Shown here in pieces: positions 1-44,635 of a stretch of 44,635 bases of DNA. The notes below the pieces were generated by a model. That model worked only from the letters and a program-made list of their open reading frames with translations. It ran no database searches and had not been told where the DNA came from. The number at the start of each line of letters is the position of its first letter. The first letter of the stretch is position 1. This stretch comes from Candidatus Syntrophosphaera sp. (GTDB taxonomy: Bacteria > Cloacimonadota > Cloacimonadia > Cloacimonadales > Cloacimonadaceae). The stretch is taken from positions 1 through 44,635 of the forward strand of contig JAHYIU010000009.1 of assembly GCA_019429425.1 (NCBI GenBank), given 5' to 3'. Position numbers and translations under genes: made by a program.

Positions 1-2
1 AA

Positions 3-557
3 AAAGAGGAGGCCGGAACAGCCGAGGATTCTCTCACCGCGGTGCTTTTCGGCACTCTTTTGCACGATCTGGGTATGTCCGTGACCCGCCATTCCCACGA
101 GATCATCTCCATCCAACTTGCCTCGCCATTCATCGACAAAGTGTTGGACGCCATCCTTCCACTAGATGAGTACATGACTAAAACCGCCATCCGCTCCATC
201 GCCATCGAAGGCATTTTCGGGCACATGGCCAACACCCGGATCAACTCTCTGGAAGCGGGTTTGGTGCTCATCGGCGACGGCAGCGACATGGAAAAAGGCC
301 GCGCCCGCATTCCCACCATTCTTTCCAACGAGCCTCGCATCGGGGATATCCACCGCACCTCAGCCGGCGCCATCCAAAAGGTCCGCATCGAAAAGGGCAC
401 GGAAAAACCGATCGCCATCACGGTGGAGATGAGCGCCTCAGTCGGCTTTTTCCAGGTTGAGGAGGTCTTTTTCCCCAAGATCCACATCAGCCCCGTGAAG
501 CCCTACATCGAGCTTTACGCCGGAGTTGCCGACCGCGAGATGCTCAGATACCTCTAA
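3..557 (+). CDS. HD-domain phosphohydrolase, 3' part (5' end outside window)
   Basis: The reading frame is open from base 3, so the gene begins upstream of the window and only about its last 184 codons are present. The visible part has the HD metal-binding signature LLHDLGM near the start, then a second polar motif GDGSDMEKGRARIP that probably also lines the active site. HD proteins of this kind hydrolyse phosphomonoesters or nucleotides with divalent metal ions; the substrate cannot be told from sequence. No signal peptide or membrane segment is visible in this part, so a cytoplasmic place is likely. The next gene starts 15 bases after the stop codon. Confidence 0.75.
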   Translation, partial: KEEAGTAEDSLTAVLFGTLLHDLGMSVTRHSHEIISIQLASPFIDKVLDAILPLDEYMTKTAIRSIAIEGIFGHMANTRINSLEAGLVLIGDGSDMEKGRARIPTILSNEPRIGDIHRTSAGAIQKVRIEKGTEKPIAITVEMSASVGFFQVEEVFFPKIHISPVKPYIELYAGVADREMLRYL

Positions 558-572
558 AGACCAGAAGACGCC

Positions 573-2279
573 ATGACTGAAATCCAAACCCGGCAAAGAG
601 TTACAAGCCTGGCCCTGGTATTGCTGATGTTGCTTGCGATGGGTTTCCTATCCGCGTTGGATCCCCAATGGGAGTGGGCGGTGAGTGCTGGAGGCAGCCA
701 GTTTGAAACCGGTATGTCGCTGGCCCGGGACAGCAGCGGAAACATCTATGTGACGGGGATCTTCTTCGGCACTGCTGTATTTGGAGGAACCACGCTGGTT
801 GGCGTGCAGGCCTGGGATGTATTTGTGGCCAAACTCGATCCTGAAGGCAACTGGCTTTGGGCTACAAAAGCTGCCGGCCCGGGCAACGATTTTGCCTACG
901 GGATCGCTCTGGACGCGGAAGATAACGTCTATATCACCGGCTCATTCGAACAAACCTTAACTTTCGGAAACTTAACCTATACCAGCGCTGGCAGTTCCGA
1001 CATCTTCGCGGCCAGGCTGGATTCCAGCGGTAACTGGTTTTGGGTCCGTCAGGTGGGGGGCACCGGCGCGGACGTCGGACATGCCATAGCCGCGGATACG
1101 AACGGCGGTCTGTATCTGACCGGGTATTTTTGTTCGACCGTCAATTTTGGTCCCCATGTCCTCAGTTCCCTGGGCAATATCGATATCTTCGCGGCCAAAC
1201 TGGACAGCCAGGGAACCTGGCCTTGGGCGGCTAGCGCAGGCGGAATGAATGATGAAATGGGCTATTCAATAGCGGTAGACGGTTCGGGAAACGTCTGTCT
1301 GGCAGGTTTTTTTCGTGACACCGCCACTTTCGGGACCATGGTTCTCAGCAGTTCGGAAGGTGCTTCCGCCTTCGCCGCGAAGCTGGGGCCCGCGGGAAAC
1401 TGGCTCTGGGCGACGCAGGCAGACGGACAGGGCCAGTCGGAAGCTTATGGCATCGCAGCGGATAATGCGGGAAATCTCTATCTGAGCGGATACTTCGGCG
1501 GGACCATCTCCTTTGGCCAGATAAACCAGCGGTCCCGAGGTGGGAACGACATTTTCGTCGCCAAGCTCGATCCGGACGGAAACTGGATCTGGGCGATTCG
1601 CGCCGGCGGAAACGATCTGGATGAGGGATTTTCCCTGGCGATCGGGGATCAGGTCTTTCTGGCCGGCGTTTTCTCCGGCGACGCGGATTTTGGGCCTCAC
1701 GGACTGGTCAGCAACGGCGGCAGAGATGTTTTTGCCGCCTGTTTGGATCTTCAGGGGAACTGGCTTTGGGTGCTGACAGCGGGCGGAACTGAATCTGAAT
1801 ATGGCCGCGGCATCCTGCTCGACCCTGCGGGGTATCTGTGTCTGACGGGCAGCTTCATCGGGACTGTTTCCTTCGGGCAAACAGTGCTGGAAAGCGTCTT
1901 GAACGATTACGGTTATCCCACCAGGGACGTTTTTGTGGCCAAGATCGACACTGGAGAAACCGGCATCAGCGATCCCTCCATGCCCGAAGTTGGGGATTTC
2001 CGGCTATTCGGCCCGCGTCCCAATCCTTTCAATTTTCTGACCACTATAAACTGCAGCCTGGAGCGCGGCGCGGAACTGGAATTGGGGATCTACAACCTGA
2101 AGGGCCAGCTGGTGAAAACAATCGCCCGGAGAAGTTTCGGTCCCGGAACCCACAGCCTTGCCTGGGATGGTTGTGACGCACGCGGAAAGCTTTGTCCCAA
2201 TGGAATTTACCTGGCCCGTCTGAAGGCTGACGGACACCAGGCTGGCGTCAGGAAAATAACTCTGCTCAGGCCACCCTGA
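573..2279 (+). CDS. secreted seven-blade beta-propeller (SBBP-like) protein with FlgD-type C-terminal tail
   Basis: The 568-residue protein starts with a signal peptide (hydrophobic stretch at about residues 12-28). Seven tandem repeats of about 55-60 residues follow, each of the form GGxxxDxGxxIAxDxxGNxYxTGxF...FG...DxFxAKLDxxGNWxW, as in SBBP beta-propellers. The last 85 residues are a FlgD-like Ig fold (PNPFN, YNLKGQLVK, WDGCDARGK, NGIYLARL) that acts as a sorting or anchoring tail in this kind of bacterium. It is likely exported to the cell surface. The ribosome-binding site is weak, so the start is the least certain point. An IS element sits directly after its stop codon. Ligand unknown. 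Confidence 0.85.
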   Translation: MTEIQTRQRVTSLALVLLMLLAMGFLSALDPQWEWAVSAGGSQFETGMSLARDSSGNIYVTGIFFGTAVFGGTTLVGVQAWDVFVAKLDPEGNWLWATKAAGPGNDFAYGIALDAEDNVYITGSFEQTLTFGNLTYTSAGSSDIFAARLDSSGNWFWVRQVGGTGADVGHAIAADTNGGLYLTGYFCSTVNFGPHVLSSLGNIDIFAAKLDSQGTWPWAASAGGMNDEMGYSIAVDGSGNVCLAGFFRDTATFGTMVLSSSEGASAFAAKLGPAGNWLWATQADGQGQSEAYGIAADNAGNLYLSGYFGGTISFGQINQRSRGGNDIFVAKLDPDGNWIWAIRAGGNDLDEGFSLAIGDQVFLAGVFSGDADFGPHGLVSNGGRDVFAACLDLQGNWLWVLTAGGTESEYGRGILLDPAGYLCLTGSFIGTVSFGQTVLESVLNDYGYPTRDVFVAKIDTGETGISDPSMPEVGDFRLFGPRPNPFNFLTTINCSLERGAELELGIYNLKGQLVKTIARRSFGPGTHSLAWDGCDARGKLCPNGIYLARLKADGHQAGVRKITLLRPP

Positions 2280-2289
2280 ATTTGGCTTT
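2275..2289. repeat. 15-bp direct repeat, left flank of the insertion sequence
   Basis: CCTGAATTTGGCTTT occurs here and again at 3694-3708, on the two sides of the transposase genes. This copy includes the stop codon of the upstream secreted-protein gene (TGA at 2277-2279). It is a candidate target-site duplication. It also resembles the IS terminal repeat itself (CCTGAAATTGG), so the exact IS boundary is uncertain by a few bases. Confidence 0.6.
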
Positions 2290-2324
2290 CCTGAAATTGG
2301 TTGACACAATAACAGGAGAGAAAT

Positions 2325-2720
2325 ATGCAACGCCATATCTACAATGGAGTTAGTTACAGTCATAAGTACTATGATTATGTGGTCATGCAAGTTGTGCGAG
2401 AAGGGCACAGCGCCACCAAGGTGAGTTATGAAGAAGGTATTAATGATGTTACGATGGTTCGGGCTTGGGTGAGGGAGTATATGGAAAAGCGTGGATTGAA
2501 AAGGGCACCGAGACGTTTGAAGCGACGTGTGGGGGCTCCCAGGGTAAACATTCCTGAATGCGTTGACCTCGAGTTTCGCCGCTTGGAGGAGACAGTGTAT
2601 TATCTTGAGACCTTGCTTGAGAATGCCTACCTGGTCATGGATAGTGAGCAAAAAAAAAGTCTGTTGCGACAGCTGTCACCCAAACTCAGGCAGAATTTAA
2701 AGGACAAGGGAAAGCTGTGA
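2325..2720 (+). CDS. IS OrfA-like protein with helix-turn-helix
   Basis: This 131-residue basic protein begins 6 bases after an AGGAG site. Its first half (residues 18-60) has the spacing of a helix-turn-helix (VVMQVVREGHSATKVS, then INDVTMVRAWV), and its second half is rich in Arg and Leu, consistent with the DNA-binding and leucine-zipper parts of an IS3 OrfA. The stop codon TGA overlaps the GTG start of the transposase gene by 4 bases. The two proteins are therefore probably made by coupled translation rather than by the -1 frameshift common in IS3. Low sequence conservation makes the family call less sure than that of OrfB. Confidence 0.65.
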   Translation: MQRHIYNGVSYSHKYYDYVVMQVVREGHSATKVSYEEGINDVTMVRAWVREYMEKRGLKRAPRRLKRRVGAPRVNIPECVDLEFRRLEETVYYLETLLENAYLVMDSEQKKSLLRQLSPKLRQNLKDKGKL

Positions 2721-3667
2721 ACATGAGCCTGATCAGCGAAAGCCTTGGCATGAGCCGTCAGAACCTCTACAAGACCTATCTGCATCGTGATCTGAGCAAG
2801 GAGAACACAGAACAGCAATACAAGCAGGCCATAGAAGATAAGCTATTGGAAAAGTCAGGCCTGTCTGGCAGCCAGGTCCGTAGAGAGCTTTCCGATGAAG
2901 GGGTCCATATTCCCCGGGACCGGTTCTATCGCCTGGTGAACAGGAACAGGTATACCCTAAACTCCAGTAGCCGGGCCTGGAAGACCAAGCCATACAAATC
3001 TCAGGCAGCGTCAAATCTGATCAAGAACAGGACATTCAGGCGAGTGTTTGAAGTACTGTTTGCCGACTATACCGAGATCAAAACTGACGAAGGCCCCTTG
3101 CAATTGCTGCTTATGGAAGATCTTGTCAGCCGATATGTCACTTCATATCAGATCTGCGATACCTGCAAAGCCTGGCCAGTGGTAGAGGCGCTGGAAGAAA
3201 GCATGGCTTTGAAAGCGCGGCTCAGACTCAAATATCAGACCATTCTGCACACGGACCGGGGTTCAGAGTTCGTAAACCATGCAGTAAAAAACACTGTCCT
3301 GGAATATGGGATCCAACTGAGCAACACAGGAAACAACCACTGCTATGACAATGCCTACATTGAAAGTTTGAATAAAACACTCAAGTATACTATGGGCCTC
3401 CGGATCAGATATAAAACGAAAGAGGAAGCGAAAGCAGAAATCAGGGAGATAATCAACCAGTATAATACAGCGCACAAACACAGTAGCCTGGGGAAGCGGA
3501 TACCTTATTGTGTGTTAACACGTTACACAGCGAAAAAAAGCAGAAACCCAGAGGTAAAACCGGGTTCTTGCCACCCGGCCGGCCGGGTGGCAAGAACCTA
3601 TGCCAAGTCATTGGCAGTCAAGATAAAGAAGAATAACCTTGACAAGAACAAAACAACTCAAAAATGA
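2717..3667 (+). CDS. IS3-like DDE transposase (OrfB)
   Basis: This is a 316-residue transposase of the rve integrase fold. The catalytic triad is visible: D117 (FADYTEIKTDEG), D180 (HTDRGSEFVN) and E216 (CYDNAYIESLNKTLK). There are 35 residues between the second Asp and the Glu, as in the IS3 DD(35)E pattern. An N-terminal helical segment holds a second helix-turn-helix (residues 3-22). Translation starts either at GTG 2717, overlapping the OrfA stop, or at ATG 2723. The C-terminal tail after about residue 275 is basic and is encoded partly by a perfect 36-bp palindrome, which is unusual. No truncation or frameshift is seen. Confidence 0.85.
   Translation: MNMSLISESLGMSRQNLYKTYLHRDLSKENTEQQYKQAIEDKLLEKSGLSGSQVRRELSDEGVHIPRDRFYRLVNRNRYTLNSSSRAWKTKPYKSQAASNLIKNRTFRRVFEVLFADYTEIKTDEGPLQLLLMEDLVSRYVTSYQICDTCKAWPVVEALEESMALKARLRLKYQTILHTDRGSEFVNHAVKNTVLEYGIQLSNTGNNHCYDNAYIESLNKTLKYTMGLRIRYKTKEEAKAEIREIINQYNTAHKHSSLGKRIPYCVLTRYTAKKSRNPEVKPGSCHPAGRVARTYAKSLAVKIKKNNLDKNKTTQK
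3563..3598. repeat. perfect 36-bp palindrome inside the transposase gene
   Basis: GGTTCTTGCCACCCGGCC is followed immediately by its exact reverse complement, with no loop bases. It lies in frame within the 3' part of the transposase gene and encodes GSCHPAGRVARTY. It could form a very stable hairpin in mRNA or single-stranded DNA. There is no T-run after it, so it does not look like an ordinary terminator. Confidence 0.9.
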
Positions 3668-3670
3668 GAG

Positions 3671-3708
3671 GTGTCAACTCAAATCAGGAAACTCCTGAAT
3701 TTGGCTTT
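3671..3708. repeat. IS right terminal inverted repeat and right 15-bp direct repeat
   Basis: Bases 3671-3689 are the right inverted repeat of the insertion sequence, and 3694-3708 repeat the 15 bases found at 2275-2289. Four bases (AACT) separate them. Palindromic repeat copy 1 starts at 3710, almost touching the direct repeat. Before the insertion, that palindrome would have stood about 13 bases behind the stop codon of the propeller-protein gene. Confidence 0.6.
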
Positions 3709-3709
3709 G

Positions 3710-3798
3710 GCCCCCCTGATCAATACGGTGTCAATACGGACTCATTACGGACTTTGTCCGTATTGAGTCCGTATTAACACCGTATTGATAAAGAGGGC
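3710..3798. repeat. 89-nt palindromic repeat, copy 1 (TTT orientation)
   Basis: Two 43-nt arms flank a TTT loop at 3753-3755, with six mismatches between the arms. Each arm has three motifs of type CAATACGG/CATTACGG at 11-nt spacing, and ends in a C-rich or G-rich tip (GCCCCCC / GAGGGC). This is the most diverged of five copies in the window. It lies in a 329-base gap between the transposase and a convergent gene; the rest of that gap (3799-3996) shows no gene or clear signal to me. Confidence 0.93.
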
Positions 3799-3996
3799 GA
3801 GGAGTGATTTTATGAAGCGGGGAAAAGTGGAGAAGGTTAAGATAACATAGATTCCATGTTGATTTGGTAGTGATATAGAGAGGAAAAAGAATTCCTTCCC
3901 GGGGCCTGGGATTCCAAATTGGGTCAAAAATATGCCCGTCTAACTTTGACAGGTGAAGCAGTAAGCGTTTTTATACTGGCCTGGCCTGGCTTACGG

Positions 3997-5643
3997 TCAG
4001 TCGTAAACGGCGGCGGAAAACTGGCGGCGCAAGGTTTTGCCGCCGGAAGTGGGGCACGATTCCCAAAGGATGAAATACAGTCCCCGGCTTGCGAAGTGGC
4101 CTTCGGTGTCCCTGCCGTCCCAAGAAAGGGAACCTTCGGAAGGGATTAGCAGGCCGTCGGCCAGGATCCGCACGCGGTGCCCGGCGCGGTCGAAGATCCG
4201 GCAGTTCACGCGGCTTTGTTCGTTCTCGAGCTGGTAAAACAGGCTGACGCTTTCCCCGGCTTTGGCATTGAAGGGGCTTCCCACCAGATTGAAAGTGCCG
4301 GAGAAATCTGGCACGGGGGCGGATTGGCTGTTCGCGCGGCCGGGTGTGGCTCCGGAGGGATCAAGGCTGTAGCGCCAGAAAACCTCATCGACAGAATTGA
4401 CCTGCCTTTCGAGGGATATGTTCCGCTGAGTGGAAACCCCGCTGTAGCTCATCTGGTCGATGCAGGCATCCTCCGAATCATAGATCCAGAGAGAATCGCC
4501 ATCGTTATTGAGGGGCGCCCAGCCGCTGACCTCGATCGCCGCGGAGGCAGGGCAGTCCGGATAGCCAGCGAGCAACTGCGCGGCTGAGGAACAGAGCACG
4601 AAAAAACCTCCGGAGGCAGGCAGGGAAAAGCTGAACTGGTTGTTGGCCGCGTCCCGGATGCGATAATCCGAGCGGCCTTCAGAATCGGCCACCCAAAGTT
4701 CGATCCATTCTTGGTTGCCGGTGGCTGGATCGTACATGATCTCGTTGAAGACAGGGTTGGCCAGGTTTTCCCCCAGCAGAGCCAGAGAAAGGTGGTTGTT
4801 GACTGGATTGGGATCGTCAGGCAGGTCCAGGATGGCCTCCACAAGGTGGTTTTGGCCATCCGTAACCGGAATTTGTTCGACATAGCGAAGCGAATCCCCG
4901 CAGGTGAGAGCGATAACCTCCTGCTCAGATATCTGCAGCCCATCCAAGAGGAACCTCAGTCCGGCCAGAACAGGCGGTCCAGTCCAATCCAGGTTTTTGA
5001 CCCAAACGCCGAACTGCCAGGAACTTCCATCCTGCCAGGCCTGGGCATCTTGCAAAGCGTAATCCGCGCGGGTTCTATTGGGCAGGCCAGGCGTGGGATC
5101 AGGCTCGGCAATGAAATCCGCTTCGCAGTCATCCGTGTCCAAACCGTCCCAGCGGCGAGCCAAACTCCATCCCTCCGCAACGTCTGGAGCAAACGAGGTT
5201 CCCGCCATTCCTGTGTCGTCCGGCAGGCCGTTGGTGTTGGGTGAATCGTAGAGCACTGTGTCCGTGTACAGCCCATCCGGGCTGACATAGCGGATGCCGT
5301 CGGTCTCCGCGCCCCCGTTCTGAAAGGCCAGGGGGGTGATGAAGATGGCGTTGGCGACCTGTGCTTCGCCGATCAGGATATAGCGGCCCGGGCGCAGGAT
5401 GAAATGGGGGATCTCGAAGACAAGGCTGAAACTGCTGCCACCGCGCAGGATCAGGGCTCCCTCCAGGTTTTCGTCGGCGCTGCCGGCATTGAAGAGTTCG
5501 ATCCATTCGTGGCCTGTGTCGGCGCCTCTGGGATCGTAGCAGACCTCGTTGATGACCACATTGGCGGCGCACAGGACGGGAAATCCGGACAAGATGGACA
5601 AAGCCAGGGCCCAAAAACAGGTCCGCCAGCCGCCAGCCTTCAT
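3997..5643 (-). CDS. secreted lamin-tail-domain (LTD) protein with FlgD-type C-terminal tail
   Basis: This 548-residue protein has a signal peptide (residues about 8-26, ending near LCAA). It is followed by a lamin-tail domain (VVINEVCYDP, HEWIELFN, then RPGRYILIGE) and, after a spacer, a second shorter one (PVFNEIMYDP, QEWIELWV). The last 85 residues form the FlgD-like tail (FNLVGSPFNAKAGESV, IFDRAGHRVRIL, WDGRDTEGH, RGLYFILWE). It is probably surface-exposed; LTD modules of bacterial exoproteins are thought to help anchor or bind. It starts 18 bases after glycogen phosphorylase behind GGGAGG, so the two may be co-transcribed. Its function is otherwise unknown. Confidence 0.85.
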   Translation of the reverse strand: MKAGGWRTCFWALALSILSGFPVLCAANVVINEVCYDPRGADTGHEWIELFNAGSADENLEGALILRGGSSFSLVFEIPHFILRPGRYILIGEAQVANAIFITPLAFQNGGAETDGIRYVSPDGLYTDTVLYDSPNTNGLPDDTGMAGTSFAPDVAEGWSLARRWDGLDTDDCEADFIAEPDPTPGLPNRTRADYALQDAQAWQDGSSWQFGVWVKNLDWTGPPVLAGLRFLLDGLQISEQEVIALTCGDSLRYVEQIPVTDGQNHLVEAILDLPDDPNPVNNHLSLALLGENLANPVFNEIMYDPATGNQEWIELWVADSEGRSDYRIRDAANNQFSFSLPASGGFFVLCSSAAQLLAGYPDCPASAAIEVSGWAPLNNDGDSLWIYDSEDACIDQMSYSGVSTQRNISLERQVNSVDEVFWRYSLDPSGATPGRANSQSAPVPDFSGTFNLVGSPFNAKAGESVSLFYQLENEQSRVNCRIFDRAGHRVRILADGLLIPSEGSLSWDGRDTEGHFASRGLYFILWESCPTSGGKTLRRQFSAAVYD

Positions 5644-5661
5644 CAGATCAGCCTCCCAGCA

Positions 5662-8163
5662 TTAATGCAGGTCCAAAAGGACGGGATCGATGTTCCAGAT
5701 ATCGGCCGCGTATTCGCGGATGGCGCGGTCGGCGGAGAATTTGCCCATCCTGGCTATGTTGATCACGGCCTTGCGGGCCCAGGCCTGGGGATCGCGATAG
5801 AGTTCATCGACCTGGCGCGAGGCATCCACATAGGATCGGAAATCGGCCAAAATGCAGTAGGGGTCGCCGTCATCCAGGAGCGACCTGACGATCGGGGCGA
5901 AGATATCCAATTCCCGGGGCGAGAACAGGTTGGAGGAGATGGCGTCGATGGCGGCGCGCAGCTCGGGATCGGAATTGTAGAATTCGCGGGGGTTGTAGCC
6001 CTCCTGTTTGAGAGCGCTGACCTGGGTGGCATCGAGGCCGAAGATGAACATGTTCTCGGCCCCGATCTCCTCGGCCATTTCGACGTTGGCGCCATCCATG
6101 GTGCCGAGGGTGAGGGCTCCATTGAGGGCCAGCTTCATGTTTCCGGTGCCACTGGCCTCAAAGCCGGCGGTGGAGATCTGCTGGGAAAGATCGGCTGCGG
6201 GGATGATTTTGGTGGCCAATGAGACAGAGTAGTTGGGCAGGAAAACCACCTTGAGGCGGTCGGCCACGGCCGGATCGCGGTTGACCACCACACCGAGGTT
6301 GTTGATGAGCTTGATGAGGCGTTTGGCCAGAAAATAGCCAGGGGCGGCCTTGCCGGCAAAGATGACGGTGCGGGGAACGTGGTCTGCGGAAGGATCCGCC
6401 TTGATGCTCTGATAGCGGGCAATGGTGGCCAAAACGTTGAGGAGCTGGCGTTTGTATTCGTGGAGGCGCTTGATCTGGACGTCGAAAATGCTGTCCGCTT
6501 TGGTGCGGATCCCGGTTTCGCGGAAGATGTGTTTGCTCAGGGCGCGTTTGTTGATCTGCTTGATCTCCAAAAAGGTCTCGAGGAATTCCGGGTCGTCGCA
6601 GTAGTTCTCGATCCCGCTGATATATTCCAGGTTGGCCACCCAGCTTTCGCCGATGTGCTCCGTGATCAGGCTGGCGAGCTGGGGATTGCAAGCCCGCAGC
6701 CAGAGGCGGGGGGTGATGCCGTTGGTCTTGTTCTGAAAATGGTCGGGATACATCTGGGCGAAATCCGGGAAGATGCGTTCCTTGATTATCTGGGTGTGGA
6801 GTTCGGCCACCCCGTTCACGGCGTGGGAGCCATGCAGGCAGAGCTGGGCCATGCGCAGCTTCTTTTCCGGGCCTTCCTCGATCACGCTGAGGTTGCTGAG
6901 CTTGACGATGTTGCTGGGGTAGAGGCGGTTGACTTCGGCCAAGACGTGGTTGTTGATCTGATAGATCAGCATCAGGTGGCGGGGCAGCAATTCCTCGAAG
7001 AGCTTGACGCTCCATTTTTCCAGGGCTTCGGGGAGGATGGTATGGTTGGTATAGCTGAAACAGTGTTTGGTGATATCCCAGGCCTCGTCGAAAGAGAGGT
7101 TTTCCTCGTCAATGAGGATGCGCAGCATTTCCGGGATGGCCAGAGCGGGATGGGTGTCGTTGAGTTGGATGGCGATCTTGGCTGGGAGTTCGCTGAAGCT
7201 GTCGTGGTCCTGCTTCCAGGCGCGAAAGATGTCCTGGAGGGTGGCGCTGACGAAGAAATATTCCTGGCGGAGGCGGAGCATCTTGCCCAAGTGCATGTTG
7301 TCGTTGGGATAGAGGACCTTGGAGATGTTTTCGCTGATGTTCTTCTTTTCGACGGCGCGGACGTAATCGCCACTGTTGAAATAATCAAAATCAAACTCAT
7401 CCGTGGCGGTGGCTTGCCAGAGGCGGAGGTTGTTCACATTGTCAACCTTATAGCCGGGGATGGGGATGTCCCAGGCGACCGCGTTCACATCGGTGGTGTC
7501 CACCCAGCGGTGGAGGGTCCGCCCGTCCGGCAGTTCCTCGCTGATGACCTTTCCGCCGAAGCGCACGCGATAGCTGATCTCTGGACGCTGGATTTCCCAG
7601 GGGCAGCCCTTTTTCAGCCAGTGGTCGGGTTCTTCGACCTGGTAGCCTTGGACGATGCCCTGCTTGAAGATGCCAAATTCGTAACGGATGCCATAACCAT
7701 AGGCCGGATAGGCCTGAGTGGCCAGGGAATCCAGAAAACAAGCCGCCAGGCGTCCCAAACCGCCATTGCCCAGCCCCATGTCGGGTTCCAGTTCGGCGAT
7801 GTCCTCCAAGGAATAACCCAGCTCCTTCAGCAGGTCAAAGCTGTTGTCATATTCGCCCAGGTTGATCAGGGTGTTGCCCAAAAGCCGGCCGATCAGGAAT
7901 TCCATGGACAGGTAAAAGACCTTCTTCACATCCTGCTTGCGGTATTCATACTGGGTGCGCAGCCATCTCTGGATGAGTCGGTCGCGCAGGCTGAGGCTGA
8001 GGGCATAGTAGACGTCCCAGGGTTGCACGTTGGTGGTGTCTTTGACCAGGGAATATTCCAGATGCCTCAGAAACAGCGACCTCAGGTCGTCGCTGCATTG
8101 TTCCGCCTTGTCGGAGAAGAAGATGGAATGGAAATCGTTTTTGGGTATGAAACCTTCTTTCAT
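5662..8163 (-). CDS. glgP: glycogen/alpha-glucan phosphorylase
   Basis: The 833-residue protein matches the usual length of bacterial GlgP. It releases glucose 1-phosphate from storage glucan in the cytoplasm. Visible family marks are LGNGGLGRLAACFLDSLAT (nucleotide/PLP region), QLNDTHPALAIPE, RLHEYKRQLLN, and the PLP-lysine segment EASGTGNMKLALNGALTLG. The ATG at 8163 is preceded by GAGG and matches the family N-terminus better than the upstream in-frame ATG at 8199. No glycogen synthase or branching enzyme is in the window. The lamin-tail gene follows closely on the same strand, and the gene upstream on that strand ends in a terminator. Confidence 0.95.
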   Translation of the reverse strand: MKEGFIPKNDFHSIFFSDKAEQCSDDLRSLFLRHLEYSLVKDTTNVQPWDVYYALSLSLRDRLIQRWLRTQYEYRKQDVKKVFYLSMEFLIGRLLGNTLINLGEYDNSFDLLKELGYSLEDIAELEPDMGLGNGGLGRLAACFLDSLATQAYPAYGYGIRYEFGIFKQGIVQGYQVEEPDHWLKKGCPWEIQRPEISYRVRFGGKVISEELPDGRTLHRWVDTTDVNAVAWDIPIPGYKVDNVNNLRLWQATATDEFDFDYFNSGDYVRAVEKKNISENISKVLYPNDNMHLGKMLRLRQEYFFVSATLQDIFRAWKQDHDSFSELPAKIAIQLNDTHPALAIPEMLRILIDEENLSFDEAWDITKHCFSYTNHTILPEALEKWSVKLFEELLPRHLMLIYQINNHVLAEVNRLYPSNIVKLSNLSVIEEGPEKKLRMAQLCLHGSHAVNGVAELHTQIIKERIFPDFAQMYPDHFQNKTNGITPRLWLRACNPQLASLITEHIGESWVANLEYISGIENYCDDPEFLETFLEIKQINKRALSKHIFRETGIRTKADSIFDVQIKRLHEYKRQLLNVLATIARYQSIKADPSADHVPRTVIFAGKAAPGYFLAKRLIKLINNLGVVVNRDPAVADRLKVVFLPNYSVSLATKIIPAADLSQQISTAGFEASGTGNMKLALNGALTLGTMDGANVEMAEEIGAENMFIFGLDATQVSALKQEGYNPREFYNSDPELRAAIDAISSNLFSPRELDIFAPIVRSLLDDGDPYCILADFRSYVDASRQVDELYRDPQAWARKAVINIARMGKFSADRAIREYAADIWNIDPVLLDLH

Positions 8164-8266
8164 CAGGTCCTCAATTCGTCTTTTACAATGCCCTAACAAA
8201 CATCAGAGAGCCGTTTTGCTGTCAAGGGGAAATGTTCTTTGCGGAACGGTCCGGGCCCAACATACC

Positions 8267-8296
8267 AAAAATGGGCGGGACAGTCAAGTCCCGCCC
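8267..8296 (-). terminator. rho-independent terminator of the 8323-9612 gene
   Basis: On the minus strand a perfect 9-bp stem (GGGCGGGAC / GTCCCGCCC, 8273-8296) with a 6-nt loop is followed by ATTTTTGG. It lies 26 bases behind the stop codon of the secreted protein and separates that gene from glgP. Confidence 0.8.
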
Positions 8297-8322
8297 GTAC
8301 ATTTGGTTTACCGTGTGTAAAC

Positions 8323-9612
8323 TTACTTGATGACGATGATCTTTTGGGAGGCGTTGAGGGCTGGCGCGCTGATCCGGGCGAAATAAACGCCGTTGGATAC
8401 TTTGCGTCCCTGCTGGTCGTTTCCGTCCCAGTTGATGCTTTGCGTTCCGCTCAGCATCTGGTCCTGGACCAGAGTGCGGATGGCCTGTCCCCTGGCGTTG
8501 TAGATGCGCACTGTGGCGCTGGCCGGGGCTTTCAGCTCAAAGCTGATCGTGGTGCCTTTGACGGTGGGATTGGGGCTGGCCTTCACATTCACCTGGGGCT
8601 CCAGGATGGTGAAGAAACCGTCGCTGACGTCCATTCCCGCTTCGGGGCGGACAACCTGGATCTTGTAGCTTTCGCCGGGCTGGACCGCAGGCGGGATCAG
8701 CCACTCATAGGATCCGGTGTTGGGGGCTTCGGCGTTGATCAGGAACCGGTGCTGGTGCTGGTTGCCGCCGCGGATCAGGAAGATCTTCACCGTGTCGATG
8801 TATTCCAGGTCGGTCCAGGTGATCGTGTAGGTGCTTCCCTTTTCCCAGATTTCGCCGCCATTGGGAGCTGTGACCGTGATCACGGAAGGATCTGGGGGCA
8901 GCGGGTCGCCAATGATGGAGAAAGGAGCGTCGCTGAGGTCAGAGGCGATCACATCGGGGCAGACGCCCATGTAGATATGGACCCGGTAGCGGTCCGAGGG
9001 GCGCACTGTGGCAGGCACGGTCCAGGTAAAGGATCCGTCGGTCACGGGGATATCCTCGGCTATCAGAAACATTCCCGGGCCATGCTGGCGTCCGCCGATC
9101 AGGGCCAGAGTCACGTTTCCGGTCAAGTCCTCGGAGGTCCAGGTTATGGCATAGGTGAGGCCGGCTTCCCAGATCTCTCCACCATTGGGGGCTGTGAGTT
9201 CAAGAGCCCCAACTGGCGGCGGTGGAGGCGGCGGAGGTGGTGGCGTGTCGCCTGTGATGGTGAAAGGAGCGTCGCTGACATCGGAGATGAGATGGTTGTT
9301 GTCAGTGGGATGGGTGATGCGCACGCGATAGTAAGTTCCTGGAATGACGGTGGCCGGTATGGTCCAGCCGTAAATGCCGGCGTCCACAGGGATGTCTTCG
9401 GCGATCAGCATGTGCGCGGGATGGGCATTTCCGCCCACCAGCATCAGGTTGACGTTTCCGGTCAGGTTCGTGTGGGTCCAGGTGATGTCATAGGTCGAGC
9501 CGGTTGCCCAGACTTCTCCGCCATTCGGAGAAGTGAGGGTAAGCGGCTGGGTTTGCGCAGGCAACAGATAAACCAGCGCCAGCAGCAGCAGTAACAGGTA
9601 AGATCTTTTCAT
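8323..9612 (-). CDS. secreted protein with three NGGE-type Ig repeats and FlgD-type tail
   Basis: This 429-residue protein starts 5 bases after GAGGTAAAC-type spacing, with a signal peptide at residues 1-21. Three repeats of about 100 residues follow, each beginning with SPNGGExW or APNGGEIW and containing TYxITWT, GNVxLxLxGG and GxYxWxIPA. This is the pattern of the Ser-Thr-rich Ig-like domain of secreted or anchored proteins. A run of ten prolines (residues about 124-133) links repeats one and two. The end is the FlgD-like tail (ASPNPTVKGT, IYNARGQAIRTL, WDGNDQQGRK, NGVYFARI). It is probably an adhesin-like or structural surface protein; ligand unknown. A long leader and an unexplained gap lie upstream. 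Confidence 0.85.
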   Translation of the reverse strand: MKRSYLLLLLLALVYLLPAQTQPLTLTSPNGGEVWATGSTYDITWTHTNLTGNVNLMLVGGNAHPAHMLIAEDIPVDAGIYGWTIPATVIPGTYYRVRITHPTDNNHLISDVSDAPFTITGDTPPPPPPPPPPVGALELTAPNGGEIWEAGLTYAITWTSEDLTGNVTLALIGGRQHGPGMFLIAEDIPVTDGSFTWTVPATVRPSDRYRVHIYMGVCPDVIASDLSDAPFSIIGDPLPPDPSVITVTAPNGGEIWEKGSTYTITWTDLEYIDTVKIFLIRGGNQHQHRFLINAEAPNTGSYEWLIPPAVQPGESYKIQVVRPEAGMDVSDGFFTILEPQVNVKASPNPTVKGTTISFELKAPASATVRIYNARGQAIRTLVQDQMLSGTQSINWDGNDQQGRKVSNGVYFARISAPALNASQKIIVIK

Positions 9613-9861
9613 GTTTACCTCATTTCCATTTTTTCCTGCTATCTTGGTCAGTTTTCAGGGACCTTGACTTTAGGTGTCCCATCTCAGAGCAGGTATTGTT
9701 CCAAATCCGATTTATTTTCACTTTTTCTGCCTTCAGGGCGGAAATTTCATCACTGTAAGTATTAACCGGCTATTGCCGAGGCTATCAAACACTGGGATGT
9801 AAAAAACCCCCAGAGTTTCACTCTCACAACACTTTAAGTTACTTTACAATAGTTTGATGCT

Positions 9862-9890
9862 ATAATGAGGCGAATCTTGTTTCGTGTCAA
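9862..9890 (-). promoter_or_regulatory. candidate promoter for the 8323-9612 gene
   Basis: On the minus strand TTGACA (9890-9885) is followed after 17 bases by CATTAT (9867-9862). If used, it gives a leader of about 245 nt before the ATG at 9612. The leader has several short inverted repeats but no riboswitch I recognise. Confidence 0.45.
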
Positions 9891-9931
9891 GCTATTTATT
9901 GTGGCCCTATTCCAACCTAAAGAGGGCCTGA

Positions 9932-9982
9932 CTTGATGGGGTGGTACATCTGTTTGCTACAGCAGTCAAAGACCGCTTCTGA
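9932..9982. repeat. diverged repeat segment A, paired with 10330-10382
   Basis: This 51-nt stretch aligns with 10330-10382 at roughly two thirds identity with small gaps; both end in CTTCTGA. Similarity seems to continue beyond it (GAAGCCTCGCTGCC against GACAGCCTTGATGCC). In one minus-strand frame each both copies contain a short YHPxK motif. This suggests relics of a repeated gene or element. Confidence 0.4.
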
Positions 9983-10109
9983 AGGAAGCCTCGCTGCCCC
10001 CACAAACCGATCTTGGCTTCCGCTGCCTGTTCAATCCGGATTTGCCTAGCCCGACAACCAGTAGATCTGAAGGACAGTTCCAACATTACCACTGGAAAAA
10101 TCCACTCTG

Positions 10110-10198
10110 GCTCCCCTTATCAATACGGTGTCAATACGGACTCATTACGGACAAAGTCCGTAGTGAGTCCGTAATGATAGCGTAATGATCACGAGAGC
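10110..10198. repeat. 89-nt palindromic repeat, copy 2 (AAA orientation)
   Basis: The loop AAA is at 10153-10155 and the arms run 10110-10152 and 10156-10198. It has the opposite orientation to copies 1, 4 and 5. It carries the asymmetric GATAGCG variant in one arm, shared with copies 3 and 4, and a CACTACGG unit (read on the other strand) shared with copy 4. The G-rich tip has decayed to GAGAGC. It stands between the two diverged repeat segments. Confidence 0.93.
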
Positions 10199-10540
10199 GA
10201 CAAGGTGAACATATTGGTGGTTGTCAATTAAAAAAAGCATTGATGAACACTGGTCATTCAGCAGATAGAAGGAGCAGATCAGAAGTCAAACAGGGCTATA
10301 TTCCCAAGTGAGCCGAATTTCATTCGCAGCTTAGACGGGTGATAAATTCCGCTTTGCCTCAGTGTGTAAAAACCTCTTCTGACGACAGCCTTGATGCCTC
10401 TGCCGAAAGGATTTAGGCAGTCCGATACATCATACTTGCAGGATTTGGAGAGACCATCGACCACTCGCTTGGTAAAAGAGCCTTTTTAGCGCCATTCCAT
10501 CGGGTAAACAGGTCATGATCTCAATACGGGAGAGACCTGC
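10199..10540. other. gene-free stretch right of palindrome copy 2
   Basis: About 340 bases without a credible gene. It contains diverged repeat segment B (10330-10382), partner of 9932-9982. Nothing else stands out. It ends at the stop codon of the NIF3 gene. Confidence 0.5.
10330..10382. repeat. diverged repeat segment B, paired with 9932-9982
   Basis: See segment A. In a minus-strand frame this copy reads RRGFYTLRQSGIYHPSKLRM, the longest peptide-like stretch left in the pair. I do not recognise its family. Confidence 0.4.
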
Positions 10541-11641
10541 TCAGAAACCCTGTTCCAGCAGATTCATATGGTATTCGTGCTCCTCCAGGGGCAGGACCTC
10601 GCAGGCGATATCTTTGGTCTGGAGGCGGTTGCGGAGGTATTCCAGAACGGGGTACTCGGTGTAGAAATGGCCGGCGTCGATGATGGGAATGCGGGAATCG
10701 AGCAGGTTATGATAGCCGATGTCTCCAGTGATAACGAGGTTGGCTTTCTGCCCGGCGCTCTTCAGGATGGAGGCTCCCGCCCCGCCGCAGACGGCGATTC
10801 TTTCCACTTTGGTTTGGGGGCTCAGGCCGGCTGTCCAAAGCCGGGGACGCCGGCATTTCAGGCGTTCTGAGACCAGGCGGGCTATTTCCGTCAAGCTCAG
10901 ATCCGGAGAGAATTTGCCCACCAAACCCAATCCGTAGGCAGGATTGGGAGTGGCCACGGGGAAAAAATAGACTAGAGGAGTCTCATAGGGATGGCTGTTT
11001 TTTATGACATCAAGGACCTTGGTTAGGGAAGCTTCGTCAACCATGAACTCCAGTTCCTCCTCCGCGACTTTGGTCAGTCCCAGCGCGTCCGGCTGCTCAA
11101 GATAAGGCTTCGCGCCTGGTTGGGGCTTGAAAGTGCCTGTGATTCCATGCCGCGTGGAACAAGAGGAATAGTTGCCGATCTTTCCTGCCCCGGCCTGGAA
11201 GGCGGCCGTGGACACGGCATTCAAGTGATCCGCCGGCACTGTGACGCAGAGATGATACCACTTTCCGCCCTGTTCAGCAGTCAGATGGTCAATGATCTGA
11301 AGTCCCAGAGCCTCGGCCAGGGCATTGTTCACCCCTCCCGGAGCCACATCCAGATTGGTATGCAGGCTGATCACGCTAATCTTGTTTTCGATCAATTGGA
11401 GCAGCAAGGGATCGGTGATCCTGTTCAGAGGCCTGAAGATCAGCGGATGATGGGAAAGGATCAGGTCCGCACCAATCTGCAGGGCCTTGCTGACAGCGTT
11501 GGGAGTCACGTCCAGGCTGATCAGGACCTTGTTCACAGGACGCTTCGGATCGCCCACCAGCAGGCCCACATTGTCCCAATCCAGGGCCAGGGTGAGAGGG
11601 GCAAACTCCTCAATGTATGCCATTAATTCAGAGATCAGCAT
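10541..11641 (-). CDS. NIF3/YbgI-family metal-binding protein (GTP cyclohydrolase I type 2-like)
   Basis: The 366-residue protein has the two halves of the NIF3 fold, with the di-metal motif ILSHHPLIF at about residues 60-68, SLHTNLD at about 91-97, and the C-terminal GDIGYHNLLD and DAGHFYTEYP segments. A middle insert (residues about 125-235, with HPYETPLVYFFPV) is the PII/CutA-like domain seen in the long bacterial form. The family is widespread and forms hexameric rings, but its true substrate is not settled; the GTP cyclohydrolase label comes from few members. The start at 11641 follows GAGGTGACAT. It lies 111 bases behind the TonB-dependent receptor on the same strand. Confidence 0.9.
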   Translation of the reverse strand: MLISELMAYIEEFAPLTLALDWDNVGLLVGDPKRPVNKVLISLDVTPNAVSKALQIGADLILSHHPLIFRPLNRITDPLLLQLIENKISVISLHTNLDVAPGGVNNALAEALGLQIIDHLTAEQGGKWYHLCVTVPADHLNAVSTAAFQAGAGKIGNYSSCSTRHGITGTFKPQPGAKPYLEQPDALGLTKVAEEELEFMVDEASLTKVLDVIKNSHPYETPLVYFFPVATPNPAYGLGLVGKFSPDLSLTEIARLVSERLKCRRPRLWTAGLSPQTKVERIAVCGGAGASILKSAGQKANLVITGDIGYHNLLDSRIPIIDAGHFYTEYPVLEYLRNRLQTKDIACEVLPLEEHEYHMNLLEQGF

Positions 11642-11752
11642 ATGTCACCTCACTGTGGATGCTCGCGTATTTTCTGATGAATCCAATCCGCCGGATATCC
11701 AACTGATCCGTCAAGCTAAATCTTGCCGCGCGTAGCTCAGGAAAGCTGTGCC

Positions 11753-13900
11753 TCAGTCCGAAAACTGCAGGCTGAGCCCGCCATAGAAAGAGATCCCGGG
11801 CTGGGGCACGTAAGCATAGACCTCGTAGCTCGCGTTGAGGAGGTTGCGCATGCTGAAGTGGGGAGTGATCTTCCAGTCCATTACGGAAAGGGGGAAGGAG
11901 AAGCCCAGATCCAGCAAAGAGTAGGAAGGAAGGGGGTCCGCGAGGTTGTCCGGGGTGGTGAATTGCTCTCCGGTGAAGGCGTAGCGGCTCCAGAAATTGA
12001 AGTTGGCCCAGTTCAGTTCCAGGCGTAGGGAATAGTTCAGCTCTGGGGTGTACATCAGGCGTGGAGCGGAGTCCGCGGGCAGGGAACTGAGATCCAGGGC
12101 CTGGGTATAAAGCGCTGAGGAGGAAAAAGAAAGCCATTCCCATGGGGTCAGCCCGGCCTCCACTTCGAGGTTGCGGATACGCGCTCTACCTATGTTGAGA
12201 GGTTTCCAGACATTTCCGAACATCTGGATCTGGCGCCATTGGATGAGGTTGTCAATATCGTTGTGGTGGTACGAGGTCCTGAGGCTAAAGGCGCCGAGTC
12301 TGTTTTCCAGCCAAAGCTGCCAGCCCCGAGAGGTTTCGCTGGCCAGGTCCGGATTGCCCAAGGCCTGGGAATCGCCCTTCCAATAGAGGTCATAAGGCGA
12401 AGGGAGGGAAAATGAGGTACCCAGGGTCGCACCGAGGATGGTTTCCACAAAGCCGATATGGCGCAAACCGCTTTCCAGGCGCCAGCTGAGATTATCCTCG
12501 AGATCCGCATGGTCATGGCGCAGGGCTGCGGAATTGGTCCAGATGAGATCGCCCAGATCGAGCACCAGGCTGTTTTTCAGGCTGGCATTGGCGAAACGGG
12601 AGTAGTGGTCCAGGTCCTTGTCCGGCATCAAAAGGTCGAGGTTTTGGTAGTGCTCAGTGCCTGCTTCGGCTGCAAGTCCGGAATTCCATTTAAGACTCTT
12701 AAAAAGATGCGTTTCGCGCCCCAAACTGAGGCGCAATCCGAGGTTGGCCAGTTTCTGCCGATATTTGGAAACAAAAACCGGAAGCGGGGCACGGGTGTTG
12801 TCATATAAGGTTCCGTCAAGATTCAGCCAGAGGAGCAGCCTGGTCTCCAATCCCCCAAATGGCGCGTCCAGGGCCAGCCGGTTGCGGTTGGCGAAACCTT
12901 CCAGCCAGGCGTTTAGATAGACGTCAGCAAAATTGACCGTTCCCGGCAATTGCCTGTGGAAAGAGCTAAGATCAGACTGGAGGGAGAACCTCAGTTCGTC
13001 AAAACGCCTGGAATAGCTGGCGGAAAGGGAGTTCTGGCGTTTGGCGTTGTTTGCCCTGACGGCGAGGCTGTCGGCGGTCCACCATTCCCGGACCCGATAG
13101 GGGAAGTCGTTGTCCGTATTCAGGTTGCTGGCACTAAAGCGCAGGTTCCAGTCTGACTGCGCCGTTTCAAAGGAAAAGCTGTTTTTGGCATAGCCAAAAG
13201 AACCGAGTTCCGTGCCCAGCAAAAACCTCTCCCCGCTTCGGGTTGAGCCCTGTTTGGAGGTGATCTGCACGATCCCGCCGATGGCCGAGGCGCCTCCGTA
13301 AACCGAGGCGTTGTTCCTGATCAGTTCGATGCTGGCGATGTTGTCCGCCTCGAGCAGTGAGAGGTCGAAACTCCCGCCATCCGGGTTGAGCGGAATCCCG
13401 TCCAGCACGATCAGGCTGTGGCGGGCCAGGTTTCCCAGGATGGAGACGCTTTGGCTTTCGCCTTTGAGCAGAACGTCGTTGCTGTGTATGGAGGGTGCCG
13501 AGGAAAGGATCTCTCCGGCGGAGTAATAATGGCGGTCTGGATCGATGGGCAGGCTGATCCTGTCTGGGGCGGCGGAAAAGAGGTCCAGAGCCGTTTCGGA
13601 AACGATGACCTTGGGCAGGACGATCGGCTCCGCCTTCAGGACAATGGGTTTGATCATATTGGAAAAAGCGACGCGGCGGGGCAGGTATCCGAGCCTTTGT
13701 ACAATAAGGGAATCAGCGCTGGTATAAAAGTAAAAAGTGCCGTCATTGGCGCTGAAAACCTGGTTCTGGCCGTCCGAGACAACCGCTCCCGGGACCGGGT
13801 TTCCGGCCTCGTCGATGATCTTACCCAGCCGGGTGGTCGTTCCCCAGCCTGAAATCCAGATGGCGGCCAGGACAAGAAAGACCGGCAGCACCTTGATCAT
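11753..13900 (-). CDS. TonB-dependent outer-membrane receptor
   Basis: This 715-residue protein has a signal peptide (residues 1-19) and a carboxypeptidase-regulatory-like domain at about 22-95 (GKIIDEAGNPVPGAVV). The plug domain follows at about 110-220 (SAGEILSSAPSI, LIVLDGIPLNPDGGS, VYGGASAIGGIVQITSKQG), then a 22-strand-type barrel ending in an aromatic-rich strand (FYGGLSLQFSD). It should import a scarce solute such as a metal chelate or corrinoid with TonB energy. Its ATG overlaps the stop codon of the ABC ATPase (ATGA), so the two are translated together. That supports a shared uptake task. The ligand cannot be read from sequence. Confidence 0.9.
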   Translation of the reverse strand: MIKVLPVFLVLAAIWISGWGTTTRLGKIIDEAGNPVPGAVVSDGQNQVFSANDGTFYFYTSADSLIVQRLGYLPRRVAFSNMIKPIVLKAEPIVLPKVIVSETALDLFSAAPDRISLPIDPDRHYYSAGEILSSAPSIHSNDVLLKGESQSVSILGNLARHSLIVLDGIPLNPDGGSFDLSLLEADNIASIELIRNNASVYGGASAIGGIVQITSKQGSTRSGERFLLGTELGSFGYAKNSFSFETAQSDWNLRFSASNLNTDNDFPYRVREWWTADSLAVRANNAKRQNSLSASYSRRFDELRFSLQSDLSSFHRQLPGTVNFADVYLNAWLEGFANRNRLALDAPFGGLETRLLLWLNLDGTLYDNTRAPLPVFVSKYRQKLANLGLRLSLGRETHLFKSLKWNSGLAAEAGTEHYQNLDLLMPDKDLDHYSRFANASLKNSLVLDLGDLIWTNSAALRHDHADLEDNLSWRLESGLRHIGFVETILGATLGTSFSLPSPYDLYWKGDSQALGNPDLASETSRGWQLWLENRLGAFSLRTSYHHNDIDNLIQWRQIQMFGNVWKPLNIGRARIRNLEVEAGLTPWEWLSFSSSALYTQALDLSSLPADSAPRLMYTPELNYSLRLELNWANFNFWSRYAFTGEQFTTPDNLADPLPSYSLLDLGFSFPLSVMDWKITPHFSMRNLLNASYEVYAYVPQPGISFYGGLSLQFSD

Positions 13901-14673
13901 ATTCTGCCCGGATAGAGCAGGTTGGGCTTGCCGCTGGCTGGATTGAGCATGGTTTGCAGGCTCACGCCGAAAAGGGAACTGAGCAGATCCGGGCGCATCA
14001 TTTCCTCCGGCGATCCGCTGCCCAGGATCCGGCCCTTGGCCAGAAACACCATTTTGTCGGCAAAATTGGCGCCCAGATTGAGGTTGTGGGAGATCAGCAG
14101 AATGCCTTTTTGGCTCCCGGAGCTGATCCTGCCTAAGATTTCCATGATCTCCACCTGGTGGTTGATATCCAGTTGGGAAAGAGTTTCGTCCAGAAAGATA
14201 TACCTGGTATCCTGGGCCAAAGCGCGGGCGATCAGGACCCGCTGTTTCTCTCCGCCGCTGAGTTGGGAATAGAACCTTTGGGCAAGGCTTGCCAACTCAA
14301 GCTGCTCCAAAACCCCGTCCACGGCATCGAAATCCTCCTGCAGCCAGCTCTGCATCAGGCCCAGATAGGGATAGCGCCCCATCAGGACAATGTCTCGCAC
14401 CGTGTAATCGAACTGGAACACGCTTTCCTGCGGTACAAAGGCAATCAGGCGCGCCAGCTCCGGCCTTTTATAGCTGCCCAGGGGCCTGTCGTAAAGCCGG
14501 ATCTCGCCCGCACGCCCTTTGAGGAAGCCCAGCAGCGCGTAGACCAAGGTGGATTTGCCCGCTCCGTTGGGACCCACCAGGACGGTGAATTCCGCCCCGG
14601 GCAGGGTCAAATCCAACTCCCGCAGGACCAAATCCGCGTCATAGGCACAGGAAAGTTTGCTTACTTGTATCAT
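13897..14673 (-). CDS. ABC transporter ATPase of the FecE/FepC/BtuD iron-chelate/cobalamin type
   Basis: The 258-residue protein has Walker A GPNGAGKST (about residues 34-42), the Q-loop FVPQES, signature LSGGEKQR, Walker B YIFLDE and the H-loop LLISHNLN. The GRYPYLGLM segment is typical of FecE/BtuD subunits. The usual DEPTSxLD is changed to DETLSQLD, but the catalytic Glu is kept. The start at 14673 has AAGG at good spacing; an adjacent ATG at 14676 is possible. The TonB receptor gene follows with an overlapping start. The partner permease and binding protein are not in the window, so this two-gene unit must work with components encoded elsewhere. Confidence 0.88.
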   Translation of the reverse strand: MIQVSKLSCAYDADLVLRELDLTLPGAEFTVLVGPNGAGKSTLVYALLGFLKGRAGEIRLYDRPLGSYKRPELARLIAFVPQESVFQFDYTVRDIVLMGRYPYLGLMQSWLQEDFDAVDGVLEQLELASLAQRFYSQLSGGEKQRVLIARALAQDTRYIFLDETLSQLDINHQVEIMEILGRISSGSQKGILLISHNLNLGANFADKMVFLAKGRILGSGSPEEMMRPDLLSSLFGVSLQTMLNPASGKPNLLYPGRI

Positions 14674-14745
14674 CATACACCTTAGGCATATTTTCTGGCG
14701 GGGCATATTTCTGTCAACACCGGTCTGAGCAGGGGCAGATTTTTC

Positions 14746-14774
14746 TTGCGCAGAAAGCATAGTAAATTACTATA
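14746..14774 (+). promoter_or_regulatory. promoter and palindromic operator of the Rrf2-Fe-S operon
   Basis: TTGCGC (14746-14751) is followed after 16-17 bases by TACTAT/ACTATA. The perfect 15-bp palindrome ATAGTAAATTACTAT (14759-14773) covers this -10 box. A palindrome in this place fits autorepression by the Rrf2 protein encoded directly downstream, but binding is inferred. The ABC ATPase gene is divergent, with its start about 86 bases to the left, so the site could affect both directions. Confidence 0.55.
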
Positions 14775-14803
14775 TGATTAGAGAAACATTAAGAGGAAAC
14801 AAA

Positions 14804-15217
14804 ATGGCAGTAAACACACGCACCGAATATGCCTTGCGTGCCTTGCTGGAGATACATGCCAGCGAGGCAGGCAGCATTTCCGCGCATATGATCTGCAAAT
14901 TGCAGAGTTTGCCCAAGAAATACGTGGAGCATCTGCTCAGTTCGCTGAAGAACGCCGGCCTGATCAGCAGCAGCGCGGGTTCCAAGGGCGGCTACATTCT
15001 GGCCCGACCGGCGGAAAAGATCAGCCTCTACGACATCATGGAGGCCGTGGACGACCATGCCATGGAACTGAATTGCGGCATGGACAAGCAGTATTGCCTG
15101 GGCACCAAATGCGTCCTCAAGCCTGTGTTCAGGGACCTGGCAGAAAAACAGCGCAAGCTATTCCGGACCTACACTCTGGACAAGATCGGCAAAATTCCCG
15201 CCAAGGAGAAGAAATGA
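14804..15217 (+). CDS. Rrf2/IscR-family transcription regulator
   Basis: This is a 137-residue winged-helix protein. Residues 1-75 form the Rrf2 DNA-binding domain (NTRTEYALRALLEIH, then LPKKYVEHLLSSLKNAGLI, then SKGGYILAR). A cysteine group C-x7-C-x5-C at about residues 87-101 (NCGMDKQYCLGTKC) could hold an Fe-S cluster, as in IscR. The start at 14804 is preceded by AGAGGA and matches family N-termini; an ATG 30 bases upstream would add unlike residues. Its stop codon overlaps the start of the desulfurase gene. It probably senses Fe-S status and controls this operon through the palindrome over the promoter. Confidence 0.9.
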   Translation: MAVNTRTEYALRALLEIHASEAGSISAHMICKLQSLPKKYVEHLLSSLKNAGLISSSAGSKGGYILARPAEKISLYDIMEAVDDHAMELNCGMDKQYCLGTKCVLKPVFRDLAEKQRKLFRTYTLDKIGKIPAKEKK

Positions 15218-16407
15218 GCCAGCGCCAGATCTATATGGACAATTGTATCACGACCCCTCTGGACCCTGCTGTCCTGGAAGCAATGCTGCCCTATTTCAGC
15301 GAGCGATTCTGGTTTCCCGGAACCTTCATCAGTACCGGGGAAGCTGCCAACAATGCCCTGGCGGGATTTCGGGCCACTCTGGCCAAGACTCTGAACGCCT
15401 CGGCGGACGAGATCCATTTCACGTCCGGCGGCACCCTGGCCAACAACATTGCCATCAAAGGCTTGCTGGGAGCGAATTCCGGACAGGGCAAGCACATCAT
15501 CGTCTCCGTTGTCGATTATCCGGACCTGCTCACCAACGCGGCCTACTTTCAAAACCGCGGCTTTGAGGTAAGCTATCTGGAGCCCGATCCCGAAGGTTTT
15601 GTGAGCGCGGCCCGGCTCAAAGAGGCGGTCCGGGAAGACACAATCCTCTTTATGACCACGATCGTGAACCATGTGGTGGGAACGATCCAGCCGCTGGATG
15701 AATACCGCCGGGTGCTGGAATCCGCCGGCCATAAGATCTTCTGGCACGCCGATGCCGGGCAGGCCTATGGCAAAATGCCTTTGGACGTAAAAGAGCTCGG
15801 GATCGACAACCTGAGCGTTTCAGCCCACAAAATCCACGGCCCCCAGGGCGTAGGTGCCCTCTACGTGAAAAAAGGCACCAAACTGGCCCAGGTCGTCCAT
15901 GGGATAAACCGCGTTGATCCTTTACAGACCGGCGGCATCAGCATGGCCCTGATTGCCGGCTTCGCCAAAGCGGCGGAGATCACTTTCCAGGATCTGAATG
16001 CCACGACCCGCCAGCTCCGGGAACTTTCAGACCACCTTCTGAATAGGCTGGAAGAGGGCATTCCCGAGATCGAACTGAACGGGCCGCGGGGCGAAAAACG
16101 GGCTCCGCACAACATCAACGTTTCCATCGCCTACATCGAGGGCGAGGCCATCACCATGATGCTGGACCTGCAGGGGATCACGGTTGCCACCGGTTCCGCC
16201 TGCGCCTCGCAGGGCCTCAAGCCCAACTATGTGCTGATGGCCATGGGCAAAAACCACGTGCAATCGCATGGCTCGATGAAGTTTACCCTCTCCCGCTACA
16301 ACACCCGGGAGGACATCGACCTCGCGGTGGAAAAACTGGCGGAGATCACTGCTTCCCTGCGCGCGCGCAGCCCCCTTTACCAAGCAACCCACAAAACGGA
16401 GAAATAA
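15214..16407 (+). CDS. divergent NifS/IscS-like cysteine desulfurase
   Basis: The 397-residue enzyme of the aminotransferase class V fold should take sulfur from cysteine with PLP and pass it to the scaffold protein encoded next. K206 (SVSAHKIHGPQG) is the PLP lysine, HADAGQAYGK (178-187) holds the PLP-binding Asp and Gln, and C330 (TGSACAS) is the persulfide cysteine. Several usual motifs differ: DNAATT is DNCITT, the PLP-stacking His of the E-H-x motif is Tyr (VVDYP, 99-103), TESNN is TLANN, and the RSGTEN stretch reads QTGGIS. It overlaps the Rrf2 gene (ATGA) behind AAGGAG. Desulfurase function is likely but belongs to an unusual subgroup. Confidence 0.85.
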   Translation: MSQRQIYMDNCITTPLDPAVLEAMLPYFSERFWFPGTFISTGEAANNALAGFRATLAKTLNASADEIHFTSGGTLANNIAIKGLLGANSGQGKHIIVSVVDYPDLLTNAAYFQNRGFEVSYLEPDPEGFVSAARLKEAVREDTILFMTTIVNHVVGTIQPLDEYRRVLESAGHKIFWHADAGQAYGKMPLDVKELGIDNLSVSAHKIHGPQGVGALYVKKGTKLAQVVHGINRVDPLQTGGISMALIAGFAKAAEITFQDLNATTRQLRELSDHLLNRLEEGIPEIELNGPRGEKRAPHNINVSIAYIEGEAITMMLDLQGITVATGSACASQGLKPNYVLMAMGKNHVQSHGSMKFTLSRYNTREDIDLAVEKLAEITASLRARSPLYQATHKTEK

Positions 16408-17031
16408 ATGCAATATTCACAGAAGGTCCTGGACCACTTCATGCACCCCCACAACGTCGGCCAGTTGGAAAACCCTGATGCCAGCGCCACCGAAGGCAGC
16501 CCGGCCTGCGGCGACCAGGTTTCGGTCTTTCTCAAGGTCAACCCAGAATCCCAGGTCATCGAGGACATCAGCTTCCTTTCCTACGGCTGCGCCTCAAACA
16601 TCGCCACAGCCTCGATAATCACCGATCTGGCCAAGGGCAAGACCCTCGAAGAGGCGAAAAAGCTCACCTGGCGCGACGCCATGGAAGCCCTGGATGGCCT
16701 TCCACCCGTGAAAGTACACTGCTCCGTGCTTGCGGCGGACACTTTGCAAACCGCCATCTCCAACTACGAGATCGCCCACGGGCTCAAGGAAGTGCCCAAT
16801 TTCAGCAAGGAAACCATCCTGGAAGAGCTCAAGAAGATCATCTATCCCCAGGTGGGCGAGGACATCGTGGCCCTCAAGATGGTGAAATACGTCGGCTTCA
16901 CGGATGGCGAGGTGCTGATCGACCTGAACATGATGAGCTTTGACCAGTGGCGGGAAAACGTGGCCGAGGAGATCCGCGAGCATCTGGAGAAATATCCTGA
17001 GGTCAAGAACATCCAGATCAATTTTCCCTGA
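16408..17031 (+). CDS. IscU/NifU-type Fe-S cluster scaffold with extra C-terminal domain
   Basis: Of 207 residues, the first 125 or so are an IscU domain (YSQKVLDHFMHPHNVGQL) with the three ligand cysteines C34 (SPACGDQ), C61 (SYGCASNIAT) and C105 (KVHCSVLAAD). Residues 135-207 look like a NifU C-terminal/MIP18-type fold (EELKKIIYPQVGEDIVALKMVKY then VLIDL), but the CxxC of NifU is absent; MMSF stands in its place. The gene starts right after the desulfurase stop codon with GGAG in that gene's end. It builds [Fe-S] clusters with sulfur from the desulfurase. The role of the cysteine-free extra domain is unknown. Confidence 0.88.
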   Translation: MQYSQKVLDHFMHPHNVGQLENPDASATEGSPACGDQVSVFLKVNPESQVIEDISFLSYGCASNIATASIITDLAKGKTLEEAKKLTWRDAMEALDGLPPVKVHCSVLAADTLQTAISNYEIAHGLKEVPNFSKETILEELKKIIYPQVGEDIVALKMVKYVGFTDGEVLIDLNMMSFDQWRENVAEEIREHLEKYPEVKNIQINFP

Positions 17032-17058
17032 TCCATTCCTCTGGCGCAGTCTTTTTGC

Positions 17059-17085
17059 TTGACACGAAGCCAGAGACAATAAATT
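17059..17085 (+). promoter_or_regulatory. promoter of the 17116-17727 gene
   Basis: TTGACA (17059-17064), 15 bases, then TAAATT (17080-17085); AATTAT at 17-base spacing is an alternative -10. The gene starts 31 bases later behind GGAG. Confidence 0.5.
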
Positions 17086-17115
17086 ATGACAAGAAACCGA
17101 GTAAGGAGAGAAACA

Positions 17116-17727
17116 ATGAAGAAATTTTTCAGCATAGCCATCCTGCTTCTGGCGGTCCTCGGACTGATGGCCCAATCGCCCAAGCAAGAAGCCCTGCAGA
17201 GCTTGGACAACGCCAAAGCCATGCTCAATCAGGACAACCTGGTCAAAGCCCAGGATGAGATCAATTTCGCGCTGGCCAAGATCAGCGAGATCCTGGCCGA
17301 ACAACTGGAAAAATACATCCCCGACGCCCCGGCCGGCTTCACACAGAACAGCAAGGAATCCCAATCTATGGGACAGGCCGGAGCGATTGTTGGCAGCGCC
17401 AATTCCATCATCGCCAATGCCAGTTACAGCAAAGATGACATGGACATCGACCTCAGCATCACGGTCGGAGGTGTTTTGGGCCAGACCGGCGGACTGATGG
17501 GCATGGCAAAAATGTTTGGCGGCATGGGCGGATCTGGTAAAACCATCCGCGTTGGCGGCTACACCGGCAATCAGGATTACGACAAAGGCAACAAATCCGG
17601 CACCCTGACCATCCAGGTGGGAAACAATATCACCGTCATGGTCGAAGGCGACGATATCGAAGATCCGGAGATCCTGAAAACCTTTGCCGAATTGATAGAC
17701 CTGGCCAAGCTGGAAAAGTCTTTCTAA
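17116..17727 (+). CDS. secreted protein of unknown function
   Basis: The 203-residue protein has a clear signal peptide (MKKFFSIAILLLAVLGLMAQ). After it comes a charged helical stretch (residues about 22-60, EALQSLDNAKAMLNQ...ALAKISEILAEQLEKYIP), then a Gly- and Ser-rich segment (GGLMGMAKMFGGMGGSGK) and a beta-rich end (TLTIQVGNNITVMVEG). I do not recognise a family. The start was set at 17116 because the signal peptide begins there and GGAGAGAAAC precedes it. It has its own promoter and is closed by a strong terminator, so it is a single-gene unit behind the Fe-S operon. It is likely periplasmic or outer-membrane associated. Confidence 0.75.
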   Translation: MKKFFSIAILLLAVLGLMAQSPKQEALQSLDNAKAMLNQDNLVKAQDEINFALAKISEILAEQLEKYIPDAPAGFTQNSKESQSMGQAGAIVGSANSIIANASYSKDDMDIDLSITVGGVLGQTGGLMGMAKMFGGMGGSGKTIRVGGYTGNQDYDKGNKSGTLTIQVGNNITVMVEGDDIEDPEILKTFAELIDLAKLEKSF

Positions 17728-17781
17728 AAGCCGGAGTCTGGCGGAGCCAGAACAATCCGGACCAAAACCACAAACGTTTCT

Positions 17782-17806
17782 AAAGGGGAGTTTGCCTCCC
17801 CTTTTT
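17782..17806 (+). terminator. rho-independent terminator
   Basis: A 9-bp stem (AAAGGGGAG / CTCCCCTTT) with loop TTTGC and a T-run follows the secreted-protein gene by 54 bases. Confidence 0.9.
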
Positions 17807-17874
17807 GCTTTTTGACATATTCAGAGAGCCGCAAAGCTACTGAGCGCTTTTTGTACCTGACTTGGAGAACCAAC

Positions 17875-17955
17875 ATGAAGGAAATGAACATCAAACTGAG
17901 GCCGGAAACTCCGGCAGACTTCAGACGGGTGGAAGAGATCACCCACTCGATTTGA
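17875..17955 (+). pseudogene. truncated GNAT acetyltransferase relic (first 26 codons)
   Basis: A start with good GGAG spacing encodes MKEMNIKLRPETPADFRRVE EITHSI (split here after residue 20), then a TGA. The IKLRPETPADFRRVEEIT pattern is the first strand and helix of GNAT N-acetyltransferases, which normally run on to about 150-200 residues. No continuation is visible in any frame downstream. The break falls about 207 bases before palindrome copy 3. I read this as the 5' remnant of a lost gene, not a small functional gene. Confidence 0.65.
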
Positions 17956-18162
17956 AAGAGAGCCTTTTGTATCAGTCAGCGATTTTCTGGAGTCCATGCT
18001 CGTTCCTCGCTCGACTCCAGGATGAAGCTTGGACTTCGAACTCAAAACTCCAAACCCCAAAAAACCCTTCAAAACCACTCGTTCCCAAACACATTAACCA
18101 TATGCGTATTTGCTTATTTAGCAATATCTTATCACAACATATCGCCTTTCTCCACCCATCTG
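17956..18162. other. gene-free stretch before palindrome copy 3
   Basis: No gene is seen. It includes an 8-bp inverted repeat (CTGGAGTC at 17987 and GACTCCAG at 18013) and an AT-rich tract next to the palindrome. The whole gap from 17728 to 18432 holds only the terminator, the acetyltransferase relic, palindrome copy 3 and a small hairpin (AGCCAGC/GCTGGCT, 18335-18354). Confidence 0.5.
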
Positions 18163-18251
18163 GCTCCCCTTATCAATACGGTGTCAATACGGACTCATTA
18201 CGGACAAAGTCCGTAATGAGTCCGTATTGATAGCGTATTGATAAGGAGGGC
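18163..18251. repeat. 89-nt palindromic repeat, copy 3 (AAA orientation)
   Basis: The loop AAA is at 18206-18208. The arms match well except at the GTGTC / GATAGC asymmetry near the outer unit and at the tips (GCTCCCC / GGAGGGC). Same strand sense as copy 2. It lies between convergent genes. Confidence 0.95.
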
Positions 18252-18432
18252 GAGGGCTGGGTCACTCTTCCTTAATAAGCAAAACGCAGAAGCAATCGAG
18301 GCCAAGCCATGTTTTTCATGATATGCTGCTTCCCAGCCAGCCGATAAGCTGGCTCGGTGTGACAACAATCCATCCTTCTGTCCTGGACTTATGCCAAGAG
18401 TAAGGAAAGGACTCAGTTCTGTACAGTTCAGT

Positions 18433-19176
18433 TCACTCCGCGGGAGGGAACCACTTGTCCTTTATCTTTTGCAGGGAACCGTCCTGCTGGAGCTGGGCGA
18501 AAGCTTCCTGCCATTTTGCCACTACGGCGGGATCTGTGGCTTTGGAGATGGTGATGTAGTATTCGGTGCTCATCACGTCAAAAATGGGTTTCAGGGCATC
18601 GGGATCTATACCCGCGGACTTGGCCAGGAGGGGATAAGTGACATTCGTGAACACAGAGAGGTCGGCTTTCTTTTCGAGCAGCATCGTGATGTTTTGCTGG
18701 GGTGTGTCGGTGCTCACCAGATTGGTGAATCCTTGTTCCAGCAAATACTGCTCGGTGAACCACTTCTTGGTTGTGGCAATGATCTTCACCTCCTTGGCAG
18801 CTTCCAGATTGGGCAGTTGCAGGTCGCTTTCGGCCAGGGCATAGAAGCTTGCGGTGTGGGCGCCCAGGGGGCCAATGAAATGGAATTTGTCAGCCCGCTC
18901 GGGTGTTTTTTCCATGGTGAACAGCACCACATTGGGCTCATTGAGCGCTCTCTCGTACGCATCGTCCCATTCCAGCAATTGAGGCACAAAATTGGTTTTC
19001 AGGATCTCTTGGATCGCTCCCACCACCTCGGCCCCGTAACCGGTGACCATATCGTTTTCCATAAAGCTGAGGGGAGGATAATCTTCGGTGAGGATGGTCA
19101 GGGGAGTTTCCTTGCGGCTGCAGGCCAGGCCAAACAGCGCGAGTGCCACGACCAGCACAAAGCATAACTTTTTCAT
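18433..19176 (-). CDS. family 3 extracellular solute-binding lipoprotein (amino-acid type)
   Basis: The 247-residue protein starts behind AGGAG with a lipoprotein signal ending LFGLAC (Cys19 is the lipidation site). The mature part has the type II periplasmic binding fold: EDYPPLSFMENDMVTGYGAEVVGAI near the N-terminus, the FHFIGPL hinge region, and the C-terminal LQQDGSLQKIKDKWF that is typical of the SBP_bac_3 family. It probably binds a polar amino acid or similar small molecule in the periplasm. No ABC permease or ATPase is next to it, so it is an orphan binding protein here; its neighbours on both sides are unrelated. Confidence 0.88.
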   Translation of the reverse strand: MKKLCFVLVVALALFGLACSRKETPLTILTEDYPPLSFMENDMVTGYGAEVVGAIQEILKTNFVPQLLEWDDAYERALNEPNVVLFTMEKTPERADKFHFIGPLGAHTASFYALAESDLQLPNLEAAKEVKIIATTKKWFTEQYLLEQGFTNLVSTDTPQQNITMLLEKKADLSVFTNVTYPLLAKSAGIDPDALKPIFDVMSTEYYITISKATDPAVVAKWQEAFAQLQQDGSLQKIKDKWFPPAE

Positions 19177-19201
19177 TGCTCACTCCTTGTAAGTTTTCGT
19201 T

Positions 19202-19230
19202 ACTAATTTGGTGGTACGCTGGCTTGTCAA
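19202..19230 (-). promoter_or_regulatory. promoter of the solute-binding protein gene
   Basis: On the minus strand TTGACA (19230-19225), 17 bases, then ATTAGT (19207-19202), about 25 bases before the start codon. Confidence 0.5.
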
Positions 19231-19308
19231 GAAATATTTCATCATTTCCGGAAAAACATCAGAGCTTGGTGCTTTCTTGATGCCTACAAAAGAACAATTG
19301 TCCCGGTT

Positions 19309-21741
19309 TCAATCCTTGTTCATCTGCAACGCGCCGGCGAAGCAAAGCTTGGTGCAGAGCGAGCAGCCGACGCATTTGTCCTTGTCGATCACGGGATAAA
19401 GTTCCTCATCCAAAGTGATGGCCAGATAGGGGCAGCGGGTGCAGTTTCCGCAATGGACGCAGAGTTCGCGGGTGAGATTGCTGGATTTTGTTTTGGGGGG
19501 CAGGTCCATGAATTCGGTGATCGGATGGGGCTGGGCGATCCCGATGAGTTCCTTTACTGATCTGAGTTTTCTGGCCTCCAGAAGATGCGACAGGCCCAGC
19601 TTGAGTTCGTCGATGATGCCATAGCCATATTTTTCCGCGATGGTGCAGAATTGGACCGTGGAAGCGCCCAGGGCCAGGAAATTGGCCGCGTCCAGATAGT
19701 TCATGGCGCCGCCGTTTCCGGAGACCGTCACGCCCATTCCGCACACCCGGGCGAGGCTCAGATAGCTGATGGGAAGGACACCTTCGCCGCTCATGCCCAC
19801 GATCACGCCCTCGTCCCATTTGGCGCCTTCCTTATCCCTGAAACCCAGGCAGGGAAAGGTGTTGGCCAGGGTGATGCCTGCTTTCTTATCTGGATACTTG
19901 TCCAGAACCTCTTTAGCCGCCGTGATGATGGGATAAATCGCAGTCACGGCGCCGGTCAGCTTGAATAGTTTGGGGATCTCCGGAGCGCTGGTTTCCATCA
20001 CCCAAGCGATGATCTTGGCCGTCAGGGCTGGATCCTGGGCCACAATGTCGCCATGGGTGCCGTCTCCGCCCTGGGGACAGGACAGGCTGTATTCGATGCC
20101 CATGGCGCCTGCTTTTTCCAACTTCCGGGTGTTGGCTTGCCAGACGGCTTTGTCCGCTTCGTCGTCTCCGGTGACGGGCCCGCCGGTCGAGGCCATGGTC
20201 AGTTTATCCGGAAATTCCTGGATCAGCCGGGGTATTTCTTCGCAAACGCGGTCCAGGGGATGGTCCGAAACGTTGTCGCAATTGGCGAAGGTTTTGCCGC
20301 CCCAAACCCACATGTATTCGCCCGGGATGTGGATCTCCAGGCCGTCGAAGGCGGTTTTCATGATCCCGCCTGCCCAGCCGGCTTCGTAGGCCAGTTTCAT
20401 CTGCTCATAGCCGTCCGTTGGCGGCGCGGCGGAAAGCAGGAAGGGTGAATCGATGCGGCGGGCGAAGAAATCGGCCTCCAAGGGCACGGGATGCTTGTTC
20501 CAGCCGAAAACTGGCAGGCAGCTTTTAACTGGTTTGGGTGGAGTCTCAAAAGCCGTGCCGCGCAAGTCTGAATCGACTTTCAGGGCTGTGTTTTTGCCGG
20601 AAGCAACAGCTTCCACGACCGTGGTGGGGCCGTTGGCCATATCCCCGCAGTGATAGATGTTTTGGCCTGTTTCCTTGAAGGCGGGGCGGTTTCCCACGGA
20701 GATCACCACCATGTCAAAAGGCCGGTAAAGTTCTGTAGAGCCTGGCTCATCCTGGATCCTGGAGGGATGGAAGGCTTCGCCGGGTGGCAGTTCGACACGT
20801 TTGGTTTTGATCCCGATTGTGTGGCCGGCCTCGTTGACGACCTCCGCGATGCGGGTGCGGGGGCTGAACGCGACGCCAGCTTCGACCAGTCCTTGCTTTT
20901 CGTCTTCCGTGAGGGGCATTTCGTGCCAGGCTTCCAGGGTGATCATTTCAGCGTGCGCGGCGCCGCGCAGTTTGGCCGTGAGGGCCTGGTCGGCTGCGAT
21001 GGCGCCACCAACGAGAGCAATCCGTTTTCCTTCAAAGAGATAGCAGCCTGGGTTTTTCAGGATGTCCATGCCGTAGAGGGCGGTCTCGTCGCCGGGAATG
21101 TTCAAGCGGATGGGATCATTCAGACCTCCGGCCAGGATCACGGCGTCATATCCACTGCTTAGGAGTTCGGCCGCGCTGTTCACTTTTTCCTTGATATGAC
21201 TGATCTTGAAAACCTCGGTCAGATAGAGCAGGTCGGACAAGAGCACGCCTCTGTCCAAGCGTTCGGAAGGGATCAGATTGACCTGGCCGCCCAAGGGCTC
21301 GGGATCGATGATATCGACCTCATAGCCAAGCTGGATAAGGCTTACGGCCGCTCCGACGCCTGCCGGCCCGCCACCCGCGATGGCGACCTTTCTGCCGTTT
21401 TGGGCCACCGGGGCAAATTCCGGCACCTGGCCAAGTTCGCGGGCCTTGCGCACGATCGCGGCCTGCACTTCCGGGATGCGGATGGGAGTGTCGAAAGTCT
21501 CTCTGGAACAGGCCTGAACGCAGTGGTAATCCGGGCAAACACTGCCGCAGATCCCTCCCAAAGGATTGCTGGACAGGATGATACCCGCCGCGCGCTTAAA
21601 ATCGGAAGGGCGTCCCTGAGCCGCAGCCATGATGAAATCCGCGGGCGAGCAATCGCAGGGGCAGGCTGTCTTGCAGGGTTTCTCGGCGCAGAATTCGCAG
21701 CGCGCGATCTCGCTCAGCAACTGGGCATCGGTCAGGATCAT
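19309..21741 (-). CDS. PreT-PreA fusion, dihydropyrimidine dehydrogenase-like flavo-Fe-S enzyme
   Basis: The 810-residue protein follows the domain order of animal dihydropyrimidine dehydrogenase. N-terminal [4Fe-4S] cysteines are C15, C18, C23, C27 and C65, C69, C74, C78. An FAD domain (GGGPAG, 123-128) and an NAD(P)H domain (IALVGGAIAADQA, about 241) follow. An FMN barrel runs from about 410 (SAAPPTDGYEQ, MKTA with K462, SLSCP at 552-556, LANT at 625-628). Two C-terminal ferredoxin clusters (CVHCGNCTRCP and CVGCSLCTKLC) end it. It should move electrons from NAD(P)H to an FMN-bound substrate. The catalytic loop Cys of the family is replaced by Val567 and one pyrimidine-binding Asn by Ser552, so the substrate may not be uracil or thymine. 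Confidence 0.85.
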   Translation of the reverse strand: MILTDAQLLSEIARCEFCAEKPCKTACPCDCSPADFIMAAAQGRPSDFKRAAGIILSSNPLGGICGSVCPDYHCVQACSRETFDTPIRIPEVQAAIVRKARELGQVPEFAPVAQNGRKVAIAGGGPAGVGAAVSLIQLGYEVDIIDPEPLGGQVNLIPSERLDRGVLLSDLLYLTEVFKISHIKEKVNSAAELLSSGYDAVILAGGLNDPIRLNIPGDETALYGMDILKNPGCYLFEGKRIALVGGAIAADQALTAKLRGAAHAEMITLEAWHEMPLTEDEKQGLVEAGVAFSPRTRIAEVVNEAGHTIGIKTKRVELPPGEAFHPSRIQDEPGSTELYRPFDMVVISVGNRPAFKETGQNIYHCGDMANGPTTVVEAVASGKNTALKVDSDLRGTAFETPPKPVKSCLPVFGWNKHPVPLEADFFARRIDSPFLLSAAPPTDGYEQMKLAYEAGWAGGIMKTAFDGLEIHIPGEYMWVWGGKTFANCDNVSDHPLDRVCEEIPRLIQEFPDKLTMASTGGPVTGDDEADKAVWQANTRKLEKAGAMGIEYSLSCPQGGDGTHGDIVAQDPALTAKIIAWVMETSAPEIPKLFKLTGAVTAIYPIITAAKEVLDKYPDKKAGITLANTFPCLGFRDKEGAKWDEGVIVGMSGEGVLPISYLSLARVCGMGVTVSGNGGAMNYLDAANFLALGASTVQFCTIAEKYGYGIIDELKLGLSHLLEARKLRSVKELIGIAQPHPITEFMDLPPKTKSSNLTRELCVHCGNCTRCPYLAITLDEELYPVIDKDKCVGCSLCTKLCFAGALQMNKD

Positions 21742-21869
21742 ATCCGTTCTCCTTGTCTGGCAAAAAGTTAGGCAATGCCATCCTTTTCCCCAAAATACCC
21801 GTATCCGTCAATGAAAAACTTGGCGCTCCACCTGGGGACAGGATAGCAAGCCTGCGCGGATAAATTGCT

Positions 21870-21898
21870 TTGACAAAAACCCCCCGCCAAAATAGCTT
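21870..21898 (+). promoter_or_regulatory. candidate promoter of the peptidase-dapB-dapF operon
   Basis: TTGACA (21870-21875), 17 bases, then TAGCTT (21893-21898). The peptidase start at 21930 follows 31 bases later. Confidence 0.4.
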
Positions 21899-21929
21899 GC
21901 GCGAAAGAAAAGGATAAATGGAGACTCGC

Positions 21930-23054
21930 ATGAACACTGATGTAGTCCAGTATTTCCTCGAACTGCTCGCCATAGACAGCGAATCCAGGGACGAGCGGGC
22001 CATGGTCGACCGCCTGATAGCGGACCTGAAAGCCCTCGGAGCCGTGGTCGAAGAGGATGACTGCCACAAAACAAGCGGCGGCAACGCGGGCAATATCCAC
22101 GCCTTGTTTCCAGGCCGCAAGGACAAAAAGCCGGTCCTCTTCTGCGCCCACGCGGATACTGTCAAACCGGGCAAAGGGATCAAGGCTTCCATCACAGAGG
22201 GGCGCATCCACACGGACGGGAAGACCGTTCTGGGCGGAGACGACAAATCCGGTATCGCGGAGATCATCCTGGGCATCAAGGCTTTTCTGGACGAGGGGAT
22301 GGACCACGCCCCGATCGAAGTTTTGATCACCGTTTCAGAGGAGATCGGGCTGCTGGGTGCCAAGCATTTTGACAAAAGCAAGCTCCAGGCCGCCTTCGGA
22401 TATGCCCTGGATGCCCATCGGGTCGGCGATCTGGTGGTTGGCGCGCCAGCCCAGAACTCGATCAGGATTACGGTCACCGGCAAGGAGGCGCACGCCGGAG
22501 TCGAGCCGGAGAAAGGCATCAACGCCATCCGGATCGCCAGCGAGGCCATATCCGCAATGCCCTTGGGCCGCATCGACCATGAAACGACCTGCAACATCGG
22601 CATCATCAGCGGCGGGACGGCCACCAACATCGTTCCCAACAGCGTTGTGGTCCAAGGTGAAGCCCGCAGCCACAATCCGGTCAAACTGGACCAGGTGACT
22701 CAGGATATCCGCCATGCCGTGGAAAGCACGGTCAATCGGCACAAATACGATTTTGGCAGCGCCGCCTTTGTCTGGGATGCGCATACTGAATACCAATCCT
22801 TCCGCATTCAGGAAGGAGAGCCGGTCGTGCAGGTAGCCCTGGACGCCCTGAAAAGCCTGGGCATCAGGGAGAAAGTGACCGTGGGCGGAGGCGGCAGCGA
22901 TGCCAACATAATCAACGCGGCCGGTCTTCCCATGATCATCTGCGGCACCGGGATGAACAAGGTGCACACCGTGGAAGAGGACATCGAGGTCGAAGAACTG
23001 AGGCGCGGAGCGGCTTTCATCGCCGCCCTGATCAGCGTCTACTCCGCTTTGTGA
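21930..23054 (+). CDS. M20-family metallopeptidase, peptidase T-like
   Basis: The 374-residue protein is a two-metal aminoacyl hydrolase. Zinc ligands appear in order: CAHADT (H74), GGDDKSG (D104), TVSEEIG (E137/E138 general base and ligand), LDAHR (D161) and a C-terminal KVHTVEE His. The middle lid domain (residues about 173-275) carries AHAGVEPEKGINAI, usual in M20 dimerising domains. The start at 21930 has GGAG seven bases ahead; an ATG at 21918 is possible. It acts on peptides in the cytoplasm. The dapB gene follows after 9 bases, so a link to peptide recycling or lysine/DAP supply is possible, but a desuccinylase (DapE) role is not shown. Confidence 0.85.
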   Translation: MNTDVVQYFLELLAIDSESRDERAMVDRLIADLKALGAVVEEDDCHKTSGGNAGNIHALFPGRKDKKPVLFCAHADTVKPGKGIKASITEGRIHTDGKTVLGGDDKSGIAEIILGIKAFLDEGMDHAPIEVLITVSEEIGLLGAKHFDKSKLQAAFGYALDAHRVGDLVVGAPAQNSIRITVTGKEAHAGVEPEKGINAIRIASEAISAMPLGRIDHETTCNIGIISGGTATNIVPNSVVVQGEARSHNPVKLDQVTQDIRHAVESTVNRHKYDFGSAAFVWDAHTEYQSFRIQEGEPVVQVALDALKSLGIREKVTVGGGGSDANIINAAGLPMIICGTGMNKVHTVEEDIEVEELRRGAAFIAALISVYSAL

Positions 23055-23063
23055 GGTAAAAGT

Positions 23064-23804
23064 ATGTTACAGATAACTTTACTCGGCTATGGTAAGATGG
23101 GCCGGATGATCCACAGCCTGGCCGAAGCGCACGGCTGCCAGGTGCTTTCCATCATCGATCCCACGCAGGAAGGCTGCGAGAAGGAGATTACAGCTTCCAA
23201 TCTGGCTGAGGTCTGCCTCGATTTCAGCCATCCGGATGCCGTCATGGACAACATCCGCAAGGTCGCCTCAGCCGGGAAAAACCTGGTTGTTGGCACCACC
23301 GGCTGGAACAAATATCTCTCCGAGGTTCAGGAACTGGTGGAACGGAACAGGATCGGCATGCTCTGGGGCGCGAATTTTTCCATCGGCATGAATCTTTTCA
23401 CCCGCATAGTCCATTTCGCTACCTCGGTCTGCGACAAGTTTCCCGATTACGATGTCTGCGGCTGGGAAATGCATCACAACCAGAAGGCCGACAGCCCTTC
23501 CGGGACGGCGATCCAACTGGCCAACGCGATCATCGCGGAAAGCAGCAGAAAGGAAACCGCGGTCTTTGACAAGCTCGAAAGGCGCATCCAGCGCGACGAG
23601 CTGCATTTCGCCAGCCTGCGCGGGGGAGCGGTGCCAGGCACCCACAACGTGATCTTCGACAGCAACACCGACAGCCTCGAACTCACCCATAGAGTGCGTT
23701 CCCGGGCCTGTTTTGCCGTTGGGGCGCTGCAGGCTGCGCAATGGATATCCATACGCAAGGGCCTGCACAGCTTCAACCAGATGATGGAAGACCTGCTATG
23801 CTGA
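23064..23804 (+). CDS. dapB: 4-hydroxy-tetrahydrodipicolinate reductase
   Basis: This 246-residue enzyme reduces 4-hydroxy-tetrahydrodipicolinate with NAD(P)H in the DAP/lysine pathway. The Rossmann motif LLGYGKMGRMI is at residues 6-16, VVGTTGWNK follows the cofactor site, and the substrate-binding signature HHNQKADSPSGTA gives the catalytic His and Lys. FSIGMNLF is also typical. Length is slightly below the common 250-270. It lies 9 bases after the M20 peptidase and its end overlaps the dapF start by 7 bases, so these genes form one operon. DAP is needed for the peptidoglycan of diderm cells. Confidence 0.93.
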   Translation: MLQITLLGYGKMGRMIHSLAEAHGCQVLSIIDPTQEGCEKEITASNLAEVCLDFSHPDAVMDNIRKVASAGKNLVVGTTGWNKYLSEVQELVERNRIGMLWGANFSIGMNLFTRIVHFATSVCDKFPDYDVCGWEMHHNQKADSPSGTAIQLANAIIAESSRKETAVFDKLERRIQRDELHFASLRGGAVPGTHNVIFDSNTDSLELTHRVRSRACFAVGALQAAQWISIRKGLHSFNQMMEDLLC

Positions 23805-24574
23805 TCCCCTTCCGCAAGATGCAAGCCCAAGGCAACGATTTTATCATCCTGCTGCTGACCGGGCAGAAAGAAAGCCGGCTTTCTCTGGAAGCACTGGCCA
23901 TGGACATTTGTGACCGCAGGAAAGGAGCCGGGGCCGACGGTTTGGTCTTATTGCTGGACGATCCGGAAGCAGATGCCCGGATGACAATCTTCAACAGCGA
24001 CGGAAGCCGGGCCGAGATGTGCGGTTCAGCCCTGCGCTGCTGTTCCAGGCTGGTTTACGAAATCACGGGCAGGACAGAGCTTAGCATCGCCACGGACGAC
24101 GGGATCAAAACTGCAAGCATCGCAAACGATTGCGTCGAAGTGAACATGGGTAAACCGGACCTGTTCTACGCGGACAAACGCGTCGCAGAGGTGCGGGGCA
24201 GCTTGGTGGGGGTCGGCAACCTGCATTTTGTCTCCTTCTGGGAGAACCTGGTTGACCAGGAATACAAGTACGGACCGGTTTTGGAACGGCATCCGGACTT
24301 TCCCGGCGAAGTCAATTCCCAGTTTGTTCGCGTTATCGGGCGCGGTGAGATCGAGCTTAGGATCTGGGAGAGGGGCTGTGGCACCACCCAGGCTTGTGGC
24401 ACCGGCGCGGTGGCCAGTGTGTTCTGTGGTATCGGCAAAGACTTGCTGGACAACGAGGTAAAGGTAAACATGCCCGGCGGAAATGTTTGCGTGAGATACC
24501 AGGACAACGGGGAATTTATCCTGGCGGGAAGCGTGGAGCACGTATATAGCGGAGTCTACAGATGGAAAATTTAG
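23798..24574 (+). CDS. dapF: diaminopimelate epimerase
   Basis: The 258-residue protein interconverts LL- and meso-DAP. Both catalytic cysteines are present: C75 (SDGSRAEMCGSALRCC) and C200 (RGCGTTQACGTGAVAS), in the two mirror halves. The N-terminal FRKMQAQGNDF is the usual family start, which fixes the ATG at 23798, inside the end of dapB; a longer upstream frame is not family-like. The usual MCGNGxRC is MCGSALRC here, a mild change. The next gene (RodZ-like) begins 13 bases before its stop codon. Confidence 0.93.
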   Translation: MLIPFRKMQAQGNDFIILLLTGQKESRLSLEALAMDICDRRKGAGADGLVLLLDDPEADARMTIFNSDGSRAEMCGSALRCCSRLVYEITGRTELSIATDDGIKTASIANDCVEVNMGKPDLFYADKRVAEVRGSLVGVGNLHFVSFWENLVDQEYKYGPVLERHPDFPGEVNSQFVRVIGRGEIELRIWERGCGTTQACGTGAVASVFCGIGKDLLDNEVKVNMPGGNVCVRYQDNGEFILAGSVEHVYSGVYRWKI

Positions 24575-25182
24575 GCGCGCAGCTGCGTAAATTGCGTGAG
24601 GACAAGGGCCTGAGCTACGCGAAGGTGCAGGAGGACCTGCTGTTGCGGGAGCTTCAGATCCGCCTGATGGAGGACAACCGCTTTTCCGAACTGGGGCCTT
24701 CCGGCCTGGCGCGGGCGATGGTCCACAAATACGCGGCCTATCTGGAAGCGGACCTGAATGAGGTGATGGCGGAGCTGAAGGTGATGCTGCCCGAGCGGAT
24801 CAACAAGGAATTCAAGCCCAAGAAGGTGGTCAAGGAAAAGAAGATCCTGCTTTCACCCAACTTCCTTTGGCTGATCGGGATCATCCTCTTCGTGGTGGTT
24901 TTGGGGACCATCCTCTGGCACGCCTATACCCGGGGTTGGCTGGAAACGCCTGATATTTTCAAGTCTTCAGCCGCGGACACGACCGTCGTTGTAAGCAAGG
25001 AACACCAGGAGCCAAAGCCTGATCCGATGCGGGACCGGCAAAAGCAAATTTCCGAAGCGCTGGGCAGGCAAAGCTCCGCGCCGGTTTCCAACGCAATCCG
25101 GGAGACCATAGCTGTCCAGGACAGTACCGATCATCTGGGGCAGATATTGGGACCTTCCCAAGTGAACGTGCCCCTGAATTGA
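24562..25182 (+). CDS. RodZ-like protein: HTH_25 domain, single membrane segment, periplasmic tail
   Basis: In this 206-residue protein, residues 1-75 form the Xre-like HTH_25 domain of RodZ (LGAQLRKLREDKGLSYAKV, LLLRELQIRLMEDNRF, SGLARAMVHKYAAYLEAD). A basic stretch (KPKKVVKEKK) leads into one membrane segment at about 101-120, and a polar tail of about 85 residues follows outside. RodZ links the MreB cytoskeleton to wall synthesis; the tail here lacks an obvious beta domain, so it is a short version. Its start overlaps dapF by 13 bases, which places it with the peptidoglycan precursor genes. mreB is not in the window. Confidence 0.75.
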   Translation: MENLGAQLRKLREDKGLSYAKVQEDLLLRELQIRLMEDNRFSELGPSGLARAMVHKYAAYLEADLNEVMAELKVMLPERINKEFKPKKVVKEKKILLSPNFLWLIGIILFVVVLGTILWHAYTRGWLETPDIFKSSAADTTVVVSKEHQEPKPDPMRDRQKQISEALGRQSSAPVSNAIRETIAVQDSTDHLGQILGPSQVNVPLN

Positions 25183-25228
25183 CCTTAGGGGCGTTAATCC
25201 TCTTCCAGAGAGCGTTCACAGTTTTCGC

Positions 25229-25256
25229 TTGACAATGGGCAGATTTTAAACATAAT
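25229..25256 (+). promoter_or_regulatory. promoter of the ferritin-like gene
   Basis: TTGACA (25229-25234), 16 bases, then CATAAT (25251-25256). The start codon is 39 bases further on, behind CTGGAGGAA. Confidence 0.6.
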
Positions 25257-25295
25257 ATCTTAAAACCAAAAATTCAAACTAATCTGGAGGAAATA

Positions 25296-25781
25296 ATGCC
25301 AGCATATTCAATTAACGAGATCATTGAAATGGCCGTGCAGATTGAGCGCAACGGCTATGCCTATTACCATGAAGCCACCAAGAGGGCGGACCTCGATCCC
25401 GCCAGCCGCGATTTGATGATAAACTTGCGCGACGCCGAACTGAATCACGAAAAGACCTTTCTGAGCCTGAGGGACGACGCGGACATGCAGAATCTCGAGC
25501 TTTCCCAAGATTGGGAGATGGTGGCCGCATATCTGAAGACGATCGTGGACAGCCGGATCTTCAACGACGAGGATTCCGCCATCCGCAAGGCCACCGAGGC
25601 CAAGGACATTTTCGGCCTTTTGGACATGGCCATCAGCTTCGAAAAGGACACACTGCTCTATTTCCACGCCATCAGCGACAGCATCAATAATCCCCGGGCC
25701 TTGCTAGTCCTGAGGCGCATCATCAATGAGGAAGTGTCCCACGTCCTGAAACTCAACGATTACAAGAAGAGCATTTCCTAA
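25296..25781 (+). CDS. rubrerythrin-like ferritin-fold protein without rubredoxin domain
   Basis: The 161-residue four-helix protein has a full di-iron ligand set: E17, E48 with H51 (ELNH), E116 and E146 with H149 (EVSH). The rubredoxin-like CxxC end of classical rubrerythrin is missing. Such proteins usually reduce peroxide or handle iron in anaerobes; the electron donor is unknown here. It has its own TTGACA promoter and a strong GGAGG site. The lytic transglycosylase gene begins 7 bases after it, so the two may share a transcript. Confidence 0.85.
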   Translation: MPAYSINEIIEMAVQIERNGYAYYHEATKRADLDPASRDLMINLRDAELNHEKTFLSLRDDADMQNLELSQDWEMVAAYLKTIVDSRIFNDEDSAIRKATEAKDIFGLLDMAISFEKDTLLYFHAISDSINNPRALLVLRRIINEEVSHVLKLNDYKKSIS

Positions 25782-25788
25782 GCCCGAA

Positions 25789-26310
25789 ATGCCCGCGCGT
25801 AAATCCAAAGGCAGGGCCAGGAGGATATTCTACCTTCCCCTGATCCTGCTTTTGGCGCTTCTGATCCTGGTCTACAACCCCGTCTCGGTGCGGCTGATGA
25901 CGGTCGGAGTGGCGGTCTGGTACGGACTCGATCCCGGCATTTTCTACCGTCTGATCAATGCCGAAAGCCGTTTCCGCAGCTTTGCCGTTTCCCCTTCTGC
26001 CGCGATCGGGCTCGGCCAGGTGAAGGAATCCACCGCGCAATACATCCACGTGAAACACAGGCGGGGCATGCTCTTCGTGCCTTTCTACAATCTGCGGATG
26101 TCCGCCCGTTATCTGCGCTATCTGCAAAAGCAATTCTCGGACAACTGGAGCCTGGTCCTGGCAGCCTACAATTGGGGCGAAAACAACGTCGCCAGGGCCA
26201 TGCGCGGCATCGAGATCGATCCGGAAGCGGATTACCGCGAGCGCTTTTCCGACGTTCCGGAAACCTACCATTTCATCAATAAAATCCTGCCTGCCGCAAA
26301 AAAGGCTTGA
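25789..26310 (+). CDS. membrane-anchored lytic murein transglycosylase, SLT domain
   Basis: Of 173 residues, a basic N-terminus and a membrane segment (about 13-29) anchor the protein. The remainder is a goose-lysozyme-like SLT domain with catalytic E59 (LINAESRF), GLGQVKEST (74-82) and AAYNWGENNV. It cleaves the glycan strands of peptidoglycan on the outer face of the inner membrane. The length is near the minimum for one SLT domain with no extra modules. The start is 7 bases behind the ferritin-like gene, without a strong ribosome-binding site, so it depends on coupling. It lies in a stretch rich in wall-related genes. Confidence 0.87.
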   Translation: MPARKSKGRARRIFYLPLILLLALLILVYNPVSVRLMTVGVAVWYGLDPGIFYRLINAESRFRSFAVSPSAAIGLGQVKESTAQYIHVKHRRGMLFVPFYNLRMSARYLRYLQKQFSDNWSLVLAAYNWGENNVARAMRGIEIDPEADYRERFSDVPETYHFINKILPAAKKA

Positions 26311-26364
26311 CGGGAATCAAGACCGTGAAATAGTTAGATAACATTAAGCTTTCAGGAGTTACTC

Positions 26365-27024
26365 ATGTTGCAGAAACAACAGGGAAATACACTTTTCTGG
26401 GTGGTGAGCGTCATCCTGGCCTTGGCCCTGATCTTCATCCTGGCCCTTTCCGGCAGGTTTAACCTCGATCCGGAAAAGAACGTGGACGACTGCACCACCA
26501 ATATGAAAAACATTTGGGTGGCCGCAAACGACTATATGCTGGACAGCCAGGCCGATTTCTCCGGGGACCTGGACGTCCTGCGCAATTCCAGAAAACCGGA
26601 CAGCAAGGCCTACTACCTTCCCGAGGAAAAATACTGCCCCGAATCCCAAGGCAGCAAAGACGCTTACCAGGTTTTCGGCAAGCACGTCACCGAAGTGATG
26701 GAGGGCGAAACCCGGCATTACAACGGCATCCTGACCCTCTGCCCGAACCTCGGCCAGTTTTCCAAACACATCCTGGACAAGGCTTTCTATGACAACATGA
26801 GCATCTCCAAACTGCAAAACGTGATGATCAACGACCTGGGCAAGATCGACCAAAACACCAAAAACAACGCCCGGCTCAAAGCCGAGCTCATGCAGAAGTA
26901 TTTTGATTACTGGAAGAACAACACCCTGACCGAATTTCAGGCCTGCATGGACGATCCTGCCTACAAGAGCATGAGGATCGAGGTCACCGGCGAAACTCCG
27001 GTCACCGAAGACGAATTCTTCTAA
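26365..27024 (+). CDS. membrane-anchored, pilin-like protein of unknown function
   Basis: This 219-residue protein has an N-terminal hydrophobic helix (residues about 10-30, FWVVSVILALALIFILALS) after a short polar start, then CTTNMKNIWVAANDYMLDS, which resembles the N-terminal helix continuation of type II pseudopilins. There is no clear prepilin peptidase site (Gly-Phe-Thr-Leu type; GNTLFW at 7-12 is the nearest). Cysteines at about 43, 92, 125 and 193 could pair. No other pilus or secretion genes are nearby. It starts behind AGGAG and ends in front of a structured terminator. The pilin link is only a resemblance. Confidence 0.6.
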   Translation: MLQKQQGNTLFWVVSVILALALIFILALSGRFNLDPEKNVDDCTTNMKNIWVAANDYMLDSQADFSGDLDVLRNSRKPDSKAYYLPEEKYCPESQGSKDAYQVFGKHVTEVMEGETRHYNGILTLCPNLGQFSKHILDKAFYDNMSISKLQNVMINDLGKIDQNTKNNARLKAELMQKYFDYWKNNTLTEFQACMDDPAYKSMRIEVTGETPVTEDEFF

Positions 27025-27040
27025 AACCCCGCGGTCTTTA

Positions 27041-27115
27041 AAAAACCCCTGCAAGCACGGTATGGCGCCTTGAGGGTACCTTGGCCAAAAAGCCATCGTT
27101 CTTGCGGGGTTTTTC
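27041..27115 (+). terminator. structured terminator between the pilin-like gene and folC
   Basis: AAAAACCCCTGCAAG (27041-27055) pairs with CTTGCGGGGTTTTT (27101-27114) with one bulged T, ending in a T-run. The 45-nt apical part has an inner stem (GGCGCC...GGTACC region). A second possible left arm, AAAACCCCGC at 27023-27032, can pair with the same right arm, giving two exclusive folds. Confidence 0.65.
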
Positions 27116-27159
27116 TCTGCCCGCGAACCGCGGATAAATAAGCGCGAACAAGGATCAGC

Positions 27160-28449
27160 ATGCAATATCAGGAATTTCTGGACCACATCTACCGCAAATA
27201 CTCCGGCAACGTGAAACTCGAGCTGGACCGGATGCGAAACCTGCTTGAGGAGATGGGCGATCCCCAAAACTCCCTGCGCGGATTCCACATCGCCGGAACC
27301 AACGGCAAGGGAAGCGTTTGCGCCACCCTCGAGGCCCTCTGCCTGGCGCATGGATGGCACACCGGCCTGAACACCTCGCCCCACCTGATCGATTACACGG
27401 AACGTTTCCGGCTCGATGGCCAGGAACTGCCTTTCGAGCGGATCCTTGAGACCTTTCACCGTTATGAGCAGCTGTTTGAAAAGTGGGACGCCTCGTTCTT
27501 TGAGATCACCACCGCCATCGCGTTCCAATTGTTCAAGGAGGAACAGGTCCAAACCGCTGTGATCGAGGTTGGGCTGGGGGGCCGGCTCGACGCCACAAAC
27601 CTCTTCAATCCTGATGTTTGCGCCATCACCACCATCGGCCTGGACCACGTCAAGACCCTGGGCGGCACCCTGGAACTGATCGCGGCTGAAAAAGCCGGCA
27701 TCACCAAGCCGGGGATACCTCTCGTGCTGGGCAGGATCGAACCCGGCCCCCGAAAGGTCATCATGGCCAGGGCCCGGGAACTGCAGGCCCCTCTTTATGC
27801 CATCGGAAAAGACTTTAACGCGCGCATCGCGGCCAGGCGGATCACAGGTCTGGAGCTGGATTACAGTTTCGGGCGCCACGTCTATAAAAACCTGCGCACC
27901 AACCTGATCGGCGAACACCAGGCCGCCAATGTCGCCGTGGCCCTCACCGCCTTTCTGCTCCACGCGAAAAGGCGCGGGCTGCAGGTCTCGGCGCGCAAGA
28001 TAAGACAAGCTCTCTTGAATGTCAAATGGCGAGGCAGGATGCAGGTTTTGAGCTCTGAGCCGCTCATCATTGCCGACGGCGCGCACAACGTCCAGGGCGT
28101 GCAAGCATTGCTGGCCACCCTGCATAAACTATATCCCAGCCGCCGTTTCCGCTTCCTCATCTCCATCCTGGCAGACAAGAATTACAAAGAAATGATCGCA
28201 ATTTTCTGCGGCAAAGCGGAAAGGGTCTACGTGGCCCAAAACACCTCCGACCGCGCCGCCAGCCTGGAAGAGCAGGTCGCCCAGATCAAAAAGCACGGCG
28301 TGCCCTACGTTACGGCGGGATCGGTCGCGGAGGCCTTTCAGATCGCGCGCAGCGAGCTTGGGCAGCGGGACATCCTCGTCTGCGGCGGTTCGCTCTATAC
28401 CGTGGGTGAGGTCCTCAACAGCTTCAAGCCTGATCCTTCCAAGCCATAA
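27160..28449 (+). CDS. folC: folylpolyglutamate/dihydrofolate synthase
   Basis: The 429-residue ATP-dependent ligase of the Mur family adds glutamate to folates. The P-loop GTNGKGSV is at residues 46-53, followed by SPHLIDYTERFRLDG, FEITTAIAF, EVGLGGRLDATN (Mg/ATP site) and TTIGLDHVKTLGGTLE. The C-terminal domain begins near ADGAHNVQG. The length matches bacterial FolC. It stands alone after a terminator and is closed by its own terminator. A TAAATAA sequence at 27134 may be part of its promoter, but there is no clear -35 box. Confidence 0.93.
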   Translation: MQYQEFLDHIYRKYSGNVKLELDRMRNLLEEMGDPQNSLRGFHIAGTNGKGSVCATLEALCLAHGWHTGLNTSPHLIDYTERFRLDGQELPFERILETFHRYEQLFEKWDASFFEITTAIAFQLFKEEQVQTAVIEVGLGGRLDATNLFNPDVCAITTIGLDHVKTLGGTLELIAAEKAGITKPGIPLVLGRIEPGPRKVIMARARELQAPLYAIGKDFNARIAARRITGLELDYSFGRHVYKNLRTNLIGEHQAANVAVALTAFLLHAKRRGLQVSARKIRQALLNVKWRGRMQVLSSEPLIIADGAHNVQGVQALLATLHKLYPSRRFRFLISILADKNYKEMIAIFCGKAERVYVAQNTSDRAASLEEQVAQIKKHGVPYVTAGSVAEAFQIARSELGQRDILVCGGSLYTVGEVLNSFKPDPSKP

Positions 28450-28479
28450 GCTTGCCTGGCAGGTCTTGTTTTCACCTCG

Positions 28480-28502
28480 GACCGGACATCCGGTCTTTTT
28501 TA
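28480..28502 (+). terminator. rho-independent terminator of folC
   Basis: GACCGG / CCGGTC stem with loop ACAT (28480-28495), then six T residues; 31 bases after the folC stop codon. Confidence 0.9.
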
Positions 28503-28567
28503 AGTCCCGGAGGGCGCGACACAGCAACATGCCAGAGACTGATTATTCTGTCTCACCCTCCGGGACT
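28503..28567. repeat. inverted-repeat element with AGTCCCGGAGGG arms
   Basis: AGTCCCGGAGGG (28503-28514) and CCCTCCGGGACT (28556-28567) are exact 12-bp inverted arms around a 41-nt centre with a smaller inverted repeat (AGAC/GTCT). Elements with GTCCCGGAGGG-type ends are common dispersed repeats in some bacteria, from memory only. It directly abuts the folC terminator. Confidence 0.7.
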
Positions 28568-29037
28568 CCTATTTGTGCACGAACGTTGATACTTACTCAA
28601 GCTCATTTCATCGGATAAACCCTTAGGGCGCAGTCTGTTAACAAACCGGTTTTTAACCGGTTCAGGACAATAGGCGGGGGGATTTATCCCGGGTATTTGC
28701 GGGGTTTGAATGTCTCTATCAGTAATTCCCCGCCCCTCCCCAAACACAGATATGATCTGTGTTTGGGGAGGGGCGGGGCTGTTTTTCCAGCCATGTCGGT
28801 CTTAAAAATGCGATGGCTAAAGCCACCGCCTATGTTCCTTCACCCCACCTGCGGCGGGGTTTGTCAACTGCCTGAGTCTGGAGGGCGACGGATCTTAGCC
28901 AGGTAGTTGCACCAACAGCGATTGTTCCGCACCCACCGCAATAACCTGTCGCTCCCTTCGGGGCTTACCTACTTACTTTGAAAGAAATCTGAAAATTCCT
29001 AATCTCTATACAATTCCCACTAAAAAATGATCATTTG
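28568..29037. other. gene-free stretch filled with short palindromes
   Basis: No coding region is credible in the gap 28450-29313. This part holds AACCGGTTTTTAACCGGTT (28644-28662), the strong hairpin at 28728-28778, GCGATGGCTAAAGCCACCGC (28810-28829), and a degenerate pair GGAGGGCGAC (28880) / GTCGCTCCCT (28948). It looks like a dump of decayed dispersed repeats. Bases 29127-29258 after palindrome copy 4 show nothing clear. Confidence 0.5.
28728..28786. terminator. perfect 24-bp hairpin followed by a T-run
   Basis: The arm CCCCGCCCCTCCCCAAACAC plus AGAT (28728-28751) is exactly complementary to 28755-28778, with loop ATG, and CTGTTTTT follows on the plus strand. It can act as a terminator on the plus strand. 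It is about 280 bases away from folC, which already has a terminator, so it may be a separate element. Confidence 0.55.
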
Positions 29038-29126
29038 GCTCCCCTTATCAATACGCTATCAATACGGACTCACTACGGACTTTGTCCGTAATGAGTCCGT
29101 ATTGACACCGTATTGATAAGGGGGGC
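29038..29126. repeat. 89-nt palindromic repeat, copy 4 (TTT orientation)
   Basis: The loop TTT is at 29081-29083. It is the reverse-oriented relative of copies 2 and 3: the CGCTATC variant is in its left arm, and it shares a CACTACGG unit with copy 2. The tips are GCTCCCC and GGGGGGC. It lies between folC and a secreted-protein gene on the same strand. Confidence 0.95.
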
Positions 29127-29258
29127 GGGAAGGGGGAAAGCAGGGCGAATAGTGGCATAAATATATGTTAGGTATAACTATAGAGAGATGGAGGCGAAAA
29201 CAGGCTTTGAGCAGGACAGAAAGGGTAAAAATCTCCGGGGCGGGTGTGAAAATATTCC

Positions 29259-29286
29259 TTGACATGAGGACTGGCATATGTAAATA
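29259..29286 (+). promoter_or_regulatory. promoter of the 29314-30630 gene
   Basis: TTGACA (29259-29264), 16 bases, then TAAATA (29281-29286); AATAAT at 18-base spacing is an alternative -10. The start codon at 29314 follows AAAGGAG. Confidence 0.6.
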
Positions 29287-29313
29287 ATGTCGCCAATTAC
29301 AAAGGAGCATATT

Positions 29314-30630
29314 ATGAAAAAGATCATGGTCCTTTCTTTGTTGATCCTGCTCCCGCTGGCCATATGGGGAGCGGATCTCGATCTCTCCGCCATCTCCAGC
29401 AAGCTGGCCAGGGCTTTTATTTCTGACAGCCGCGGGATGTGGGTGCCAACCCAGATCACATCCAACGACGTTTACGGCAGCGTTTATGATCCCTATATGC
29501 GGATCGTGCTTGATTACGGGACCCAACTGACGATGCCGGATTCGATCTCGATCTTCGAATACGACAGCAGCGCGGAGGAATGGGTCAAGCTGGCCGTGAA
29601 CCGTTATCAGTACAACGCCCAGGGCCGCATCGTGCAGGGCATCATGTACTATAACACAGGGTATATGTATGTGCCCGGAGTCCGCATTACGAGTACCTAC
29701 AACAACCAGGACTGGCTGACCCACATGTATGTGGACTTCTTCAGCTTTGTGGACCAAACGTGGTCACCCTCAACGCGTTTTCACGTCCTCTATGACGGCC
29801 CGCAGATCGAAAACATCTATACCTGGAGCTGGGATAGTAGTTCTGGGGTCGATTCCTACAGCAAGATAAACATGCTGTTCGACACCCAGGGCAGGATCAT
29901 CGAGGAGATCGATCAGGTTTCCGCGGATTCCACCAGTTGGATCAACGATTACCGGCTTGTCCGGAGCTATCATTCCTCGGACACCTCCACGAACCTGACT
30001 TTCATCCACCACATATCCCAATATCTGCCGCTGATGTTCGCTTTCGAGGACGTGGACATGCTCGATCCGTCCAAGCCGCTGGAGGAGACCGAATACAACT
30101 GGATGCGGCTGGGCTGGATGGAAAATGAACGTAATGAATACAGCTACAATGCAGAAGACCTCTGTAGCATGCAAACCTTGTCCTGGTGGGACTTGGATCA
30201 TTGGGTCGAGGTCGTGCGTTTCACTAATTTATACTATTATTTTGAAGAGATCTTTCAGGAATTCACCTGGGAATGGGACAACGGCAACTGGGTGAATACC
30301 ATGATGGACCAGTATGAATGGACTTTTGTGGATGTGGCCAATGCGGATCCGGTGCTTCCCGGACCCGGTGAAATGGCCCTGCGGCTGTATCCGACGCCCT
30401 TCTCCGGAAAGCTGAACATCAGCCTGCGGAGCCAGGGGCAGGATCCTGTCAGGGTGCAGATCTACAACCTTAAAGGCCAAAAGATCCGGGAATGGAATTG
30501 CGCCGGCTGCCAAACCACGGAATGGGACGGATTGGACGCTGCCGGTAATGAGGCTGGAGCGGGGATCTATCTCGTCAAAGCCAGCTCCGGCCGGGACTTC
30601 CAGACCGCGAAGTGCCTCAAGCTCAAATAG
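29314..30630 (+). CDS. secreted protein with FlgD-type C-terminal tail
   Basis: The 438-residue protein begins with a signal peptide (MKKIMVLSLLILLPLAIWGA). The body (residues about 20-350) is rich in Tyr, Trp and Asp, with loose repeats of the type YNAQGRIVQ / FDTQGRIIEE and WV...W strands, suggesting a repetitive beta structure. I do not recognise a catalytic family. The final 85 residues form the FlgD-like tail (YPTPFSGKLNIS, IYNLKGQKIREW, WDGLDAAGNE, AGIYLVKAS). The start at 29314 was chosen for AAAGGAG spacing and the signal peptide; an upstream ATG at 29287 is less likely. Single-gene unit with its own promoter. Confidence 0.83.
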   Translation: MKKIMVLSLLILLPLAIWGADLDLSAISSKLARAFISDSRGMWVPTQITSNDVYGSVYDPYMRIVLDYGTQLTMPDSISIFEYDSSAEEWVKLAVNRYQYNAQGRIVQGIMYYNTGYMYVPGVRITSTYNNQDWLTHMYVDFFSFVDQTWSPSTRFHVLYDGPQIENIYTWSWDSSSGVDSYSKINMLFDTQGRIIEEIDQVSADSTSWINDYRLVRSYHSSDTSTNLTFIHHISQYLPLMFAFEDVDMLDPSKPLEETEYNWMRLGWMENERNEYSYNAEDLCSMQTLSWWDLDHWVEVVRFTNLYYYFEEIFQEFTWEWDNGNWVNTMMDQYEWTFVDVANADPVLPGPGEMALRLYPTPFSGKLNISLRSQGQDPVRVQIYNLKGQKIREWNCAGCQTTEWDGLDAAGNEAGAGIYLVKASSGRDFQTAKCLKLK

Positions 30631-30740
30631 AGACTGGAAGAAAACGTTACCGCCGGCGGTATTTCCGCTTATAATTTAATCAGGCCCGGCCTGAAACCGC
30701 GGGGCTTTGAAGTCCCCGGAAAGCGGGCTTGCGAGGTTTG

Positions 30741-31442
30741 ATGAATTATAAAGAACACTATCGCGTTGACGCGGAAACATTTGACTATTGGGCCGATTAC
30801 CATTTCACCCCCACCGAGGCCATACGCGACAGGATGACCCTACGTTTGGCCCGGATCCAGCCAGGGGAGAGGGTTTTGGACGTGGGCAGCGGAAACGGCT
30901 GGTTCAGTTTGCAAGCAGCTTCCCGGGACGTGGAAGTGACCGCCATGGACCTCAGCGAGGCGAATCTGGCCCGGATCAAACAAAGTGACGGGCGGATCCA
31001 GACCTGGCTGGCGGACGCTTTGGAACCCCCTGCCATCGAGGGAAAGTTTGACCTCGTTGTGGCACTGGAAGTATTGGAGCATTTGGTCGATCCCGGTCGC
31101 GCTTTGGCTGCCTGGAAAAACCTGCTCAAACCAGGCGGCAGGCTGCTGCTCACGGTTCCCTACAAGGAACAGATCCGCTATTCGCTCTGCATCCATTGCA
31201 ACCAAAAAACTCCCCACAACGCCCATCTGCACAGCTTCGACCGGGAATCCCTGGCCGCCCTGGTGCTCCAGAACGGAATGAAAGTGCTCCGGGCGGAACT
31301 TTTTGCCCATAAACTCCAGTCCCATCTGCGTCTGGACCGGCTGACCCGCCAGCTGCCTTTTCCGCTCTGGCGCGGCAGCGACCGGATTTGCGGGATTACC
31401 GGCGACAAATACAACTATCTGGCAATTCTTTGCTCTCTGTGA
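30741..31442 (+). CDS. class I SAM-dependent methyltransferase
   Basis: This 233-residue protein has the methyltransferase motifs in order: VLDVGSGNGWFSL (motif I, about residues 47-59), VTAMDLSEANL (motif II acidic residue), LVVALEVLEHLVDPG (motif IV region) and LLKPGGRLLLTVPY (motif VI). An IHCNQKTPHNAHLHSFD stretch with Cys and His residues lies after it and could shape the substrate site. Small-molecule or lipid/quinone methyltransferases of the UbiG/Methyltransf_11 type look like this; the substrate is unknown. The ATG at 30741 follows GAGG; an in-frame TTG lies 12 bases earlier. It stands alone between unrelated genes. Confidence 0.85.
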   Translation: MNYKEHYRVDAETFDYWADYHFTPTEAIRDRMTLRLARIQPGERVLDVGSGNGWFSLQAASRDVEVTAMDLSEANLARIKQSDGRIQTWLADALEPPAIEGKFDLVVALEVLEHLVDPGRALAAWKNLLKPGGRLLLTVPYKEQIRYSLCIHCNQKTPHNAHLHSFDRESLAALVLQNGMKVLRAELFAHKLQSHLRLDRLTRQLPFPLWRGSDRICGITGDKYNYLAILCSL

Positions 31443-31609
31443 TGGAATTCTCCTGCCTTGCGGCAGTTTATTCTTGACAGGCTGCCTTGCGGTGAAAATG
31501 TATCCATTCAACAATTGAGACAAGATATGCCCTGATGCGGCGACTGGAAAATTGATGCATCCTCATAAGTTAACCCAGCAAAAAGAATAAAAACTCCTGA
31601 GGAGGAAGT

Positions 31610-32218
31610 ATGAACAATGAGGAAATTCGCCGGGAGGCGAGAGAACTGTTAAAAGACAAATGGTGGAATCTGGCCCTGATCTGGCTGATCTTGTATGGGA
31701 TCTATTCAATTTTGGGGATGACGGGAATTGGCGGAATTGCGCCTCTGATCGCGGGAGGCCCGTTCACTCTGGCTATCTCCGCCATCTTCCTGAAACTCTA
31801 TCGCCGCGGGGATTTCCGGGTGGAGGAGATGTTCGACGGGTTCAAGGATTTCATCCGCACCCTGGTTGCCTATTTGCTAATGTCATTATACATCTTCTTG
31901 TGGAGCCTGCTGCTGATCGTGCCTGGGATCATCGCCGCCATCGGCTATTCCATGACCTTTTTCATCATGGCGGAAGACCCCAATATCGAGGCCCAGGATG
32001 CACTGCGCAAAAGCAAGCAGCTGATGGAGGGGCATAAGACCGAGTATTTCATGCTGATGCTTTCCTTTATCGGCTGGTTCCTGATCAGCGTCCTCACCTT
32101 CGGGCTGGGATTCCTGCTGCTTTCATCCTATTGCACCATGGCCAGCGCGATCTTCTATCAGCGCATCAAAGGCGAGGCCGCGCAAAGCTTTGGCGAGGAG
32201 GCGATCCCCGCAAGTTAG
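31610..32218 (+). CDS. DUF975-like polytopic membrane protein
   Basis: The 202-residue protein begins NNEEIRREARELLKDKWW, the usual start of DUF975 proteins, and has four to five hydrophobic segments (about 21-38, 40-60, 82-112, 145-175). The conserved LLIVPGIIAAIGYSMTFFIMAEDPNIEAQDALRKSKQLMEGHK stretch (broken here by description: SLLLIVPGIIAAIGYS then DALRKSKQLMEGHK) is characteristic. It sits in the inner membrane; its function is unknown. A strong AGGAGGAAG precedes the start. The alkyltransferase-like gene begins 6 bases after its stop codon, so they are co-transcribed. Confidence 0.85.
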   Translation: MNNEEIRREARELLKDKWWNLALIWLILYGIYSILGMTGIGGIAPLIAGGPFTLAISAIFLKLYRRGDFRVEEMFDGFKDFIRTLVAYLLMSLYIFLWSLLLIVPGIIAAIGYSMTFFIMAEDPNIEAQDALRKSKQLMEGHKTEYFMLMLSFIGWFLISVLTFGLGFLLLSSYCTMASAIFYQRIKGEAAQSFGEEAIPAS

Positions 32219-32224
32219 GCCCGT

Positions 32225-32521
32225 ATGAACAGCACCGCAGCCATCATCCAGGCGGTGAAATCGGTTCCGTCAGGACAGGTTTCCACCTATGCCAGGATCG
32301 CCGCAGTGGCCGGGATCCCCAACGGGGCAAGGCAGGTGGCGCGGATACTCCACAGCTGCTCGGAAAAGTACGGCCTGCCCTGGTGGCGGATCGTGCGCTC
32401 CTCAGGCGAAATAGCCCTGTCAGACGAATCCGGCGGCAGGCTGCAAAAGGAACTCCTCCTCCAGGAAGGAGTTTGGTTCAAGTCACCCCGGGTGGTGGAT
32501 CTGGAGCGCTGCGGAGTCTGA
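32225..32521 (+). CDS. alkyltransferase-like (ATL) DNA-lesion binding protein
   Basis: The 98-residue protein has the fold of the C-terminal domain of O6-alkylguanine-DNA alkyltransferase (VPSGQVSTYARIAAVAGIPNGARQVARIL). The active PCHR motif reads PWWR (residues 52-55): Trp53 replaces the acceptor Cys, as in ATL proteins, and the His is also changed to Trp. ATL proteins bind alkylated guanine without repairing it and hand it to nucleotide excision repair; this is family knowledge. It follows the DUF975 gene by 6 bases. The gene after it is convergent. Confidence 0.88.
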   Translation: MNSTAAIIQAVKSVPSGQVSTYARIAAVAGIPNGARQVARILHSCSEKYGLPWWRIVRSSGEIALSDESGGRLQKELLLQEGVWFKSPRVVDLERCGV

Positions 32522-32541
32522 TCCTTTCTTTCCGTCCGCTC

Positions 32542-33516
32542 CTAATCCAGGCTCATATGAGTGGCCTGCCATTTGTCCGCTTTGGCCTGAAGCTGGTCCA
32601 GTTCTTCCTCTGTGAGTTCCCGGCTAAGTTTTTCGTAGGCGTGGCCCGCGGATTCGTGTCCATTGGCGGTGGCCAGTTTCCACCAGAAGATCGCCTCGGC
32701 ATCGTCGCGTTCCACGCCGTCTCCATTGTTGTAGCAATTCCCGAGCACGTACTGGGCATCGGCAAAACCCTGTTCCGCGGACATCCGGTACCATTTCGCT
32801 GCTTCGGCAGGATCGCGTTCCATCCCGTCTCCGTTGTAGTAGATGGTTCCCAGGTTGAATTGAGCTCCGGCGTGGCCCTGCTCCGCGGCTGATCTGTACC
32901 AGCGACAGGCTTCCTCAATGTTCTGCGGCATTCCGTCGCCAAAGTCATAGCAGCAGGCCAAGCTGTACTGCGCCTTGGCGTATCCGGCTTGGGCGGCGCG
33001 GCGGTACCAGCGGACAGATTCCTCCTTGTTGATCTCCACCCCCTCGCCAAAGTCGTAGCAGCATCCCAAACAGTACTGCGCCTTGGTGTAGCCCTGCTCC
33101 GCGGAACGGCGGAACCACTGCACGGCGATCCCACAATCCTGCTCTACGCCCTGTCCCAGGGCATAACACAATCCCAGGCTGTACTGGGCTTCAGGCATTC
33201 CCTGAATCGCCGCGGAGTTGAACCACTTCACTGCCGTGGTATAGTCCTGCTCGACACCGTCACCATGATAATAGAACAATCCCAGGTTGTACTGGGCCCG
33301 GGGATACCTTTTTTCCGCGGAAAGAAGGAGCCACTTGAGCGCTTCCTTCTTGCTCTTGCCAACCCCCAATCCCGTGTCATAGCACATCGCCAGATTGTAC
33401 TGGGCCTCGGCGTCGTTGCTTTTTGCCTTCTGCATCAGGGCGCGGTTGAAGACCTGTTCTCCCATCAGCATTTCCATGCTTACAATAAACAGCATTAATA
33501 GAATGATATAATGCAT
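32542..33516 (-). CDS. secreted Sel1-repeat protein
   Basis: The 324-residue protein has a short signal-like N-terminus (MHYIILLMLFIVSMEMLMG) and then at least seven Sel1 repeats of 36 residues (AxxGxxxAQYxLGxCYxxGxGVExDxxEAxxWYRxAAE). These form a TPR-like superhelix for protein binding. The start at 33516 follows GGGGAGGTG; five residues upstream are not needed. The repeats are very regular in DNA, so the gene can change length by recombination. Partner unknown. It is convergent with the alkyltransferase-like gene, leaving 20 bases between them. Confidence 0.87.
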   Translation of the reverse strand: MHYIILLMLFIVSMEMLMGEQVFNRALMQKAKSNDAEAQYNLAMCYDTGLGVGKSKKEALKWLLLSAEKRYPRAQYNLGLFYYHGDGVEQDYTTAVKWFNSAAIQGMPEAQYSLGLCYALGQGVEQDCGIAVQWFRRSAEQGYTKAQYCLGCCYDFGEGVEINKEESVRWYRRAAQAGYAKAQYSLACCYDFGDGMPQNIEEACRWYRSAAEQGHAGAQFNLGTIYYNGDGMERDPAEAAKWYRMSAEQGFADAQYVLGNCYNNGDGVERDDAEAIFWWKLATANGHESAGHAYEKLSRELTEEELDQLQAKADKWQATHMSLD

Positions 33517-33700
33517 GTTACACCTCCCCATTATAATGGTGCTGTATATATAATAATCAAATGCCAGCTAAAGAAAAGGAAGTTTTGAAAAATAGACCCT
33601 GGTATTCGTATACCTTGGCGGAAAAGCACTGATCGTCTCATTTAGGGCAACTTCGGCTAAGAAATCTTGTCTGGCGCGCTCAAGTTTGTGTGGGAATAGC

Positions 33701-33727
33701 TTGACATAAAACGGGGGGGGGTAAATA
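33701..33727 (+). promoter_or_regulatory. candidate phase-variable promoter with nine-G spacer tract
   Basis: TTGACA (33701-33706) is followed by a 15-base spacer that ends in nine G residues (33713-33721), then TAAATA (33722-33727). The gene for a large secreted protein starts 53 bases later. Slippage in the G-run would change the -35/-10 distance. The -10 box is not a strong match, so the promoter itself is a proposal. Confidence 0.45.
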
Positions 33728-33779
33728 GGTTAACAGTGACTGGCAGCCCTTTCATGGGGCCGCGGAAGGAGAACCTTTG

Positions 33780-35918
33780 ATGCGCAATGAAGCATTGTTC
33801 TGTTTGCTATTCCTAGCTTATTGCACTCTGTCCGCCCAATACGCCGATTGGTTGAACTACACCCCCGGCCGAGTTTCCCGCACGGTGGACAGCGTTGGAG
33901 ACCAGCTTTGGTGCGCCACCAGCGGAGGTTTGGTCCGGATCGACCGCCACACTATGGGTCTCACCCATCTCAACCACGCGAATTCCGGCCTGCCCTTCAA
34001 CAATGTCCGAGGTCTGAAGGCCGATCCCGCTGGCAATATCTGGATCTGGGGACAATACACTTCCCTCTGGAAATACGACGGCCAAACCTGGCAGTCCTTT
34101 CCCCTGGGCTTTATGTACAACTCCATCAATTCCCTCGCCATCGCTGGTGCCGATGACATCTGGCTGGGTACCGACGCGGGCGGCCTGGTCCATTTTGACG
34201 GAACCAGCTTTACCCAATACACGGATTACACCTCCAATACCACCCCCAATGCGGAATCCGTGACTCTGGACAACATTGGCCGGGTCTGGTTCAGCACCTA
34301 CGACTGGGTTTCGCTTTCAGGAATGCTGGTCTGCCGGGATGGGGACGACTGTGCTTATTACCACCATCCCCAATCCGCCCTGCCCGGGACCGCCGTCAAC
34401 GCCATTGCCTTCGACGCCGCCAACCATCTCTGGATCGGCACCTTCTCGGCTGGGGCTTACTATTATGACGATGCTACCTGGACCTATTACCACCCAAACA
34501 ATTCCCCCTTGCTGGGATCCGACATTTACAGCCTGGCCTTGCATCCGGACGGCAGCGTCTGGATCGGCACCAATTCTGCCCTAAACGTCTTCGACGGCCA
34601 GAACTGGGATTATTACAACACGGGAAACTCCGCTATGCTCGCCAACGCGGTGTATCAGATCTTCTTCGATGACGAAAGCACCAGCTGGTTCCCCGGCAGC
34701 ATGGGCCTGAACCGCTTGCAGGGTGGGGTTTTGCAGGTGATCAACACCTCCAATAGCAACCTCCCTTCAAGCCCCTTGTACTGCCAGGTCGAGTCTGCCG
34801 ACGGAGTCCAGTGGATCGGCGGATTTGCCGGATTATACCGCTTTGACGGGGAAAACTGGAGCTATTTGGAAACTCCAGGGACCTACCATCAGATCTGGGA
34901 TATGGCCTTGGACCAGAGTGGAAACCTCTGGCTGGCAACCCGTTATGACGGCCTGATCAAGTATGACGGCAACGAATTCACCCAATTCACATCCGACAAC
35001 TCACCTCTGCCCAACAACCTGACCGCCGCGGTGGGAGTCGATTCGCAGAACCGGGTTTGGCTCGCCACCCAGCGCAACGGATTGTTCCGCCTGGATGGGG
35101 GTACCTGGACTTCCTGGGACACCTCAAATTCCATTTTGCCCTCCAATTACCTGCTCTCGCTGAGTGTGGACGAACTCGATCAGGTTTGGGTCGGAGCCTA
35201 CAATACCGCCTCGGAATCGGGTTTGGTGAGGATCGCCGGTGATAATTGGACGCTTTATGACACCAGCAATTCCGGCCTACCCTCGAACGCGGTCACGGAA
35301 GTGGTCTATCTGAACGGAGCCCACTGGATCAGCACCAGTCAGGGTTTGGCCTGTCTCTCGGGAAACGAGTGGACCGTCTACAACACGGATAATTCAAGCC
35401 TTCCGCATGATGTCGTCACAGGCCTCGCCGCAGGACTGGAGGGTGCTTTGTGGGTCTCCACCCAATATGGCGGACTGGCCAGATATGCTGATGGAGCCTG
35501 GACAGTCTTCGGCTCGCAGAATTCCGGCCTGGCCAGCAATATCTGCAAACATGTGTGTGTGGATGCCACAAACCGCCTTTGGATCGGCCATTATTACGAC
35601 GGGATCAGTGTTTACACGGGCGGCCAGGTTTCCCTGCAGGAAGAATTCCAAATCCCAGTTCCCAGTTTTGTCCGGACCTGGCCCAATCCCTTTACTGACC
35701 GGATCTGCTTCGGCATTGACGAACCCAAAGGCAGTATAGAGATCACCCTGTTCAACCTCCGGGGCCAGAAAGTGGGTGAATGGAACTTCCCCGCGCGGCC
35801 AGAGATAGTGCTCGACCTAAACTCTTTGGCAGTCCCGGATTTGCCCAACGGAGTCTGGCTCTGGAAAGTAAGCACCAGCGGTCGGACGGGCTGGCTCAAG
35901 ACACTGTGCTGCAAGTGA
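33780..35918 (+). CDS. secreted two-component-regulator-type propeller protein with FlgD-type tail
   Basis: The 712-residue protein starts at ATG 33780 behind GGAGAACC, with a signal peptide at residues 1-20. About a dozen repeats follow, of the type WxxYxTxNSxLPSNxVxxLAxDxxGxxWIGTxxGLxRFDG, the reg-prop pattern that builds two stacked beta-propellers in bacterial sensor proteins. Here there is no membrane segment or kinase; instead the protein ends in the FlgD-like tail (TWPNPFTDRICF, LFNLRGQKVGEW, NGVWLWKVS). It is thus a free or surface-held propeller that may bind glycans or other ligands. A nine-G tract in the promoter region suggests switching of expression. The Nudix gene is convergent, 11 bases away. 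Confidence 0.85.
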   Translation: MRNEALFCLLFLAYCTLSAQYADWLNYTPGRVSRTVDSVGDQLWCATSGGLVRIDRHTMGLTHLNHANSGLPFNNVRGLKADPAGNIWIWGQYTSLWKYDGQTWQSFPLGFMYNSINSLAIAGADDIWLGTDAGGLVHFDGTSFTQYTDYTSNTTPNAESVTLDNIGRVWFSTYDWVSLSGMLVCRDGDDCAYYHHPQSALPGTAVNAIAFDAANHLWIGTFSAGAYYYDDATWTYYHPNNSPLLGSDIYSLALHPDGSVWIGTNSALNVFDGQNWDYYNTGNSAMLANAVYQIFFDDESTSWFPGSMGLNRLQGGVLQVINTSNSNLPSSPLYCQVESADGVQWIGGFAGLYRFDGENWSYLETPGTYHQIWDMALDQSGNLWLATRYDGLIKYDGNEFTQFTSDNSPLPNNLTAAVGVDSQNRVWLATQRNGLFRLDGGTWTSWDTSNSILPSNYLLSLSVDELDQVWVGAYNTASESGLVRIAGDNWTLYDTSNSGLPSNAVTEVVYLNGAHWISTSQGLACLSGNEWTVYNTDNSSLPHDVVTGLAAGLEGALWVSTQYGGLARYADGAWTVFGSQNSGLASNICKHVCVDATNRLWIGHYYDGISVYTGGQVSLQEEFQIPVPSFVRTWPNPFTDRICFGIDEPKGSIEITLFNLRGQKVGEWNFPARPEIVLDLNSLAVPDLPNGVWLWKVSTSGRTGWLKTLCCK

Positions 35919-35929
35919 TTAAGGACGGG

Positions 35930-36460
35930 CTAAAACTCCAGTTCCAACCCTGTTTCCAGATGAATGAACTTGCGGTGCGCTGCAAAGCAGACCCGCGGTA
36001 GTGTTTCCAAAGGAAAGAACTTTGCCTCCGAAGCGTCATCCCCAGCCTGGAGTTTTCCTCCTCTTATCCGCATCCTGAAACCCAGGCTCAGCACGCGTTC
36101 ATAGATCGGACTGTAGCCAAAGTACCAATCTATGAAGTGGTCGACCTCACCCTCCAGCCCTGTTTCCTCGCGCATCTCCTCGATCGCGTTCTCCTGTGGG
36201 CTCAGATTGATCTCCATATAGCCGCTGGGCAGGGCCCATTCTCCCGCGTTCGGTTCAAACAAGCGCTTCACCAGCAGCAGTTCGTTTTGTTCATTTAAGA
36301 CCAGAACCGCCACTGCTGGGATGGGATTCTTGTAATAGACCCAGCCGCAGGCCTGACAGACGGGGCGAATCTTGCCTTCGCGGTCTGCTCTGATCTGCAT
36401 GGGCCCGCCGCAGCGCAGGCAAAACCTTACATTCGAGTAGTTTATCTTGCGTTTGTCCAT
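35930..36460 (-). CDS. Nudix hydrolase with zinc ribbon
   Basis: Of 176 residues, the first 45 or so carry a zinc ribbon (CLRCGG and CQACGW). The Nudix domain follows, with box GYMEINLSPQENAIEEMREETGL (given in two parts: GYMEINLSPQENA, IEEMREETGL). The metal-binding Glu residues of the REUxEE core are kept as EEMREE; the first Arg and the early Glu of the consensus are changed. Such enzymes cleave nucleoside or similar diphosphates. It begins 40 bases after thiD on the same strand with no terminator between, so it is probably the last gene of the thiamin operon. Nudix enzymes acting on thiamin or HMP diphosphates are known, which makes that a reasonable guess. Confidence 0.85.
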   Translation of the reverse strand: MDKRKINYSNVRFCLRCGGPMQIRADREGKIRPVCQACGWVYYKNPIPAVAVLVLNEQNELLLVKRLFEPNAGEWALPSGYMEINLSPQENAIEEMREETGLEGEVDHFIDWYFGYSPIYERVLSLGFRMRIRGGKLQAGDDASEAKFFPLETLPRVCFAAHRKFIHLETGLELEF

Positions 36461-36500
36461 AAATTGACAGTTCGGCGCGGGTAGAAATTTGTCAAATCAT

Positions 36501-37256
36501 TTAGATCTCCGGCAGACCATTAAGGCGGTCATAGAAATCCACAACCCATTGCGAGGCAAGCCGGAAAGCCTCTTCCGGAGGGACATTTTCGCTCAGATAG
36601 CACATGAACGCGGAGGCAAAGGCGCAGCCCGTGCCATGGCTGTATTTCCAGGGCCGCCTGGGATGGGTGGATAGGACCACTTTATCGGCAGTGACAAAGG
36701 CTTCCTTGATCGGTTCGCCTTTTCCATGGCCACCTTTGAGCAGAACATTGATTCCAACATCCATGGCCAGTTTTCGCGCCGCCTTCAGTGCTGATTTGAA
36801 GTTGTCCAGCCGTGTAGAAGTGAGAGCTTCCAATTCGATTAGATTGGGACAGATGAAATCAGTTATCTCAAGCAGATTCATATACCGCCCCAGATCTATG
36901 TCTGCCATGAATTCCAATCCCCTGCTCGGTTTAAGGACCGGATCGAGGATGACCTTGAAAGGCCTCGGTCGCTGCAATAGTTTGAGGAAAACATCCACCT
37001 GGGTGGGTGAGCACAGAGCTCCGATCTTGACCAGGCGAAATTCCGAATCTTTCAGGACACCCTCGATCTGTGAACTTAGAAGGGTATCACAGACTGGATG
37101 GATGGCCACTACGCCTGCAGGGGTCTGGATCGTGACCCCTGTCAGACATGTCTGGAGTTGCTTTCCGAACAGGCAACAAACCCAGATATCCTGATTGAGC
37201 CCGGCCCCGCCGGAGCTGTCCAGAGCGGAAATGGCCAGGATTTCACTCGGTCGCAC
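36501..37256 (-). CDS. thiD: hydroxymethylpyrimidine (phosphate) kinase
   Basis: The 251-residue ribokinase-like enzyme phosphorylates HMP and HMP-phosphate to HMP-PP. The N-terminus DSSGGAGLNQDI is the substrate-binding signature, VLLKGGHGKGE marks the phosphate region, and HGTGCAFASAF holds the anion hole and the catalytic residue region. Its start overlaps the end of thiC by 14 bases. It is the fourth gene of the TPP-riboswitch operon. The N-terminal part is a little more diverged than usual (AISALDSSG instead of TIAGSDPSG), but the fold marks are complete. Confidence 0.92.
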   Translation of the reverse strand: MRPSEILAISALDSSGGAGLNQDIWVCCLFGKQLQTCLTGVTIQTPAGVVAIHPVCDTLLSSQIEGVLKDSEFRLVKIGALCSPTQVDVFLKLLQRPRPFKVILDPVLKPSRGLEFMADIDLGRYMNLLEITDFICPNLIELEALTSTRLDNFKSALKAARKLAMDVGINVLLKGGHGKGEPIKEAFVTADKVVLSTHPRRPWKYSHGTGCAFASAFMCYLSENVPPEEAFRLASQWVVDFYDRLNGLPEI

Positions 37257-38529
37257 AGGGATTTTCCCGGTCAGTCCTGATCGCGCACAGCAGACCGCAC
37301 ATGCTGCAATGATCGTTTGCCTGGGATGAGGTGCTTTCCTTGCGCTGCCGTGCGAATTCCGGATCGACGCTAAGCCGGAAAACCTCGCTCCAGTTCATGT
37401 CCCTGCGGGCTTGGGCGATCCTGTCATCGATCACTTTGGCCCCGGGACAGCCTTTGGCAATGTCTGCGATATGGGCGGCGATGCGGGAGGCGATGACACC
37501 CTGTTTGACATCCTCCAGATCGGGGAGGCAGAGGTGTTCCGCGGGAGTCACGTAGCAGAGGAAATCCGCGCCGGCCGAGGCCGCGATGGCACCTCCGATC
37601 GCGCCGCTGATGTGGTCATAGCCGGAGGCAAAATCTGTTGGGAGCGGTCCCAGCACGTAGAACGGTGCCTCCCGGCAAAGCCTTTTTTCCAAGACCACAT
37701 TGGCTTTGATATCCCTGAGCGGGACGTGCCCCGGTCCCTCCACCATCACCTGGACGCCTTGCTGCCAGGCGCGTTCGACCAATTCACCCAGAACCAGCAA
37801 TTCCGAGATCTGGGTGGGATCGGTGGCATCGCCGATCGCCCCGGGGCGGAATCCGTCTCCCAGGCTGAGCGTGACATCGTATCTGGCGCAGATGTCCAAA
37901 AGCCTGTCATATTGTTCATAGAGAGGATTTTCCTGGCCTGAATGGAGCATCCATCTTTTCAGGAGCGAGCCGCCCCGGCTCACGATCCCCAGGAGTCTTT
38001 TACCTTTCAGATGAGGTTTTAGGGACCATTGGGTGATTCCCGCGTGAACGGTCATGAAATCAACTCCCTGCTCGGCCTGGCGTTCGATCTCAGTAAAAAG
38101 CATTTCCGGCTCGAAGCTGGTAATGTCCAGCTTTTTCCTTTGCAGTTCAGTCGCGACGGCGTAGATGGGCACCGTGCCGAGGATCAGGTCCGTTTCCCCC
38201 AGCATGGCCCGGCGGATGCGATTCAGATCCCCACCAGTGGAAAGGTCCATCACGCTGTGGGCTCCGTATTTTTCCGCGGCCTTGAGTTTGGCCAGTTCTT
38301 TGCCGAAATCGCAGTCCAGTTCCGATGTGCCGATATTGGCATTGACCTTGGTGGAAAGGTGTTTTCCGATCCCGGTCGGACGTGGGTTGTGTTTCACATT
38401 GCAGGGTATGACCACCTTTCCCGCGGCCACCAGTTCGAGCAATTTCTCTGCCTGGATGCTTTCCTGGCTGGCGACCTCGAGCAGTTGAGGCGTTATGACC
38501 CCTGCCTGGGCTGATTGTAGCTGAGTCAT
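37243..38529 (-). CDS. thiC: phosphomethylpyrimidine synthase, short form
   Basis: The 428-residue radical-SAM enzyme makes HMP-phosphate from aminoimidazole ribotide. Marks are VNANIGTSELDCD, DLSTGGDL, TVPIYA, SRGGSLLKRWM, LSLGDGFRPGAIGDATD and MVEGPGHVPL. The C-terminal Fe-S motif is CSMCGLLC, that is CX2CX3C, one residue shorter than the CX2CX4C of E. coli-type ThiC. Length and missing N-terminal domain fit the short form of archaea and anaerobes. The start overlaps thiE (ATGA). The paralogue BzaF (anaerobic B12 ligand synthesis) is the alternative, but the riboswitch and neighbours favour ThiC. Confidence 0.92.
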   Translation of the reverse strand: MTQLQSAQAGVITPQLLEVASQESIQAEKLLELVAAGKVVIPCNVKHNPRPTGIGKHLSTKVNANIGTSELDCDFGKELAKLKAAEKYGAHSVMDLSTGGDLNRIRRAMLGETDLILGTVPIYAVATELQRKKLDITSFEPEMLFTEIERQAEQGVDFMTVHAGITQWSLKPHLKGKRLLGIVSRGGSLLKRWMLHSGQENPLYEQYDRLLDICARYDVTLSLGDGFRPGAIGDATDPTQISELLVLGELVERAWQQGVQVMVEGPGHVPLRDIKANVVLEKRLCREAPFYVLGPLPTDFASGYDHISGAIGGAIAASAGADFLCYVTPAEHLCLPDLEDVKQGVIASRIAAHIADIAKGCPGAKVIDDRIAQARRDMNWSEVFRLSVDPEFARQRKESTSSQANDHCSMCGLLCAIRTDRENPCATE

Positions 38530-39179
38530 GATATGTTCTCCTTCAGAATGCTTTTAATGATGCGGATATTGTCCACCAGTTCAGCCTCGTCCCGGCAAAG
38601 GGAAAATTGCCTAATCATAGAGATATTGCGGGCTCCGGAGGATAATACTTCCCCAAGGTTTTCTGGAAATATCCCACCGATGGCGACCACGGGAAGTGAT
38701 GCCTGGGCAATAACTTCAGCCAACTTATCTGTCCCCACGGGGGGATCGGGTTTAGCTTTGGCGGGGGTGGAGAAGATCGGCCCGAAGCTCATGTAGTCGG
38801 GATTGAATCCTTCCGCTGCTGCCTGGCGCTCTGCCATCAGTTGATTTGCCTGCTCCAGGCTGTGAGTGGATACTCCGAGCAGCATACCCGGCTTGATCAG
38901 TTTTGCCACTTCCTGCCAGGGCAGGTCCTCAGGTCCCAGGTGTAAACCGTCGGCCCCTGACAGCAAGGCGATATCCGGCCTGTCGTTGACGAAAAACAAG
39001 GTCCCGGAACCGCGGATGATCTCTCTCATGCCGCGTGCCAGTTTCAGAAATTCCCGGTCCGGCATGTCCTTTTCCCTCAGTTGCAGGATCGGGACCTCCT
39101 CCTTGACACAGGTCTCCGTAAAACGAAGATGGCCGATAACAGGCTGGGTGACAACGATATAGAGGCCGAAATCACGCAT
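38526..39179 (-). CDS. thiE: thiamin-phosphate synthase
   Basis: This 217-residue TIM-barrel enzyme joins HMP-PP and thiazole phosphate. The motifs LREKDM, FVNDRPDIALLSGADGLHLG, MSFGPIFSTPAKAKPDPPVG and VVAIGGIFPENL are those of the ThiE family. It overlaps thi4 by 8 bases upstream and thiC by 4 bases downstream. Together with Thi4, ThiC and ThiD this makes thiamin monophosphate; a ThiL kinase for the last step is not in the window. Confidence 0.93.
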   Translation of the reverse strand: MRDFGLYIVVTQPVIGHLRFTETCVKEEVPILQLREKDMPDREFLKLARGMREIIRGSGTLFFVNDRPDIALLSGADGLHLGPEDLPWQEVAKLIKPGMLLGVSTHSLEQANQLMAERQAAAEGFNPDYMSFGPIFSTPAKAKPDPPVGTDKLAEVIAQASLPVVAIGGIFPENLGEVLSSGARNISMIRQFSLCRDEAELVDNIRIIKSILKENIS

Positions 39180-39957
39180 GGGATTCCCCCTCGGGCAGCT
39201 TTCCGCGGATCAGTTCCGCAGCCTTGATACCGGATAGGAGCATGCCTCCAAAGATAGGCCCCATGCGGTTGCTGCCGCTCACCCCACAGGCCGCCATGCC
39301 GCAGACAAAGAGCCCCGGATAGACCTGGCCGGTGAATTCAACGCAAGCCCGTTCACCGGCTGACGCGTTCAGCGAGCGTTCGTAGACCACCGAACGAGAG
39401 GGATATTCCAGTTCCACGTGGTTTTTCTGGGTGAGGATGCTCACAACCTCGCAGGAATGCCCGGTCGCGTCAAGTACGACCTGGGCGGAAATGGTCAGAG
39501 GATCCACATGCATCTTGTTTTTGGCTACCGCGGTCCAGTTGATCACCACCCCCGTGATGCGGTTCTGCTCCACTATGATGTCTTCTGCAGTAATCCCGGT
39601 GAATATCGCGGCCCCGGCTGAAGCGGCCCTATAGATCAAAGCGGAGGTTGCCTCAACCGCGTCCGCTAGGTGGAGGCCGTTTTCCGCCTCATGATGCCGT
39701 ATCCCATACCGATCCAGGATCGGCAGGGCCTTGGAGGGTATCACGATCTGGTTGAAGAACATCGCTCCGCCCCACATTCCTCCGCCCGGAGCGAGTTTCC
39801 TTTCGATAACGGTGGTGTTGATTCCTGATGAGGCTAGTTCGGAAGCGCAAACCAGTCCCGAGGGTCCGGCTCCCACGATCACTACGTCGCAGGCAAGATG
39901 CCTTTCGAGTTTGTCAAACCATCCCTTGGCGATGGCACTGGAAATCTGGTGTTCCAT
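39172..39957 (-). CDS. thi4: Thi4-type thiazole synthase, His variant
   Basis: The 261-residue FAD/NAD-fold protein makes the thiazole half of thiamin from NAD and glycine. VIVGAGPSGLVCASELA (about 26-42) is the dinucleotide site; ERKLAPGGGMWGGAMF, DATGHSCEVV and the C-terminal RMGPIFGGMLLSGIKAAE are family marks. In eukaryotic Thi4 a Cys before MDP gives up its sulfur in a suicide reaction; here the position is His150 (KMHVDP), as in methanogen Thi4, which takes free sulfide and turns over. It is first in the riboswitch operon; the ribosome-binding site AAGGGGTG lies in a hairpin. No thiG, thiS or thiH is seen. Confidence 0.92.
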   Translation of the reverse strand: MEHQISSAIAKGWFDKLERHLACDVVIVGAGPSGLVCASELASSGINTTVIERKLAPGGGMWGGAMFFNQIVIPSKALPILDRYGIRHHEAENGLHLADAVEATSALIYRAASAGAAIFTGITAEDIIVEQNRITGVVINWTAVAKNKMHVDPLTISAQVVLDATGHSCEVVSILTQKNHVELEYPSRSVVYERSLNASAGERACVEFTGQVYPGLFVCGMAACGVSGSNRMGPIFGGMLLSGIKAAELIRGKLPEGESHA

Positions 39958-39961
39958 GATA

Positions 39962-39990
39962 TCACCCCTTTATTCTTTTCAGGGGGGTGA
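39962..39990 (-). promoter_or_regulatory. hairpin over the thi4 ribosome-binding site
   Basis: On the minus strand TCACCCCCCTG pairs with AAAGGGGTGA across a short loop. AAGGGG is the ribosome-binding site of thi4 (start at 39957). This looks like the output part of the TPP riboswitch, acting on translation. Confidence 0.6.
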
Positions 39991-40033
39991 GATTGATAGT
40001 TCCTTCGAAGAGAGGTCGGTCGCGAGCTTGTTT

Positions 40034-40112
40034 GCTTTCCTACGCCGGCATTATCCGGATCAGGTTCGAAGGGTATTTTCTCAGCCGGATCATCTCCAGC
40101 ACCCCTGTATGA
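40034..40112 (-). promoter_or_regulatory. TPP (THI-box) riboswitch aptamer
   Basis: Read on the minus strand: CAGGGGTGC, GGCTGAGAAAATACCC, TTCGAACCTGATCCGGATAA, TGCCGGCGTAGGAAAGC. These are the conserved CUGAGA, ACCUGA and GGAUAAUGCCxGCGUAG cores of the THI-box in the right order. It lies 77 bases in front of thi4 and should turn the thi operon down when thiamin diphosphate is abundant. Confidence 0.97.
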
Positions 40113-40119
40113 AGGTCAA

Positions 40120-40146
40120 TTTTTAACCCGGCCAGTTTCCTGTCAA
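40120..40146 (-). promoter_or_regulatory. promoter of the thiamin operon
   Basis: On the minus strand TTGACA (40146-40141), 15 bases, then TAAAAA (40125-40120). The predicted RNA start is just in front of the riboswitch, as it should be. Confidence 0.6.
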
Positions 40147-40279
40147 CCGGAAAAATGACCGGGGGAATGAAAGTACTGAACGAGGCCCTGCGGTCTTCTG
40201 ACATGCTGCAGTTAATGCCTGAACGGTTCCAGCCCAAAAACTCTTGCCACTGGGACGCTATGCATTAGTATTTCCTATA

Positions 40280-40294
40280 TAATAATGATTATCA
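40280..40294 (+). promoter_or_regulatory. Fur/PerR-type operator in front of perR-katA
   Basis: TAATAATGATTATCA is a 7-1-7 inverted repeat, one base away from the symmetric TGATAATGATTATCA. It overlaps TATAAT-like bases (40278-40283) and lies 14 bases before the perR start, so PerR very likely represses its own operon here. Confidence 0.8.
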
Positions 40295-40307
40295 CATAGG
40301 ATTTGCC

Positions 40308-40814
40308 ATGATTAACCAACATGTTTTGCATCAACGCATTAACCAACTCAAAGAGGCTGCAAAAAGTGCTGGAATACGCCTCACACCCCAGCGCCTGGCG
40401 ATATTTAAGATCCTGGCCGGCAGTGAGGAACATCCCGGCGCGGAGGAAATACATCGCAAACTGAGCCGCAGCTTTCCCATGATCTCTCTGGACACGGTGT
40501 ACCGCACTCTCCGGCTGCTGGCCGATCTCGGTTTGATCAGCACCGTCGATCCCTGGCGGGAACACGCGCGGTTCGATGCCAACCTCGATCAGCACCATCA
40601 TTTCACCTGCCTGAGCTGCGGGGCGGTGCGCGATTTCACCAACGCGGAACTCGACGCGCTATCCTTCCCGCCCCAAGCATTGGACCTCGGCCGCGCGGAA
40701 TCGCTGCATGTGGAGGTCCGGGGCATCTGCACGGACTGCCTAAAACAGGAAAACTCAGACCCTAAATCCAGACAAACAAAACATAAACAACCAAAAACCA
40801 GACAAGGAGCATAA
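40308..40814 (+). CDS. perR: PerR-type peroxide-sensing Fur-family repressor
   Basis: The 168-residue protein has the Fur DNA-binding wing helix ([32 protein letters not shown]) and two CxxC zinc pairs (C101/C104 and C141/C144). The regulatory metal site matches PerR: H42, D90, H96, H98 and D109, with the same spacing as in Bacillus PerR, where the last position is Asp; Fur has Glu. Metal-catalysed oxidation of the His residues releases such repressors from DNA. A Fur/PerR box precedes the gene and katA follows after one base, so the target operon is clear. The C-terminal 25 residues are a basic tail. Confidence 0.9.
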
Positions 40815-40815
40815 C

Positions 40816-42285
40816 ATGGACGACACGAAGAAGAAAAAACTCACCCATGTGTCCGGTGCCCCGGTGGCGGACAACAACGACATCAAGACTGCCGGAAAGC
40901 GCGGCCCGCTCTTGATGGAAGACGTATGGCTGGTGGAAAAGCTGGCCCATTTCGACCGTGAGGTCATTCCCGAACGCCGCATGCACGCGAAAGGCTCCGG
41001 CGCTTTCGGGACCTTCACCGTCACCCATGACATCAGCAAATACACCAAAGCGAAGATCTTTTCCGAGATCGGAAAAAAGACAGAACTGTTCGTACGCTTT
41101 TCCACAGTGGCCGGAGAACGCGGCGCCGCCGACGCGGAACGCGACATCCGCGGCTTTGCCGTCAAGTTTTACACCGAGGAAGGGAACTGGGACATCGTGG
41201 GCAACAACACTCCGGTGTTCTTTTTCCGCGACCCGCTGAGGTTTCCCGGATTGAACCACGCCGTTAAGCGCGATCCCAAGACCAACCTGCGCAGTGCCAG
41301 GAACAACTGGGACTTCTGGAGTTCCCTGCCCGAGGCGATCCACCAGGTCACCATCACGATGAGCGATCGTGGCATACCCTTGTCCTACAGGCACATGAAC
41401 GGTTACGGCTGCCACACATTCGCCATGTATGACAAGGAAAACCACAGGGTGTGGGTCAAATTCCACTTCAAAACCCAGCAGGGCATAAAAAACCTCACCG
41501 ACGCCGAAGCTGAGGCCCTGGTTGGCAAAGACCGCGAAAGCCATCAGCGCGATCTCTTCGACAGCATCGAGAAAGGCGATTTTCCCCGCTGGACCCTGTC
41601 CATCCAGGTAATGACGGAGGAAGAGGCCAAACAGCTGCCCTACAATCCGTTCGACGTTACCAAGATCTGGACCAAGAAGAAATGGCCCCTGATCGAGGTC
41701 GGCGTGCTGGAGCTTAACCGCAATCCGGAGAACTACTTCCAGGATGTGGAACAGGCTGCTTTCACCCCTGCCAACATCGTTCCCGGCATCGGCTATTCGC
41801 CAGACCGCATGCTGCAGGCGCGCCTTTTCTCCTATGGCGACGCGCAGCGCTACCGCCTGGGAGTCAACCACCATCAGATCCCTGTCAACAAACCCCGCGT
41901 TGAAGCGCATAGTTTCCACCGCGACGGCGCCCTGCGCCTGGATGGAAACTACGGCAGCACAACAGGATACGATCCCAACAGCTATGGCGAATGGCAGGAC
42001 CAGCCCGATTTCAAGGAACCGCCCTATCCGCTGGAAGGAGATGCTGACCGCTATGATTTCCACGCGGACGACAACGACTACTACAGCCAGACCCGCGACC
42101 TCTTCAACCTGATGAACGCGGAGCAGAAACAGGCCCTCTATGACAATACGGCCCGCAACATGGGCGACGCGCCCAAGGAGATCAAGATCCGCCACATAGT
42201 AAATTGCTACAAGGTTGATCCCGCCTATGGCGAAGGGGTCGCCAAAGCCAGCGGCATCCCGATGAGCGAGGTGGAGATCGACTGA
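40816..42285 (+). CDS. katA: monofunctional haem catalase, clade 3 type
   Basis: The 489-residue enzyme turns hydrogen peroxide into water and oxygen. The distal His is in [16 protein letters not shown], the distal Asn in [14 protein letters not shown], and the haem-ligand Tyr in [38 protein letters not shown] is also conserved (in parts: [22 protein letters not shown]). The length is that of small-subunit catalases. Its ATG is one base after the perR stop, with AAGGAG inside perR, so both are made together under peroxide control. No signal peptide, so it is cytoplasmic. Confidence 0.96.
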
Positions 42286-42311
42286 CAGCCAAACTTCTAA
42301 GAACCTACTCG

Positions 42312-42350
42312 AGGCCGGATCCGGTATTAAAAGCCACATCCGGCCTTTCT
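42312..42350 (+). terminator. rho-independent terminator of perR-katA
   Basis: AGGCCGGAT (42312-42320) and ATCCGGCCT (42338-42346) form a 9-bp stem, followed by TTCTTC. The T-run is imperfect. Confidence 0.75.
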
Positions 42351-42380
42351 TCATTGTGTTTCGGGATCTGCAACAGGGGA

Positions 42381-42410
42381 TTGATTGGTCGTAATCATGG
42401 TTGCTATAAG
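42381..42410 (+). promoter_or_regulatory. candidate promoter of the 42469 gene
   Basis: TTGATT (42381-42386), 18 bases, then TATAAG (42405-42410). The gene starts 58 bases later behind GGGGAGG. Confidence 0.4.
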
Positions 42411-42468
42411 TATTTTTGGGATTAGAGTTTCCTTATCGGGTTAAACTTGACCCGGTGGGGAGGTTCAA

Positions 42469-43238
42469 ATGTCTAAAACCTGTCTTGTATTGAGCATTCT
42501 GACGCTGTGCCTGGCATTCCTTTCAGCTCAGTCCGGTCCAGCTGATGTCCAGGAAGCTGAAGGAAACATCGACAGCGATGATGAGTATGTGCAGAATATG
42601 TATCAAAAGGGAGAGGCAGACAGCATCAAAGCCGATCCCCAATATCTATCCGCGGACCAGGCCCTGTTCGTGATGCCCACGGCCTATACAATGCCCCGGG
42701 GTACTTCAGCCCTCACCAGTTTCGAGTTGCTGATCCTACAGTACACCTATGCCCCCACGGACCGCATCCACCTCAGCGCGGGAACGGTCTTTCCCATCAC
42801 TTTTGACCTGCTCCGCTCCTTCACCCTCGGGGGCAAGATCAACTACTTGCGCAAAGATGGCATCCAGGCCGCCTTTTACGGGTCATTCACTCCGGATGTG
42901 GAAGTGCGGATTGCCAATATCGGCCATGTGCTGAGCATCGGCGATCCCCACCGCAGCCTGCATTTTTCGGTTAGCAAGCCCTTTGGAGAGTATGAAGACA
43001 TCCTCGAAGGAGGATTTGTGTTCGGCCTCGGCGGTATTGCGGACCTATCCAAGCGCGTGGCCGCCATCGGAGAGTTCTATCTGTATGCCGGAGAAGGCGA
43101 TACCGCACAGATTTTGGCCTCGGTTTGCGTTTCAAGGGGGCCAAGATCAGTTGGGACTTGGGCGGATTCCGTCCTGTGGGCTACGATTTGGGAAGCTTTG
43201 TCGCCCTGCCCTTTATCAAGGCAACATTTCTGTTCTAA
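42469..43238 (+). pseudogene. outer-membrane-barrel-like envelope protein with a frameshift near its end
   Basis: The protein starts with a signal peptide (MSKTCLVLSILTLCLAFLSA) and continues as a beta-rich chain (SALTSFELLILQYTYAPTDRIHLSAGTVFP, in short strands). In the start frame the end reads as unlikely sequence to 43293. If one base is restored in the TTTT run at 43112-43115, the frame gives FGLGLRFKGAKISWDLGGF then LPFIKATFLF and stops at 43238. That is a typical barrel end with a terminal Phe. I therefore read it as a gene of about 257 codons with a 1-base loss, or a sequencing error at the T-run. Function unknown. Confidence 0.7.
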
Positions 43239-43358
43239 CGCGATGGAGGCCCCGGATCCGCAGACAGGCGCAAAACCTGGCGATCGCTTCTGAAAATCCT
43301 CTTTTTGCCTGATTTAATGAGGCTTCCGGGCACAAATCGATCTATCGGCCCAGCCATC

Positions 43359-43447
43359 GCCCCCCTTATCATTACGGTGTCAATACGGACTCATTACGGA
43401 CTTTGTCCGTAATGAGTCCGTATTGACACCGTAATGATAAGGGGGGC
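43359..43447. repeat. 89-nt palindromic repeat, copy 5 (perfect, TTT orientation)
   Basis: The arms 43359-43401 and 43405-43447 are exact 43-nt complements around TTT. The outer unit is CATTACGG in place of CAATACGG, and the matching unit in the other arm is changed to CCGTAATG, so the pairing is kept. The tips are GCCCCCC and GGGGGGC. A truncated restriction-enzyme relic begins 7 bases after it. Confidence 0.98.
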
Positions 43448-43453
43448 CAGACT

Positions 43454-43669
43454 GTGCAGATCAACCAAGATAAATACTTTGAGGGCATCACCCCGGAGTT
43501 GTGGAACTATCACATTGGCGGTTATCAGGTGCTGCATAAATACCTTAAAGACCGAAAGGGCAAAACCCTTGCCGATCCCATCCATCATTGCCTGATGGTT
43601 ACAGCTTTAGCGCTAACCCTAGATCTTCAGGCTCGGATAGATCAAATTATTGGAACCATTATCCAATAG
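43454..43669 (+). pseudogene. C-terminal relic of a type ISP restriction-modification enzyme
   Basis: The 71-codon frame from GTG 43454 reads VQINQDKYFEGITPELWNYH then IGGYQVLHKYLKDRKGKTL. The YFEGVPPEVWxxxIGGYQVxxKWLKDRKGR pattern is the conserved C-terminal (specificity) end of type ISP restriction-modification/helicase proteins of well over 1000 residues. Everything upstream is gone; the frame meets a TGA inside the palindrome at 43424. The natural end and the terminator behind it are kept. It is therefore the tail of a lost gene cut off exactly at palindrome copy 5. Confidence 0.75.
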
Positions 43670-43700
43670 AAAAGCCCGGGGTATTTCCCCGGGCTTTTTT
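43670..43700. terminator. bidirectional rho-independent terminator
   Basis: AAAAGCCCGGGG / CCCCGGGCTTTTTT with loop TATTT. It closes the restriction-enzyme relic on the plus strand and, with four T residues, the collapsed gene on the minus strand. Confidence 0.95.
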
Positions 43701-43714
43701 ATTGCCATTTGATA

Positions 43715-43820
43715 CTATTTTACCATGATCATCTTCTTGGTAATGGTATCACCTTGAGCCTTAAGCTGATAGAAGTAGTCCCAATGCCCAGATAGCAAGA
43801 AAGATAATCATGCGTCTCAT
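43715..43820 (-). pseudogene. collapsed secreted-protein gene: signal peptide joined to the last codons of a FlgD-type tail
   Basis: On the minus strand a perfect AAAGGAGG site is followed by ATG (43820) and MRRMIIFLAIWALGLLLSA, a signal peptide, which stops at 43761. In another frame the same DNA runs on as YFYQLKAQGDTITKKMIMVK and a TAG at 43715, which is exactly how the last strand of a FlgD-type tail ends. The whole middle of the gene is missing. A 19-residue hydrophobic peptide could still be made. It follows the tail gene 43838-44635 by 17 bases on the same strand. Confidence 0.75.
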
Positions 43821-43837
43821 TTTTTCCTCCTTTTTGT

Positions 43838-44635
43838 TCAGTAACATAACGTTACTTTTTTACATGTTATAATCCTCTCACCAAGTCTTAGCTTAATGAG
43901 ATAGACTCCTGAAGGTAGCTTATTACCCCTATTATCTTTACCATTCCAGTTGACAGAGTATTGCCCTGCCCCCCTTTGGCCATCATCAAGCTTTGCTACT
44001 AATTGTCCCTTGATGTTGAAAACAGAAATCCCGATCATGCCTGGCTCTTTCAATTCATAAGTCAATGAAAGGCTTTGATTAAAAGGATTGGGATAGGTAA
44101 AAAGCTGCACAGGACAGGTAATGACATTATCATCTGTGGAATTACCATTATATTCTGTTGTGAACACTTTGAATACCAACGGGCTGCTTGTGCGGTTTGA
44201 GAGAAGGATCTCGCCGTGTCCGTCGCCATTAACATCCCCCAAGAAGTAAGATAATTGTGTTGACGCGTTAGGGTTGTAATCTTCATTGATTATATAATCC
44301 AATACTAATCCATCCATATTATCCCAGCGGAAGAAATTGAAAATCTCGAGTTGGGGGGCACCATAACACAAGTAACTGCTATTATTGAATCTGGCATAGT
44401 ATGTGGACAGGATATTGGTTGGGGGTGTTGTGTGCCATAGTTCAAACTCCAGATCAGCAGTATCAGATCCCCAACATATACAAAATTCATTACCTTCAAA
44501 ATAAGCCAAATCATCGAAAGAATCATTGTTAAAATCTCCCATGATGAGTCTTAGAATAATATAAGTGTCAAATTCTCCGTAAGTTGCATCGCATATATTA
44601 TCAAAGACTACCCCCCCCCCAAAAAAGACCTTTAG
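43838..44635 (-). CDS. secreted FG-GAP-type protein with FlgD-type tail, 3' part (5' end outside window)
   Basis: The frame is open to the window end, so only about the last 265 codons are present; the ATG at 44542 is internal (LIMGDFNNDSFDDLAYF). Two FG-GAP/dockerin-like calcium loops are seen: GDFNNDSFDDLAY and GDVNGDGHGEILL. The tail follows (TYPNPFNQSLSL, VFNIKGQLVAKL, WNGKDNRGNK, SGVYLIKLR). Codon use is clearly more AT-rich than in the left part of the window, suggesting another origin or weaker selection. A run of ten G residues (minus strand) lies near the window edge within the frame. Confidence 0.75.
   Translation of the reverse strand, partial: LKVFFGGGVVFDNICDATYGEFDTYIILRLIMGDFNNDSFDDLAYFEGNEFCICWGSDTADLEFELWHTTPPTNILSTYYARFNNSSYLCYGAPQLEIFNFFRWDNMDGLVLDYIINEDYNPNASTQLSYFLGDVNGDGHGEILLSNRTSSPLVFKVFTTEYNGNSTDDNVITCPVQLFTYPNPFNQSLSLTYELKEPGMIGISVFNIKGQLVAKLDDGQRGAGQYSVNWNGKDNRGNKLPSGVYLIKLRLGERIITCKKVTLCY
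44611..44620. repeat. ten-base C/G homopolymer inside the partial secreted-protein gene
   Basis: Ten C residues on the plus strand (ten G in the coding sense), followed by six A. The tract is in the reading frame of the FG-GAP protein. It may be a slippage site; its place 15 bases from the window end also makes an assembly artefact possible. Confidence 0.6.

What the first reader, a model, noticed from the sequence alone, without database searches (positions are those of the whole stretch)
43359..43669. Restriction-enzyme relic cut off at the edge of a perfect palindrome
The last 71 codons of a type ISP restriction-modification protein begin 7 bases after palindrome copy 5; all upstream sequence of that gene is gone, but the natural stop and terminator remain. 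The palindrome lies at the break point. This suggests that the element took part in, or moved into, a deletion that removed a defence gene of several kilobases.
Basis: partly seen in the sequence, partly recalled or inferred. Interest (0 to 1): 0.6.

Follow-up and report, generated by a model that had tools for sequence, protein, structure and literature searches.

The report
Deleted restriction gene remnant beside palindrome
In an uncultured Cloacimonadota bacterium, the last 71 codons of a lost restriction-modification gene sit directly against one of about 76 copies of a mobile-looking DNA palindrome; the loss is real, but relatives lost the same gene at other points with no palindrome present, so the palindrome is at most one contributor.

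Summary
ORF 43454-43669 encodes the end of a Type_ISP_C specificity domain (E 1e-9), and homology to intact relatives starts 1-4 bases from the element edge. The missing ~970-990 codons (~3 kb) are absent from the 99.7%-complete assembly, except for a different intact gene (27% identity).

Corrections. (1) Intact relatives (1044-1078 codons) are Type IIG restriction-methyltransferases carrying that domain; the one scanned shows no helicase domain, so this is not a true Type ISP enzyme. (2) The gene is decaying in several relatives that lack the palindrome: a frameshift in one and truncations at codons 803 and 875 in others, all keeping the same stop, terminator and downstream gene. (3) The window has a second, ~4 kb deletion 110 bp downstream, inside a C25-peptidase gene, with no palindrome. 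(4) The palindrome is REP/REPIN-like: ~76 mostly intergenic copies, one 17 bp from a Y1 (RAYT-like) transposase gene. Only this one of 30 copies examined abuts a recognisable gene remnant.

Best reading: the element inserted into a dying restriction gene, and the upstream part was lost with one end at the element, most simply by recombination between two copies. A later insertion or an assembly join cannot be excluded. Real but modest.

The parts
42469..43238 (+). upstream gene (P0003), real stop at 43236-43238 after a one-base frameshift near 43110-43125; catalase-P0003 order conserved in G010, next gene there is an antiporter
43239..43356 (.). left flank: start resembles the G010 intergenic region downstream of the P0003 orthologue; no convincing ISP/IIG homology
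43357..43449 (-). REP/REPIN-like palindromic element, copy 5 (arms 43359-43401 and 43405-43447, three 11-bp TCAWTACGG units per arm, asymmetric ends TG...GA; reversed relative to the consensus orientation)
43451..43669 (+). 3' remnant (last ~71 codons) of a Type IIG restriction enzyme-methyltransferase gene carrying a Type_ISP_C specificity domain; codons 994-1064 of the L079 gene
43667..43701 (.). terminator hairpin (AAAAGCCCGGGGTATTTCCCCGGGCTTTTTT), shared with relatives
   Evidence: not listed by the consensus scan
43715..43781 (-). last ~21 codons of a Por-tailed C25-peptidase-like gene (4.1 kb in L081)
43782..43820 (-). first ~14 codons of the same C25-peptidase-like gene; ~4.0 kb deleted between these and the last codons, no palindrome at the join
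43838..44635 (-). FG-GAP / Por-secretion-tail gene, orthologous to the second gene downstream of the relic in L081 and G002; cut by the contig end

Best explanation
The 71 codons are the 3' remnant of a Type IIG restriction-methyltransferase gene that is decaying across related Cloacimonadota. In this lineage a REP/REPIN-like palindromic element, probably mobilised by a Y1 (RAYT-like) transposase, lay inside the gene at about codon 993. The ~3 kb upstream was then lost by a deletion ending at the element, most simply by homologous recombination with another copy downstream of the P0003 gene, leaving one intact element between two unrelated flanks. Shown: the remnant, the absence of the rest, the precise contact, and the element-transposase association. 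Inferred: the insertion, its order relative to the loss, and recombination between copies.
For: Domain match 1.1e-9 and homology from 43451. The rest of the gene is not elsewhere in a 99.7%-complete assembly; the only other hit is a different intact 1035-codon gene at 27% identity. Left flank not ISP. Flanking regions are unlinked in relatives. The element is perfect and intact, with 96 bases identical to another copy on C37, as expected if two copies recombined. About 76 copies provide partners. dN well below dS between remnant and relatives (0.08 against 0.37 with L079) fits recent loss. A Y1 transposase ORF lies 17 bp from a palindrome copy in this genome; all palindrome-rich genomes carry a Y1_Tnp above 65 bits, against 1 or 2 of the rest (one-sided p 0.004-0.016 depending on how G010 is counted, not corrected for relatedness).
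Against: Relatives lost the same gene at other points with no palindrome, and the neighbouring ~4 kb deletion has none, so ordinary deletion suffices. No genome was found with the element inside an otherwise intact gene. Palindrome junctions in this window are not clearly enriched at synteny breaks: 4 of 5 broken, against 6 of 13 of the other longer intergenic junctions, by hand count. The join is 1.2 kb from a contig end and GC falls from 0.53 to 0.41 across it.
Confidence: 0.5

Rival explanations
1. The gene was eroded by ordinary deletions, as in relatives, and the element inserted later into what had become intergenic DNA, happening to land at the edge of the remaining tail.
For: Independent palindrome-free truncations at codons 803 and 875 and a frameshifted copy; a palindrome-free ~4 kb deletion 110 bp away; 29 of 30 copies examined sit in DNA with no recognisable gene remnant against them.
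Against: The element edge and the homology edge coincide within 1-4 bases. With 76 copies in 2.38 Mb this is unlikely for any one chosen breakpoint (roughly 3e-4, or 3e-3 if insertion is confined to intergenic DNA; hand estimate).
Confidence: 0.27
2. Assembly chimera: a short-read assembler joined two loci at a ~93 bp repeat, so the contig is not a real chromosome segment here.
For: About 76 near-identical copies, a MAG in 134 contigs, the join near a contig end, a GC step across it. In relative G011 two contigs break beside a palindrome with a 141-bp overlap.
Against: A chimera should leave the rest of the gene on another contig, and none is found. Many other copies are spanned within contigs.
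Confidence: 0.15
3. The 71-codon ORF is a functional small protein, or the 3' region is kept for its terminator.
For: Open frame with GTG start; dN below dS; terminator shared with the four nearest relatives aligned.
Against: The fragment is only the end of a recognition domain, it begins at the element edge, the conserved codons can be explained by recent loss, and tails of several lengths remain in relatives.
Confidence: 0.04

Closest known systems
Type IIG restriction enzyme-methyltransferases (PADLOC PDLC03610)
   Same: Intact relative L079 matches this model at 3e-251 and the 71-codon remnant at 3.9e-13.
   Different: Here only the last ~7% of the gene remains; no catalytic part.
Type ISP enzymes LlaGI / LlaBIII
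   Same: Share the methyltransferase region with the intact relative; the PF18135 domain is named for this class.
   Different: Type ISP enzymes also carry an Mrr nuclease and SF2 ATPase (PMC4666363) and are 1406-1578 aa in the PDB hits; the scanned relative has 1044 codons and no helicase domain hit.
REP/REPIN elements and RAYT transposases (PMC3733652, PMC3116915)
   Same: High-copy, mostly intergenic palindromes; one copy directly beside a Y1 transposase gene in the same genome.
   Different: About 93 bp with 43-bp arms built of 11-bp units; no GTAG or CGTC tag at the ends; the TIRtron variant described in PMC3733652 may be nearer.

Membership tests
Type ISP restriction-modification enzyme | Type ISP C-terminal specificity domain | tested here: met
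   PF18135 1.1e-9 in the fragment, 2.3e-85 in L079
Type ISP restriction-modification enzyme | Mrr nuclease plus SF2 helicase-like ATPase in the same chain | tested here: not met
   L079 relative (1044 codons) has no such Pfam hit; the fragment itself lacks this part
Type IIG restriction enzyme-methyltransferase | single chain of ~1000 aa with N6-methyltransferase and specificity domain | tested here: met
   relatives G004 1046, G006 1078, L079 1044 codons; N6_Mtase in L079; PDLC03610 3e-251. Tested on relatives; the fragment holds only the end of the chain
REP/REPIN-RAYT system | many intergenic palindromic copies | tested here: met
   about 76 copies; flank survey of 30
REP/REPIN-RAYT system | Y1/HUH transposase gene flanked by the repeat | tested here: met
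   Y1_Tnp 3.2e-24, ORF L193:1390-1950, palindrome at L193:1281-1373; on one side only
REP/REPIN-RAYT system | GTAG or CGTC tag at one end | tested here: not met
   ends are TG...GA in 18 of 30 copies, with variants
REP/REPIN-RAYT system | transposase mobilises the repeat | not testable with these tools
   needs an experiment

The most novel reading that the evidence does not exclude
In Cloacimonadota, species-specific palindromes built of 11-bp units and linked to Y1 transposases act as recombination junctions that remodel chromosomes and strip defence genes. Copies 3 and 4 of the window also bound a block inserted between two segments that are neighbours in several relatives.
Probability: 0.15. 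Interest if true: 0.55.

Novelty: new member of a known kind. Interest (0 to 1): 0.33.

Why it matters
It documents repeated loss of one restriction gene across related Cloacimonadota and gives one case where a transposase-linked palindrome marks the breakpoint. The palindrome family, rather than the relic, is the part worth following: it may be a REP-like system outside the groups where REPs were first studied.

Tried and rejected
Inversion or translocation of the rest of the gene within the genome: rejected, the remainder is not found. Element inserted within a longer ISP pseudogene with ISP sequence on both sides: rejected, the left flank has no such homology (one of six upstream comparisons, L085, was reached by only 9 of 500 shuffles, and a reverse-strand match to G004 by 0 of 200; both treated as chance among about 20 tests). 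Palindromes as general rearrangement hotspots: suggestive but not significant in this window. Rfam: no match at the palindrome, only a TPP riboswitch. Papers on Cloacimonetes palindromes: none relevant found. A hairpin at the palindrome-free truncations of L081 and L083: none found.

Full report
Setting. The window is the whole contig C9 of a 2.38 Mb, 134-contig, 99.7%-complete metagenome genome. The named records nearest to the relic are mostly Candidatus Cloacimonadota, and the genome is taken to belong there.

Observation. The palindrome at 43359-43447 is perfect over 43 + 43 bases. The 71-codon ORF at 43454-43669 is the end of a Type_ISP_C domain. Thirty aligned copies show that the element extends two bases beyond the palindrome on each side (TG...GA), so it covers 43357-43449. 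Homology to intact genes begins at 43451. The two therefore touch within 1-4 bases.

What the gene was. Intact relatives have 1044-1078 codons. The scanned one (L079) matches a PADLOC Type IIG model at 3e-251 and carries N6_Mtase and Type_ISP_C but no helicase domain. Its PDB matches are to LlaBIII, LlaGI and a 1029-aa methyltransferase entry; all cover the methyltransferase part, and two reach into the specificity part. The lost protein was a Type IIG enzyme with a Type-ISP-like recognition domain. The genome keeps another, distantly related enzyme of this class on C8.

Decay in relatives. With L079 (full, 1064 open codons) as ruler, L080 is nearly full length but frameshifted, L081 and L082 begin at codon 803, L083 (=G002) at 875, and the window at 994. 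All share the stop codon, the terminator region and a convergent Por-tail gene downstream. None contains the palindrome motif, and no hairpin was found at the L081 or L083 breaks. Their left neighbours differ.

A second deletion. L081 has a ~4 kb C25-peptidase-like gene between the relic and the FG-GAP gene, and G002 has the same spacing. The window keeps only the first ~14 and last ~21 codons, joined at about 43782 with a few bases of shared sequence and no palindrome.

The element. About 76 copies lie in this genome. Related palindromes are abundant in G007, G008, G009 and G011, rare in G010 (with one imperfect pattern match per strand in G004), and absent in the other six. Each arm holds three 11-bp units (TCAWTACGG plus two bases). 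In this genome one copy lies 17 bp beyond the stop of a 186-aa Y1_Tnp ORF. G009 and G008 also have one within about 1 kb of a Y1_Tnp gene, and G011 has a palindrome of the same design but different sequence, TTAATCAAG units, beside its own. Co-occurrence across 13 genomes gives p 0.004-0.016, without correction for kinship. The GTAG/CGTC tags of described REPs (PMC3733652) are missing.

Does the element cause loss? Of 30 copies surveyed, only this one abuts a recognisable gene remnant. Nine of the longer other flanking frames had no Pfam match; the longest frame is an acetate-kinase-like gene read from its own start, and not every flanking frame was tested. Synteny in the window is broken at 4 of 5 palindrome junctions and 6 of 13 other long intergenic junctions, by hand count, which is not a clear difference. 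One suggestive case: the segments ending at 17727 and starting near 30854 are close neighbours in G008 and G009, and similar neighbours in G004-G007, but are separated here by a block lying between copies 3 and 4.

Judgement. The relic and its contact with the element are real. Insertion into a dying gene followed by a deletion ending at the element, most simply recombination between copies, is the best reading at about 0.5. Later insertion, or an assembly join, remain open.

Noticed in passing
L193:1281-1950 (G000:C18) and L191, L192, L196: Species-specific palindromes built of 11-bp units lie close to Y1_Tnp (RAYT-like) genes in four genomes; G011 has a palindrome of different sequence (TTAATCAAG units) but the same design.
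   Followed up: partly
17727-30854: Palindrome copies 3 and 4 bound a ~10.8 kb block inserted between segments that are neighbours in G008 and G009.
   Followed up: partly
3557-3802; L134, L135: The ~140 bp left of copy 1, with a GC-rich hairpin in the relatives, is conserved beside a palindrome in G007 and G011, while the right flanks differ in all three.
   Followed up: partly
43715-43820: C25-peptidase-like gene with a ~4 kb internal deletion, ends retained.
   Followed up: yes
43110-43125: One-base frameshift in the P0003 gene relative to G010 and G011.
   Followed up: no
L132 / G000:C8:13670-16591: Intact second restriction-methyltransferase gene with ISP coupler and Type_ISP_C domains.
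   Followed up: partly
40019-40116: TPP riboswitch, minus strand, upstream of the 37243-39957 genes.
   Followed up: no
40816-42285 and L150 (G000:C112:3768-5270): Two catalase genes at 87% DNA identity in this genome.
   Followed up: no
28728-28778; 17462-17483 and 28232-28253: A perfect 24-nt hairpin, and a perfect 22-nt inverted repeat with arms 10.7 kb apart.
   Followed up: no
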